Of a stretch of 64,000 nt of DNA, positions 1 through 64,000 are shown piece after piece (position 1 is the first letter of the stretch; every line of letters begins with the position of its first letter). The translations under genes were made by a program, and so were the position numbers. The notes beneath the pieces were generated by a model. The model had not been told where the DNA came from. It saw only the letters and a list, made by a program, of their open reading frames with translations, and ran no database searches. Origin of the DNA: Zygnema cylindricum (Eukaryota > Streptophyta > Zygnematophyceae > Zygnematales > Zygnemataceae); assembly GCA_037447655.1 (NCBI GenBank), contig JBBHKE010000190.1:621559-685558 (forward strand), written 5' to 3'.

Positions 1-97
1 AGGTTGACACACGTCCACTTAATGGCCTTATTGTACACATGCCGTACAGAAAAGACATCGGCTGTAGTTTCTTTTGTACCGTAGAATTATTTCATTG
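1..97 (+). repeat. Fragment of a copia LTR
   Basis: The first ~97 bases resemble the U3/R part of the Cop-G LTR around 18690-18790, in the same order and orientation (ACACGTCCA-like start, AATGGC, GCCGTACA, then a TTTGTAC block). The fragment abuts the broken end of the Cop-A reverse transcriptase, so Cop-A is truncated or interrupted here. The rest of this LTR lies outside the window. Confidence 0.6.
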
Positions 98-781
98 GTT
101 GACATAGATTGAGTGATCTGAGCTGATCTGGATATATCCCAGACCGGTAAAAACCTCATCAAGCTTGTTATTCCACTGTCGAGGCGCTTTTTTCAAACCA
201 TAAAGAGATTTAATCAGCCGGCATACCTTACTCTCATCTCCATCCTCCACAAACCCTTCGAGTTGTCGCATGAAGATCTCCTCTTCCAATTATCCATGCA
301 AAAAGGTTGTCTTGATGTCCATCTGGTGCACTTCCATGTCTTCCGCTGCTGCGAGAATGAGAAGTATGCTGACGGAGGGAAATCGGACGACCGAGGCAAA
401 GGTTTCCTCGTAGTCAATTCCCTCGTTTTGTGAAAATCCCTTTGCCACTAATCTGGCCTTGTAGCGCTCGATTGTGTTATCTGGGTTCAGTTTTAATTTG
501 AAAACCCACTTACAACTGATTGGTTTTCGGTTAGGTGGACAATCCACCAGCTCCCAAGTATTGGCTGCCATAATTGAGGCCATCTCCTCATTGATGGCTG
601 TCTTCCACCGGTTTCTTTTTGGACAAGTCATCGCCTCTCCATAAGGGTGAGGTTCATCTTGATGAGATAGTTTTGTTACCTTGTTATTAACCTGTTTTTC
701 TTGCAATCTTTTGCTACTTCTTCTCCCCCCCCTCAAAATCTGAGGTCGGAATAGATGGTTCTCGTGGATTCTTTCGAACAA
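92..781 (-). pseudogene. Cop-A reverse transcriptase, N-terminal half
   Basis: Two adjoining frames (781-290 and 289-92) encode the start of the copia RT: the typical lead-in [41 protein letters not shown] and VHQMDIKTTFLHG, then SLYGLKKAPRQWN and SSDHSIYV. This enzyme would copy element RNA into cDNA in virus-like particles. A stop separates the two frames, and the domain ends before the YVDD catalytic motif, so it cannot work. Close homologues lie at 25541-26458 and 7191-8374. Confidence 0.9.
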
Positions 782-2285
782 TCTCGGCTTCTCCCCTATC
801 CATTGATTCTGAATAAATTTCCACCACGTCTTCCGTTTCGGGTAGAGTTGTCACTGGAGTTTCCATAGCCGACTCCTTTTCGGTATGATTTGTACCTGCG
901 AGAATGTCATGTTCTCTAAAACCTGGATAGTAGGGAAGCTCAAAGTCATCGGAATTTTCTGACTCAAATCTGAATTTTATTGACTTTGTATTCTTGAAGG
1001 GATCCACAGACTTTCCTTCATCCATAACTACTAGATGCTTTACTAAGATTATATCTTCCCTTTTTAGATCATAAACTCTATATCCTTTAACATTCTCATC
1101 ATATCCTAATAAGTATCCCGGTTTTCCTTTAGGATTTAGCTTCCAATTAGACCGATCTGTATCTAGACTGAATACTTGACTGCCGAAAACCTTTAAGTGA
1201 GATATGTCTGGCTTTCGGCCTGTCCATCTCTCATAAGGTGTTTGATCTTTTATAGTTGAAGTTAGAACTCTATTTTTGAGGTAATTAGCATAGTTCATTG
1301 CTTCTGCCCAAAACCTTTTTCCTATCTTCTTATCTAACAACATACTTCTAGCATTATCACTTAGTGTTCTATTTAACGTTTTAGCTACCCCATTCTGTTC
1401 CCGGTTTTTTGGAACTGTCTTTTGGTGTTGGACCCCATATTCCCTCATAAAATCCTCAAATAGGTTAGAAGTATACTCTCCACCATTGTCACTCCTTATT
1501 CTCTTTATTGGAGTTTCATGGAGTTTTTCACTCCATGCTTTATATTGTCTAAAACAATCCTGAGCTTTTGACTTGTTTTTCAAAAAATACACATGGGAAT
1601 ACCGAGACCAATCATCAGTGATAGTTATCATAAATCTCTTCCCCCCCGGTGAGGGCACTTTAGCCGGTCCCCAAATATCTGTGTGTACTAGATCTAGAAT
1701 TTTTTCTCCCTTATAGGTAACTGTTTTAGGAAAGGGTAATCTGTGTGCTTTACCTTGAGCACATCCACTACAATCACTTATATTATCACTCTCACTGAAC
1801 TGAATCCCTTCCACCACTCCCATCTTTTTCATCTCTCTTAACTTATCTAGATTGACATGCCCAAGCCTCTTATGCCACATCATAATGTCATGAACACCAG
1901 CATAATAAAGTTTCTTCGTTTCATTACTTAAAAACAGCCTAAACATCCTATGGCTACCTTTCTCAGCAATGAAATAGACATCCTCCTCAAAACTAGCTGT
2001 AAAGACTCCTTCCCTTTTGCTAGTAAAAAAACCCTTATCATCTAATACAGATGTAGAGATGAGGTTTTTGTTCAGCTCCGGAATAAACAATACATCGAAG
2101 AATGTTACTATAGATGTCTTTCCTTCTACTAAAACTTTCAGATCTACCGATCCTACAAGAGTAGTGGTGACTATCCACCCATCCCCGTAGTCTATCTCGA
2201 CGGTGGGAATCTTTCTTATCTTAGTGAACAGGTGCCTATCCTTACACATGTGCATGGAGGCATGTGAATCTATAATCCTGCCCAC
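714..2285 (-). CDS. Cop-A protease end, integrase and linker (523 aa)
   Basis: This is the longest intact copia frame in the window. It opens with the protease active-site region, here IIDSHAS where relatives have DSGAS. The GAG-pre-integrase zinc region follows (MMWHKRLGHVN, then CSGCAQGKAHRLPFPK), then the integrase core with HTDIWGP and IRSDNGGEY. At the third catalytic position the usual NGVAER is NGVAKT, so the essential Glu is Lys. The C-terminal part has FGSQVFSL, GYLLGYDE and KGYRVYDL, then an acidic linker before RT. Integrase inserts element cDNA into host DNA. The frame is long, but loss of that Glu and the altered protease motif argue that it is inactive. Confidence 0.9.
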   Translation of the reverse strand: MGRIIDSHASMHMCKDRHLFTKIRKIPTVEIDYGDGWIVTTTLVGSVDLKVLVEGKTSIVTFFDVLFIPELNKNLISTSVLDDKGFFTSKREGVFTASFEEDVYFIAEKGSHRMFRLFLSNETKKLYYAGVHDIMMWHKRLGHVNLDKLREMKKMGVVEGIQFSESDNISDCSGCAQGKAHRLPFPKTVTYKGEKILDLVHTDIWGPAKVPSPGGKRFMITITDDWSRYSHVYFLKNKSKAQDCFRQYKAWSEKLHETPIKRIRSDNGGEYTSNLFEDFMREYGVQHQKTVPKNREQNGVAKTLNRTLSDNARSMLLDKKIGKRFWAEAMNYANYLKNRVLTSTIKDQTPYERWTGRKPDISHLKVFGSQVFSLDTDRSNWKLNPKGKPGYLLGYDENVKGYRVYDLKREDIILVKHLVVMDEGKSVDPFKNTKSIKFRFESENSDDFELPYYPGFREHDILAGTNHTEKESAMETPVTTLPETEDVVEIYSESMDRGEAEIVRKNPREPSIPTSDFEGGEKK

Positions 2286-2451
2286 TTCACCTTTGAATCC
2301 ACCGTAAGCACATTTTTGCCTTAATGGAATTTCGACCTCGTTTTCGCCTCCAACCCCTCATCTAAAAGGAACTCATCGTCCTCGTCTTCGGATTCAGCCT
2401 CACGTACCTCGGTTACAAGGGCTTTTTCAATCCTCTCAGTGTACCACCGGT

Positions 2452-3425
2452 CTACCCCTCCTTTAACCGAAGCTCGGTTAGCTTAGTGCACTCTGCCATA
2501 TAGTGCCCCGGTTTCTTACAAAAATGACATAAACCTTTGGGAGCCCTTGGTCCGAACTCATCGGCTTGATTTTTCTGCTCCCTTCCCCCATAGTTTCCGA
2601 CCGATTTCCAGGAATCCTTGCTCCTCCAATTGGTCGAAGTTGCCAAGGCTTGGTCACTCTTTCCTCCCCTTCAGATCTCAATCGTATTCTCCCGAACGAG
2701 AATCATCCCTACCACTTAGTTCCATATCCACCTTAAGTCTGGCTAGTCTTGCACACGGTTGACTATGTTTTTGAACTCATCGGGTAACTTTATCAATAAA
2801 TAGTTAGCCTTTTCTTTTTCACTAAAATCTTTTCCCACACTCTTTAGCTCCATGAAGAGTGTAGCAAGCTCATTGCAAAAATCCAACATTTTCCCCCCTT
2901 TGTATACATATTCGTTAACCTTCTGATCAGCCAACTATTGTTGCTGAATCGTACAACTTCGGTACATCTCTATGAGAGCCATCCACAGATCGGATGCCCT
3001 TTCTACATACAAATGAGGACATGCAAATCCTTGAGTAAGATGGCATAGGATGAAGTGCTTTCCTGCCATATTGTTGAAATCCTAGGTTTGAGTATCATTC
3101 TCCTCTTTCCTCGGAATAGGTGACATGAATCTGAACCTGTTGCTATTTGTGTGGTCAGCTTCTTCTCTGCTCCTTTGTCCACCACCTCTCCTTCCTTTGT
3201 CTCCTCCGTTGAAGATGAACCTGCTTTCTTTGTGAATCTGCTTCCTTCAAACCCTAGAGGAATTCGAATACTTGATGGACGCCCCAATCGTCCACTCACT
3301 ATCCCCCAAAATCTTTTTTCGCATAGAACTCCTATAATCATACTTTCCCAGTATATGAAGCCATTTCCATTAAAGATTAGTACCCTAGAGGGTGGGCCCA
3401 TAACCTGAAACTCTGAGACCTCCAT
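2452..3425 (-). pseudogene. Cop-A gag, broken
   Basis: The frame begins with an ATG at 3423-3425, inside the 5' LTR, and reads MEVSEFQVMGPPSR through the primer-binding site. It then breaks into pieces (3425-3003, 2934-2743, 2646-2452). Visible parts are YKGGKMLDFCNELATLFMEL (copia Gag region) and the zinc knuckle CHFCKKPGHYMAEC (C-x2-C-x4-H-x4-C), which would bind element RNA. Frameshifts and stops make it non-functional. The closest copy is the gag of Cop-B (22567-23540), which carries the same start. Confidence 0.88.
3391..3405 (-). promoter_or_regulatory. Cop-A primer-binding site (half tRNA-iMet)
   Basis: On the minus strand the 15 bases directly after the LTR end read GGTTATGGGCCCACC. 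This is the exact complement of the anticodon stem-loop of plant initiator tRNA-Met (GGUGGGCCCAUAACC), not of its 3' CCA end. It implies priming from a cleaved 5' half tRNA, as known for Drosophila copia and yeast Ty5. The site is also in-frame gag coding sequence (VMGPP). Confidence 0.85.
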
Positions 3426-4473
3426 AAGTCCTCAGAGTGGACAGCTTCTAATAAGCCTCTACGATAACCCTGAACCCTTTGTGTTTCAGCAAGAACAACT
3501 GCCACCCTGGCAAACAAAAACTCTGACCAACTTCACCCTTGTGAAGGGAAGACTCCCTTGAGTGGATAGCAAAAAGAATCTCTGTATTTGCTCCCCTAAG
3601 CAGTAAGTTATGGAGGGTCAAAGTTGACCTTTTGTATTGAAGCTCTCTGGGAGAGAGTGTCCTATCTCCTAATTTTTCTAAGTCCTATCTCTCTCACAGA
3701 TTATATCTACTGATGTATGGAGCCAATCAGATAACACAGCCGTACAAAAAAGTACAGGTGCCGGTATACTTTCTGTACGAACACTGTACGACATTGCCTA
3801 AATTTCGACACGTGGTATATCCGGATTCGCTCCCTTAATCCTCGGAGATGCCGCGATCCAATGTCATTCCGCCACGTGTCATCCGATGTGGCGATGACCA
3901 AAAACTGCCCAAATCCTCTTCCACGATCTCGGCGTTTAATTCCGGCCGTACGATTAAATTCACATTTAATCATAGCCGTAATAAATACATACGCGGTATT
4001 CATTTCGCTAAAGAAATAAATGCGAAGTATTCGTTTCTTATCCGTACTGTAATCCGTACTTTAACATTAATGGATCTATGTCTTCCGTAAACACTTTCAG
4101 TTAAATGAATAATCCTACGTGTTACTGTTTAACTAATTATCAAACCCTATAGTACGTTACATTAGGTCTAGACTTAACGGATAAGGCTACCGGCTATTAG
4201 CAGCTTACCGTCCGGCAGGTACTAGGATCAAATCTTGGAGGCATCACATATTCTTTTAGTAAATAAACCCCTAATGGTAAATAAACTAATATTTATATCT
4301 CGTAAACCTTTGGATAGCCTAGGTAGCCATGGCTCTAGCTTCCTCTCCAATTTCTCAGTGATTGCGACAAGTTTGAGAGTTGGAGAGAGAAGTTAGAGGG
4401 CAACTGCCTCGGCTTCTTTCTATATTTCTATTTAGACCTAGAAAATACTTTAAAAGGACCATTAATTTCTACA
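3406..4473 (-). repeat. Cop-A 5' LTR
   Basis: Runs from TGTAGAAATT (minus strand, at 4473) to GAGTTTCA (at 3406), with TG...CA ends. It is homologous along its length to both LTRs of Cop-B. It contains GTAC-rich short motifs (for example CCGTACAAAAAAGTACAGG near 3740), an antisense tRNA-like module and, near its end, the gag start codon. Confidence 0.88.
4166..4257 (+). other. tRNA-like Pol III-type module in Cop-A LTR
   Basis: Antisense to Cop-A. An A-box-like segment (TAGACTTAACGGATAAGGC, 4169-4187) is followed by a T-arm/B-box-like segment (GGATCAAATC, from 4225) and a TTTT run at 4254-4257. The D-arm resembles plant tRNA-Arg. The acceptor stem does not pair, so this is not a functional tRNA gene. 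The same layout recurs in the other LTRs of the family. Confidence 0.6.
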
Positions 4474-4876
4474 CTTCGGTTGGGGGGAAGAAGTACATGC
4501 TGACAATTACTAATGATTAGTCTAGATATTTTAGAGTATACATTCTAAAAACTAAGTATGAAACACCAAAGTACTTCAAAGAATACCAAGCTTGGAGTGA
4601 GAAGTTGCACGGAACCCCCATTAAGCGAATAACGAGTGATTATGGGGGAGAGTACACCTCTAACCAGTTTTAGGAATACTTCAGAGATGAGGGAGTTCAG
4701 CATCAGAAAACTGTACCAAAAAATCCAGAACAAAATGGGGTAGCATTGTTCAACCAGACTTTGGGAGATAGTGTGTGTAGTATGTTGGCTGATAAGAAAA
4801 TAGAAAGAAGATTTTGGGCAAAAGCCATGAACTGTGCCAATAACATTAAGAATAGAGTCCTCACTACAGTTGTACT
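4474..4876 (+). pseudogene. Cop-D integrase fragment
   Basis: A plus-strand copia integrase core with in-frame stops: VGGKKYMLTITND, YFKEYQAWSEKLHGTPIKRI, GGEYTSNQF, VQHQKTVPKNPEQNGVA, MLADKKIERRFWAKAMNCAN and IKNRVLTT. The third catalytic Glu region is damaged (NGVALFNQ). On the left it is cut by the Cop-A LTR. On the right it joins, within a few bases of 4876, a gag fragment on the opposite strand. It is most like Cop-E and Cop-G. Confidence 0.85.
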
Positions 4877-4878
4877 CG

Positions 4879-5545
4879 TTACACTATGTTTTCATACTCC
4901 TTAGGGTCCTTCATGATGAGAGTGTTAACTTTCATTTTCATTGTGCTTGTCCATCCGGCACTCTCCATCTCTTTATAAAGTAAAGAGAGATCATTACAAT
5001 AACCTAATATCTTCCCTCCTTTGTAAGTATTACTCCCGAACCTTTGCTCAACCAGCTGGAGCTCTTGAATGATACTAGCTCTATAGATCTCCACTAAAGT
5101 CATCCACAACTTCTTGGCCTTGAAGATGTGAAGATGAGAGGTCGCCAAAGCTTCAGTGACGTGCCTCTGAATGAAATACCTTGCATTCATGTTGGTGTAC
5201 TCCCACATTTGAATATCGTTTTCCTCGGTCTTCCCGACCACCGCTCCGGGTGCAGTGCAAATAAGAGTAAGAGGTGTCTCTTTTCCTTTCCCCTTTTTGG
5301 ACACACTGCTATCCCCATCGTCTCTCTCCTGTGTTGGAGTAGATGATACTGCAGAAAAACCTCACTTCATCAAACCGTGGTGGGGTCCCTCGAGATGGAT
5401 GTTTCACTCGTCCACTGACGATACCCCATTATCGTTTTTTACACAATGCCCCTGTCATCATGGCTTCCTAGTAAATGAACCCAGATTCGTTGAAGATGGG
5501 CACCCTAGAGGGTGGGCCCATAACCTTCAATTCTGTGTCCGCCAT
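4879..5545 (-). pseudogene. Cop-D' gag fragment
   Basis: The start codon at 5543-5545 lies in the adjoining LTR and the frame reads MADTELKVMGPPSR through the primer-binding site, with a stop soon after (FIY then TAG). The longer 5304-4879 frame has the Gag core: VGKTEENDIQMWEYTNMN, YFIQRHVTEALATSHLHI, LWMTLVEIYR, YKGGKILGYCNDLSLLYKEM and MKVNTLIM. The zinc knuckle and all of pol are missing, because the sequence switches to a plus-strand integrase fragment just left of 4879. Confidence 0.85.
5511..5525 (-). promoter_or_regulatory. Cop-D' primer-binding site (half tRNA-iMet)
   Basis: Identical 15-base complement of the initiator tRNA-Met anticodon arm, directly after the LTR end. Its position shows that the LTR at 5526-6524 acts as 5' LTR for Cop-D' as well as 3' LTR for Cop-E. 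Confidence 0.85.
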
Positions 5546-6524
5546 TGGATCACTGAATTCAGGAAGCCTCTAAATAGCTTTTAGTTAGCCCTCTTTCAAT
5601 TTGGATCATTGTTACCCAAGCAGGCAAATAGACAATCTAACAACAACCCTGTGCAGTCTAGACTCCCCTGAGTCCACAGCAAAAAGAATCACTGAAAATG
5701 CTCAACCAGGCAATTAATTATCAAGTGGCAAAGATGCCAATATTTATAAAAGTTTGTTGGGAGAGAGGCGGCTACCTCCTCAATCCTCTACGTCCTAAAC
5801 CCCTCTCACAACCCCTATCTAGTGATGTACAAACCAATCAGAAGACTGTATAGTACAAAAAGGTATTACGGCTGATGTACTTTCTCTACGGCTGGTGTAT
5901 GACAAGGCCATGGAGGGGATGTCTGTCTCCTTCGGACTTGTCCTTATGCTCCTTGGGATTCCCGCTTCCCAATGATATCTTGCCACGTTTCGACAGGTCA
6001 TGTCACATCTGAAAACCGCCTAGACGGCCACTCCGAGATCTTGGCGATGATGCGGGCCGTCGGATCTAAACCGGCTTTTAATGTTCGCCGTCGAAAATAA
6101 CAAATGTCTGGTACATTTGTTTCGTGCGCACTAAACCTCAACTAGTTCGTATGTCCTTAATTTGGTATTTCGTTAATCGGATTAGTGATGTAGCTAATGT
6201 TTAAATAGCTATTAAACCCTATAAATCCTAACGGACTACTACAACAGATTGGTAAGAGCTGACGGCTACGCCTCACTCTGCTGGTCGGATGTTCGAGTCC
6301 TGCCGGACTCAACCTTTTTGTTGAGAGTGACTTAGGTCACTCTTTAGTCCTACCTATAGAGCTCAGGCAGCCATGGCTCCACCGCCCTCTTTCTCGTTCA
6401 GTGACTACAACAAGTATGGGGGCTAGAGAGAGAAGGTGGAGGCAGGCTGCCTGTGATTTTCTTTTAGCTATTTTAACTAATTAAGACTTAGAAAATACCT
6501 CCCCTAAATCTAGTGATTTCAACA
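5526..6524 (-). repeat. LTR shared by Cop-E (3') and Cop-D' (5')
   Basis: Begins at 6524 with TGTTGAAATC after a polypurine tract (AAAATAAGGGGAG on the minus strand, about 6525-6537) and ends at 5526 next to the primer-binding site. The last bases are GAATTGAA where relatives have CA. It is homologous to the outer parts of the Cop-E 5' LTR and to the Cop-G 3' LTR. One LTR serving two internal regions is typical of unequal recombination between elements. Confidence 0.85.
6239..6319 (+). other. tRNA-like module in shared LTR
   Basis: The A-box-like ACAGATTGGTAAGAGC follows the pattern of the tRNA D-arm. The B box GTTCGAGTCC (6291-6300) matches the Pol III consensus closely, and TTTTT follows at 6315-6319. 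It lies antisense to the retroelement. The acceptor ends do not pair, so it is a tRNA relic or a Pol III promoter rather than a tRNA gene. Confidence 0.65.
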
Positions 6525-6537
6525 CTCCCCTTATTTT

Positions 6538-7173
6538 CTAGTCTATTTTTAGTTCCCCTTTAAAGCCACACTTTTCTCTACAATATTTTAACTTGGGAGA
6601 GGGCACTAGTTTCGTCATCATATAACCCACCATATCCCCATCACTCCTATACACCAAATTCACAATTTTGTTTTTAACCTTTTCCCTCACAAAACTCAAT
6701 CTTATATCCATATGCTTATCCTTGAAATGATGTTTTGGATTGGCTGCAGTTGCAATTGCTACCTGATTATCACAAAACACTTCATGCACTCCCTTCTTCA
6801 TATACCCTAGTTCTTGAAATAAAGACTTGACCCACATCAGCTCTTTCACAGCAGAAAAAGAGGCCATGTACTGAGCCTCCATAGTGGACTGAGCAACCAC
6901 CTTTTGTTGCTTGCTACTCTAACAGCAAGCACCTTCCCCCACATATAACACATACCCAGAAGTGCATCTTCTCATAGGTGCATCCCCATAACTAGCATCA
7001 CTCGAAGTAGTGATGTGAGTGTGCTCCCCTCCCAAATGCAACCATAAATTCCTAGTTCCCACAAGGTATCTCATAACTCTCTTGGCTGCCTCCCAATCTT
7101 TCTTCCTAGGATCATTAAGACTCCTACTCAGGACCCCAACTGCTGCTGCTATATTCGGTCTGGTACATTTCAT
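6538..7173 (-). pseudogene. Cop-E RNase H
   Basis: Two frames (7173-6919 and 6900-6538) give MKCTRPNIAAAVGVLSRSL, KRVMRYLVGTRNLWLHLGG, SDASYGDAPMRRCTSGYVL, then VVAQSTMEAQYMAS, LMWVKSLFQELGY, VFCDNQVAIA, PKHHFKDKHMDIRLSFVREK and the terminal MVGYMMTKLVPSPKLKYC. RNase H removes RNA from the hybrid during cDNA synthesis. A single stop after GEGACC separates the halves. The C-terminus ends at the polypurine tract, as in Cop-B and Cop-G. Confidence 0.9.
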
Positions 7174-7190
7174 AAAGTAAATTAAACTTC

Positions 7191-8374
7191 TTAAACCTGT
7201 TTGTAAGGAATAGACTTCATAAACTGTCTTTCTTTTGGTCTCATCTGATCATCTAAGATTATCGCTCCTCCTTTTACACTTCCATCACTTACTTTCTTCA
7301 AGTCCATGGGTGTGGTACAAGTGTTTGCCTTTTCCATATGGAATATCTCAAGCATATTTCCTATAGCTTTTTTCTGAGTAAGTCTGATTATTCTCTTCCC
7401 TCTATCTCTTTCCGATTGAATCCCCAAGATGTATTTGGTTTCCCTTAAATCCTTCATGTCAAATCTGCTTTTAAGATCTTTCTTTAACTTATTGATCTTT
7501 TGGATAGACTTACTTAACACCAGCAAATCATCCACATAAATTGCAATAAAAATCACACCATTCTCATCCTCAAACATATAAATAGAATGGTCATAACTAA
7601 TCCGAATATATCCCAGACCGGTGAGAAACTCATCTAGTTTCTTGTTCCATTGTCTAAGAGCCTGCTTCAGTCCATATAAGGACTTTATGAGCCTGCAAAC
7701 TTTGCTCTCTTCTCCTTCCTCTATAAATCATTCTAGTTGTTGCATGAAGATTTCTTCCTCTAGTTCACCATTGAGGATAGCAGTCTTGATATCCATCTGG
7801 TGTATTTCCATGTCTTCGGCTGCTGCTAGATTAAGGAGAATCCTTATTGATGTGAATCGAACCACCGGAGCAAAGGTCTCCTCATAATCTATCCCCTCTT
7901 TTTGGGTGAACCCCTTTGCTACCAACCGAGCCTTATATCTCTCAATGGTATTATCTGGGTTTAGTTTCAATTTAAATACCCATTTGAACCCGATAGGTTT
8001 TCTTTTGGAGAACAATCCACCAGCTCCCAAGTATTAGCTTCCATGATGGAAGCCATCTCATCATTTATGGCTCTGACCCATCGCTCTTTCTCCAGACTGT
8101 CCATTGCCTCCGAGTATGACCGAGGCTTATCTGGGTGAGATAGGTTCGTTACCTTGTGAGCAACCTGTTTTTCTTGTAGTCTTTTGTTGCTCGTGTGTCC
8201 TCCCTCAAAGTCTAAAGCTTGAATGGAGGGAAGTCTCGTGTTCCCCCTTACAGTCTCATCGGCTCCCTTTTGGCTCCTTTTCCTCTCTCTCCTCAAAGTG
8301 TGTAGAAATGTGAGGAGATTATGGTATATCTCCCCCATCGTGGATCTCCCGTGAATCTGCAAGCACGTTTTCAC
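7191..8374 (-). pseudogene. Cop-E reverse transcriptase
   Basis: Pieces 8374-7967, 8030-7728 and 7577-7191 cover a complete copia RT: the linker with [57 protein letters not shown], then after a gap VIFIAIYVDDLLVLS with an intact YVDD site, MKDLRETKYILGIQ, and the connection to RNase H. At least one frameshift (near 8000) and a stop break the frame. Catalytic residues are better kept than in Cop-B, where YVDD is NVDD. Confidence 0.9.
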
Positions 8375-8395
8375 TTGTATTCCTTCTGGGAAGAT

Positions 8396-9389
8396 CTAAG
8401 TCTTCCTCACTCTTGTAGTCAAAACTGATTCTGATTTTCTTAGTGTATTAAAAGGGATCAAATGACTTTTTTCATCCATGACAACTAGATGTTTTACTAG
8501 AATGCTATTTTGTTTATCCAAGTCATAGACTCTATATCCCTTGACATCCTCATCATATCCCACAAAATATCTCGGTTTCCCTTTAACATCTAGTTTCCAG
8601 TTTTTCTTATCTGTGTCAAGACTGTAAACTTGACTACCGAATACTTTCAAGTGAGACATATCCGGTTTCCTTCCAACCCATCTCTCATAAGGTGTCATTC
8701 CTTTAACGCATGTAGTGAGGACTCTATTCTTAATGTAATTAGCACAATTCATGGCTTCTGCCCAAAATCTTCTTCCTATTTTCTTATCTGCAAACATACT
8801 ACACACACTATCTCCCAATGCCCAGTTCAACCTTTCAGCTACCCCATTTTGATTTGGATTATTCGGTACAGTTTTTTGATACTGAACTCCCTCATCTCTT
8901 AAGTATTCTTCAAACTAGTTAGAGGTATACTCTCCCCTATTATCACTCCTTATTCGCTTAATGGGGGTTCCGTGCAACTTCTCACTCCAGGCTTGGTATT
9001 CTTTGAAGTACTTTGTTGTTTCAAACTTTGTTTTTAGGAAGTAGACTCTAGAATATCCGAACCAATCATCAGTAATTGTCAGCATATACCTCTTCCCCCA
9101 ACCGAAGGTACTCTTGCTGGTCCGTAGATATCTGTGTGGACCACATCTAGTACCTTATCACCTCTATTCGTGGCATTTTTGGGAAAAGGGAGTCTGTGAG
9201 CCTTACCTTGGGCACAACCACTACAATCTTCCATCATTTCATTATCTCCAAACTGAATTCATTCTACTACACACAGCTTCTTCATTTCCCTCAGCCTATC
9301 ACAATGCACATGCCCCAACCGCTTATGCCAGATCATCAAGCTCAGGACACCACCATAGTAAGCACTCTTATTTTCATTGCTCAGGTTAA
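8396..9389 (-). pseudogene. Cop-E integrase
   Basis: The minus strand encodes the GAG-pre-integrase and integrase regions with many stops. The best-preserved piece (8830-8396) has FADKKIGRRFWAEAMNCANY, IKNRVLTT, TPYERWVGRKPDMSHLKVFG, NWKLDVKGKPRYFVGYDE and KGYRVYDL. The core upstream (9389-8900) is recognisable only by comparison with Cop-G, whose plus-strand copy is at 15335-16177. Confidence 0.82.
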
Positions 9390-9402
9390 GCCTAAACATT
9401 CT

Positions 9403-9730
9403 TTAGCTACCCTTATATGCTGTGAAGTTCACTTCATCTCCGTACTTAGCTCTAAAGACTCCCTTTCTAGTGAAGGTATCAAAGTTCTTGTCATCTAATA
9501 CAGAAGTAGACACAAGATTTTTACTCATTTGAGGAATGTGGAGCACATCTGAGAAAGTGAGTATAAATGTCTTACCTTCCACTATAACTTTCCAATCTAC
9601 CGAGCCCACTAGATCTGTGGTAACTACTCTCCCATCCCCATACTTTATTTCTATAGTAGGGATCTTTCTTAGCTTAGTGAAAAGGTGCCTGTCACCGCAC
9701 ATATGCATTGATGCTCCTTAATCGATGATC
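9403..9730 (-). pseudogene. Cop-E protease
   Basis: The aspartic protease, which matures Gag-Pol, is seen as WIID followed by a stop in the Ser codon of the active site, then GASMHMCGDRHLFTKLRKI, VTTDLVGSVDWKVIVEG, FSDVLHIPQMSKNLVST and KGVFRAKYGDEV. The stop at the DSGA active site alone would abolish a Gag-Pol product. Confidence 0.85.
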
Positions 9731-9774
9731 CATCCTTCCTCTAAAGCTTCCCGAATGGCTCCAAAAGCACACTT

Positions 9775-10872
9775 CTATTTACGAGGAATCTCCTTCTCCT
9801 CCAAATTTTCGTCAAAGAGAAGCTTCCCGTTCTCCCCCTCATAAGACTTGTCCTCCTCAATCTCTCCTTTCACTCGTGTGACTACAAGTGCCTTCTTCTT
9901 CCCTCCAAAAAATCCACCTCCACGTTTTTCTTGGAGCCTGAGCTCCGAAAGCTTGATGCAATCAGCTATGAAGTGTCTCGGCTTTTTGCAAAAATAGCAA
10001 AGACCCTTTGGAGGCATGGGTTCTCCAGATTGATCCCCTTTGAAGCTGTTGTACGACTTTTTCGGATCCTTCCCCAACCGGTCCCTTCCGGCAGCTAGAG
10101 TTTGAACGCTCTTTCATCCTCTGCGGATCTTAATGGTGTTCTCTTGCACGAGTGTCATTCGGACCACGATGTTCCACTTCTAAGAACCATCATCCATTTC
10201 TTGCACTCTGTACACTATATTTTCATACTTCTTAGGCAACTTCATGATGAGGGTGTTAACTTTCATCTTCATTGTGCATGTCCATCTGGCACTTTCCACC
10301 TCCATGTACAAACAAGAGAGATCATTACAGTAGTCTAACATCTTCCCTCCTTTGTAAGAATAAACGACCGGTCCCTGAACCAACTAGAGCTCCTAAATGG
10401 TACCATCTCTATAAATATCCACTAAAGTCATCCACAACTCCTCAGCCTTGGAGATGTGAAGATGAGAGGTCGCCAAAGCTTGAGTGAGGTGCCTCAAAAT
10501 GAAATGCCTGGGATTCATGTTGGTGTACTCCCACATTTGAATATCATTTTCCCCAGTCTTCACAACCACCGCTCCGGGTGCAGTGGCGATAAAAGTGAGA
10601 GGTATCTCCTTTCTTTTCCCCTTTTCGGACACATTGCTGTCCCCATCATCTGTCTCCTCCGTTGGAGCAGATGCTCCTACAAAAAACCTCACTCCTCCAA
10701 ACCTTGGTGGGGTTCCTTGAGATTGACGTTTGACTTGTCCACTAACAATACACCATTATCGTTTTTCACACAATGCCCTTGTCATCATGGCTTCCCAGTA
10801 TATGAACCCAGATCCGTTGAATATGGGCACCCTAGAGGGTGGGCCCATAACCTGTTATTCTTTGTCCCCCAT
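9775..10872 (-). pseudogene. Cop-E gag
   Basis: Starts with ATG at 10870-10872 in the 5' LTR and, after a stop codon in the LTR part, continues QVMGPPSR through the primer-binding site. The pieces 10692-10393, 10383-10180 and 10077-9775 give NDIQMWEYTNMNPRHFILRH, LATSHLHISKAEELWMTL, YKGGKMLDYCNDLSCLYMEV and the zinc knuckle CYFCKKPRHFIADC, in which the usual Gly before His is Arg. A lysine-rich tail follows (FFGGKKKALVV). Several stops and frameshifts. Confidence 0.87.
10838..10852 (-). promoter_or_regulatory. Cop-E primer-binding site (half tRNA-iMet)
   Basis: GGTTATGGGCCCACC on the minus strand, directly after an LTR ending in CA (AATAACA). Exact complement of the initiator tRNA-Met anticodon arm. 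Confidence 0.87.
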
Positions 10873-11028
10873 TTGGACTGCAAAATTTAGGAAGCCTCTA
10901 GGTATTTTTTCACTAACCCACTTTTAACAAGAATAGGTGCTACCCAAGCACGCAAATAGACAATCTGACTGCACCCCTATGGAGTCTCGACCCCCCTGAG
11001 TCCACACCAAAAAAGAATCATTGAAAAC

Positions 11029-12196
11029 TAAAACTCTGTGTGCTCTATTGCCCACAGAAATCGCAGATCCAAAAGAAGCTAATCTAGATAGTGCCAACTC
11101 CAAGTTGATATACACCCAAATGACTGACCCTTTGACAATCAGAAACCCATTTAAGCTTCACCCGTGTGAAATAAGACTTTTTGTGTGCTCAGTTCCACCA
11201 CAGAATGCAAAGTTAGAATATGGTTGTTGGATAACATTCCCCACTTTGACTTTCATTTAGAAATGCAGCCACCTGGCAAGCAATTCCTCTGATCGACTAC
11301 CCCTCTATGTAGCCTAGACTCCCTTGAGTGCGCAGCAAAAAAAATCACTGATAATGGTCAAGTAAATTGTTAGTTATGGCTGCCGAAAGTTAGCTTTTTA
11401 TACAAGGTTCTCTCTCAAAGAGGCGACTACCTACCAGAAATATTCTAAGTCCTATTCCCTCTCTAAAACTCTATCTACTGACGTACGGCAACAATCAAAT
11501 TACTCTGTCGTACAGAAAAGTACAGGTGTCGCTGTACTTTTTGTACGACCATCGTACGACATGGCCAAAATGTTGACACATGTCATATCCGTATTTGTTC
11601 CCGTAATCTCAGGAGTTGCCGCAATCCAATATCATTGTGCCACGTGGTATCTTATGTGGTGATGACCGCAAACCGTCGAAATTCTCTTCCGCGATCTCGG
11701 CATCCTTCCCGGCCGTCCGATCGAAACTAGATTTCAATCGTAGCCGTCATAGGTACTTGCGTGGTATTTGTTTCGCTATCGAAACAAAACCCGCGATATT
11801 TGTTTTTTCTCCGTACTCTACATAATTGGATCTATGCATCCCGAATAAAGTTTCAGTTAAATGAATTAGTCTACGTGTAAGTCTATATATAATTATCTAA
11901 CCCTATTTCATTTGACACTAGTCTTAGACTAAATGGATAAAGCTAACATCTAGATTGACAAACGGCAGGTACCCGGATCGAATCCTGGGTCCGTCAAGAT
12001 CCTTTTTTTTTGAATCAAAACCTACCACTATCAACTCCGTCTCTCAAGAGAGCGTAGGCAGCTATGGCTCTAGCTCCTTTTCCAGCCTTTAGTGACTACA
12101 ACAAGTGTGGGGGCTTAGAGGAGGGAGTTAGAGGCAAACTGCCTCTGCTCTTTTTCCTATCCTTATAAAAACCTACAAAATACTCAAATATCAATA
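11029..12196 (-). mobile_element. Solo copia LTR with 5-bp TSD
   Basis: A 1,168-bp LTR flanked by the direct repeat AAAAC (11024-11028 and 12197-12201). The ends are TATTGATATT and GAGTTTTA, so both TG and CA have decayed to TA. It resembles the LTR at 13460-14554 (shared CTTTTGGATCTGC, TTCTGTGGTGGAACTGAGC) and the fragment at 46018-46137. The U5 end still shows the gag start pattern (ATAGAGCACACAGAGTTT). Solo LTRs arise by recombination between the two LTRs of an element. Confidence 0.9.
11925..12011 (+). other. tRNA-like module in solo LTR
   Basis: A-box-like TAGACTAAATGGATAAAGC (from 11925), B box GGATCGAATCC (11975-11985) within a near-complete T-arm, and a nine-T run at 12003-12011. Antisense to the LTR. 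This copy has the best Pol III terminator of the set. Confidence 0.68.
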
Positions 12197-12740
12197 AAAA
12201 CGCCCAACCAGGCGATTAATTATCAAGTGGCAAAGATGCCAATATTTATACAAGCTTGTTGGGAGTGAGGCGGCTACCTCCTCAATCCTCTAAGTCCTAA
12301 ACCCCTCTCACAACCCCCTCATCTACTGATGTACGAACTAATCAGAAGACTGTACAGTATAGAAAGGTACTAGGGTCGATGCACTTTCTGTACATTTTGT
12401 GTACTAGAAGGCCATGGAGTGGACGTCTATCTCCTCCAAACTTGTCCTCACGCTCCCCAAGATTCTCGCTTCCCAATGATATCTTGCCACTTTTCAACAT
12501 GTCATATCAAGTCGGAAAACCGCCAAGACGACCATTTCAAGATCTCGACGATGATGAAGGCCGTTGGATCCAAACCGGCTTTTAATGCTAGCCGTTCAAA
12601 ATAACAAATGTCCGGTATATTTGTTTCGTGCGTACTAAAACTCAACTAGTTTCTATGTCCTCAATTTTTTATTCCGTTAATTAAATTAATGATCTAGCTA
12701 ATATTTAAATAGCTATCAAACTCTATGTATCCTAAAGGAC

Positions 12741-12820
12741 TACTATGACAGACCGGTAAGAGCTGACGGCTACGCCTCTTGCCGGTTGGAGGTTCGAGTC
12801 CTGCCAAAATCAACCTTTTT
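12741..12820 (+). other. tRNA-like module in Cop-E 5' LTR
   Basis: A-box region TATGACAGACCGGTAAGAGC (from 12743), B box GGTTCGAGTCC (12791-12801), which matches the GGTTCGANTCC consensus, and TTTTT at 12816-12820. Antisense to Cop-E; the partner copy is at 6239-6319. Confidence 0.7.
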
Positions 12821-13025
12821 GTTGAGAGTGACTTAGGTCACTCTTTAGTCCTGCCTATGGAGCTGAGGCAACCATGGCTCCACCGCCCTCTCTCTCCTTC
12901 AGTGACTACAAAAAGTATGGGGGCTAGATAGAGAAGGTGGAGGCAGGTTACCTATGCATTTTCTTTTAACTGTTCTAATCAATTAAGACCTTGAAAACAT
13001 CTCTCCTAAATCTAGTGATTTCAAC

Positions 13026-13264
13026 TGTTTCGACTGTGTGAACGTACAATTTGTGTACGATTTTTCAGATTTTGTACATGTACCTATATTAGTATAAGCA
13101 TGTTTGCGACCGACATTTATTTTTTTCAAAGGCCCAAATTATAATTATTAAACAATTACAATGTATGATTTTTTTCAAAATTTTCAAATTCTTAATTAGC
13201 GTAAACCACAGTAATTATTCATATACGCTAAACAACTTCTACGCCAATAACGATTGGCGGTGTA
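13026..13264. repeat. Dispersed repeat, also at 35619-35837
   Basis: About 200 bp (GTGTACGATTTTTCAGATTT, CATGTTTGCGACCGACATTT, TTAGCGTAAACCACAGTAAT) recurs almost unchanged near 35640-35815, 22 kb away. Its right end (ACGCCAAT AACG ATTGGCGGT) is a short palindrome ending in GTGTA, like the ends of the TA-type MITEs further on. The family is not identified. The left end is cut at the Cop-E LTR. Confidence 0.7.
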
Positions 13265-13272
13265 GTTAAAGC

Positions 13273-14554
13273 TGTTGAAATTTATGTATTTTCTAGGTCT
13301 GTATTGGAAAAATAAATAGAGTGTTGAAAAAGGTAATTAATAGTTCACTTCTATATCTTAGTTAGAATGTAAAAAGAGGGAAAGAGAGGAACAAAGAACA
13401 AAAAAAAAAAAAGTGTTTAGTGGGAGTTGAAAAGAAAGTAGACTAGAAAATAAGGGGAGTGTTGAAATTTATGTATTTTCCAGGTCTGTATTGGAAAAAT
13501 AAATAGAGTGTTGAAAAAGGTAATTAATAGTTCAATTCTATATTTTAGTTAGAATGTTAAGAGAGAGAAATAGAGGACCAAAGGCAGGCCATGGCTGCTA
13601 CGTCATTTAGAAAGAGGCAGAATGAATTAGAAGGTATTTTACTAGATTTAGCAAAATAATGCCTCTGGCCGGATTTGAACCAAGGTCTGCAGAAAACTAA
13701 TAAACCCACGCCTTATCCATTAAGGCACTAACGAAACGATACACATAATATGTTTCACGCATATATATTAATTTATTCAAAGGACTAATTCGCAGCAGAC
13801 TAACAAAAACGCGCATTAATGAATTCATGCATGGAAGCGAATCGAAACCGTATAAATACAACTGATCGGACGGCCACCATAACAGCCGCCACCCACAATA
13901 AGCTATCAGCGGCCTTTGGGGATAGCGTCACGCGGTGCCACGTGGCGCCACATTATTTGACACCGGAGAAGATGGGAGGAGGAACCATGGCTCCCAATTT
14001 GGCAGATGTCACCTTGTAGACCATGTCGTACAATGGCTGTACAATAAGTACATCGCCTATCGTACCTTCTTGTACTATATAGTGTTCCTATTGGATTAGG
14101 GTTTAGTACTAGATAGTCATGAGTAGGCAGACTAAGACTTAGTGATGTTTCGGTACCTCTCTCGAAGAGAGCTTGTAACTATAAAGGTCATCTTTGACCA
14201 GCCATAACTTAATGCTCGGGTGAGCAAATTCAGTGACTCTTTTTGCTGCGGACTCAAGGGAGTCCAAGCTACACAGGGATGTAGTCGGTCAGAGTCTTTG
14301 ATTTCCAGGGTGGCACTTATTCAGTGGGAAAGTCAAAGAGGGGAATATTGTCCAAAACATATATTCAAGCTTTCCATTCTGTGGTGGAACTGAGCACGCA
14401 GAAGGTCTTCTCTTCACAGGGGTGAAGGTGTATTGGGGTTATAATTGTCAAGGGATCATTCATTTGGGTTTATATCAACTTGGAGTCGGCACTATCTAGA
14501 TTAGCTTCTTTTGGATCTGCAAATTTTGTGGGCAATGGAGCCCATAAAATTTCA
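13273..14554 (+). mobile_element. Collapsed copia element with TSD AAAGC
   Basis: Holds the first ~150 bp of a 5' LTR (from TGTTGAAATT at 13273), then only the end of an internal region (GTAGACTAGAAAATAAGGGGAG, up to 13459), then a full 3' LTR (13460-14554, TG...CA). The flanks AAAGC (13268-13272 and 14555-14559) are a 5-bp target duplication, so the outer ends belong to one insertion whose middle was lost. The LTR resembles the solo LTR at 11029-12196. Confidence 0.88.
13653..13730 (-). other. tRNA-like module in collapsed element's LTR
   Basis: Minus strand: A box TGCCTTAATGGATAAGGC (ending near 13710), B box GGTTCAAATCC (13681-13671), and TTTT at 13656-13653. The D-arm is close to plant tRNA-Arg (GGATAAGGC). 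Antisense to the LTR. Confidence 0.68.
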
Positions 14555-14697
14555 AAAGCGTTCTTTTCACTAGTATTACGTATGTAAACATGACGTCGAC
14601 TAACACTTCTAACCACATTGCGTACGCTCAAACGTACATGAATATTAATAAATGTGCACTCGAACGTACATTATTTAATAGAGTATATAAAATACAG

Positions 14698-14936
14698 TCA
14701 GGACACTTCATAGCAGATTGTGTCAAGCTGTCGGAGCTGAGGCTCCAACAAACCGTGGAGGGGGTTCTTTCGGAGGGAAGAAAAAGGCACTTGTGGTCAC
14801 AAAAGTGAGAGGAGAGACCGCGGACGAGTCCTTTGAGGAGGAGGATGGGGAGCTTCTTCTTGACAAGAGTGTGCAAGAGAAGGAGATCCCTCGCAAACGT
14901 AAGTGTGCTCTCGGAGCAATTAGAGAAGCTCCATAG
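14698..14936 (+). pseudogene. Cop-G gag C-terminus
   Basis: Only the second half of the zinc knuckle (SGHFIADCVKLSELRL) and the lysine-rich tail (FGGKKKALVVTKVRGE) remain, split over two frames. It is a close match to Cop-E gag (10077-9775). The junction at 14698 is a deletion or truncation point. Confidence 0.8.
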
Positions 14937-14942
14937 GAAGGA

Positions 14943-16177
14943 TGGATTATCGACTCAAGTGCATCCATGCATATGTGTCGTGATAATCACCTCTTTACTA
15001 AGCTAAGAAAAATCCATACTGTAGATATAAAGTATGAAGATGGGAGAGTGGTTACAACAGATCTAGTGGGGTCGGTAGATCTGAAAGTCTTAGTGGAGGG
15101 AAAGACTTATATACTCACCTTCTCAGATGTACTCTACATTCCTCAGCTAAAGAAATATCTTGTCTCTATGTCTGTGTTAGGTGACAAAGAGTTTGATACC
15201 TACACTAGAAAGGGAGTCTTTACAGCTAAGTATGGGGATGAAGTCTACTTCACGGCAGATAAGGGTAGCCATTGAATGTTTATGCTTAACCTGAGTAATG
15301 AAAAAGAAATACTTAATATGATGGTGTACCAAAGTTGATGATTTGGCATAAGCTGTTGGGGCATGTGCATTTTAATACGTTGAGGGAAATAAAGAAGCTT
15401 GGTGTAGTAGAAGGCATTCAATTTGGGGATAATGAAATGGTGGATAACTGTAGTAGATGCGCCCAAGGTAAGGCTCACAGACTTCCCTTTCCCAAAGCCG
15501 CCACATATAGGGGTGAGAAAGTACTAGATCTAGTGCACAGAGATATCCGCGGACCAACAAAGGAACCTTCGGCTGGAGAAAATAGGTTTATGTTGACAAT
15601 AACCGATGACTGGTCTTGATACTCTAGAGTCTACTTCCTAAAAACAAAGTCTAAAACACCAACTTACTTCAAAGAATATAAAGCCTAGAGTGAGAAGTTG
15701 CATGGAACTCCCAGTAAGAGAATAAGGAGTAATAAAGGGGGGGAATATACCTCTAATCAGTTTGAGGAATACTTGAGAGATGAGGGAGTTCAACACCAGA
15801 AAATTGTACCATATAACCCGGAACAAAATGGGGTAGCTGAGAGGTTGAACGAAACACTAGGAGATAGTGCATGCTGTATGTTGGCCGACAAGAAAATACA
15901 AAAGAGATTTTGGGTAGAAGCCATGAACTGTGCCTACTACATTAAGAATATAGTCCTAACCTTAGTAGTAAAGGGAATGACACCTTATGAGAGATGGGTT
16001 GGAAGGAAACCACATATCTCTCACCTTAAAGTATTTGGAAGCCAAGTTTACAATCTTGACACGGATAGGAAAAACTGGAAACTAGATGCTAACGGAAAAC
16101 CTGGATACTTTGTAAGATATAATGAGGATGTCAAGGGATATAGAGTCTATGACTTAACAAAGAGAGATATCATTTAA
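14943..16177 (+). pseudogene. Cop-G protease and integrase
   Basis: The protease has WIIDSSASMHMC (Gly of DSGA replaced by Ser), VDLKVLVEGKTYI and DVLYIPQLKKYLVS. The pre-integrase region has MIWHKLLGHVHF and CSRCAQGKAHRLPFPK. The integrase core has HRDIRGP, ITDDWS then a stop, and RSNKGGEYTSNQF, where the second Asp of relatives (SDNGGEY) is Asn. Next come PEQNGVAERLNETL with the third Glu kept, and RFWVEAMNCAYYIKN, SHLKVFGSQVYNL and KGYRVYDL. Stops near 15275, 15619, 15688 and 16176 and the altered residues make it inactive. Confidence 0.88.
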
Positions 16178-16195
16178 GTCAAGCATTTAGTTATC

Positions 16196-17500
16196 ATGGA
16201 TAAAGGGAAGTCATTTGACCCCTTTAAATATACCAAGAAGATAAGATTCAGATTTGAGTCCGAAGGTGAGGAGGACTCGATCTTTCTCAAAAGGGATATA
16301 AGTGAAACAAGGATTGCAGATTCAACGGAGATCCAAGATACAAGAGATCCAACAGAAACCGCACATATTTCTATGGACTTCGAAGAGACAAAAGAGGAGG
16401 AACCGGAACCAGCTTCCATGCATAGGGAAGCCGATGAGATAGTAAAGAGATATCTAAGACTCCTCTCCATCCTAGCTTCAGATTTTGAGGGCGCGAGAAG
16501 GAGCAGCAAAATGATATAAGAAAAACAGGCCGCTCACAAGGTAGCTAAGCTATCTCGCCCAGATAAGCCTCAGTCATACTCGGAGGCAGTGATCAGGCCG
16601 GAGAAAGACAGATGGATTAGAGCCATAAATGAAGAGATGGCCTCCATCATATCAGCAAATACTTGGGAACTAGCAGGATGTCCTCCGGACAGAAAAACCA
16701 TTTGGGTATAAATGGGTGTTTAAACTAAAATTGAACCTAGATAATACCATTGAGAGATACAAGGCTCGACTAGTAGCAAATGGGTTCATCTAAAAAGAGG
16801 GGATTGACTATGAAGAGACTTTTGCTCAACTTGTTCGGCTCCCATCAGTAAGGATTCTCCTCAGTTTGGCAGTAGCAGAAGACATAGAAATACACCAGAT
16901 GGATATTAAGAATGCCTATAAACTTTTATGCGGCAACCAGAGAGGTTTGTGGAGGTAGGAGAAGACAGCAAAGTGTGCAGACTCATAAAGTCTTTATATG
17001 GACAGAAAGCAGGCTCCCCAACAGTGGAATAGGAAAGTAGATGAGTTTCTCACTAGTTTGGGATATATTCGGATCAGCTATGACCATTCTATCTATATGT
17101 TTGAAGATGAGAATGGTGTCATTTTTATTGCCATTTATGTGGATGATCTGCTTGTGTTAAGTAAGCTTTTGGAAAAGATGAATAAGTTAAAGAAAGATCC
17201 TAGAAGTAGAATTGACATGAAGGATTTGGGGGAGGCAAGATATATTTTGGGAATCCAAACAGAGAGAGATAGGGGGGAAAGTATTATCAAACTTACTTAG
17301 AAAGAAGCAATAGGTGATATGCTTAAAAAATTCCAGATAGAAAATGGAAACAGTTGTACCACTCCCATCGACTTGAAAAAAGTAAGTGAAAGGAGTGTAG
17401 AAGGAGGAATGATAATCTTATATGATTAGATGAATCTAGAGGAGAGAGAGTTTATGAAGACAGGTCGTAGGAAGTTTGGTCTAGTTTATGCACTGTACAA
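16196..17500 (+). pseudogene. Cop-G linker and reverse transcriptase
   Basis: An acidic linker (16196-16519) leads to RT. The first half is readable as RWIRAINEEMASIISANTWEL, then shatters by frameshift around 16700-16990. The second half (16998-17300) is clean: QAPQQWNRKVDEFLTSLGYI, GVIFIAIYVDDLLVLS with intact YVDD, and MKDLGEARYILGIQTERDRG. Near 17460-17520 the usual YRQVVGSLIYFMNCTRP region is scrambled. Confidence 0.88.
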
Positions 17501-17551
17501 GGCCGGACATAGCGAGACCAGCGAAGTCTTAACGATCCTAAAAAGAGAGAT

Positions 17552-18109
17552 TTGGAGGCAACCAAGAGAGTCATGCAATATCTGGTAGGAACCACAGAGT
17601 TATGGTTGCATTTGGGAGGGGAGCACACTGATATCACTACTTGGAGTGAAGCCAATTATAAGGATGCACCAATGAGAAGATGGACTTCTATGTATGTGTT
17701 GTATGTGGGGGAAGGTGTTTGTCGTTCGAGCACCAAGCAAAAAAAGGTGGTTGCGCAGTCTACCATGGAGGCAGAGTACATGTCCTCTTGTTCTGTTGTG
17801 AAAAAGTTGATGTGGGTCGAGTCCTTGTTGCAAGAATTAAGGTATATGAAGGAGGGAGTGTATGAAGTATTTTGTGATAATCAAGCTGCCATTGCAATTG
17901 CACCTAATCCAAAACATCATTTCAAGGCTAAGCGTATCTACATAAGATTGAGTTTTGTGAGAGAAAAAGTTGAAGATAAGATTGTGAATCTTGTATATAG
18001 ATCGGATGAGGAAATGGTGGCTGATATGATGACAAAGCCAGTGCCTTCTCCCAAGTTAAAATATTGCAGAGAAAAATGTGGACTAAAACTGAAGTTAAAG
18101 TTAGACTAG
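17552..18109 (+). pseudogene. Cop-G RNase H
   Basis: A clean 185-residue frame: RVMQYLVGTTELWLHLGGEH, WSEANYKDAPMRRWTS (the usual SDASY is SEANY, so a catalytic Asp is changed), KKVVAQSTMEAEYMSSCSVV, LMWVESLLQELRYM, EVFCDNQAAIAIAPNPKHHF, RIYIRLSFVREK and MVADMMTKPVPSPKLKYC. It ends at the polypurine tract just before 18123. The upstream part of the domain (CTRPNIAAAVGVLSR in relatives) is degraded. Confidence 0.85.
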
Positions 18110-18122
18110 AAAATAAAAGGAG

Positions 18123-19117
18123 TGTTGAAATTACTAGATTTATAGGGTATTTTCTCGGTCTAAATATATCAGTAAAATAGGAAAAAGAAAAGGGCGGATA
18201 GCCTGCCTCCACCTCCTCTCTCTAGCCAAAATACTTGTTGTAGTCACTGAAGGATAGAGAGGGTGGTTGAGCCATGGCTATCTGAAGTTTAACAAGCAGA
18301 TTAAAGACTGACTTATGTCACTCTCAAGAAAAGGTTAAGTCCGGCAAGAATCGAACCGGTCTGTCATTAAAATCCTTTACAAAACATGAGGTGTGATGTT
18401 TATTTAAATGTTGTTTCGAGGATCTAACCCGATTAATTAAATTACGGATAGAGTACATAGAGATTCCTTATAATACGGTACGGTACGTCATACACGAAAC
18501 AAATAAATAGGACATTTGTTTCAACGGCTGATACTGAATACCGGTTTGGATCCGACGGCGCATATCATCGCCGAGATTTCGGAATTGCCGCATTCGCGAT
18601 TTTTAGGGGTGACGTGACCTGACGCCACGTGTTGAGATTATATTGAAGAGTAGGAATCCCGAGGAGCATGAGGACAAGTGAGACAAAGACATGCGTCCAT
18701 CCAATGGCATTGCCGTACAAAGGCCGTACAAAAAGAACATAGGTCGTAGTACCTTTCTGTACTCTACATTCGTGTGATTTGTTAGTACGTCAGTAGATAA
18801 GGGTTGTGAGAGGGGTTTAGGACTTAGAGAATTTGGTAGGATGGGACCTCTCTCCATTATAGAGTTTTGTATAAACTTGGCATCTTTGCCTCTTCATAAC
18901 TTATCGGCTGGTTGACCATTTTTATTGATTCTTTTTGCTACGGACTCAACGAAGTCCAAATAGCACAAGGGTACAGTCAGACTATTAATTTGTCTGCTCG
19001 TGCATTAGTGTTTTTGGTTGAAAGTGGGTTCTAGTGGTTTTGGATGAAAGTGGGTCAGTTAAAAACTCTCTAGAGGCTTCCTAAATTTTGTAGGCCAATG
19101 GAGGACACAGAATTGCA
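18123..19117 (+). repeat. Cop-G 3' LTR
   Basis: Starts TGTTGAAATTAC after the polypurine tract AAAATAAAAGGAG and ends GAATTGCA. The last 25 bases contain ATGGAGGACACAGAATTGCA, the gag start of this LTR type. It is of the same type as 5526-6524. The right flank AAGCT has no readable partner because the left end of Cop-G is gone. Confidence 0.85.
18329..18360 (-). other. Deleted tRNA-like module in Cop-G LTR
   Basis: Minus strand GACAGACCGG is joined directly to TTCGATTCTTGCCGG, then TTTT. Compared with 12741-12820 the stretch between the A box and B box is missing, so the two box ends are fused. B-box-like sequence and T-run remain. Confidence 0.55.
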
Positions 19118-19355
19118 AAGCTCACTAGCGATGATGGCATCATCATTCACAATAGGCTCCAACGACCACATGATCAACAAAGGCGCTTCAGAATAGATGT
19201 GTTACAGGCGCGAATGGTTCACAAAATTTAGGGAAACAACCCCATCTCCAATTTTCATGGGAGAGAATCACTCCACCCTCGCAACAAGAACATGAGACAT
19301 TGAGATAGGGGCGTTAGTGGATAGAAAACTGACATTTCACACAATTTGAAATGTT

Positions 19356-20831
19356 TTGTATGTCCTTTATTTCAAGAGAAACCTCTACTCTATGCTTCAA
19401 GCCGAGCATAATGGTATCATGCCTGTATGGCAGAAAGAAGGAAAGATCAAGCCAATGATAGAAAGACTTACCATCGCAGAAGGAGAACGAATGGCAGATC
19501 GCACGTACCGTCTCAAGTGCAATCCAAAAATGAAATCCCTGGCCCTCGCCGTGAGGTCAACTCTCCACATAACAGACTCATCACCTGCTGCAAATATAAA
19601 GGACACGAAAGTTAGCACTAATGAAAAGGTGGTTACTGAAACTAAGGTTCAAAACTTATCAAACTAATTTCTATGTCATAGCAGATTTGGTCACTTACAC
19701 ACAAAGGGGATGAAGAAAATGGTCAAAGGAAACATGGCTCATGGGATAGGACTCACGTCCGTGAAAGACACACCTGATCCATATCACGGTTGCGGGATGG
19801 GAAAGGCCCATCGATTGCCCTTTCCACAAGCAAGTGCACAAAGAGCTAGCAAACCACTCGAGGTTGTGCACTATGACGTTTGGGGACCCGCAAAAGTCCC
19901 ATCCTGCAGTGGCAAAAAGTACATGGTTGTATTCATTGATGACTTCCCCAGGATGACACACATTTTCTTGCTGACTCACAAAAGCAATGTTTTCCCTTAC
20001 TTTAAAGCATATAAGGCAGCAGTCGAGAAGAAACATGGCATGTCAATCACTTGTTTGCAAAGTGATAGGGGTGGAGAGTACCTTTCAAATGAATTTAAGG
20101 ATTTCCACACAGCTGAGGGAATCGAACACAACCTGACAGCACCAGTGACACTCGAACAGAACGGCGTGGCAAAGAGGATGAATCGAACGCTTCTTGAGAT
20201 GACGAGAAGCATGATGGTGGTTCACAATACCAAACAGCAATATTCAGAGGAAGCCATTAATACTGCCGTGTACCTGCGAAACAGATGTCCCACCCGTGCA
20301 TTAGAAAACTCCACACCGTTTGAGCAGTCAAATGGGTTCAGACTCAACCTATCCCACTGGAAAGTTTTTGGGAGCAGGGCCTACGTCTTTAACCACAACA
20401 ACAAAGGAGGAAAATTGGGACCAAAGGCAATTGAAGGGACAATCTTGGGGTATGACGAGCACAGCAAAGCATACATGCTCCTAAACAACAACACAAATAT
20501 TATTATAATCAGCAGAGATGTAAGATTCAATGAGAAACCACAGTTCACCAATAGTGGGAGTGAACAAAGAGGTGCAACATTTACCTTTGATAACCAGGTG
20601 AAGCCACCATCTCCTAAACCATCAAACATTCCACCACATGACATTGATTCAAAGGAGGACACAGATCACACTCCCCCAGAACCAAGGACCCTTGAACAGG
20701 TGCAAGCGCAAACAGAGGAGTTAGAGTCCGAGACCGCCGAAAACGTCGAGGAGATCATCGCATCAGAGAAACTAAAAAAGCAGCCGAAACAATGTTGGAA
20801 AAGAAAAAAGACTCAACAAAACCAACACTAA
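19356..20831 (+). pseudogene. Cop-H pre-integrase and integrase
   Basis: The frame 19356-19667 carries the tail of the protease/pre-integrase region (YFKRNLYSMLQAEHNG, RTYRLKC). After stops, 19710-20831 gives CGMGKAHRLPFPQAS, VHYDVWGPAKVPS, FIDDFPRMTHIFLL, LQSDRGGEYLSNEF, TLEQNGVAKRMNRTL (third catalytic Glu replaced by Lys), AVYLRNRCPTRAL, SHWKVFGSRAYVF, GTILGYDEHSKAYMLL and an acidic, proline-rich linker. DNA-binding and strand-transfer functions would be lost. Confidence 0.88.
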
Positions 20832-21529
20832 AATCAGTAGAGAGACCGAGCCGGTTCAGGAACCCACCTAAAAAGTTTGGTGATTGGTAGGAGAAGTTAA
20901 AGGCTCCAAGGAAAAAGTTTGGTAGGATGCCACAGGTTGAGGAACCATCAAATCTCAAAAGTGCTCTTGCACGTGAAGATTCAGACAAGTTCAAGGCCAA
21001 AACCAATGAGGAGATGGCATCCATTCTCAAAAAATGCACATAAACATTGGAGGACATGCCAGAAGGGAGAAAATCGATAAGGAGTAAGTGGAATTTTAAA
21101 ATAAAAAGAAACGCATACGAAAAAATTCAACGCTACAAAACAAGGTTGGTTGCTAAGGGGTTCACACAGGAGGAGGGGATAGATTACAAGGAGACATTCA
21201 CAGTGGTTGTGAACTTTACCTCAGTTCGAGCACTCTTTGCCCTTGGCGCCATCCTCGACCTCGAAGTTGAACAGATGGACGTGAAAACAACTTTCCTCCA
21301 TGGAGAACTCAAGGAGGAATTGTACATGACCCATCCACAAAGGTATAAGGACCCGATGAACCCCCATAAGGTTTGCAAACTCTCAAAGGCCCTCTAAAGC
21401 CTTAAGCAGTCTTCGAGATTATAGAACATAAATACATATCAATATCTGCAAAAAGAGGGTTTTGTAAAGATTCAGTCGGATCACTCAATGTATTATCACC
21501 CCAAAAAGTAAGATAATCATTTTGATCTA
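20832..21529 (+). pseudogene. Cop-H reverse transcriptase, N-terminal part
   Basis: Linker (ARALLR-type region near 20960), then 21047-21397: [79 protein letters not shown] and VCKLSKAL, followed by stops. It ends in codons for the ILIY part of the active-site strand, where Cop-B is inserted. Confidence 0.88.
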
Positions 21530-22586
21530 TGTAGAAAATAATGGTCTGTTTGAAGTATTTTCTAGGTCTAAATAGAAATATAGAAAGAAACCGAGGTAGT
21601 CTACCTCTAACTTCTCTCTCCAACTCTAAAACTTGTCGCAGTCACTGAGAGTTCGGAGAGGAAGCAAGAGCCATGGCTACCTAGGCTATCCAGAGGTTTA
21701 CGGGAAATATATATTAGTTAGGGGTTTACTTACTAAAAAGGATATGTGCCGGCCACAGGATTTGATCCTGGTTCCTGGGGGACGACAAGTTGCCGGTAGC
21801 CAATAGCCTTAACCGTTAAGTCTTTAGCTAGTGTTACGTACTATATGGTTTGATGTTTAATTATACATTAACAAGTAGGATAATTCATTTAACTGAAATT
21901 ATTTACGGGATACATAGAATCAGTAATGTAAAGTACGGATTGTGGTACGGATAAAGAAACAAATACCGCGCATTTGTTTTTTTAGCGAAACGAATACCGC
22001 GCAAGTATTTATTACGGCTACGATTAAATGTAAATTTAATCGGACGGCCAAAATGAACGCCGAGATCGCGGAAGAGAATTTCGGCGGTTTGTGGTCATCG
22101 CCACATCGGATGACACGTGGGGAACTTACATTGGATCGTGGTATCTCTGGAGATTACGGCAACGAATCAGGATATGACATGTGTTGACATTTAGGCCATG
22201 TCGTACAATGTCCGTACAAAAAGTACACCGACAGCTCTACTTTTGTGTAAGAAAGTGGAATATGATTGGTTCCGTACATCAGTAGATAGAGTTTGTGAGA
22301 GAGATAGGACTTAGAAAAATTAGGAGATAGGATCCTCTCTCCCAGAGAGCTTCTTTACAAAAGGTCAAATTTGACCCTCCATAAATTACTGCTCAGGGGA
22401 ACAAATTCAGAGATTCTTTTTGTTATCGACTCAGGGGAGTCTTGCCTTTACAAGGGTGAAAGTGGTTAGAGCTATTGTCTACCAGGGTGGCAGTTGTTCT
22501 TGCTGAAACACAAAGGGGTCAGGGTTATCTTAGAGGCTTCTTGGAAGCTGTCTACTCTGGGGACTTATGGAGGTCTCACAGTTTCA
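21530..22586 (+). repeat. Cop-B 5' LTR
   Basis: TGTAGAAAATAATGG to CACAGTTTCA. It carries ATGGAGGTCTCACAGTTTCA at its very end, the gag start. GTAC-containing motifs (CGTACAATGTCCGTACAAAA) lie near 22200. Homologous throughout to 26931-27983 and 3406-4473. Confidence 0.92.
21735..21823 (-). other. tRNA-like module in Cop-B 5' LTR
   Basis: Minus strand: A-box-like AGACTTAACGGTTAAGGC (21823-21806), B box GGATCAAATCC (21768-21758) and TTTTT (21739-21735). Antisense to Cop-B. Confidence 0.65.
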
Positions 22587-23540
22587 CGTTATGGGCCCAC
22601 CATCTAGGGTACCAATCTTTAATGGAACTAGCTTCATATACTGGGAAAGTATGATGATAGGAGCTCTATGCGGAAAGAGGTTTTAGGAGATACTGAGTGG
22701 AAGGTTGGTGCGTCCATCAAGTCTTGGAATCCCTCCAAGGTTTGGAGGAAACAGATTCACCAGGAAAGAGGATCAACCTTCAACGGAGGAAACAAAGAAA
22801 GGAGAGGTGGTGGACAAAGGAAAGGAGAAGGAGACGACCACACCAATAGCAACTGGTTCGGCATTCATGACACCCATTCCGAGGAACGAAGAGAATGATA
22901 CTGAAACTTGGGACTTGAACCATATGGCGGCAAAGCACTTCATCCTACGCCATCTCACTCAAGGACTTGCATGTCCTCATTTGAAGGTAGAAAGGGCATC
23001 CGATCTTTGGATGTCTCTCATAAAGATGTACCGTAGTGGTTCAATTCAGCAACAACAGTTGGCTGATCAGAAAGTTAAGGAGTATGTATACAAAGGGGGG
23101 AAGATGTTGGATTTTTGCAATGAGTTTGCTACACTCTTCATGGAGATAGAGAGTGCGGGAAAAGATTTTAGTGAAAAAAAAAGGTTAACTGTTTACTGAT
23201 GAAGTTACCCGATGAGTTCGAGAACATAGTCAACTTTGTGCAGGACTTGCCGGACTCAAGATGGATATGGAACTCAGTGGTAGGGATAATTCTCGTTTGG
23301 GAGAATACGATTGAGATCCGAAGGGGAGGAAAGAGTGGCCAAGCCTTGGCAACTGCGACCGATTGGAGGAACAAGGATTCTCGGAAACCGGTCAGAAACT
23401 ATGGGGGGAGGGAGCAGAACAATCATACCGAGGAGTTCGGACCAAGGGCTCCCAAAGGTATATGTCATTTTTGTAAAAAACCTGGGCACTATATGACAGA
23501 GTGCACTAAACTAACCGAGCTTCGATTAAAGGAGGGGTAG
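22567..23540 (+). pseudogene. Cop-B gag
   Basis: Starts with ATG at 22567-22569 inside the LTR and reads MEVSQFHVMGPPSR over the primer-binding site. A stop follows near 22685. The long piece 22705-23199 has MAAKHFILRHLTQGLACPHL, DLWMSLIKMYRSGSIQQQQL, YKGGKMLDFCNEFATLFMEI, and 23199-23540 has KLPDEFENIVNFVQDL and the zinc knuckle CHFCKKPGHYMTEC. Gag would form the particle shell and bind genomic RNA. It is broken by frameshifts near 22700 and 23190 and a stop at 23538. Confidence 0.88.
22587..22601 (+). promoter_or_regulatory. Cop-B primer-binding site (half tRNA-iMet)
   Basis: CGTTATGGGCCCACC follows the LTR end directly: the initiator tRNA-Met anticodon-arm complement with one change at its first base. 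Confidence 0.82.
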
Positions 23541-23576
23541 ACCGGTGGAACCCTGAGAGGAAAGAAAAAAGCCCTT

Positions 23577-24695
23577 GTGACACAAATACATGAGGCGAAA
23601 TCCGAGGGCGGGGACAATGAGCTCATTTTAGATGAGGAGTTAGAGGCGAAAAACAAGGTCGAAATTCCAAGAAGGCAAAAATGTGCTTACGGTGGATTGA
23701 AAGGTGAAGCACGATGCATTGTAGATTCAGGTGCCTCCATGCACATGTGTAAGGATAGGCACATGTTCACTAAGATAAGAAAGATTCCCACCGTAGAGAT
23801 AGAGTACGGGGATGGGGGATAGTCACCACTACTCTTGTAGGATCGGTAGATTTGAAAGTGTTAGTAGAAGGAAAGACATCCATAGTAGCATTCTCCAATG
23901 TATTGTTTATTCCGGAACTGAACAAAAACCTCATCTCTACATCTGTAATAGATGACAAGGGTTTTTTACTAGCAGTAGGGAAGGAGTCTTTACTGCTAGT
24001 TTTGAGGAGGATGTCTATTTCATTGCTGAGAAAGGTAGCCATGGGATGTTTAGGCTGGTTTTAAGCAGTGAAATGAAGAAACTTTATTATGTTGGTGTTC
24101 ATGATATTATGATGTGGCATAAGAGCCTTGGGCATGTGTATATAGATAAGTTAATAGAGATGAAAAAGATGGGAGTGGTGGAAGGGATTAAGTTCAGTGA
24201 GAGTGATAATATAAGTGATTGTGGTGGATGTGCTCAAGGTAAAACACACGAATTACCTTTTCCTAAAACAGCCACCTATAAGGGAGAAAAATTTCTAGAT
24301 CTAGTACACACAGATATTTGGGACCGGCTAAAGTGCCCTCACCGGGGGGGAAGAGATTTATGATGACTATTACTGATGATTAGTCTCGGTATTCTCGGGT
24401 GTATTTTTTGAAAAACAAGTCAGAAGCTCAAGATTGTTTTAGACAATATAAAACATGGAGTGAAAAACTCCATGAAACTCCAATCAAGAGAGTAAGGAGT
24501 GACAATGGTGGGGAGTATACTTCTAACATGTTTGAGGGTTTTATAAGGGAAGATGGAGTCCAACAACAAAAGACAGTTCCAGAAAGCACGGAACCGAATG
24601 GGGTAGCTGAAAGGTTAAATAGAACACTAAGTGATAGTGCTAAAAGTATGTTGTCAGATAAAAAGATAGGAAAAAGGTTTTGGGCAGAGCAATGA
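23577..24695 (+). pseudogene. Cop-B protease and integrase
   Basis: Protease: IVDSGASMHMCKDRHMFTKI with intact DSGA, then a stop at 23820. Next come VLVEGKTSIVAFSNVLFIPE and LYYVGVHDIMMWHKSLGHVY, CGGCAQGKTHELPFPK and DLVHTDIWD (24046-24363). After a frameshift and stop, 24399-24695 gives IKRVRSDNGGEYTSNMFEGF, PNGVAERLNRTLSDSAKS and KKIGKRFWAE. All three integrase acidic residues are still readable, so this copy decayed mainly through frameshifts. Confidence 0.88.
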
Positions 24696-25123
24696 ACTGT
24701 GCTAATTACCTCAAAAATAGAGTTCTTACTTCAGCTATAAAAGATCAAACACCTTATGAGAGATGGACAGGCCGGAAACCAGACATATCTCACGTAAAGG
24801 TTTTCGGCAGTCAAGTTTTCAGTCTAGATACAGACTGATCCATTTGGAAGCTAGATCCTACAGGAAAACCGAGATACTTATTAGGATATGATGAGGATGT
24901 TAAAGGATATAGAGTTTACGATCTAAAAAGGGAAGATATAATTTTAGTAAAGCATCTAGTAGTTATGGATGAAGGAAAGTCAGTGGATCCCTTCAAGTAT
25001 ACAAAGTTAGTAAAAATCAGATTTTAGTCAGAAAATTCCGATGACTTTGAGCTTCCTACCTATCCAGGTTTTAGAGAAGATGACATTCTTGCTGGTACAA
25101 ATAAAAACGAAAAGGACTCGGCT

Positions 25124-26458
25124 GTGGAAACTCGAGCGACAACTCTACCCGAAGCGGAAGACGTGGTGGAAATTGATTCGGAATCAAGCGATAGGGGAGA
25201 AGCTGAGTTTGTTCGAAAGAATCCACGAGAACCATCTATTCCGACCTCAGATTTTGAGGGGGGAAGGAGAAGTAGCAAAAAATTGCAAGAAAAACAGGTT
25301 AATAACAAGGTAACTAAACTATCTCATCAAGATGAACCTCAAACATATGGAGAGGCGATGACTTGTCAAGCAAGAAACCGGTGGAAGACAGCCATCAATG
25401 AGGAGATGGCCTCAATTATGGCAGCCAATACTTGGGAGCTGGTGGATTGTCCACCTAACCGAAAAACAATCGGTTGTAAGTGAGTTTTTAAAATAAAACT
25501 GAACCCAAATAACACAATTGAGCACTACAAGGCCCGATTAGTGGCAAAGGGATTTACACAAAAGGAGGGAATTGACTACGAGGAAACCTTTGCCCTGGTC
25601 GTCAGATTTCCCTCCGTCCGTATAATTCTCAGCCTAGCAGCAGCGGAAGACATGGAAGTGCACCAGATGGACATCAAGACAGCCTTTTTGCATGGAGAAT
25701 TGGAAGAGGAGATCTTCAGGCGACAACCCGAAGGGTTTGTGGAGGAAGGAGAGGAGAGTAAGGTATGCCGGCTGATTAAATCTCTTTATGGTTTGAAACA
25801 GGCACCTCGACAATGGAATAAGAAGCTTGATGAGTTTCTTACCGGTCTAGGATATATCCGGATCAGCTCCAATCACTCAATCTATGTTTTCGAAGATGAG
25901 GAAGGTTTTATATTTATTGCAATTAATGTTGATGATTTGCTTGTTCTAAGTAAATCAATGGAAAAAATTAATAAACTGAAAAACGATATTAAGGGGAGAT
26001 GTGAAATGAAGGATATAGGGGAAGCAAAATATATTTTGGGAATTCAAGTAGAGAGAGACCAAAAAACAAAGATTATAAGATTGACTCAAAAGGAAGCAAT
26101 AGGGAACATGCTTGAAAAATTTCAGATGGATAAAGCTAATAGTTGTAAAACTCCAATGGAGTTGAAGAAGGGAAGTGAGGGGAGTGAGGAAGGAGTCATA
26201 GTCTTGGACGAGGAATTATCTCCTGAAGAACAGAAGTTCAACCAGAATATTCCTTACAGGCAAGTAGTGGGAAGTCTAATTTATTTCATGAATTGTACCC
26301 GGTCGGATTTAGCTGCAGCTGTAGGAGTGCTGAGTAGAAGTCTAAATGCTCGCACTAAGAGGGATTGGGAGGAAACTAAGAGAGTCCATAGATACTTGAT
26401 AGGAACTAGGGATCTATGGTTGCATTTGGGTGGGGAGAATACTGACATCACTACTTAG
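25124..26458 (+). pseudogene. Cop-B linker and reverse transcriptase
   Basis: 25124-25483 covers the acidic linker and TWELVDCPPNRKTIGCK, then a Trp-to-stop change. 25541-26458 is a clean 305-residue frame: [89 protein letters not shown] and NCTRSDLAAAVGVLSRSLNA. The active site is NVDD instead of YVDD. Confidence 0.92.
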
Positions 26459-26917
26459 AGTGATGCCAGTTATGGTGATGCGCTGATGAGGAGATGCACT
26501 TCTATATATGTATTATAAGTGGGTGATGGGGCTTGCTGTTGTAGTAGCAAACAGCAAAAAGTTATTGCTCAATCCACCATGGAGGCTGAGTATATGGCCT
26601 CTTGCTCTGCTGTAAAAGAATTGATGTGGGTCGAGTCTTTGCTTGGTGAGCTTGGTCACCTTAAGTGTGGTGTACAAATTTTTTTTTGTGATAATCAGGT
26701 AGCAATCGCTATTTTTCCCAATCCTAAACATCATTTTAAAGCCAAACACATGGACATTAGACTCAACTTTCTTAGAGAGAAAGTAGAAAACAAAATAATC
26801 AGTTTAGAGTACCGACCAGATAGTGAGATGGTAGCAGATATGATGACCAAACCTGTGCATTCCCCTAAGCTAATTTTCTGCAAGGTTAAGGGTGGTCTGA
26901 AATTAAAGATTGACTAG
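26459..26917 (+). pseudogene. Cop-B RNase H
   Basis: The start of the domain (TDITT, stop, SDASYGDALMRRC) is followed by a stop near 26516. 26519-26917 is clean: SSKQQKVIAQSTMEAEYMAS, LMWVESLLGELGHL, FFCDNQVAIAIFPNPKHHFK, HMDIRLNFLREKVENKI and MVADMMTKPVHSPKL. It ends at the polypurine tract before the 3' LTR. Confidence 0.9.
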
Positions 26918-26930
26918 AAAATAAGGGGAG

Positions 26931-27983
26931 CGTAGAAATTAATTGTCCGTTTGAAGTATTTTCTAGGTCTAAATAGAAATATAGAAAGAAGCCGAGGCAG
27001 TCTACCTTTAACTTCTCTCTCCAACTCTCAAACTTGTCATAGTCACTAAGAGTTCGGAGAGGGAGCTAGAGCCATGGCTACCTAAGCTATCCAACGGTTT
27101 ACGGGAAAGATATATTAGTTAGGGGTTTATTTACTAAAAAGGATATGTGCCGGCCACAGGATTTGATCCTGGTACCTGCCAGACGACAAGCTGCCGGCCG
27201 GTTGCCTTAACTGTTAAGTCTTTAGCTAGGTTTACGTACTATATGGTTTGATGTTTAATTATACATTAACAAGTAGGATAATTCATTTAACTGAATTTAT
27301 TTACGTGATACATAGAATCAGTAATGTAAAGTACGGATTGTGGTACGGATAAAAAAACGAATACCGCGAATTTGTTTCTTTAGGAAAACGAATACCGCGC
27401 AGGTATTTATTACGGCTACGATTAAATATAAAATTTAATCGGACGGCCTAAATGAACGCGAGATAGCGGAAGAGAATTTTGGCGGTTTGAGGTCATCGCC
27501 ACATCCGATGACACGTGGCAAACTTACATTGGATCGTGGTATCTGCGGAGATTACGGCACCGAATCCGGATATCACATGTGTCGACATTTAGGCCATGTC
27601 GTACAATGTCCGTACAAAAAGTACATCAGCATCTGTACTTTTGTGTACGAAAGTGGAATATGATTGGTTCCGTACATTTGCAGATAGAGTCTGTGAGAGA
27701 GATAGGACTTAGAAAAATTAGGAGATAGGATCCTCTCTCCCAAAGAGCTTTTGTACAAAAGCTCAACTTTGACCCTCTATAACTTACTGCTCAAGGGAGC
27801 AAATTCAGAGATTCTTTTTGCTATCGAATCAGGGGAGTCTTTCCTTTACAGGTTGGAGGTGGTCAGAGTTATTGTCTGCCAGGGTGCTAGTTGTTCTTGC
27901 AGAAACACAAAAGGGTCAGGGTTATCCTAGAGGCTTCTTGGAAGCTGTCTACTCTGAGGACTTATGGAGGTCTTAGAGTTTCA
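26931..27983 (+). repeat. Cop-B 3' LTR
   Basis: CGTAGAAATTAATTG to TAGAGTTTCA, preceded by AAAATAAGGGGAG (polypurine tract). The first T of TG is C. The sequence is very similar to the 5' LTR with scattered substitutions and short indels, which suggests a moderate age. Confidence 0.92.
27136..27221 (-). other. tRNA-like module in Cop-B 3' LTR
   Basis: Minus strand: A-box-like AGACTTAACAGTTAAGGC, B box GGATCAAATCC (27169-27159) and TTTTT (27140-27136). Partner of 21735-21823. Confidence 0.65.
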
Positions 27984-29049
27984 ATCTATGTAGATGATCT
28001 AATGATGCTATGAAAAACAAAAGAAGATATTGCAAAAATAAACAAATGCTACCAGAAACCTTTGAAATGAAGGATTTAAAAGATCTTAACTTCGTCCTTG
28101 GCATTGAAGTGATTAGAGATAGGGGGAACACGACAATCCATCTCAGGCAAGCAAAGAACAAAGGAGAGATTCTTACTAGATTTCGGCTTCAAGATGCAAA
28201 TGGCGTCTCCTCACCTTCGCAGCAAGGGAAGAAGTTCATCAAGGATCTCGAAATTCAAGATGAGCCAGTTGAGGCTCTATACCGTAAAGTAGTGGGAGCA
28301 CTCATCTATGCGATGAATTGCACCCGTCTAGATATCGCCGCCACCATTGGAATCCTAAGTCGATTCCTAAACAAGTTAGGGAAACAACATTGGTAAGCAA
28401 AAAAAAGAGTACTCAGATACGTTAAGGAGACAATCGACTACACTCTGACTCTTGAGGGAACTAAAGAAAGCATCAAAATTCATGCATTCACGTACTCTAA
28501 CTAGGGAGGGGATGTTTCAAGCAAAAAATCAACCACATGTTACCTGATGATCATTGGCGATGGGAGCGTGAGCTGGAGCAGCAAACTCCAAAAAACATTG
28601 GCATTATCAACCATGGAGGCTGAGTACATGGCGGCCGCCGCCACAGTAGAAGAGGTTATATGGCTCCGAGCATTTCTCAACAAGCTATGATTTGTGGAGA
28701 AATCTAAGACCACTATCTATAAAGACAACTTTTCAGCCAAAGTTGATTGGCTCTGATCAAGAATCCTATTAACCATCCTAAAGCTAAGCACATTGATATG
28801 TGATACCATTTCATTAGGGAGACGACAATTGTTGAGGCAGTAGCATTTGAGTACATGCGAGACAGGGAGAACGCATCTAACATGCTAAGAAAGGCTATTC
28901 GAAAAAAAAAATTGCTACTATGTGAAAGAAAAGCAGGACTCTCTAAGGCGAAAGGAGCAAACCCTAAGAAGGAAAAAGAGGAGCCTAATCTAAAGGCGTT
29001 GAAAGAAAGCAAAGAAAGAAATATAGGACTGGAAGGCGCAAGCGCCTAG
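27984..29049 (+). pseudogene. Cop-H RT C-terminus and RNase H (right part)
   Basis: Resumes with IYVDDLMML, the active-site strand interrupted by Cop-B. It then gives TFEMKDLKDLNFVLGIEVIR, VEALYRKVVGALIYAMNCTR, DIAATIGILSRFLNK, SWSSKLQKTLALSTMEAEYM, VIWLRAFLNKL, KHIDM, YHFIRETT and ENASNMLRKAI, with several stops. A lysine-rich tail (28855-29049) ends the element. No 3' LTR was recognised beyond it. Confidence 0.88.
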
Positions 29050-30768
29050 AGTACTTGGAGTATTTTTTCCGAACCTGGTCATTTGACAGGACCACCGTTG
29101 TTTTGCAACGACGCAAATGGAAGATGATTCTCCAACATTGGATTTCGATGTACGAGGCTGCATCTGCACGTTCTTAGCCGCCGCAAATGCATTTGAAATT
29201 TCTCGATCGAATTAAAGCGTCATAGGTATCCCGTTAAATTCAAATGGTCTTGAATTTGTACGTGGCATTTTATTTACGCCACAGGTGTCAAAGTTTATTT
29301 AAAACGGTCTTATACGGACAACATTTTGGAAACAACGGTGACACTAACACATTTTGAAGTGACATCAATCAAATTACGTATAACATATGTACGGCGAAGA
29401 TTTTGTTCGTTCCCCATCGGGATTTACCGAAATGTACCGCGGATCATTTCTATGAATGTTCGCGGTCAAACTAAGTCATAGTCCACGAAATTGCATTCCG
29501 CCTCAGAATCGAGTGCGAGTATTGTTTTTAGTGCGATTTCGGACGATTATTTTGTGCATCGATTTGTATGATTCCATTTGTACCACGAAAGCGTATCGTC
29601 ACAACATCATCAGCATTTTCACAGTGAGAACATTAAATCAGGTGTTAGTTACGTGCAGACGTTCCCACGATGCATTTTTTTTTGTAGGCTGGTACACGTG
29701 GCACTTGGTCATTCGACCGCCACTTAGGTTCTTGTGTTTGCACTAGGATAAATAACATTGGACAAAGAGCTAGGAATGATTATTCACAAACAAAATAGGC
29801 TTGGCAGCTTTCAGCATTGAAAATCACGGTATTAATGGACATTGTCCCTTTTGTTACAATTGTATTTCCTCTATTATAATGGAATCTACTTTTTGAACGG
29901 CTATCTATTTTGTGCCTCGCTACATGTGAATGCTATCGCTCTCTCACTTTAAACTTCTGTCTTTTCCACCTTCGTGACTTATTGAGTTTGTCGCTATTGC
30001 GAATCTTGTTAGCTGATTAGGTGTACGTGGTCCTAGGAGCCTTCTAGTTGCCCGAAATGTCTGATCAAGGTTTACACGCGTACCATTGGTACACGTGAAA
30101 TTTAAAAAAAGTATTCACCACGAAAAGGCGACGAAAAACGAACACGTCGTACATGCCATGTGCCTTCCACCACGGTGTATGCAGGTCGATCAATATATCC
30201 TCGCACGCTCCTTCTGACATCCGTTGACCTTCAAAGTTTGCGGCGCCTTTTCGTCAATCCATTATGAAATTTTGATTTTCAATTTCAAAATTAAAATTTT
30301 GTCGCAAAATTTTCGTACGAATCATTGATTACCTCCGCTTGTACAAATATTATGTACAAATTTTGAGTTTGAACAATATTTTTAGATTTTAAGATTCTGA
30401 AAAATAACCTATGTGGTGCCAATCATAATTGAGAAATGATGTTCACCGGCACGACATAATGGAACGCCGTGCCAGTAATCACTGAAATACATAATGGAAC
30501 GCTGTGCCAGTAAACACTAGAAATAGACGTCTCCGCATGTTTACTAGGACCGCGTAATGGAGAACAGGCCTAAGTAGTAAACTGTAGTAAAATTAAAATC
30601 CTATCGGCGATGGGGTCGAAGTAATAGCGTAACATCAACGTTTTGTCTCTTTATTGTTTTTTTTCAATTATTTGTTAAAGGGTGAAATAATCAATTGTTT
30701 TTACATAAAATTGAAGCGCTTTAAAAAAACTGAAATGCTTTAACATTTGCCGTCGCTGAAAGTCCTAT
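29050..30768. other. No gene recognised; short tandem duplication
   Basis: AT-rich DNA with only short frames and no domain I recognise. A ~36-bp duplication lies at about 30455-30527 (CATAATGGAACGC and GTGCCAGTAA repeated). GTAC-containing words are frequent. Confidence 0.6.
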
Positions 30769-30771
30769 TAA

Positions 30772-31566
30772 GGGTAACCTTCCATCACGCGTTCCCAGTA
30801 ATCGTACGAACACGTTTACTGGGAGTAAAATTTGTAGCACCCTTCCATCAGGTCGTGCCAGTGAATGAGGTGTTAGATTGCGATTGGTACCACGTAGGAC
30901 CTTTTGAGCCGCCCAAGAATAATCATCATTTCCAAATGGACAAAATCGCAGCTGCGTATGTGTACGGGCGGACGCCGATTAAAATATCTAGTAGCGTCAC
31001 GCTAATGTACAATCTGAACGTTCTTACGGTTGTTGTGGTATCAACGACCACGAAAACCGTTGCAAAATTAAAGTTTGTACAAATGTCCAAAGATGTACCA
31101 TTTGTACGTGAATCGCTGTATCGCACATTTATGAAGGAGACGTCACAGGATGTCGTACAACCAATTTTTTTTTGTCGTCGAGCATACAACCAAGATTTTT
31201 TTGTCGTCGAACAGGCTGGCTGTTATGTCACACGGTACACTCCAATTGCCACATGTAAGCTTATTACTTCACGTCTGTCGTGGATCGACTCTGACTTTAC
31301 AAGTGGACCAAAACAAGCGTCCAGTAATCACAAACTCTCCTCCCGAGGACAGTTGGAGGAGACTAGCTACGTACTGGAAACAAGAAGCGTTTGCGTCGAA
31401 AATTGAAAATCGGACGGTGGTAGTTCTCTCCAAAAAGTCTGGAGAATCTCAACGAATTTTTAGTAAACATCTTTAGAAAAAAAAAAAAAAAAAACGGTAC
31501 GGCCTAGTACGGAACGGTACTTTCTCCAGTAAACAACCCCACTTTTCGCCTGATGGAAGGTTACCC
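30772..31566. mobile_element. PIF/Harbinger-like MITE, TSD TAA
   Basis: Terminal inverted repeats GGGTAACCTTCCATCACGCG (left) and the complement of CGCCTGATGGAAGGTTACCC (right) match at 19 of 20 positions. Flanked by TAA at 30769-30771 and 31567-31569. A 3-bp TAA/TTA duplication with GG-starting ends is typical of PIF/Harbinger. The 219-residue frame inside (30747-31406) starts outside the element and has no known domain, so I treat the element as non-autonomous. Confidence 0.8.
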
Positions 31567-31569
31567 TAA

Positions 31570-31860
31570 TCCGGTTGTGTCCCCCCGTAAGACGCATTAC
31601 ACCGCCACCTAGACAGGTATACCTGGCCAGGTGGTGTCCTCGCGGGCCAATTATAAATTTGTCGAACGGGCCTCCGCAGGAATCTCCGCGGGGTCCTGCT
31701 GCCGGCTTTTCTCCGCTGCCGGCTTTTCTCTCCTCGAGCCTCCGCGAGTCGCCTCGTTTGGGACCCGTATCGGCCGCCTCGCGAAGCTGGATACCCGCCA
31801 AGGTGGATGCGGGAAAATCTTTGACGGTATATATATTCTTCACGCTCCTGTTGCCATCCA
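31570..31860. other. GC-rich block with TATA-like motif
   Basis: Strongly GC-rich and CpG-rich compared with its surroundings, with a local duplication GCTGCCGGCTTTTCTC (about 31699-31730) and TATATATA at ~31832. It could be a promoter or a captured fragment. Short frames on both strands have no recognisable product. Confidence 0.4.
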
Positions 31861-32059
31861 CCACCCATTTTGACATTTTCGTACGCTTTTAAAAATCTTA
31901 AGATTCGTCCACCCGTACAGATTTTATTCAATGCCTAATACAAGTCACTTGTTACCTCCGGTGGTACTAATATTACGTTCACACTTTGTTGTCAACGCCG
32001 TGAGACTGTATTTTTTCAAACTAGTAAATCAACGCCCGTTACACGGGCATCTACCTGTC

Positions 32060-33640
32060 CAGTTTGTCATGCCCGTACTGCGCACGCACGGCGGCGTCAC
32101 GTTGTGCCAGCGGTACGGTGGTCTGTACCGCTGACGCACGGCAACGTCACGTTGTGCCAGCGGTACGGCTGTCGCACCGCTGAAGCACGGCAACGCTAAG
32201 TTGTGCCAGCGGTACGGCGTTCTGTACCGCTGACGCACAACAACGTCACATTGTGCCTTCAGTACTGCTGACGCACAGCAACGTCAGGTTGTGCGTTCGG
32301 TACAGCGGTCTGTAACGTTGAAGCACGGCAACGTTAAGTTTTGCCAGCGGTACGGCGTTCTGTACCGCTGACGCACAGCAACGTCACGTTGTGCCTTGGG
32401 TACCGCTGACGCACAGCAACGTCACGTTGTGCCTTGACGCACAGCAACGTCACGTTGTGCCTTGGGTACCGCTGACGCACAGCAACGTCACGCTGTGCAA
32501 GCGGTACGGCTGTCCGTACTACGGACGATCGCACAGCAACGTTACACCGCAAATCGTTATTAGTGTCAAAGTTTAAATAGCGTTGAAGGTAATTTATCGT
32601 AATTGATGCTAATTAAGAATTTGTTTTTTTTTTAAAAGGTGTATTGTATTTCTATCTTAATGCTAATTTGGGAATAGCAAAAATGAATTATTCTCCATAC
32701 GATTGTATACATTAACATATGTATTCGTACAAAATATTAGAAATCGTACGCCGTCGTGAAATTTAAATATCCGTACATGTCATACTAATTTACGTGTCTG
32801 ACTAATTCCGTTTTTTTAGCGCACCTTCCTATGCGTGTGCATCTGATTTAATTCATTTTTTGTAAGAATTTAACTTGAAAAGGTACATTTATGTACGGTC
32901 TGACATCGACCGTACACCACACTATTTAGATATTGTTGTACTTTTATTTTTTACACTATTTTTTAAGGTACATTAATTAACGTCAAGGAAAAAACTAAAA
33001 TCATGTATCCTATTTGAGTAAAAAAAACAAAATTTTAAGAACCCAAATTAGAGTTGTTGACACTAACAAAGATTCGCGGTGTACATTGTGCAAGCGGTCT
33101 GGCGGTCTGTACACCGACGGTTGGCAATGTCATATACTCCAGCCGTACGGCGGTATGTACAGCGACGGCTGGCAAGCGAAGAATTTTGCCACCCGGCGGC
33201 AGCGTATAATTATGGCATCGTAAAGTTATGCCAGTCGGTGGCAACGTAGAAAATTGCCAGCCGGCGGCAGCGTAGAAAATTGCCAGCATGTGGCGCATCG
33301 TAGAAAATTGCCAGCAGCCGGCAACGTAGAAAATTGCCAACCAGCGGCATCGTAGAAAATAGCCAGCCAGCGGCACCGTAGAAAATTGCCAGCCGGCGGC
33401 AGCGTAGAAAATTGCCAGCCGGTGGCAGCGTACAAAATAGCCAGCGGCAGGGCAGCAGCGTATAATTATGCCAGCTGTCGGACGCATAAAATTATGCCAA
33501 CTGTCGGCAGCGTAGAATTACGCCAACTTTCGGCAGCGTAAAATCACGATATCCGGCGGCAGCGTAAAATTATGCCAGCGGTACAGAGGTCTGTAACGCG
33601 ACGGGCGGCAACGCTACATCATGCCAGCGGTACGGCTTTC
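32060..33640. repeat. Hairpin-rich satellite array, interrupted by a MITE
   Basis: The left half (32060-32544) has units of 28-51 bp built on ACGCACAGCAACGTCACGTT plus GTGCCAGCGGTAC...GTACCGCTG, whose arms form a 9-bp hairpin stem. The right half (33084-33640) shares GGTACGG...GTAC units and then a ~26-bp unit (CAGCCGGCGGCAGCGTAGAA) repeated many times to ~33575. The halves are parts of one array split by the element at 32545-33081. The frames found inside are artefacts of the repeat. Confidence 0.88.
32545..33081. mobile_element. TA-target MITE, copy 0 (in satellite)
   Basis: Ends CACCGCAAATCGTTATTAGT and the complement of its right end CTAACAAAGATTCGCGGTG are inverted repeats. TA flanks both sides (32543-32544, 33082-33083). 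The joined flanks read CAACGT-TA-CATTGTGC, and a neighbouring satellite unit is CAACGTCACATTGTGC: an empty-site homologue supporting a 2-bp TA duplication, as in Tc1/mariner-type elements. Confidence 0.8.
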
Positions 33641-33697
33641 CGTACCGCGGACAGAAAAAATCCTTGACAGACACAGCGCCTATATAAGGGTTTCCAG

Positions 33698-34508
33698 TAG
33701 TGTTGGGTATCGGGTAAATTCATATCGCGAGGATATCAATATTCGATATATCGAATATCGATCGAGCAGGATCCTCGATAAATCGTACAGAGACCAACAT
33801 AAACCATCGCGATATATATCGCGATATATAGTATTTTTAAAATTTAATTTTTTTATTTTTTAATATAAAATCTTTTTTAGCGAAAAAGTCAAATTGTCTA
33901 ATACGCCACGTACGCCGTGATTTTCGTTCCGTGACTTAAAGGTAGACGCCGCAAAATGTAACCGACAAAAAAGTACTAATTTTGAAATTCTAATGATTAA
34001 TTATTTGGGGTATGGTTACACTAGGAGGTCTCTGCAACAGTACGGACAGCAAAAAGCAAAATTTATGTATTACAGAGGCCTCGGGTACATCGCGTATCTT
34101 TTGTCAAAAAATTTTACATACGTGTTCTGATATGAGTGGTTCCACGTAAGCTGACTACCAAATCTCAAAAATCATCGAATATTTAGAAACTGACCTTTAT
34201 CGTCTGGAAAATCGTACTGCGTATGACGTACGTGTACTTCACAAGTGTACCTCGTCAATGTACCTCAGATATCTCCTTCACTCTGCTGACTTTCAGGAAA
34301 AAACCGTATTTCTTTCCGGCAAAGATTTTACAGTCACTTTGTCGTAAGTCACGAGACTTTGAAAACCTGTGGGATTTTTATTTTTTTTATTTTTTTTTAG
34401 CTTCGATATATCGGCGATACGATATATCGAAGCGATATATCGATTATCGGGTACCTCAAATTCGATATATATCGAATATCGGAAAACGGTCCTCAATACC
34501 CAACACTA
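33698..34508. mobile_element. hAT-like MITE 1, 8-bp TSD
   Basis: Ends TAGTGTTGGGTATCGGG and the complement of CAATACCCAACACTA. Flanked by GTTTCCAG at 33690-33697 and 34509-34516, a perfect 8-bp duplication typical of hAT elements. Subterminal regions are full of CGATATATCG palindromes at both ends. No transposase frame. Confidence 0.88.
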
Positions 34509-34580
34509 GTTTCCAGAAAGGCAAACAACGTTCTCTTATTTATATACTGATGTGAGCAACAAACTCAAGCTACAGCACTA

Positions 34581-35088
34581 CACCATGAATCGCTATTAGA
34601 GTAATGACATAGGTAGCGTAATGAAACAATTAGCGTTATTTACGCTAATTGGGAATTTCAGTTTTTTCCAAAAAATATATTTATTCTAATTTATCATTAA
34701 CTCTAATTTTTAAACTGCTATGTAAAAATTGTCGGCGCATAATATCTTCACACTAAAATATTTGCATGTACGAAATTGTTCAAATTGTACGCCGTCGCGT
34801 TTTTGTGACACCCGCGTCATTTTTTTCAGAGCATATTTACATATGCCCGCGTTAGCGTAAATATTTTTTTTTTACTTTTTGACTTGAAAATTTACAAAAT
34901 AATACGGATCTGACAGTCCGTACACCACACTATTTAGAAGAGCTCTATATTACAGTTATGAACCCTATTAGGTGAGGTACCTGAAATAACGTTCAGAAAC
35001 ATTTAGAGTGATTAATTCTATTTGGGAATTCGCCTAAAAAAACCGGTACCCCAATTTGAGTCATGAACGCTAATAGTGATTCACGGTG
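34581..35088. mobile_element. TA-target MITE, copy 1
   Basis: CACCATGAATCGCTATTAGA at the left and the inverse of CTAATAGTGATTCACGGTG at the right, with TA on both sides. Internal words shared with the other copies: AACAATTAGCGTTATTTACG, CCGTACACCACACTATTTA. Confidence 0.8.
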
Positions 35089-35299
35089 TACAAGTGTAGT
35101 TCAGTTACATATATGTCCATAAGAGAGCCTAAGCCGTAATACACAAAATGGTACAACCACTGACCACAAAAAAAAGTCAAAGATAAAGTACAATGACAAA
35201 GTCGGTGGTCCACATTGTTAAGGACAAATTGTTTGTAGAAAACGACAAAAATATTTAGTACGGATTGACATATTTCCCACATCATACTTTTTATATACC

Positions 35300-35560
35300 T
35301 CCTACAGCACTATTAGCGTAGTGTACGCTAATTCCGTCCCGTTTTTTTTTTTTTCTCAAATATCGTAGCTTATTCTATATTTTTCTTTACGCCAAATAGG
35401 GTTATTTTCCAATACCGTACAAAAAAAAAGTACGTTGTCGTTTAAATAGTGTGGTGTACTGTCATTGTCAGACGGTACAAAATTGTACCTTTAAGTGAAA
35501 AAGTATAATTAATGAGTTTTAGTAGCCGCGGACGCATGAGAACATGCGCTCTAAAAAGGG
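35300..35560. repeat. Partial, inverted relative of the TA MITE
   Basis: Contains AAATAGTGTGGTGTAC, the inverse of the GTACACCACACTATTT word of copies 0-2, followed by GTCAGACGGTACAAAATTG. Ends are not clear. Confidence 0.5.
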
Positions 35561-35618
35561 GATTGAATCGGGTTGTCAAATATCACGCTCGCACATATTC
35601 GTCTAACAACCACGTTTC

Positions 35619-35837
35619 AACTGTGTGAAGGTACGATTTGTGTACGATTTGTCAGATTCTGTACATGTACCTACATTAGTGTAAGCATGTTTGCCACCGA
35701 CATTTATTTTTTTCAAAGACCCAAATTAGAATATTAAACAATTAGAATGTATGATTTTTTTCAAAATTTTCAAAATTTTAATTAGCGTAAACCACAGTAA
35801 TTATTCCTATTTGCTAAAAAAAATTATATGCTAAAAG
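35619..35837. repeat. Dispersed repeat, also at 13026-13264
   Basis: Same ~200-bp sequence as near 13026-13230 (GTGTACGATTTGTCAGATTC, GCATGTTTGCCACCGACATT, TTAGCGTAAACCACAGTAAT). Directly adjoins TA-MITE copy 2. Confidence 0.7.
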
Positions 35838-35840
35838 CTA

Positions 35841-36360
35841 CACCGTGAATCGCTATTAACGTAATGAAATAGATATGATAATGAAACAATTAGCGTTATT
35901 TACGCTAATTGGGATTGTCGTTTTTTTTGGAAATAATTTGTATTCTAATTTTTCGTATACTCTAATTTGTAAACTGCTTTGTAAAAATTTTCGGTGCAGA
36001 ATATCTCCACACTAAAATATGTGCATGTATGAAATTGTTTAAATCGTACGCCGTCGCGTTTTTTTGACATCCGTGAATGCCGGAAAATATTTAAGCAATT
36101 GTATGTTAGCGCGACTCTTTGACAGCGTGAATATCCTTTTTTGTACTTTTCAACTTGAAAAAGTACAAAAAAGTACGTTTGTGACAGACCGTACACCACA
36201 CTATTTACGATGGCACTATATTAGAATCATGAATCCTATTTTATGGAACACCTCAAATAACGTGTAGGTACATTTAGAATGTCTAATTCTATTTGAGAAT
36301 TTGCCCAAAAAAATAGGGTACCTCAATTAGCGACCAACACGTTAATAACGATTCACGGTG
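35841..36360. mobile_element. TA-target MITE, copy 2
   Basis: CACCGTGAATCGCTATTAAC at the left; right end TTAATAACGATTCACGGTG, its inverse. TA at 35839-35840 and 36361-36362. The right TA is also the first two bases of hAT-like MITE 2, so this copy seems to have inserted into the end of that element. Confidence 0.8.
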
Positions 36361-36750
36361 TAGTGTTGGGTATCGGGTAGTTTCATATCACGATAATTTC
36401 GATATTCGATATATCGAATATCGATCGAGCAAAGTCTTCGATATATCGTACCGCGACCGACATCAATTATCGCGATATATATCGCAAAAAAAAGGTGTCC
36501 GTACAGGTACCGTACATGTAAAGTACGACAGGCCGTACACAAAACAGTACGGACACCCCCCCCCCCAATGAGCGCCCGCCATGGGGGGAAGGGGGGGGGG
36601 GGGGGTGGGGGCTTTTTGAAAAATTAAAATCCGGAAAAAAAAAATGCGGAAATTTAGCTTCTCCGTACATGGTCTCGATATATCAATTATCGGGTACCAA
36701 AAATTCGATAATATCGAATATCGGAAATAGGTCCTCGATACCCAACACTA
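36361..36750. mobile_element. hAT-like MITE 2 with G/C homopolymers
   Basis: Ends TAGTGTTGGGTATCGGG and GATACCCAACACTA, as in MITE 1, with the same CGATATATCG palindromes. The core holds C11 (36556-36566) and G6, G15 and G5 runs (36583-36611), able to pair or form quadruplexes. If MITE copy 2 inserted in its terminal TA, the original 8-bp flanks are CTAAAAGC (35831-35838) and TTAATAGC (36751-36758), 6 of 8 alike. Confidence 0.75.
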
Positions 36751-37329
36751 TTAATAGCGATTGGAGGTGAACTATACTTGCCACTAGTTATTTATAGCCA
36801 AGTTTTTATTTGTGGCAGTTAACATACAACAGTCAAGAAGCGATTCCACGATACATTTCTCGCTGGCCGTTCACTTACGAACGCGTTGACTTACGAACGC
36901 GTTGGATTGGCCGTTAACATACTCCAATCAGTAAAAGATGCCACTGTGCAGTAACTTTCCCCGCTGGTGCGAGTTACACGGGCATGGACCAACCGTGTCC
37001 TGTCATCTGTACATAGAACAACACTGTCGTGTCAATAGTACATGCACCGACCGTGTCCTGTCATGCATAAGCTTCAGTATTGTAGACGGACACCCCCAAT
37101 TTAAACTTTAAAGGTCTCCAGAATGGCAACCAAAGGTCTAATAGTATGGCCCCATGTGGCTAAGTTCGGGTTTCTTTCTGTCGTTTTCCATTCAAACTTA
37201 GCGTCGTACTACCTAAGTTGCGACCGTACGAAGAAATGGCAAACTTGTTTAGTACAATTTGCAACATTATTGAACTTAGGATGTACAAAAATTTGTCGTC
37301 TTGTGTTTTTTCGACCCGCTGTCACGTCA
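36751..37329. other. No gene recognised
   Basis: Contains a 16-bp direct duplication (ACTTACGAACGCGTTG, ~36866-36898) and two copies of ACCGTGTCCTGTCAT (~36990 and ~37050). A 5' end for Gyp-I was not found here. Confidence 0.5.
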
Positions 37330-37344
37330 TCTTCAAACTTAAGG

Positions 37345-37782
37345 ACTCCAGCCATTGGAACATTACCAACAACACCTGGAGTTCGTATATGCTTTCGATG
37401 TGGTAACAGCGGTCACGACGCACGCGGCTGTCCGGATAAGACTGCCATCTGTACTCAATGTAATCAAACGGGTCATTATGTACATCAATGTCACATTAAA
37501 AATCCCGATCCCAGTTATCAAAATCAAATAAAAAACGGCGGTATACTTGCTCGCTCGGCAAAATTAGTCACTCAACCCAAAGGGGTAGAGAAAGACAACC
37601 CTCCAAAAATCAGCAGGAGGGACCGAGAGAAAGCCGAGATGCAGGCTACCGTAGCGGCTATGATGAAGGAGCAGTTTGCCGCGCTTATGGCGCAGGTCAA
37701 ACCGCAATTAACCGGAATGGCCCAAACTGTGGTCCACATGCCCTCTTTTGCTGGGCGATCTCTTCGAGAGTCCACCGTCTAA
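37345..37782 (+). pseudogene. Gyp-I Gag C-terminus, two zinc knuckles
   Basis: A 219-residue frame begins at 37123, but its first ~70 codons do not match Gyp-K and look unrelated. The Gag part has RTPAIGTLPTTPGVRICF and two CCHC knuckles, CFRCGNSGHDARGC and CTQCNQTGHYVHQC, then HIKNPDPSYQNQIKNGGI, a lysine-rich stretch and the A/Q-rich MAQVKPQLTGMAQTVVHMPS. The zinc knuckles bind element RNA. Gyp-K keeps the second knuckle (CTHCNQIGHYIHRC) but has lost the first Cys of knuckle one. Confidence 0.85.
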
Positions 37783-38530
37783 CAACGGACTGCTCAGCTT
37801 AAAGGGACTCCCGATCACAATCGCGAGTCAAAATCCATTAACACTCTTATCCCACTATCATTTGCTAAAGAAACCCGCTCACGTATTCCAGAAACGGCCT
37901 CTAGCATTACCGCTGAAGCATTAACTATTTTAGAGAGGAGCATACAAAACACCTATAAGGTCAAAGAACGTTTGTCAATCCTGTCCACCATGCTCCCAAA
38001 GTTAGATAGCATTGACGCTCCCAGAGTTAGATAACATTGACACAACAGTAGATCTAACTCCTTCAATTGTTGGGTTACAGGCATTACAAAACCATCATAA
38101 TGCTCTCTCCCTTCAAGCTAATACTCTTGAAAAGCGGTCTAGCCTCACTCCTCACATCAGTTTTCTAAATAACAAATTTGGCGTTTTTACGGTTAATGGG
38201 TTTGCTCCGGCACTTCCTCTCATGGATACAAGCGCAAAGCCAATTATCCTCGGTTCTGATTTTGCCATCAAAATAGGTCTTACAGCAGATAAACAACAAC
38301 CCACTACCACACGTCTATTGACTTCCGCAGGTACAACAAAGCCAGTCCTCGATATTACAATAGAACCAATCTGTTTTCAGTTTCAGAGTCAGTCAGCGAC
38401 GGATTTCGCAGAAATTTATGCTCATGCCATGGTCACCAAGTGTAGTGACTATGAATGCTTGGTCGGTCAAGATGTTATTTTTCGAGTTGGGGGGGGGGGG
38501 TTGATATGCACGATCAGACATTTTCGTACA
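37783..38530 (+). pseudogene. Gyp-I protease region
   Basis: After a stop at 37782 the reading continues with a helical region. In 38012-38617 a retropepsin-like domain shows the active-site strand LPLMDTSAKPIILGSDFAIK (DTSA in place of DTGA) and the second conserved strand DYECLVGQDVIF. It would process the polyprotein. A poly-G run near 38489-38498 may shift the frame. Gyp-K carries the matching segment at 52014-52830. Confidence 0.7.
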
Positions 38531-38558
38531 GACCTAACAACTTCCCGGAACGTAAAAT

Positions 38559-39890
38559 ATGCTAACCCGATATCTCGACCCGGGAACCCATGCCTACTAT
38601 GGCCCATTCGGCGCTGATCTTCCGAGCCTATGGGCGCTGATCTTCCCAGCCTATGCCGTAGTGAGCATAGGTGTAGACCTCTTTCAATCGCTAACAGCGG
38701 ATGAAATCTCACCAGATTCCTCGGGTTTACCAGAATTATTTAGTACATCCGGATTTACCATTGACTCTTCAGATTTTGACCGACTATATCAATTTACTAT
38801 GCCAATTCCTTTATCTAGTATTCCAGATCCACCCTCTATTACGAAATATCCTTCCGGGTTCTTGCCCATTAAATGGAAACCGGTCAAGTTACAACCTCAC
38901 CAAAGCGGTCTCGTTTTCTTAGATCTTTTTGCAGAAATAGGGACTTCACTTCTCTCTTGCTTTTGGAACGGTCTTCTGATAAAACATTACTATTCCGTAG
39001 ATATTGAGCCTTTGGCCAGACGCGCTCAATTGCACCACTGTCAAGTCTTGCATGAACACTATTCTCATCTCTTACCCCAATGTGCATTTCAAGACATGCA
39101 TTCGTCTTTGCCGTAGGATATCCGGCTAATAGGAAATCATCATCTTATGGAATTGGAGCCAATTGATCTCCTCTTTGCCAGATGGGAATGTCAGGGTATG
39201 TCTAGGGTCAGGAAATGTTTAGGTCTCGCCGATCCACGTACTAAGTTGTTTTTCGAGGTGGTGCGTCTTATCCACTTCTTCCAAAAACTGGACCGTCCTT
39301 TTGGATACATCTTAGAGAACGTCGCAGCTTATAATGACCCCCGACCTGCGGTCGTCGCAGATTATAAACGCATTGAATCATTAATTGGACCACCACTGAT
39401 CATTGATGCCGCACGCCACGGTTCGGTGGCCCACCGGGTTCGTTCCAAGTGGACTAACCTGGTGGACATGGGTCGGCTCCGAGAGGCTAACCTCGCTGTC
39501 CGACCACCTAACCTTTCCATTCAGGATGCACTTCTTCCATTTCATAAAGTCCAGACATGTATACTGGCAGACTATCCCCTTGCATTTAGTCTTAATATCC
39601 CGGGCCAGCCACTACGTGCACTGCCTACACTAGTTGCATACCCACACTCTCAAGCATACTCACATAATGGACCTGGCATGCTTCATAATACTCATACAGG
39701 CAGCTTAGATGAACCTACTGCCACACAACGAGAACATCTTTTACATTTCATCTCAGGCACCACTGCTGTTCCGAGACTCACCAAAAGCAGCGCTGCACCT
39801 TACTTGGTCCTGTCATGGATTCCAAATCGTTGTCATTTGTCTTAGGCATGGGGTTCGCAGCTGGTAGATACGCACAGAACCATCCGTCTC
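38559..39890 (+). pseudogene. Gyp-I cytosine-5 DNA methyltransferase domain
   Basis: Between protease and RT lies a C5-methyltransferase in DNMT3-like order. Motif I: LVFLDLFAEIGTSLLSC (38910-38960), then YYSVDIEPLARRA. Motif IV: LLFARWECQGMSRV, catalytic Cys codon 39189-39191, with Glu where Pro is usual. Next are FFEVVRLI and motif VI FGYILENVAAY (ENV at 39315-39323). A DNMT3-like segment LIIDAARHGSVAHRVRSKWT follows, then a target-recognition region and a motif X-like end (LVLSWIPN). The order I-IV-VI-X excludes the rearranged plant DRM type. One TAG (39114-39116) interrupts the frame between motifs I and IV, and a second stop lies at 39843. It would methylate cytosines, perhaps in the element's own or target DNA. 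Confidence 0.85.
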
Positions 39891-40170
39891 AATCAGCTGG
39901 GGGGGGCATACACCATTTAAACATACACCATTTAAACACACAGCTTCCAAGTCCTCACCTTCTCTTCAGGGTACAACTTTTCAGCTTGCTCTTTTTCCTT
40001 TTCGCGCTAAGTCTGACACAGATCACACTATTTATGATTTTTTGGAACCTAGTCACATGAATTGTTCTCTCCCACCATACACGGCTGCTAGATCTTAGGT
40101 AGCGGTACGGGCATCACGACATTGGACAACTGCATTTCCATCTAGAAGTTGGCATCACGCAATAATTTTT

Positions 40171-41900
40171 TTGCATCAACTTCCTGTCGAGTATGAGTTG
40201 GGTCACTCCTTGATAGCAGATGAACAACTAGCATTTGCACAGGCCATGGAAGCCATGACCATCACCACGCCCGAAAACCAGACATGGAAATTTGGAACGG
40301 GACTAACAAAAACGGAACACGAACTTTTGGATAAAGTCGTAAACCGAAACGTAGATGCATTTGCTCTCTCCATGAAAAACTTAGGTCGAAAAACAACTTA
40401 CAAAATGTCCATTTACCTCGAAGATGACAGACCTATATTTAAGCCCAAGCATCGTCTATCAAAAACTGAATGGGAATTCGTGGACAAACGATGCGCAGAG
40501 TATGCTTATCAAAAACTGAATGGGAATTCGTGGACAAACGATGCGCAGAGTTAGAAGAGGCAGTTCTGATTTATAGGTCCGATTCCACCATTGCAGCGCC
40601 CACTGTCATGCCTCATAAGAAAGACGCAGAGGGGAATTTTACAAAACGTCGCATGTGTGGGACTACCGGGAACTAAATTCACGTACAATCTAAAACCGAC
40701 ATTCAATACTGTTGGGTGAGGAAATTTTTGATCATGTTGGAGGAGCTAAATATTTCAGCATCCTAGATCTACGACAGGGATTTAATCAAATCTAAATAGA
40801 GGAAAAGGATAGACACAAGATTGCATTTTGGGGTAGTGCCGGACGTTGGGAATGGGCGGTTATGCCCTTTGGACTGAAAAATGCCATGGCGGTATTCCAA
40901 AAAGTCATGGACTCAGTCTTGGGGGGATGTAAGTTTGCCCGTTGCTATATCAACGATCTAATCATCCCTTCAGCCTCTATAGAGGAACATGCAGTGTATA
41001 TGGAGTGGGTATTGAAGGAATTAAAAAAGGTAGGACTAAAATGTCATCCTGCCAAATGCACTTTTGGGGCCGAAAGTGTACCCTATCTTCGGCACTTTAT
41101 TTCATCCGAGGGAATTACTCTGTTAGAAGTCAAAGTGGAAGCAATTAGTAAACTCCCGGCCCTAAAATATTTGACTAGCCTGCGTGCATTTCTGGGGTTA
41201 GCAAATTATTACCGACAGTTTGTTCCTAGTTTCAGCACACTTGCATCTCCACTGAATGAACTCTTGAAGAACTCGGTTCCGTTCACGTGCAGACCCTTCC
41301 AGATCGAGGCATTTCATGGATTAAAGGACCCACTGTCCACCGCTCCTATTCTTCGTCCCCCAAATCATAAGTTGCCATTTTGCCTACAGACGGACTTTGG
41401 TAAGTTCGGTATTGTAGCCATCCTAACTCAATGTGAACTCACAGGTGAGGAATATGTGGTGGCTTATGCCAGTCGGAGCAACAATCAAGCGGAGTAAAAT
41501 TATAGTAGTTATTAGGGGGAGTGCCTTGCCGCAGTTTGGGGTATTGTACATTTTCCGACATTAACTCTATGGCAAGCCTTTTACCCTTCTTACTGACCAT
41601 CAACCATTGCATTGGCTCATGACCAATGACAAGCTATCCAGTAAATTAGCACGTTGGGCTCTTATTTTACAAGAATATGACATGGAAATAATCCATCAAC
41701 CTGGGCTCCTCAGTTTGAATGCCGACGGCCTCTATCTGGCAAATTAGCCCGTTGGGCTCTTATTTTACAAGAATATGACATGGAAATAATCCATCGACTC
41801 GTGCTCCTCAGTTTGAATGCCGACGGCCTCTCCAGAAACCATTTGCCCCACTCCAATGATAATGGTGTGCGACAGGATTTTGATGACGGATCAGTTGCCT
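40171..41900 (+). pseudogene. Gyp-I reverse transcriptase and RNase H
   Basis: 40171-40554 is the RT N-terminus (DKVVNRNVDAFALSMKNLGR, IYLEDDRPIFKPKHRLS). Fragments follow, then GAKYFSILDLRQGFNQI, WAVMPFGLKNAMAVFQKVMD and CYINDLIIP, where YIDD of the family has become YIND. Thumb and connection: FGAESVPYLRHFISSEG, LRAFLGLANYYRQFVPSFST. RNase H begins PFCLQTDFGKFGIVAILTQ and includes TDHQPLHWLMTNDKLSSKLA. Two internal tandem duplications (44 bp at 40457/40507; ~98 bp at ~41635/41733) disrupt it. Confidence 0.9.
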
Positions 41901-42079
41901 CCTGATCAGCCAGAGCACATCTGATTTACAGTTTTGCAGCACCTACAAGCCACAAAACCGAACACGATCCATGGCGGGACAGTGTTTTAATTATCTTCCT
42001 ATGTGCACAGTCTTTCCAGGCAGGCACCCTACCAATAAAAGAGGAGCGTGTTCGTAAGAGGGCCCAAAGTAACTTATGG

Positions 42080-43167
42080 ATGGGGGGCTCACTTATTCGT
42101 CTTCTCTCAAACAGAAGTCACCAGCATGTCCCACGGCCGACGGAACGATTATCACTTATCAACCAAATTCATACTGATCTTGGACACTATGGCACCAAAC
42201 GGACTTTGAGTTTAGTACAGGCACGGTACTGGTGGTCCGGCATGCAGGCTGATGTGGTGGTTGTGTTGCAGGAATGCAGCACATGTGACCGGCTACGAAC
42301 TTCATTTTCAAAAGGACAAACCTCCATTCAGTCCTTGCCTATTCGGGGTCTATTTCACAGGTGGTCTGTGATCTTGCGGGTCCCTTTCCCATTTCTCGAC
42401 AGGGGCAAACAATACATCATGATAATGATTGTGAATTTCAATAAATGGGTGGAAGTTGTGGCACTCTCGCAGAAAACTGCCAAACTTACCACCTCAGCTT
42501 TTAAGGAGCACGTGCTCCTCCGATATGGATCCCCCGCAGAAGTACTTATTGACCAAGGAACCGAGTTCCGTGGCGAATTTCAAGAGATGCTGGACAAGGC
42601 GTTAATCGATCACCGGCGGACGAGCCGAGATCATCCTCAAGCAGACGGTTTGGCAGAGAGAGCTGTACAAACCTTTAAGCGTGCTTTGCGTAAACATTGC
42701 TTGGAAAAACAGATTACGGTGTGGGATGAATCATTGTGATATATTGTCATAGGTTATCACATGTCTGTACAGGCCAGCCTGGCAAATTTCAACCCCTATT
42801 ATGTGTTGTTTGGTTGAAACCACTACTAGGTAGGAATTTACAGAAAGCCGCGAGCTTACTTCTACCTCTTATGTGTGATTCTCTATTTTTGGAAGAACCA
42901 ACTAACCGAGCATTGCTTTTTGCTAGAGAAATACCCATTGCCTTTGAAAACTTGCAGATTGCCCAACATCACGACTCCTTACGGTTTGCGACGACTCGCA
43001 GTGGTAGCTACCGGCCACAATAAAAACCCTTCCAGGTGGGGGATTACGTTTATTTGCGGCGGCAAACTTTTGAGACACTCGACACAGATGTTTCGGCTCA
43101 CATTTTGAGGATAACCAAAATCGACGCCAATGGATTATAAAGCTTACAAAAGGCCAACACGCAAACT
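42080..43167 (+). pseudogene. Gyp-I integrase
   Basis: Zinc-binding N-terminus: IHTDLGHYGTKRTLS, QARYWWSGM and CSTCDRLR (HHCC). Core: GKQYIMIMIVNFNKWVEVVA, AEVLIDQGTEFRGEFQEM and HPQADGLAERAVQTFKRALR, with the second Asp and the Glu visible. The first Asp region is shifted out of frame (DLAGPFP is readable in another frame near 42370). After a stop at 42737 the C-terminal part continues in other frames: LQIAQHHDSLRFATTRSGSY, VGDYVYLRRQ and LREHLKNCAPCYLPDL. It joins the PHD region without a gap. Confidence 0.88.
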
Positions 43168-43440
43168 TTGCGGGAGCATTTGAAAAATTGTGCCCCTTGC
43201 TATCTACCCGACCTTTCCCACAGTATGGACCCGTGGTGGTTGTCAATTACTGAGGCCACTGAGTGTCAGTTGTGTCGACGATCTGATGAAGAAACAACAA
43301 TGCTTCTCTGCGACTATTGCAATCTGGGATTCCATATGGAGTGTTTGGTTCCACCTTTGCATACTATCCCGACTAGACAGTGGTTTTGCCACGGATGTCG
43401 CGACCTATCGACTGGTTTTATAAGCTCCTCCGAAGGCTAA
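43168..43440 (+). CDS. Gyp-I integrase C-terminus with PHD finger
   Basis: A 91-codon frame: the end of the integrase tail (REHLKNCAPCYLPDLSHSMD) followed by a complete Cys4-His-Cys3 PHD finger. Metal ligands are ECQLC, LLCDYC, FHMEC and WFCHGC, with the typical C-terminal Trp two residues before the seventh Cys. PHD fingers read histone H3 tails. Chromoviruses carry a chromodomain at this place to steer integration, so a PHD here may do the same job. The frame ends 15 bases before the polypurine run and LTR. Gyp-K has a degenerate copy at 47396-47545. Confidence 0.87.
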   Translation: MREHLKNCAPCYLPDLSHSMDPWWLSITEATECQLCRRSDEETTMLLCDYCNLGFHMECLVPPLHTIPTRQWFCHGCRDLSTGFISSSEG

Positions 43441-43457
43441 GGAGCTGGGGGGGGGGG

Positions 43458-44345
43458 GAAATTCCATCCTTAGTTACCCACTCTTCTTTTGTCTTTTATT
43501 TCCTTGCTAAGTCCAGGTGTTCGGAATAATTTGCTTGTTTTTCGGGCATATTCATTTATTATTTCTTGCACTATATATGCTTTGTACTCCGATTGTGGTC
43601 ACAAATACTGTACATATGTAATGGTCATTCATTTTTTGGTGTTTATCGGTGACCCACGCGGGATTTGATGCATGCCATTCACGGTTGTACTGTCATGCAC
43701 GACAGCTGTCATGCCGTAAGACGTTAGCGGGTATTGTGTTTAAATCGGGTACTAATTGAAGTTTTGGTGACGTGACAGGTTCATATCCGAGAGTACAACT
43801 AGAGATTCGTACAGGACAAAGGTCGGAATATACTCTCGTACGCTACCACGGGAACACTATGTGAAATCAGCGTGGAACTAGACCGCGGTACGGCGTCAGA
43901 CGTCAGGAATTCAAACAGCTACAAACCTGACTGGTGTCTGAAGTCATGAACCCTTGGAGGTTCATGCATCATTTTTGCTTAGCTTAGGGAGGGTTTTTAT
44001 CCTGGAGGTGTAGATGTAAGGTAGTCCGAGGCGGCCACGCAGCGGTCTACTCTTGAAAATGGGAGTGTTTTAATATAAAAAACCTGCCTGCTCAGAGACA
44101 TGTATGAATTAGTGTTGCCGTACGGATTAGTGAAAGCATATGATAAATGCCATTTGGCGAGATAGTAACTTTTGCAAATTAAGTACGGGAATCCAACATT
44201 GGAAGGTTGTCGTTTTCTGACAAGCATTATTCCCGGGATTTGTCGAACTCTATCATTTAGGTTTCACCTAAATATTTAGTGACAGGCTAGCTTTTGAGCT
44301 AGGGTTTTTCATTTTTCTATACCCATAGTTTCATGCTAGTAATTG
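43458..44345 (+). repeat. Gyp-I 3' LTR, 3' truncated
   Basis: Follows a G12 polypurine run. Homologous to the Gyp-K LTR read on the minus strand (shared GTGGTCACAAATACTGTACA-like, GATGCATGCCATTCAC, CATGCACGACAGCT, GAGGCGGCCACGCAGCGG). It breaks off at ~44345, where Gyp-J begins. Confidence 0.8.
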
Positions 44346-44357
44346 TTCTAGTTTCAT

Positions 44358-45296
44358 GCTTAGAAAACGAATAAGTGAGCCCCCCATCCATAAGTAACTT
44401 TGGGCCCTCTTACGAACACGCTCCTCTTCCATTGGTAGGGTGCCCGCCCGGAAAGACTGTGTAGATAGGAAAAGAATTAAAGCACTGTCCCGCCATGGAT
44501 CGTGTTTGGTTTTGTGGCTTGTAGGTGCTGTAAAACTGTAAATTAGATGTGCTCCGGGTGATAAGGAGGCAACTGATCCGTCATCAAAATCCTGCCGCAC
44601 ACCATTATCATTGGTGTGGGGCAAACACCATTATCATTAGTGTGGGGCAAATGGTTCCTGGAGAGGCCGTCGGCATTCAAACTGAGGAGCTTGGGTCGAT
44701 GGATTATTTCCATGTCATATTCTTGTAAAATAAGAGCCCAACGGGCTAATTTACTGGATAGCTTGTCATTGGTCAAGAGCCAATGCAATGGTTGATGGTC
44801 AGTAAGAAGGGTAAAAGGCTTGCCATAGATATAATGTCGGAAATGTACAATACTCTAAACTGCGGCAAGGCACTCCCGCTCATAACTACTGTAATTTGAC
44901 TCCGCTTGATTGTTGCTCCGACTACTATAAGCCACCACATATTCCTCACCTGTGAGTTTACGCTGAGTTAGGATGGCTGCAATACCGGGCTTACCAGAGT
45001 CCGTCTATAGGCAAAATGGCAACTTATTATTTGGGGGACGAAGAATAGGAGCGGTGGACAGTGCGTGCTTTAATCCTTGAAATGCCTCAATCTGGGAGGG
45101 TCCCCACGTGAACGGAACTGACTTCTTCAAGAGTTCATTCAGTGGAGATGCAAGTGTGCTGAAACTAGGAACAAACCGTCGGTAATAATTTGCTAACCCC
45201 AAGAATGCATGCAGGCTAGTCAAATCTGTTGGGGCCGGGAGTTTACTAATTGCATCCACTTTGACTTCTAACGGAGTAATTCCCTCGGATGAAATA
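44358..45296 (-). pseudogene. Gyp-J: RT thumb, RNase H and integrase start
   Basis: A minus-strand fragment equal to about 41120-42100 of Gyp-I: LTSLHAFLGLANYYRRFVPS, FTWGPSQIEAFQGLKHALST, RPPNNKLPFCL, then HWLLTNDKLSSKLARWALIL and SLNADGLSRNHLPHTNDNG. A 27-bp tandem duplication (CACCATTATCATTGGTGTGG) is at ~44600-44655. It forms an inverted repeat of ~950 bp with Gyp-I. Confidence 0.85.
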
Positions 45297-45543
45297 GAAA
45301 TATTATCCTTACTTACCCGATCTTGTTTTGTCTTTTATTTCCTTGTTAAGTCCAGGTGTTCGGAATATTTTGCTTGTTTTTCGGGCATATTTATTTATTA
45401 TTTCTTGCACTATATATGCTTTGTACTCCGATTGTGGTCACAAATACTGTACATATGTAATGGTCATTTATTTTTCTGGTGTTTATCGGTGACCCTCGCG
45501 GGATGTGATGCATGCCATTCACGCTTGTACTGTCATGCACGAC
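45297..45543 (+). repeat. Gypsy LTR fragment
   Basis: Matches the first ~245 bp of the Gyp-I LTR (43464-43700) in the same orientation, ending at CATGCACGACA. Joined on the left to Gyp-J and on the right to the kinase-like fragment. Confidence 0.85.
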
Positions 45544-45651
45544 AAGGCTTCTGTGAAAAACAAAAAAAAATGGTCGTGAAGGTTAGTTTTTTGTAAAGAG
45601 GTGAGTCATTAAAGACACACAATAAAGGTGAGTCATGAAGATGACGAAACA

Positions 45652-45775
45652 ATACCCCTAGAGCAAGCTTTTTCATCTTGTTCATTGCAGCAAATTGTTT
45701 CAGCCTAGTCATGACAACAGAATCAAGGGGCTTCTCCGGAGCAGATCCATTAGGCTTGATCCTAGGATGGTTTCC
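45652..45775 (-). pseudogene. Calcium-dependent protein kinase-like exon fragment
   Basis: Minus-strand residues [20 protein letters not shown] and [18 protein letters not shown] match the end of the kinase domain and the autoinhibitory junction of plant CDPKs (family pattern HPW...PLDSAVL..MKQF.AMNKLKK.AL). The Trp of HPW is Arg. Similarity stops sharply on both sides, so it is either one exon or a captured piece. CDPKs are plant and protist Ca2+-activated kinases. It lies between a gypsy LTR fragment and the assembly gap, so a captured or displaced fragment is more likely than a working gene. Confidence 0.7.
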
Positions 45776-45847
45776 ATAATAAAAAAACAAAATAGTTCCA
45801 ATCCGCAAAATAAATTCTTCCAAATCATTTAGAAGAAATTAAAACTA

Positions 45848-45857
45848 NNNNNNNNNN
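45848..45857. other. Assembly gap (10 N)
   Basis: Ten N bases. The true distance and order across this point are uncertain. 45858-46017 beyond it shows nothing recognisable. Confidence 0.99.
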
Positions 45858-46017
45858 TTTTTACATCTCCGCCAGATGGAGATTGAGGGAAATGGTTCGG
45901 GGGTGTGAACAACATCAGTGACTTCCGACCCATCCCACTATCCCGGTACCGACGGATTTCGAAACATCGTCTGTCAATCGTCTTTTATCTACCCAAATGA
46001 TTTTCATAACTATCACC

Positions 46018-46137
46018 CTACCCAGCCTTCAGTGACTACAACAAGTGTGGGGGCTTGGTAAAGGGAGTTAGAGGTAGACCGCCTCTACATTTTTCCTATT
46101 ATAATACAGACCTAGAAAATACTCAAATATCAACAGG
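46018..46137 (-). repeat. Copia LTR fragment
   Basis: Matches the start of the solo-LTR type (12085-12196): GTGACTACAACAAGTGTGGG, AGGGAGTTAGAGG, AATACTCAAATATCAACA. Its LTR start reads TGTTGATATTTGAG on the minus strand, the canonical form of the decayed end at 12196. Confidence 0.8.
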
Positions 46138-46472
46138 AATTCCCTCCCAATAGCCACTAGGCCCTGAAGTCTTTGATATTCCCTACAAGAGTCCAACCAG
46201 TAGAAGATAAACCTCCTCCAACCTTACGAAGAAATCGAGATAGCCGGCGTTCTGCGAGAAGTCCAGATAGCCGGCGTTCCGCGAGATTAGACTTAAAGGA
46301 GAGCTGGACCGCAAGGTAAGCGCTTTGACAACAAGAAACGCTAAATCCACACAACACAATTCATACACCACAACAAGTAGCTAGCAGTCTGGAGGGAAAC
46401 CTTCCATGCTGGCTTGCACTAGTAGATTAGGTAAGGAGTTGATAGAGGAGAAGATGAGAAGCTCAGAGAAAG

Positions 46473-47348
46473 TTACTAGCATAAACTATGGTCCAGAAAA
46501 AAAAAACCCTAACTCAAAACTAGACTGTGACCAATATTAAGGTGAAAAACCTTAAGTCTCACAAGTTCGACGAATCTCGAGGAAAAGCCTGTTTGAAAAC
46601 GAAAACTTCACAATGTAAAATTCCCGTGTTAAATTTTCAATTGGTTCTAACATGCCATTTGGCATTTATCCTATGCTTTGTGCTAACCGTACAGCTACAC
46701 TAATTCTCACGTGCAGGTTTCTATGCTCAAACGCTAGTTTTTAGAGACGGCCGCTGCGTGGCCGCCTCGGGATGCCTTACATCTACACCTCGAGGGTAAA
46801 AACCCTCCCTACACAAAGCAAAAATAAATGCATAAAAAGCAAAAATAAATGCATGAACAGTCCATGACTTTGACATCCGTCAAGTTCGGAGCCGTTGAGT
46901 TCTAGGCATCCAATGCCCTATCGCAGTCCGGTTCTATGTTGATTCCGTATAGCGGTCACTCTGTACCGTACATGAGGACATAATCTTGTCCTTGTCCTGT
47001 CCGTATTTCGTGTTGTATGCTCATGACCAGGCTTGTTACGTCACCAAGGCATAATTAGTATGGGTCGGCTTAATAATACCCGCCGACGTCTTACAATGTG
47101 ATAGCTGTCGTGCATGGTAGGGCTAATGTGAACGGCATGCATTAGACCTAGCTTTCGTCGCCAAAAATACCAGAATGTAGTCAATCAACATTATATGTAC
47201 AGTATTTGTGACAACCACCAGCATACAAATCATTTATACAGCGAGAAAACAATTAATGAATCTGTCGAGAAAAACAAACATGCTGAACATATGGACTGGG
47301 AAAAAACTAAAGATAAAGCAAGGTCAGGTAAGTAAGGTTGGAATTCCA
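46473..47348 (-). repeat. Gyp-K 3' LTR
   Basis: Starts TGGAATTCC at 47348 after a polypurine run (AAAGGGGGG on the minus strand) and aligns with the Gyp-I LTR to ~46473. The exact end further left (to ~46138) is unresolved. That part contains a 25-bp duplication (GATAGCCGGCGTTC twice, 46231-46285). Confidence 0.75.
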
Positions 47349-47395
47349 CCCCCCTTTAGTTCCTTAGTCTGCAGAGGAGCTGGGAAGGACAGTTG

Positions 47396-48430
47396 GCACG
47401 TAGCGACATCGTTGGCAGAACCACAGTCTAGCTGGGATAGCGTGCAAAGGTGGAACCAAACACTCCATATGAATCCGAGGTTGCAATAGTCACAAAAAAG
47501 TATTTTTGTTTCTCCATCGGACTAGCGGCAAAACTTACACTCAGTGGCCTTCGTAATTGGCATCTGCCACGAGTCCATGCTGTGGGTAAGATCGGGCAAG
47601 TAGCAAATGGGAACAATTCTTTGAATGCTCTCGTAAAGTTTGCGTTTCTGCCCCTTATAAGCCCAATAATCCATTGAAGTCGATTTTCGTAATCCTTAAA
47701 ATGTGAGGTGAAACATCCGTGTCTAGGGTGTTAAAGGTTTGCCGTCGCAAATAAACATAATCTCCCACCGGGAAGGGTTTTTGTTGAGGACGGTAACTGC
47801 CACTGCGAGTTGTTGCAAACCGTAACGAGTCGCGGTGTTGAGCAATCTGCAAATTTTCAAAATCCATTGGCATTTCCCTAGCAAAGAGCAATGCTTGGTT
47901 AGTTAGTTCTTCCAAAAAAAAAAGCATCTGACATAAGAGGTAAACTAGCGGCTTTCTGTACATTTTTGCCTAGCAGTGGTTTGCGACCGAATAACACATA
48001 ATAGGGGCTGAAAATTACCAAACTGGCCTGTAGAAACATTTGATTACCCATGACAATATACCCCAATGATTCATCCCACACGGTAATCTGCTTTTCTAGG
48101 CAATGGTTACGCAAAGCAGGCTTAAAGGTTTGAACAGCTTTCTCTGCCAAACCGTCTGCTTTAGGATGATCTCGACTTCTCTATCGGTTGGTTTGTAAGT
48201 ACTTTTGCAGGGGCCTGTATCGGAGGAGCACATGCTCTTTGACAGCCGCGGTGGTGAGTTTGGCCGTTATTTGTGGGAGAGCCACCACTTTCACCCATTT
48301 GCTGAAATTTTTGATGATAATCATAATGTACTATTTCCCCTTTTAAGAAATTGGAAAGGGACATGCAAGGTCATAGGACCATCTGTAGAAGAGCCCTCAA
48401 ATCGGGAGGGGTTGAAGGGTGGATTGCCGT
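47396..48430 (-). pseudogene. Gyp-K integrase and degenerate PHD finger
   Basis: Integrase pieces: KAVQTFKPALRNHCLEKQIT, VWDESLGYIVMGNQMF, IAQHRDSLRFATTRSGSYRP and VGDYVYLRRQTFNTLDTDVS. A deletion near 48180 removes the segment with the second catalytic Asp. The PHD remnant (47545-47396) keeps the first Cys pair around a stop, then FCDYCNLGF; the H-x2-C pair and later ligands are damaged by frameshift. Confidence 0.8.
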
Positions 48431-48533
48431 TTTGAAAACAAGGTTCGTAGCCGGTTACATATGCTCCATTCTTGCAACATAGCCGCCACATTAGCTTGCA
48501 TGCCCGACCACCAATACCGTGCCTGTACCAAGC

Positions 48534-50110
48534 TCAAATTCCATTTGTTTCCCTTAATATGTTTCCCTTAATATCCGAGGTCATATTGAATCTGGTTGAT
48601 AAGTGATAGTCGTTCCGTTGGCTGAGGAACGTGCCGATGACTTCCATCTGCGAGGAGACGGATAAGTGAGCCCCCCATCCACAAGTAACTTTGGGCTCTC
48701 TTTTGCACGCGCTCCTATTTCCATGGTAGGGTGCCCTCTCGCAAAAATTGATTTTATAGAAATAGGTTAATAATCGTTTTCTCGCCATAGATCGTGTTTG
48801 CTTTTGTGGTATGTAAGTGCTAAAAACTTGAAGATCAGATGCGCTCTCGCCGATAGGGAGGCAAGTGTTTCGCCATTAAAATCCTGTTGTACACCATTAT
48901 CAATAGAGTAAAGCAAAGGGTTCTTGGAGGGCTCGTCGTTATTCAAGCTGAAGAGCCCTGGTTGATGAAATATTTTCATATCATATTTTTGTAAAATAAG
49001 AGCCTCACCGGCTAATTTGCCAGATAGCTTGTCATTGGTCATAAGCCAATGCAGTGGTTGATAGTTAATAAAAAGGGTTAAAGGATTGCCATAGAGATAA
49101 TGTCGGGAGTGCACAATACCCCAAACTGCAGCAAGACATTCTCCCTTATAACTACTATAATTTGAATTCGCTTGATTGTTGCCTCTACTCCGCTTGATTG
49201 TTCCTTCTACTGGCGTAGGCCACCACATATTCCTCACCTGTGAGTTCGTGTTGAGTTAGGATGGCAGCAATACCGGGCTTACCAAAGTCGGCCAGTAGAC
49301 AAAACGGTAATTTATGATTTGGGGGACGAATGATGGGAGCGGTGGACAGTGTGTCCTTTAATCCCTAAAATGCCTCGATCTGAGAGGGTCCCCATGTGAA
49401 CGGGATTAATTTCTTCAAGAGTTCATTTAGTGGAGATGCAAGTGTGCTACAACTAAGAACAAACCGCCGGTTATAATTGGCTAACCCGAAGAATGCATGC
49501 AGGCTAGTCAAATCAGTTCAGGCCGGAAGTTTACTAATTGCTTCCACTTTGACTTCTAGCGGAATAATTCCCTCAGATGAGATAAAATGCCTAAGGTATG
49601 GGACCCCTTCGGCCCCAAAGGTACATTCGTCAAGATGACATTTAAGTCTACCTTTTTTAATTCCTTCAACATCCATTCTATATGAACTCCATGTTCCTCC
49701 TATGGTAGCGTAAGCGATGATCACATCGTCGATACAGCAACGAGCAAACTTACACCCCCCCAAGACTGAGTCCATGACATTCTTGAATAGAGCCGATGCA
49801 TTTTTCAGTCAAAAAGGCATAAGCGCCCATTCCCAAACTCAGTCATTACCCCAAAATCCAGTCTTGTGTGGGTCCTTTTCCTCTATCTCGATTTGGTTAA
49901 ACCCCTGTCGCAGATCTAGAATACTAAAATATTTAGCTCCTCTGACGTGATAAAAAATGTCCTCTGTCAACGACATTGGATGCCTGTCCTGGATCGTACG
50001 TGAGTTTAGTTCTCTGTAGTCCCCACACATACGACGTTCATTAAAATAACCCTCTGAGTCTTTTTTACGAGGCATGACGGTGGGCGGCGCGAAGGTGGAA
50101 TCGCACCTTT
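48534..50110 (-). pseudogene. Gyp-K reverse transcriptase and RNase H
   Basis: RT: RRMCGDYRELNSRTIQDRHP, VRGAKYFSILDLRQGFNQIE, then CCIDDVIIA, in which the DD pair is intact but the preceding Tyr is Cys, and FGAEGVPYLRHFISSEG. RNase H: KGECLAAVWGIVHSRHYLYG, QPLHWLMTNDKLSGKLA. Several frameshifts. Confidence 0.87.
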
Positions 50111-50729
50111 AAATCAAACCTGCTTACTCTAATTCTGCGCATCATTTGGCCACGGATTCCCATTCCGTTTCTGATAGATGATGCTTGGGTTTAAATATGG
50201 GTCTTTCTTCCTCTAGGTCGATGGATATTTTGTAAGTGGAGTGCCAACCTAAGTTTTTCATAGAGAAAGCCAATGCGTCCCTATGTCAGTTATTGACTCC
50301 ATCTAACAGTTCATGTTCAGTTTTTGATAGTCGAGTTCTAAATTTCCATGTCGGTTTTTTTTAGGCGTGTTAATTGTCATGGCTTCCATAGCTTATGCAA
50401 ATGCTAGCTGTTCATCTACTATCAAGGAGTGCCCCAAATCATACTCGAATCAGAGGTAAGCAATTAGAGACTGCATGATGCCAACTTCTAGCCGGAAATG
50501 CAGCTTTCCACTGTGGGGAAACTTGGACGGATGCCTAAGACCTAGCGGCGGTGTATGATGGGAGAGACCAACCCATATAACTACGGACCAAAAAATCATA
50601 AATAGTGTGAGATGTTTTTGACTTGGCAGCGGAAGGAAAGAGGAAGAGCTAGAAAGTTGTACCCCGGAGAGAAGATGCAGCTTAGATGTTGTATGTTTAA
50701 ATAGTGTATGAAATGGTGAATGCCCCCCC

Positions 50730-52041
50730 CCCGCTGATTGAGAATGATTGTTCTGTGCATATCAACCAGATGCAAACCCCAAGCCCAAGACGAATGAAAA
50801 TTATTGCGGATCCATGACCCGACCAAGTAAGGTGCAGTGATGTCGCTTGGTGAGTCCCGAGGCGGCAATAGTGTCTGGAATGAAATGTAAAAGATGTTCT
50901 TCTTCTGCAGCAGTTAGTTTTTCTAAGCTGCCTGTATGAGTATTTTGAAGCATGCCCAGTCCATTATGTGAGTATGCATTAGAGTGTGGATATGCAACTA
51001 GTGTAGGCAATGCTCGTAGTGGCTGGCCCGGAATGTTAAGACCAAATGCAGGAGGATAGTCTGTCTGTATACATGTCTGGACCTTATGAAATGGAAGGAC
51101 TGCATCCCGAATGGAGAGGTTAGGTGGTCGAACAGCGAGGATAGCTTCTCGGAGCCGACCCATGTCCACCAGGTTAGTCCACTTGGAACGAACAGGTTAG
51201 TCCACTTGGAACAAACCCGGAGGGCCGGCCAACCGTGGCGTGCGGCATCGATGATCAACGGTGGTCCAATCAATGATTCAATGCGTTTATAATCAGCGAG
51301 AACCGTAGGTCGTGGATCATTATATGCCGCGATATTTTCTAAGATGTATCAGAAAAGACAGCTTAGTGTTTGAATGAAATGGATAAGACACACTACCTCA
51401 AAGAACAACTTAGTACGCGGATCTGCAAGACCTAAATCTTTTCTGGCCCTAGACATTCCCTGACATTCCCATCTTGCAAAGAGGATGTCAATTGGTTCTA
51501 ATTCCAACAAATGGTGATTTCCTATAAGCCGGATATCCTATGGTAAAGCCGAATGCATGTCGTAAAAGGCGGAAAGGGGTAAGAGGTGAGGATATTATTC
51601 ATGCAAGATATGACAGTGGTGAAATTGGGCGCGTCTAGCCAAGGGGTCAATATCTATAGAATAGTAATGCTTTACAATAAGACCGTTTCGAAGGCAAGAG
51701 AGGAGGGAAGTTCCTATTTTTTTCAAAAGGTCTAAGATAACGAGACCGTCTTGGTGAGGTTGCATATTGACCGGTTTCCAATTAATGGGCAAAAACCCGA
51801 ACGGATCCATCGTAATGGAGGGTGGATCCGGAATACTAGATAAAGAAATTAGTATAGTAAATTTATAAAGTTGGTTTAAATATGAACAGTTTATGATAAA
51901 TCCGGTTTGAATGAATGATTCTGGTATTCCGAAAGGGTCTAATGAGATTACTTCCACTGTTAATGATTCAAGAATGTCCGCCGTTATGCCAACTGCGGCA
52001 TGGGGATGCAAGATCAGCGCGAAATGAGCCGTAGTAGGCAT
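50730..52041 (-). pseudogene. Gyp-K cytosine-5 DNA methyltransferase domain
   Basis: Motif I region: GLVILDLLKKIGTSLLSCLR and YYSIDIDPLARRAQFHHC. Motif IV: LFARWECQGMSRAR (near 51470), with the same Glu-Cys as Gyp-I. LADPRTKLFFEVV follows, then IGPPLIIDAARHG, and the motif X-like end GSWIRN with WAWGLHLVDMHRTI (50868-50730). A TAG at ~51540 occupies the same codon as 39114-39116 in Gyp-I (after DMHSALP, before DIRLIGNHH). Extra frameshifts are present. The shared layout shows the methyltransferase was part of the family before the copies split. Confidence 0.85.
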
Positions 52042-52830
52042 GGGTTACCGAGGGGAGATAAGAGGTAAGCAGATTTTGCTTTCCGGAAAATTGTTTGGTC
52101 TGTAAGAAAATGTTTGATCGTGCATATCAACCACCCCCCCCCTACTCGGAAAATTACGTATTGGCCAACAAGGCATTCATAATCACTACACTTGGTGACC
52201 AAGTCGACTGGTTCCTTTGTAATTTTGAGGATTGTTTTTGTGGTGAGTGCGGAGGTCAAAAGACGTGTGGTTGTAGGTCGTAATTTTTATGTTGTAAGAC
52301 CTATTTTGACAGCAAAATCTTACCCAAGGAAAATCGGTTTAACGCTTGTGTCCATGAGAGGTAATGCCGAGCAGACCCATTAAGTGTGAATACTCCTAGT
52401 TTGTTATCCAAAAACTTATCTGCGGTGTAAAACTGGCGCGCTCTTCAAAAGTGATAGCTTGAAGAGAGAGTGAGTTTCGATTATTCTGAAGGGCCTGTAA
52501 TGCATGTGCAAATTGCTCAAATTGAGTTAGATCCGCGGATTTGGTGTCCAGTACCAGATCTAGAAGCATAGTAGAAAATATTGAAAACCGCTCTTTGACC
52601 TTATAGGTGTCTTGGATATTTTCCTCTAGGATTGTTAGTGCCTCAACTGTGATGCAGTAAGGGGTTTCCGGAATAGGTGAGAGGGTTTGTTTAGCAAATG
52701 ATAATGGGATACGAGTGTTAATAGACTTTGACTCGCGGTTATGATCGGGAGTCCCTTTGAACTGAGCTGCCTGTTGTTGAAGAGTGGACTCCCACAGAGA
52801 TCGGCCTGCGAATGAGGGCATGTGAACCAC
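52042..52830 (-). pseudogene. Gyp-K protease region
   Basis: VHMPSFAGRSLWESTLQQQA, AQFKGTPDHNRESKSI and LQALQNNRNSLSLQAITFEE match Gyp-I before its protease. VTKCSDYECLVGQYVIFRVG matches the second protease strand. The DTSA strand is lost in shifted sequence around 52270-52400. Confidence 0.7.
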
Positions 52831-54444
52831 GGTTTGAGCCGTTCCAAATAATTACGGTTTGACCTGCGCAATTAGCGCGGCAAACTGCTCGTTTATCATG
52901 ACTGCAATGGTAGCTTGCATCTCATCTTTATTTCGACCCCTCCGGCTGATATTGGGAGGTGTGTCTTTCTCTACCTCTTTAGGGGGAGTGACCAATTTTC
53001 GCCGAGCGGGCAGGTATACCCCCATATTTGATTTGATTTTGATAACTAAAATCGGGGTTTTTAATATGACATCGGTGAATGTAATGACCTATTTGATTAC
53101 AATGAGTACACGTGGCTGTCTTATCCAGACAACTGCTTGCGTCCTGACCAATATTACCCCATCGAAAGAAAAAACGCACCTTGGGGGTCGTTGGGAAAGA
53201 TCCCATGGCCGCAGTCCTTAGAGGTCTGAAATTTGGCCATGGGGGTGGGTTAGGATTGGGGTGTGGATTCAGATTTGTATGATCCTTAGGGAAAGGCTTA
53301 GGCCGCTCGTGAGCATCCCATAAGCTGGTCTGCATTTCATACCGTACGGCATATTCTGCAGCCTGCTCGAAGGTGAATTTTAGACCGTATGCTTCAGTTA
53401 AATAACTTTGAATGAACCACCAAGATTGGGTGGGAAATTATTCCACAAATTTTTGAACTACCTCTGCATCTCACATTAGGTCAGGCAGGGCTCCACGTAA
53501 GGTTTCCATACGTGCTCGCAACGCCGGGGCAGTTTCGCCCGGCCTGCGCTCAACATTCATTAGTTCTTTCACCTGATCGGGGTTTTGCATTCTGTATTTT
53601 TCTTGAAGCAAACTAAAAACAAAGGATATCGGATCTCGTAAGGGAACCAACATAGCTGCTCGGGCAGGTATTGCTGCTCGAGCTGCTAGTGTGAATTGAT
53701 AAGAGACCTCCGGTATCTTTGGTGAGATTTCATTACCTGAGGAGTCATAAACGGTGAGAACCGCAACTAGGAAAAGAACCTCTGGGCTACCACTTATGGC
53801 TAGTGAGCTGGAATAGGCGGGTGCCATTTCAATCATGGCACAAATTGCCGCATATTTCCCAATATAGAAAGATAAGGCAGATACCCTTAGGTGTCGTCCC
53901 AGCAAAAAAAAGCTACACGCAAATCATAATTTTCTTGATACCAGAATGCGAGATCACGCATCTCAGTATCAAAAAACATGCAAAAATGTGACAAGGACAT
54001 AGTGTCCTTAAGACCCGAAAAACAAAACTGATTTTTACCTCCTCTGATGTACATGGACGAGGCCATGTCCATGTTAAAGGGACTCGAGTTAGTGTGTATA
54101 GTCACGCCCAACAGAAAAAGAGAAAGGGGTAAGTTTAGATCTTTAATATCAATGGAGTATATGACACAATCTTTCCCACAACCGTGGGAAGAACACGAGG
54201 AGACAGACGATGTAGTTATATGTGTGAGAGAGATACCAGATCTGGATCTTGGTGAACTTGTAAGCTCATATTGCCCAGTCCGGTAGGGAGACTGTAACGG
54301 AGAGGAATTGACAGGAATGGAATCCCCGACCGGTCCACGGTAAAGACTCCCGCTTTTAGTGGTACTTGTTGGAAATTGTAAGTTCTTCCACTTTGTTGGC
54401 ATGTAAACAACCAATCGGACTATCCGGATGCAACTATGTGACAC
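52831..54444 (-). pseudogene. Gyp-K gag
   Basis: 53905-53471 has a Gag-like helical region (LQEKYRMQNPDQVKELMNVE, GETAPALRARMETLRGAL). 53335-52979 has a proline/asparagine-rich linker, a damaged first knuckle and CTHCNQIGHYIHRC, HIKNPDFSYQNQIKYGGI. An upstream 185-codon frame (54444-53887) overlaps the start and may be the Gag N-terminus after a frameshift near 53900. It has no domain I recognise, so that part is tentative. Confidence 0.65.
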
Positions 54445-55286
54445 ACACTAATCAAGGTCAGTGTGCAAATGCCCACTGCCAGATCTACCAATCAACTATA
54501 CCGGAAGTAAATAAATTCACGCAAATAGACACCACCCCTACGATTCAGTGTATTCTGTATCACCAAGGTTAGTCTAACTACGAACCCTTCCTAATAAGGT
54601 CGTTCACAGGCCAATCTAGGCAAACTTCAAGAATTCACTTCAAACCACACCAAGAAGAAAACATGTCACCTATGTAGGGCCACTGGTGGCCAGATTTAAT
54701 AAAACAGGAAACTATCAGGGCCAACATGGCCAGATGTAAAGAAAAACAGGAAGCCGCTATCCAAGACCAATCACGATCAGATCTAAGAAAATGCGAAAAA
54801 ATGCCCTATAAAAACAAAATCCTCAGCCTTCGATTGAAGATAAATCCCTCTAAATGGCTACACATAACTACCTACTTCACGCCTGCACCCACAAGGAACC
54901 GACTACTCACCTTAGAGCGATAGCACCAAGTATGGTATGGCGAGCTCCAATCCCTCTCCAATTCAAGATTGTCCTGAAACGCCACAGCTCAATGACCACA
55001 TTAGTTAGTAGCCTATTAGGGCACGCTTATTAGCCTTAGGCTGTGCTCTTCCTAACTATAAAGCAATGATAATTTTCACTATGTGCAACCTAATTTATAT
55101 AAATATATGTATATATGGTTTTAGGTTTATTTTTTCTTTTCTAAGTTTTAAGTATACTAAGTGTTTTGAGTGAGTTAATCCAGTGGGAAGAAAGAGGAGA
55201 AAACGATACCTGATTATTCAACACTCAAATCCAACAACTCAACAAAAACTAGACAATGAATGGAGTGAAAACAAGCAGGTTTTGTA
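54445..55286. other. No gene recognised
   Basis: AT-rich DNA between Gyp-K gag and Cop-L. No LTR matching the Gyp-K 3' LTR was found, so the 5' end of Gyp-K is undefined. Confidence 0.5.
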
Positions 55287-56126
55287 TGTTATTTTAAGAA
55301 AGCTTTAGTCCTCTCTATGCCTCTGCAGTGAGGGAGAGAGAGCTATTTAAGACTTAAGCTATTTTTGGTTTGAGTTCAGTTCTCTGGTTACTAAAATTAG
55401 TGTGACAATGAAGTTGGTAGTTCAGGGTTCATTCACACTTGGGACACGCGTCGTCACTTGAGAGAAATACATGAGTATGTCCTCCGTGGACGTACGGAAT
55501 TTCGGCATGACCAAGAAACTTCGTGAAGTCAATTCTACGGTGCCAAATCCTCTAATCCGACGGTTGATAGTTGCGGCCAAAAAATACTGACGAGGCGTGA
55601 CTAGATCACTATCACTTTACGTTGTCTGAACTTTGGTGTAAATATTTGGTAGAATAAAATTTTGTCTGTAGTGAATTAGTTGTTTAGTGTTGAGAATGTG
55701 GTTTATGACATACCTTTAGTACACAGGTATACTCATAGTATTTGTTGTGTTAGAATGTTATATGTACATCTGGAATGCCTCCGTACAACTTAGTGTAGTT
55801 TCGGTGTATAGAAGTAGGACTTAGTGAATTTGATTCATTAGGAACAAATGATATGAAAATTGTACCCTCAGTTTTATGTTATTTCATTCCTCCATATCTA
55901 ACAAATCTGAGAGCGGACTTCATTGAAATGTTGTATGTGTGTTTTTTTTTATGTTATCTAAACTATGGTAAATTTTCAAGACCATTAAATCATTTTTCTA
56001 AAAGTTATAGTCTGTCAAAGTTTCTATTCAGCCATCGGTATTTGTGGAAGCTTCCTCTTTTGATTTGTTCTTAAATGAATACTGCTGCATCTTCTTCATC
56101 TTTAGTGCCAGCTGTTGCCTCAGAAC
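55287..56126 (+). repeat. Cop-L 5' LTR
   Basis: From TGTTATTTTAAGAAAGC to about CAGAACA. It aligns with 59913-60620 (AGTTCA..GGTTCATTCACACTT, GACACGCGTCGTCACTTGAG, CGTGGACGTACGGAA) with few differences. The end is set by the primer-binding site and is uncertain by a few bases. Confidence 0.82.
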
Positions 56127-56985
56127 AATAGGTCACGGGCCCGCCTTCACGAATTCTGGTCTTTGATGGACGTGAATATCTATATTGGGCAGATTTCGTT
56201 AAGTCATACTTCAAGCAAGTGAAACTTATTGATGTGTTAAATGGATCACTTGCAAAATCTGATGCCAGCTTTGATCAGAAAAATTACCAGGCTTTGCATT
56301 TAGTAAATCTTATGATATCAAAAGAATTGCATATGACATATATTAATGTTACAAAGGCATCAAAATTGTGGGATGCATTGAAATATTCTTATGTTAAAGC
56401 TAGTGACCATCATGAGATTATAACTGCTGGTCAGATCTATTAGTATAATCAGATCTATTAGTATAAGTACACAGATGGTAGCATGGTTGAATACACTAAT
56501 CGGTTTTGAATAATACTGTAAGAAAATGCATGTTCTGGGGGGACTTTCTCCCCTTATCATCAGGCCATGATTCTCTTAAAGGGGCTTCCTAATGAATATA
56601 AAGGAGCCTCAGATGAAATGAAAAACTTGTCTAAACCTCTTTGGAATTTGCAAACAGCTAAAGAGTTTATCTTGGCTGAAGAGGTTACTCAGACAGTTTT
56701 AGGATTTGGAAAACTAGCTGTAGCATTTACGGATAGTTTTAGAGAGAAAGTAAATATCAAGGGAATATGTTTAATCCTTAGTTTGAGAAATGTGTTTATT
56801 GCTATACTGATGGTCACTCCTTCAAAGCTTGTCCTTTGTATATAAAAGATCTTGAAACAGGTACCTTTCGGAAAGGTTGGAGACAACACCAACCTCCCAT
56901 TTCCCAAAAACCTCCGAATAAAATTGTTGCATTTTCAGCAGAGGTTACGAAAATGAATAAAAAAACGACCGAAAACGACACCTGA
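56075..56985 (+). pseudogene. Cop-L gag
   Basis: ATG at 56075 within the LTR (MNTAASSSSLVPAVASEQ), a stop, then VTGPPSRILVFDGREYLYWA. 56219-56443: QKNYQALHLVNLMISKELHM, ASKLWDALKYSYVKASDHHE. 56567-56845 covers MILLKGLPNEYKGASDEMKN. A perfect zinc knuckle, CVYCYTDGHSFKAC, is readable near 56791-56832 in another frame. Stops near 56130 and 56441 plus frameshifts. Confidence 0.85.
56131..56145 (+). promoter_or_regulatory. Cop-L primer-binding site, diverged
   Basis: GGTCACGGGCCCGCC occupies the place of GGTTATGGGCCCACC and differs at three bases, all T-to-C or A-to-G. It is translated as VTGPP before SR, where relatives have VMGPPSR. Confidence 0.65.
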
Positions 56986-56986
56986 T

Positions 56987-58330
56987 GTGCTCTGTTTTCC
57001 AAAAACTGATGACAAAGAGTTTTTCGCTCTTGCCAAACTCGACATGATGGAAGGAGAAAAGGACCTCGGATGGATAATGAATTCCGGCAGCTCTTTACAT
57101 ATGTGCTGGAACAAGTCTTGGTTTAAGGAGATGTCTTCTATTCCTTTACGTCAGATCTTTTATGCTTGTGGCTATGCCGTTGAATCAAATGCCAAAGGAA
57201 AAATAGATCTGGATTGTGTGATAGATGGAAAGGTTGTTAAGAGAACTTTGTATGATGTCTTGTATACTCCAAAGTTCAAGAAAAATCTATTTTCTACGTC
57301 TGTAGTTGAAAGCAAAGGCTTTGAGGTTCTCTCGAAAAATGGCAAGAAAATATTGAGCAAGAATGGAAGAGTAGCTCTAGTAGGAACTAGAGTCCCAAAC
57401 TTTTTATACCGTATGGACCTGTCTAATAAAATTGATTTTGCGTACTCTAGTGTCTTATGTGATAATGTTTTGTGGCATAAAAGACTTGGTCATGTGCATC
57501 ATGAGAGACTTACTAAGATGATAAGCATTATGTGATAGAGGGATTCAAGCTTGGTCAACAAGAGTCTCTTGTGTGTGATGGTTGTGCTCTCGGAAAGCTT
57601 CACAAGCTTCCCATATCACAAGTTTCTGATCACCAAGATAAAAATGTTATTGGTACTATTCACTCTGATGTTTTCGGCCCTTCTAAAGTTTCCTCTCTGG
57701 GTGGCAGCCGCTTTTTTTTCACCTTTACAGACGATTACTCCCGGTATAGTCGCATATACTTCATGAAGGAGAAGAGAGAAGTCTTCACTCACTTTAAGCA
57801 CTACAAAATCTGGGCGGAGAAACTTCACGGCAAATCTATTCTTGCTTTGCGGACGGATAATCCTGGAGAGTATATATCTCATGCCTTTGCTGATTTTTTG
57901 AAAGAAAATGGCATCCCGTACACACCGGAACAAAATGGTGTTGTCGAGAGACTTAATCGGACTTTGACTGAATGTGCTCGATCTATGATGGCCGATAAAG
58001 GTGTGGATCCAAAGTTTTAAGGGGAAGCTTTTCATTGTGCTTCCTACATCCGAAATAGAGTGGAAACTCGGGCTGTTAGGAATAAGACACCTTATAAATT
58101 TTGGACAAAAAAGCCAAATGTTAGTCATTTTAGAGTTTTTGGTAGCAAATGTTTTATCTTTGATAATCTTCCTAATTGGAAGCTTAGTCCAAAATCTGTA
58201 CCTGGTGCCTTTTTAGGCTATGATGATGAATCTTGAGGTTATAGAGTGTATAATCCTTAGAGAGGATGCCTTCAAAAAGCCAGGAATATTCAGATTAAAG
58301 AAAAAAGTCAATCTGTTGACGTTTTTAGCA
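56987..58330 (+). pseudogene. Cop-L protease and integrase
   Basis: Protease: LGWIMNSGSSLHMCWNKSWF, in which the catalytic Asp of DSG is Asn; TLYDVLYTPKFKKNLFSTSV. Pre-integrase: VLWHKRLGHVHHERL and CDGCALGKLHKLPISQ. Integrase: IHSDVFGPSKVSS, FTDDYSRYSRIYFM, LRTDNPGEYISHAFADFLKE, TPEQNGVVERLNRTL with Asp, Asp and Glu all present. A frameshift near 57533 and stops at 58018 and 58234 follow; then YIRNRVETRAVRNKTPYKFW and SHFRVFGSKCF. Confidence 0.88.
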
Positions 58331-59597
58331 TGGATGCAGCTGAAAGGAATGAGAAAATACAAGAGAATATCATTCTTGAGCAGGTATCTTTTGCTCCATC
58401 CTCTTCTACTTCTTCTACCTCTCTCCTAAATGCCTCTGGGCCGTCTAATACTCCTTTTGGAGCTGCTCCTTTTGTCGATGTTTCTCCTAATACACGCCTT
58501 GTGCATCAATCTAGGGAACCAACAGTTCCCGCGTCAGATTTTCCGAAGGGAAGAAGGCAAAGCAGCCGCCTTCAAGGCGACTCAGTTGAGAGTGCTATTT
58601 CTGCAAGCACAGGGGAGCCACTTACTATTCATGAAGCTTTTTCCGTTCCTGAAAAGGATCATTGAATCTCGGCTGCAAATAAAGAGATAAAGTCAATTAT
58701 GGAAGCCCAAACTCGGGAACTTATGGAGCTCCCACCGAACAGGAAAGCTATCGGTTGTAAGTGGGTATTCAAATTAAAATTGAATCATGATAATACAATT
58801 GAGAGATATAAAGCTAGACTGGTTGCTAAGGGATTTAGCCAAAAGGAGGGAATTGACTATGAAGAGACCTTCTCTCCCGTGGTTCGCTTTCCTACTGTTA
58901 GAGTTTTGCTATCTTTTGTTGCAATAGAGGATATGGAATTGCATCAGATGGATGTTAAAACGGCTTTCTTGCATGGTGATTTGTAGGAAGAATTTATATG
59001 AAGCAGCCAGAGATGTATGCAGAAAAAAGGAAAGAAGATCTGGTCTGTAAACTGTTGAAGTCCCTGTATAGTCTGAAACAGGCTCTAAGACAATGGAACC
59101 TGAAATATGATGAGTTTTTAACCAATCTTGGCTTTACCAGAATCAGTTCAGATCACTCAGTTTATGTAATACAAGGTGATGATAGAGTGATTTATGTGGC
59201 AGTTTATGTAGATGATTTGCTACTCATTAGTAAATCCATCAATGAGATTAATAAAATAAAATCAGCTTTCAATTCCCGGTTTGAAATGAAAGACTTGGGT
59301 GAGGCTAAGTATATTCTAGGAATTCAAGTAGAAAGAGACAAGAAGCAGAAAAATATTTATTTTACTCAAATGGAAGCAATCAATAACATGTTAGAAAAGT
59401 TTGGCATGTCAGAAGCAAAGGGGAGTGCCACTCCTATGGAATTCAGGCAGAAATTGGAGGGCACAGAAACGGATGGTGGTATTTTGGTTGATGATTTCTT
59501 AGATTCAGGGGAGGCAGATTCTATGTCCTCCATTCCTTACAGTCACATTGTCGGAAGCCTCATTTATTTCATGAACTGTACTCGTCCCGAGAGCTAA
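58330..59597 (+). pseudogene. Cop-L linker and reverse transcriptase
   Basis: A Ser-rich linker (58330-58665) precedes RT. 58699-58986: [58 protein letters not shown], then a stop. 58998-59597 is a clean 199-residue frame: CKLLKSLYSLKQALRQWNLK, VIYVAVYVDDLLLIS with YVDD intact, GEAKYILGIQVERD and VGSLIYFMNCTRPE. The best-preserved catalytic palm in the window. Confidence 0.9.
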
Positions 59598-59889
59598 GGA
59601 GTTACTTTGGGTAAAGTCTCTTCTCCAAGAGCTTCTCTTTATGCAATCTGGACCACAGATAGTGTGGTGTGACAAACAATTAGCAATTGCTATTGCATCT
59701 AATCCCAGTCATCAATTTAAGTGTAAGCACATTGATATCAAGCTACATTTTGTAAGAGAAAAGGTGATAGGAAAAGTCCTTAAGTTGAGTTATTTACCGG
59801 ATGAGCAAATGGTGGCTGATATGATAACAAAACCCTTACCTACTCCCAAATTGAATTTCTGTAGAGAGGCATGTGGACAGAGTGACTAG
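59598..59889 (+). pseudogene. Cop-L RNase H, internally deleted
   Basis: After NCTRPE the sequence jumps to the end of the domain: ELLWVKSLLQELLF, IVWCDKQLAIAIASNPSHQF, HIDIKLHFVREKV, MVADMITKPLPTPKLNFCRE. The block with SRSLN, SDASY and STMEAEYMAS found in Cop-B (26300-26620) is absent, a deletion of roughly 300 bp at ~59593. Confidence 0.88.
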
Positions 59890-59912
59890 AAGAGTCTAAA
59901 TCTTTAGGGGAG

Positions 59913-60620
59913 TGTTGTTTTTAGAAAGCTTTAGTACTCTCTATGCCTCAGTTGTGAGGGAGAGAGAGCTATTCAGGACTTAAGCTATTTTTGGTTGAGT
60001 TCGGTTTAGTGGTTACTAAAATTAGTGTGACAGTGAAGTTGGGAGTTCACGGTTCATTCACACTTGGGACACGCGTCGTCACTTGAGAGAAATGTGTGAG
60101 TATGTCCTCCGTGGACGTACGGAAATTCGGCATGACCACGAGACTTCGTGAAGTCAATTCTACGGTGCTAAATCCTCTAATTCGACGGTTAACAGCCGCC
60201 GCCAACAAATACAACAAGGCGTGACTAGATCACTATCACTTTACGTTGCCTGAACTTGGTGTAAATATTTGGTAGAATAGAATTTTGTCTGTAGTGAATT
60301 ACTTGTTTAGTGTTGAGAATGTGGTTTATGACATACCTTCTGTACATATGTGTACTCACAATATTTGTTGTGTTAGAATGTTATATGTACGGTTGGAATG
60401 CCTCCGAACAGCTTAGTGTAGTTTCGGTGTATAGAAGTAGGACTTAGTGAATTTGATTCATTAGGAACAAATGATATGAAAATTTTACCCTCAGTTTTAT
60501 GTAATTTCATTTATGCATATCTCAGAGATCTGTCAGCGAAATTCATTGAAATTTTGTGTGTGTGTTTTTTTGTATGTTATCTACACTGTGGTAAATTTTC
60601 AAAACCATTGGATCATTTTT
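59913..60620 (+). repeat. Cop-L 3' LTR, 3' truncated
   Basis: TGTTGTTTTTAGAAAGC after the polypurine tract. It follows the 5' LTR closely to AAAACCATTGGATCATTTTT, then turns into unrelated sequence at ~60620. Confidence 0.85.
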
Positions 60621-60759
60621 ATGAAGAATAAAACCAATCGCATTTTTAACCTAATTTAGTCAAATATTTTTAGAAACTTTTGTAGAACGAGAAAAAAAAT
60701 GGTTGCTTGATATGAGTGATATCAAATATTCTTCTCTAAATGGTTTTGTACTGGTGTAG

Positions 60760-61345
60760 CCACAACCGCCTCCTCATTCCTCTCATTTCCCTTCTCCTCC
60801 TTACAAATCCCCACCTCTTTGTCCCATTCCTTCTCCCTCGCCTCCTTCAAAATCCCCACATCGTCACCCCCCTCCAACCTCACATTCTTCAAAATCTCCA
60901 CCTCCGCGTCAATCCCCTCCTCCCTTACGTCCTTCAAAATCTCCACCTCCTCGTCGATCCCCTCCTCCCTTACCTTCTTCAAAATCTCCACCTCCTCGTC
61001 GATCCCCTCCCCCCTCCTCCTTGCAATCCCTTCCTCCCCGTCGATCCCCTCCTCCCCGTCGATCCCCTCCTCCCTTACCTCCTTCAAAATCTCCACCTCC
61101 TTGTCGAACTCCTTCCCCCTTACCTCCTTCAAAATATGCACCTCCTCGTCGATCCCCTACCCGCTTACTTCCTTCAAAATCTCCACCTCCTCGTCAATCC
61201 CCTCCCCCCTTACCTCCTTCAAAATCTCTATCGTCTTGTCAATCCCCTCCCCCCTTACATCCTTCAAAATCTCCACCTCCCTGTCGATCCCCTCCTCCCT
61301 TACCTCCTTCAAAATCTCTACCTCCTCGTGCGCGTCCTTTGTTGA
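60760..61345. repeat. 45-bp minisatellite, open in several frames
   Basis: Twelve or so units of about 45 bp (CCTCCTTCAAAATCTCCACC, then TCGTCGATCCCCTCCTCCCT). Because 45 is divisible by 3 and no unit holds a stop, long frames exist on both strands: a Pro/Ser-rich one on plus (PPPLPPSKSPPPRRS) and an acidic 15-residue repeat on minus (EVEILKEVREEGIDE). The plus frame resembles extensin-like wall proteins, the minus one a charged helix. Neither has a convincing gene context. Confidence 0.85.
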
Positions 61346-62574
61346 GAAAGTAAGAATTTGAACACGAAAGAAAAGTTCTTTTTGTCGGAACCAATACCGG
61401 TTGGAAAACACAACAAATGGAGACGAAGATAACTTAACATACTTAAATTATAAGGATTTGAGGAGACGGATGATTTGGGGGATTCATTTGCACGTTGTAG
61501 GTATGGTTTTGAATTCAGAAAGTTGTCGTTACTTTGATTGCTTATAACGTTTCAGGTTAGTCAAGTAACTTACTTTGATTGCTTATAACGTTTCAGGTTA
61601 GTCAAGTAACTTTGTTTTGCAATTTTCTGTTGATTTTTCTGCAAAGTTTTGCTTGTTTGTTTGTGTTGGTTTTTTTTTGTGTGACAATAGTTGCAATAGT
61701 ATTTTCCGACATAATCGGTTTAATGATGTTTTTTAAAGACACCTCCATGTATTTTTTTCCCTGGTTTTTAAAAGTTTGATTGCATTACAATTGAATTATA
61801 GGATATTTGTTGAATGGCGTAGGCTTGACCCTTTTTGATTTTATTTAGCTAGTCTCTACATTATATTTTGATGTGCTTTTATGTGTGCCTTCGAGGAGTG
61901 ATCGTGATCGAACAAATACATCCCAAATGACGATAGAGAAATGTTTACCTTCGTCCTTTCAATATATAAGCAAATTTTGTTACGATGTGGGATGCGGAAA
62001 TAGAGCGACAGCAAGAATAAAACACTATATATTATGTTGTTAACCACCTTGAGACAAAAATTGGATGACAACATTGAATATGAAGGAAATACATGCGAAA
62101 AAAAATCATGAATGACTTCTTGATAGCACAAGCAAACTTCAAAGTATAAGTATCGAAGTAGACAAATAAATTGGAGGATTCATGGTATGGCTTTTACGTC
62201 ACAAGGTCAATCATATTTTTACTACAAGTTTTGTTTCACTTTAGTTAAGTGCTTATGAAACTTTTTACTTATGTTTTTCTAATGTTTTTTGATTGTGTGT
62301 TTGACATTTTTAAAGCATCAATTTAAGCACTAGATCAAAAACCAACGACCCCGATACAAAAAGCATTTTTTTTTTACCGCTTGGCCTTCTATTACGTAAG
62401 CCAATTTGGAAAAATCGTGACGAACTCCCAAATTGGTGCGAAAACTCACCACATTTTAATCCCCATTTCCACCCCTTTATACCCTATTTTCATCGACTTG
62501 ATAATCGGTAGGTCCATCGAGAAACATCTACCAGTCACTACTAGTCACTTTCTGATCACAGTCAACCTGAAGTA
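61346..62574. other. No gene recognised; 41-bp tandem duplication
   Basis: AT-rich DNA. A 41-bp unit (ACTTTGATTGCTTATAACGT, TTCAGGTTAGTCAAGTAACT) is exactly duplicated at 61531-61571 and 61572-61612. Confidence 0.7.
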
Positions 62575-62865
62575 CGGAGAAGGGAGAGGAGGGAGAAGTC
62601 GGAGAAAAGGGAGAGGATAGGGAAGAGAGAGAAGACGGAGAGGAAAGGAGGGAGAGAAGCAAGAGGGATAAGAGGGAAAGGAAAGGGAGGATGAAAAGTT
62701 TGGAGAGGGAGGGGGACAAGAGTGGGAGGGGGGAGAAAAGATTGTGAGAGGACCGAGAGGGAGAGGACAAAGGAGAAGAGGAGGGGGGGGAAGGTAAAAG
62801 AGAGTAGAGAGAGGAGGAAGAGAAAAGAGACAAGGGGGAAAAGAGAGAGAAGAGAGAGAAGGGAT
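62575..62865 (+). repeat. ~290-bp polypurine tract
   Basis: Almost only G and A on the plus strand (GGAGAAGGGAGAGGAGGGAG and variants), with very few pyrimidines. Such mirror-like purine runs can form triplex DNA. The frame of Ser/Leu/Pro on the minus strand is a by-product of composition. Confidence 0.9.
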
Positions 62866-64000
62866 AATAAAGTTTACTCTTGTTTACATGATCCGTACTA
62901 TATCCAATCCCCACAAGAAGGTATCTCAACAAATGTTTTCAAGGTAGTACACTTGTACTTGAAATAGTATTGATGCCAGCTCAACTCAGACGCCACGGAG
63001 TCGGCACACAAATTGGCGTTAAGTGTCAAACTAATACTAACGCTATTTTTTTTAACGACACAAAAATGCAAATGAGCGGTTTAACAACATATTAGAGTTT
63101 ATAATTTTTGTTCACACTAATAACGACTACCAATGTAAATTTCTCAATTTTCTTAGTGTTTTCCCACTTTCCTACTCTCAAAGGCATGTACACTCCTCGA
63201 CCTTACCCTACACGGAACTCCTAAAACTTGGTCCACGTGACCTGGTAATCGCAATGTGAGCGTGGGAACGAGAACTTGGCGGTTGTCTAAGTGTGAATCA
63301 GGCTGCTCGAATCTACACATAAATCGAAGAACACAAATGTATTATTCCATCGATAGTGGAAATATTTGGAAGAGTTACCACTCCTAAGCTAGACTCGTAT
63401 TTCTTCAAGTTTCGTAAAGAATGTACATTATCTTTGTGGTTGAAAGGCGTTCCTTTTAGCAAAGGCAAGATAGTGAGACTGTTGGTCCGTGTTCCTTAGT
63501 CTCTTATAACTCAAAATCTAGTACCCAATGAAAAAAACAATTGAGGCATGAACTTTGTAAAACACACCGACATTCCATCACAATTGCACACATTACGACA
63601 ATCACCAAGTCAAAGCTACAACAAGATGTTAAAACGTAAGATTTTGTGTGATACCAATTTCAGCCGAGATGTACAATTCGAGGCACATTACGATACCTTA
63701 TCTACCACCACGACATATCGGCGGAGGTGACATATGAGCGATATATGTTGAGGGCAATGTTGAAATCGGGAATGTCATACTGGTTTGTCATAATGGGTCA
63801 CACCGGACAATTTGCGATGGGAAATCGAAGGATACGGAATGTGATCGAGAAATTCAATTGGACCCACTTAAAGTGAACAGACACACACATGCCACCTCCA
63901 CATTAGACCACATTTAACCACTCCATTGGCCATGTCATTATGGATGTAATCACGAGAGAGATAAATAGGCATGTATAACAAGAACTCCATTAAGGCTTTC
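62866..64000. other. No gene recognised
   Basis: AT-rich DNA with only short frames on both strands. I see no domain, LTR or clear terminal repeat. Confidence 0.5.

What the first reader, a model, noticed from the sequence alone, without database searches (positions are those of the whole stretch)
38559..39890. Gypsy retrotransposon carrying a DNMT3-like cytosine methyltransferase
Motifs I, IV, VI and a motif X-like end occur in order between protease and RT, in two copies of opposite orientation (38559-39890 and 50730-52041). A DNMT3-like LIIDA...AHR-R-W-NL pattern follows the ENV motif. Retroelement-encoded cytosine methyltransferases have been reported in dinoflagellates and the charophyte Klebsormidium, so the principle has precedent. 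Its place in this gag-pro-DNMT-RT-RH-IN-PHD architecture may be new. Inference: the element may methylate its own or target DNA.
Basis: partly seen in the sequence, partly recalled or inferred. Interest (0 to 1): 0.92.

Follow-up and report, generated by a model that had tools for sequence, protein, structure and literature searches.

The report
Retrotransposon carrying a DNMT3-type methyltransferase
Two broken copies of a mobile element carry a gene resembling the enzyme that puts methyl marks on DNA; the same genome holds many more copies whose enzyme part has been kept under selection, and the element's ends are arranged in an unusual way that would fit integration through a circular DNA.

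Summary

The kind is published: KnitGypsy-Dnmt3 of Klebsormidium (PMC5890265). Details seem new. MT lies before RT, while 11 database relatives have it after RNase H or just before IN; a liverwort protein shows PR-MT. The repeats are A-coding-B-A-B, DIRS-like, but the ends are TG...CA with 4-bp target duplications (exact in 4 of 7 copies, 3 of 4 bases in 2, none in 1), and no tyrosine recombinase was found. I infer that the DDE integrase cuts a palindrome inside the LTR of a circular cDNA. DNA methylation itself was not shown. New variant of a known kind.

The parts
37342..37722 (+). copy 1: gag CCHC zinc knuckles
   Evidence: tblastn with a genomic copy's domains; Pfam zf-CCHC E 0.0012, just below cut-off
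38138..38559 (+). copy 1: aspartic protease and linker, with a G-tract at 38489
   Evidence: weak Pfam Asp_protease_2, below cut-off; G-tract
38560..38897 (+). copy 1: extension between protease and MT core (two frames)
   Evidence: this segment has Ka/Ks median 0.207 among genomic copies, 6 unsaturated of 35 pairs
38898..39901 (+). copy 1: DNMT3-like methyltransferase core, motifs I to X, broken
39899..39906 (+). copy 1: G-tract (CAGCT followed by 8 G) at the MT/RT junction, resembling the tract before B1
   Evidence: a tract of 8-10 G at this place in 16 of 16 loci
40596..41254 (+). copy 1: reverse transcriptase (broken)
   Evidence: Pfam RVT_1 E 8e-14
41285..41797 (+). copy 1: RNase H (with a 98-nt tandem duplication)
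   Evidence: Pfam RT_RNaseH_2 E 1.7e-13
42104..43212 (+). copy 1: integrase, H2C2 zinc finger, rve core and C-terminal part
   Evidence: Pfam Integrase_H2C2 2.5e-15, rve 8.2e-08
43213..43431 (+). copy 1: PHD finger
   Evidence: Pfam PHD E 3.4e-10 in a genomic copy
43457..43704 (+). copy 1: repeat B1, at the end of the 3' G-tract (43447-43458)
43698..43715 (+). copy 1: CACGACA-GC-TGTCATGCC junction (inferred integrase cut site)
   Evidence: junction exact in 10 of 16 loci, altered in 3, not found in 3
43707..44346 (+). copy 1: repeat A2, truncated (matches 627 of 931 nt)
44362..45299 (-). inverted fragment of the same family (end of RT, RNase H and spacer) between A2 and B2 of copy 1
45305..45544 (+). 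copy 1: repeat B2, ending GCACGACA
52837..55215 (-). copy 2: 5' UTR (55215-54662), gag (54474-53232) and CCHC (53218-52837)
52072..52414 (-). copy 2: protease
50729..51756 (-). copy 2: DNMT3-like methyltransferase core, broken
   Evidence: inverted repeats I1 and I5
48956..50084 (-). copy 2: reverse transcriptase and RNase H
47370..48654 (-). copy 2: integrase and PHD finger
46148..47347 (-). copy 2: repeats B1 (47347-47106) and A2 (47094-46148)

Best explanation
The window holds two decayed copies of a Ty3/Gypsy-type retrotransposon family whose polyprotein is gag-protease-DNMT3-like methyltransferase-RT-RNase H-DDE integrase-PHD finger. Shown: domain order, DNMT3 kinship, purifying selection on the MT, and recent insertions in this genome. 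Shown for the repeats: A1-coding-B1-A2-B2, B1 and A2 mostly parted by GC, ends TG...CA, 4-bp target duplications in most copies tested. Inferred mechanism: (1) the MT is made together with RT and integrase and cut out by the protease, so it travels in the particle. (2) Reverse transcription gives a cDNA whose LTR is B-GC-A; the cDNA is circularised, giving the A|B joint seen in copies. (3) The DDE integrase cuts the palindrome CACGACA-GC-TGTCATG inside the LTR on both strands, dropping GC like a 3'-processing dinucleotide, and inserts the DNA with a 4-bp duplication; the PHD finger may steer it to marked chromatin. (4) The MT methylates cytosines of the nuclear cDNA or circle, so that it passes as host-like DNA or is shielded until integration. 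Steps 1-3 about 0.6; step 4, the role of the MT, about 0.4.
Against: No methylation, expression or particle data. Both window MTs are broken. Motif IV is WEC, not PC, in 15 of 15 loci where it was covered; whether WEC enzymes work is unknown. KnitGypsy DNMT gave no methylation in yeast, called inconclusive by its authors. CpG observed/expected is 0.76-0.94 in 15 copies of this family against 0.34-0.66 in four Copia stretches, so the element shows no marked CpG decay; ages are not matched. Copies L041 and L042, with A repeats 99.6 and 99.1% alike, carry different 1-nt deletions in the MT core, so an intact MT in cis may not be needed, or the breaks came after insertion. L033 ends A-coding-B without a duplication, and in L032 no A1 was found in 1.3 kb more of left flank. 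The GC between B1 and A2 is altered or not found in some loci. No TGG lies directly after A1 in six copies, so a tRNA primer site is not evident and the reverse-transcription step is unsupported.
Confidence: 0.6

Rival explanations
1. The DNMT-like domain no longer methylates; it is kept for binding nucleic acid, for a structural role in the particle, or for RNA.
For: Motif IV Pro is Glu in the window family and in P0006, P0008, P0011 and P0012. KnitGypsy DNMT inactive in yeast, though inconclusive. No marked CpG decay.
Against: Eleven checked residues of motifs I, IV, VI and VIII are all kept in 8 of 16 loci; in 7 of the other 8 one or more lie outside the best aligned stretch, and L045 has changes. 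Ka/Ks 0.073 covers the catalytic core. Relatives P0001-P0005, P0007, P0009 and P0010 have the usual PCQ.
Confidence: 0.25
2. The MT acts on host chromatin at or around the insertion, or damps the element's own transcription, so that the host tolerates it.
For: IN-PHD fusion suggests a link with chromatin; many copies in the genome; slowing of transposition to the host's benefit was one of the ideas of PMC5890265.
Against: No methylome here; CpG in the element is not markedly depleted.
Confidence: 0.2
3. The repeats are an ordinary LTR pair misread because of tandem copies or solo LTRs.
For: B1-GC-A2 alone would pass as a 3' LTR, and B2 could be the start of a second LTR.
Against: In the five copies with extended flanks B was not found at the left end, and B2 follows A2 in each, on different contigs; exact target duplications lie outside A1 and B2 in four of them.
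Confidence: 0.04
4. The MT is a host gene fragment inserted by chance in a few copies.
For: None found.
Against: In frame in an open reading frame of 2395 codons, same place in 16 of 16 loci, 152 matches from 150 scored candidates, related MTs in retroelement proteins from other sources, purifying selection.
Confidence: 0.01

Closest known systems
KnitGypsy-Dnmt3 of Klebsormidium nitens (de Mendoza et al. 2018, PMC5890265)
   Same: LTR Gypsy element with an intronless, non-rearranged Dnmt3 in the Pol open frame; repeats of DIRS type with Gypsy coding domains (legend of Fig. 4c); purifying selection on the DNMT, Ka/Ks < 0.2.
   Different: The host here is unnamed. Word searches of that paper's main text found 'PHD' and 'protease' 0 times, and target duplications only for the LINE elements. 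The order of its domains could not be read, as figures are not held.
SymbioDIRS-Dnmt3 of dinoflagellates (PMC5890265)
   Same: Dnmt3 in Pol; A-coding-B-A-B repeats.
   Different: Tyrosine recombinase instead of a DDE integrase; here an rve integrase and 4-bp duplications.
Unnamed Gypsy-type proteins P0001-P0011 (database of predicted proteins)
   Same: MT 36-42% identical to that of L031, with RT and/or RNase H in P0001-P0007 and integrase in P0007-P0011; PHD in P0007 and P0009.
   Different: MT lies after RNase H (P0001-P0007) or just before integrase (P0007-P0011), not between protease and RT.
P0012, Calypogeia fissa (liverwort), unnamed protein product
   Same: Protease followed by MT with motif IV WECQGFSRAG; groups with the window family in the unrooted MT tree, support 76.
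   Different: The MT match ends before motif IX, and what follows in the genome is unknown. 38-40% identity.
Chromodomain Gypsy elements (chromoviruses; recalled)
   Same: Gypsy integrase fused to a domain that reads chromatin.
   Different: PHD finger; no chromodomain hit in the Pfam scan.

Membership tests
Ty3/Gypsy LTR retrotransposons | gag CCHC, protease, RT, RNase H and rve integrase in this order | tested here: met
   with MT inserted between protease and RT; the protease and CCHC Pfam scores are below the curated cut-offs
Ty3/Gypsy LTR retrotransposons | identical LTRs at both ends | tested here: not met
   A-coding-B-A-B instead
Ty3/Gypsy LTR retrotransposons | TG...CA ends and a short target duplication made by a DDE integrase | tested here: met
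   4-bp duplication exact in 4 of 7 copies examined, 3 of 4 bases in 2, none in 1; D,D,E in 12 of 16 loci
DIRS-like elements | split direct repeats A-coding-B-A-B | tested here: met
DIRS-like elements | tyrosine recombinase, no target duplication | tested here: not met
   no PF00589 in one copy's whole open frame scanned in four pieces; duplications present
DNMT3 methyltransferases | closest sequence and fold match DNMT3, motifs in unrearranged order | tested here: met
   the fold is that of relative P0010; motif order read
DNMT3 methyltransferases | motif IV Pro-Cys | tested here: not met
   WEC in 15 of 15 loci covered; WPC in P0001-P0005, P0007, P0009 and P0010
DNMT3 methyltransferases | de novo cytosine methylation | not testable with these tools
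   needs an enzyme assay
DRM methyltransferases | rearranged motif order | tested here: not met
   motifs I, IV, VI, VIII, IX follow in the usual order and motifs IV-VIII align in line with DNMT3A. That the chain 4onj, hit by P0012 at E 0.018, is a DRM is recalled
KnitGypsy-Dnmt3 family | common descent of the whole element | not tested
   K. nitens sequences were not at hand

The most novel reading that the evidence does not exclude
A retrotransposon lineage with a Gypsy-type DDE integrase that integrates only after its cDNA has become a circle, by cutting an att-like palindrome inside the LTR, and which carries its own DNMT3 to methylate that circular nuclear intermediate. DIRS-like repeats would then have arisen twice, once with a tyrosine recombinase and once with a DDE integrase, and the methyltransferase, found in both, would be tied to the circular stage.
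Probability: 0.3. Interest if true: 0.85.

Novelty: new variant of a known kind. Interest (0 to 1): 0.66.

Why it matters
Many eukaryotes silence transposons by DNA methylation, so an element that keeps its own methyltransferase under selection as strong as that on its reverse transcriptase runs against expectation. The published case rests on Klebsormidium and dinoflagellates (PMC5890265). [quoted passage not shown] The repeat ends give a directly testable idea of how a DDE integrase can work with DIRS-like repeats, and why circular DNA and a methyltransferase may go together.

Tried and rejected
Chance or degenerate motif matches: rejected by frame-specific Ka/Ks and PDB matches. Window MT against proteins of 0.55-1.75 times its length: 5124 candidates, none at E<=0.001; one long polyprotein was found when the query's length was raised. 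IMG/VR scans with the MT and with P0001: 2 and 1 pattern matches, none confirmed. Rfam on the window: nothing. LEAFY (PF01698) as a lineage marker: nothing in G000 and nothing in the 14 controls, so uninformative. L033 as a product of a 1-LTR circle: no target duplication, inconclusive. Hotspot of frame breaks at the MT's catalytic motif: three different 1-nt deletions within about 35 nt in L041, L042, L043; over 38 copies (36 loci and the two window copies, coverage partial for some) the frame-breaking indels are densest at the first G-tract, and many gaps counted in the diverged subfamily look like alignment artefacts in compensating pairs; left open. Fold search did not list DRM, DNMT1 or CMT among the 50 rows shown, which excludes nothing. 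Host not identified. Whether relatives of the element without MT exist could not be tested, because the genome search was busy. No tree with DNMT1, CMT and DRM was made, as their sequences were not at hand; the trees hold retroelement sequences only and are unrooted.

Full report
What the window shows. Two inverted copies of one retrotransposon family lie at 37342-45544 (+) and 55215-46148 (-). tblastn with the domains of a genomic copy places, in both, CCHC, protease, a methyltransferase (MT), reverse transcriptase, RNase H, integrase and PHD finger in this order. The two are 74-77% identical in the two long blocks. No left A repeat of either was found in the window; copy 1 has an inverted RT-RNase H fragment of the same family between A2 and B2.

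Was it a working part? Between the two window copies Ka/Ks of the MT core (38881-39500) is 0.22 (0.13-0.37), close to RT-RNase H 0.23, protease 0.16, integrase 0.19 and PHD 0.28; the wrong frames give 1.13 and 2.99. The MT's C-terminal part gave 0.44 (0.19-0.90), and the first 325 nt after 38556, partly out of frame, 0.63. Among genomic copies the MT median is 0.073 (17 unsaturated pairs of 55 with Ks above 0.1), RT 0.085 (7 of 45), integrase 0.153 (10 of 41), protease 0.153 (8 of 25), PHD 0.186 (7 of 33) and the segment before the MT core 0.207 (6 of 35). Many of these copies were picked for long open frames, which lowers Ka/Ks; the comparison between domains is the fairer one.

Copies in the genome. 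G000 has 352.8 Mb in 2689 contigs. The MT search had 1539 first-look candidates, of which 150 were scored; 152 matches were reported, not all listed. Open frames around the match run up to 2395 codons, so copies with an open MT exist. I read 16 loci of 10 kb. All 16 have PR-MT-RT-RH-IN in this order; CCHC was not matched in L035 and PHD not in L034. They were found through the MT, so the search could not see relatives without it. A1 and A2 of one copy are identical over 931 nt, three more pairs are 99.1-99.6% alike, and others are older (93.5% in L046, 80% in L037), so some insertions are recent.

Repeats and ends. In five copies with extended flanks (L031, L039, L041, L042, L046), and in L035 and L037, the repeats are A1-coding-B1-A2-B2. 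L033 has A1-coding-B1 only, and in L032 no A1 was found. B1 follows a G-tract after the end of the open frame. The junction CATGCACGACA-GC-TGTCATGC between B1 and A2 is exact in 10 of 16 loci, altered in 3 and not found in 3. The element starts TGTCATGC and ends GCACGACA. Outside these ends lie TTGG/TTGG (L031), TAGA/TAGA (L042), CCCT/CCCT (L039), TTGT/TTGT (L041), AAAG/AAGG (L046), TCAT/GCAT (L037) and GGGT/TAAT (L033). Four exact matches of 4 bp in seven are far beyond chance (1 in 256 each at equal base use). No tyrosine recombinase was found in one copy's open frame, and D, D, E of the integrase are kept in 12 of 16 loci. So the layout is that of DIRS, while the enzyme and footprint are those of a DDE integrase. 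The layout was published for KnitGypsy-Dnmt3 in one line of a legend; a word search of that paper found target duplications for the LINE elements only.

How it may work. Shown: order, selection, repeats, ends, duplications. Inferred: if B-GC-A is the LTR made by reverse transcription, the ends used for integration lie inside the LTR, at a palindrome. A circle with two LTRs cut at one GC gives exactly A-coding-B-GC-A-B, and the joint A|B is the joint of the circle. Cutting CA/GC on both strands leaves the recessed CA ends of ordinary 3'-processing (recalled). HIV-1 integrase does cut its palindromic 2-LTR junction in vitro (PMC1905944, abstract). The MT could act on that nuclear circle. This last step has no direct support; de Mendoza et al. 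proposed cDNA methylation for DIRS elements.

Place of the MT. In P0001-P0011 the MT follows RNase H or directly precedes integrase; in the window family and in P0012 of the liverwort Calypogeia fissa it follows the protease. MT identity of P0001-P0011 and P0012 to the window family is 33-42%. The MT tree joins P0012 and the window family with support 76, unrooted. One relocation or two captures cannot be told apart with this set. Motif IV is WEC in the window family, P0006, P0008, P0011 and P0012, and WPC in P0001-P0005, P0007, P0009 and P0010.

Against the reading. The two window MTs are broken. CpG observed/expected is 0.76-0.94 in 15 copies of this family and 0.34-0.66 in four Copia stretches, so there is no sign that the element's own CpGs decay faster. 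Two copies with A repeats over 99% alike have different frame breaks in the MT. No TGG lies directly after A1 in the six copies printed.

Novelty. The kind is known (PMC5890265; sections 9 and 11 read, other passages by search). Nine searches for further reports showed me no other title on a Gypsy element with Dnmt3; these are listings, mostly unopened (one search listed 15 of 86), in a library of open-licence papers. Of the papers listed I opened PMC6338049 and PMC12344493, in passages; [quoted passage not shown] The order with MT between protease and RT, the PHD end, the target duplications and the palindrome model are not in the text that I saw. I rate it a new variant of a known kind.

Noticed in passing
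window 39899-39906; L031:5082 and the same place in the other loci: A tract of 8-10 G at the MT/RT junction is kept in 16 of 16 loci, with CAGCT just before it in 13; it shares AGCTGGGGGGGG with the tract before B1 and may be a central polypurine tract. A second tract between protease and MT (38489) was seen in 8 of 16 loci, all of one subfamily.
   Followed up: partly
L041, L042, L043 near locus position 4300; L038 near motif I; L046 upstream of motif IV: Related copies have different small deletions in the first part of the MT core while much of the rest is open. Chance, or MT loss favoured in some copies; not settled.
   Followed up: partly
window 44362-45299: Inverted RT-RNase H fragment of the same family lodged between A2 and B2 of copy 1.
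   Followed up: no
window 102-4473 and 25887-21530: Two inverted, 89% identical stretches with Copia-type open frames; further Copia-type stretches at 6291-9977 and 14702-18356. The label Copia is by eye.
   Followed up: no
window 55287-55997 and 59913-60620: A 90% identical direct repeat pair around Copia-type open frames, probably its LTRs; it lies just beyond the 5' end of copy 2.
   Followed up: no
window 60720-61361: Tandem low-complexity repeat open in three frames.
   Followed up: no
window 45848-45857: Run of ten N, probably an assembly gap.
   Followed up: no
P0008: MT-integrase protein with a weak Tudor-type match (PTM_DIR17, E 0.014) and a weaker adenine-methylase match (E 0.069) in its tail, both below cut-off.
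   Followed up: no
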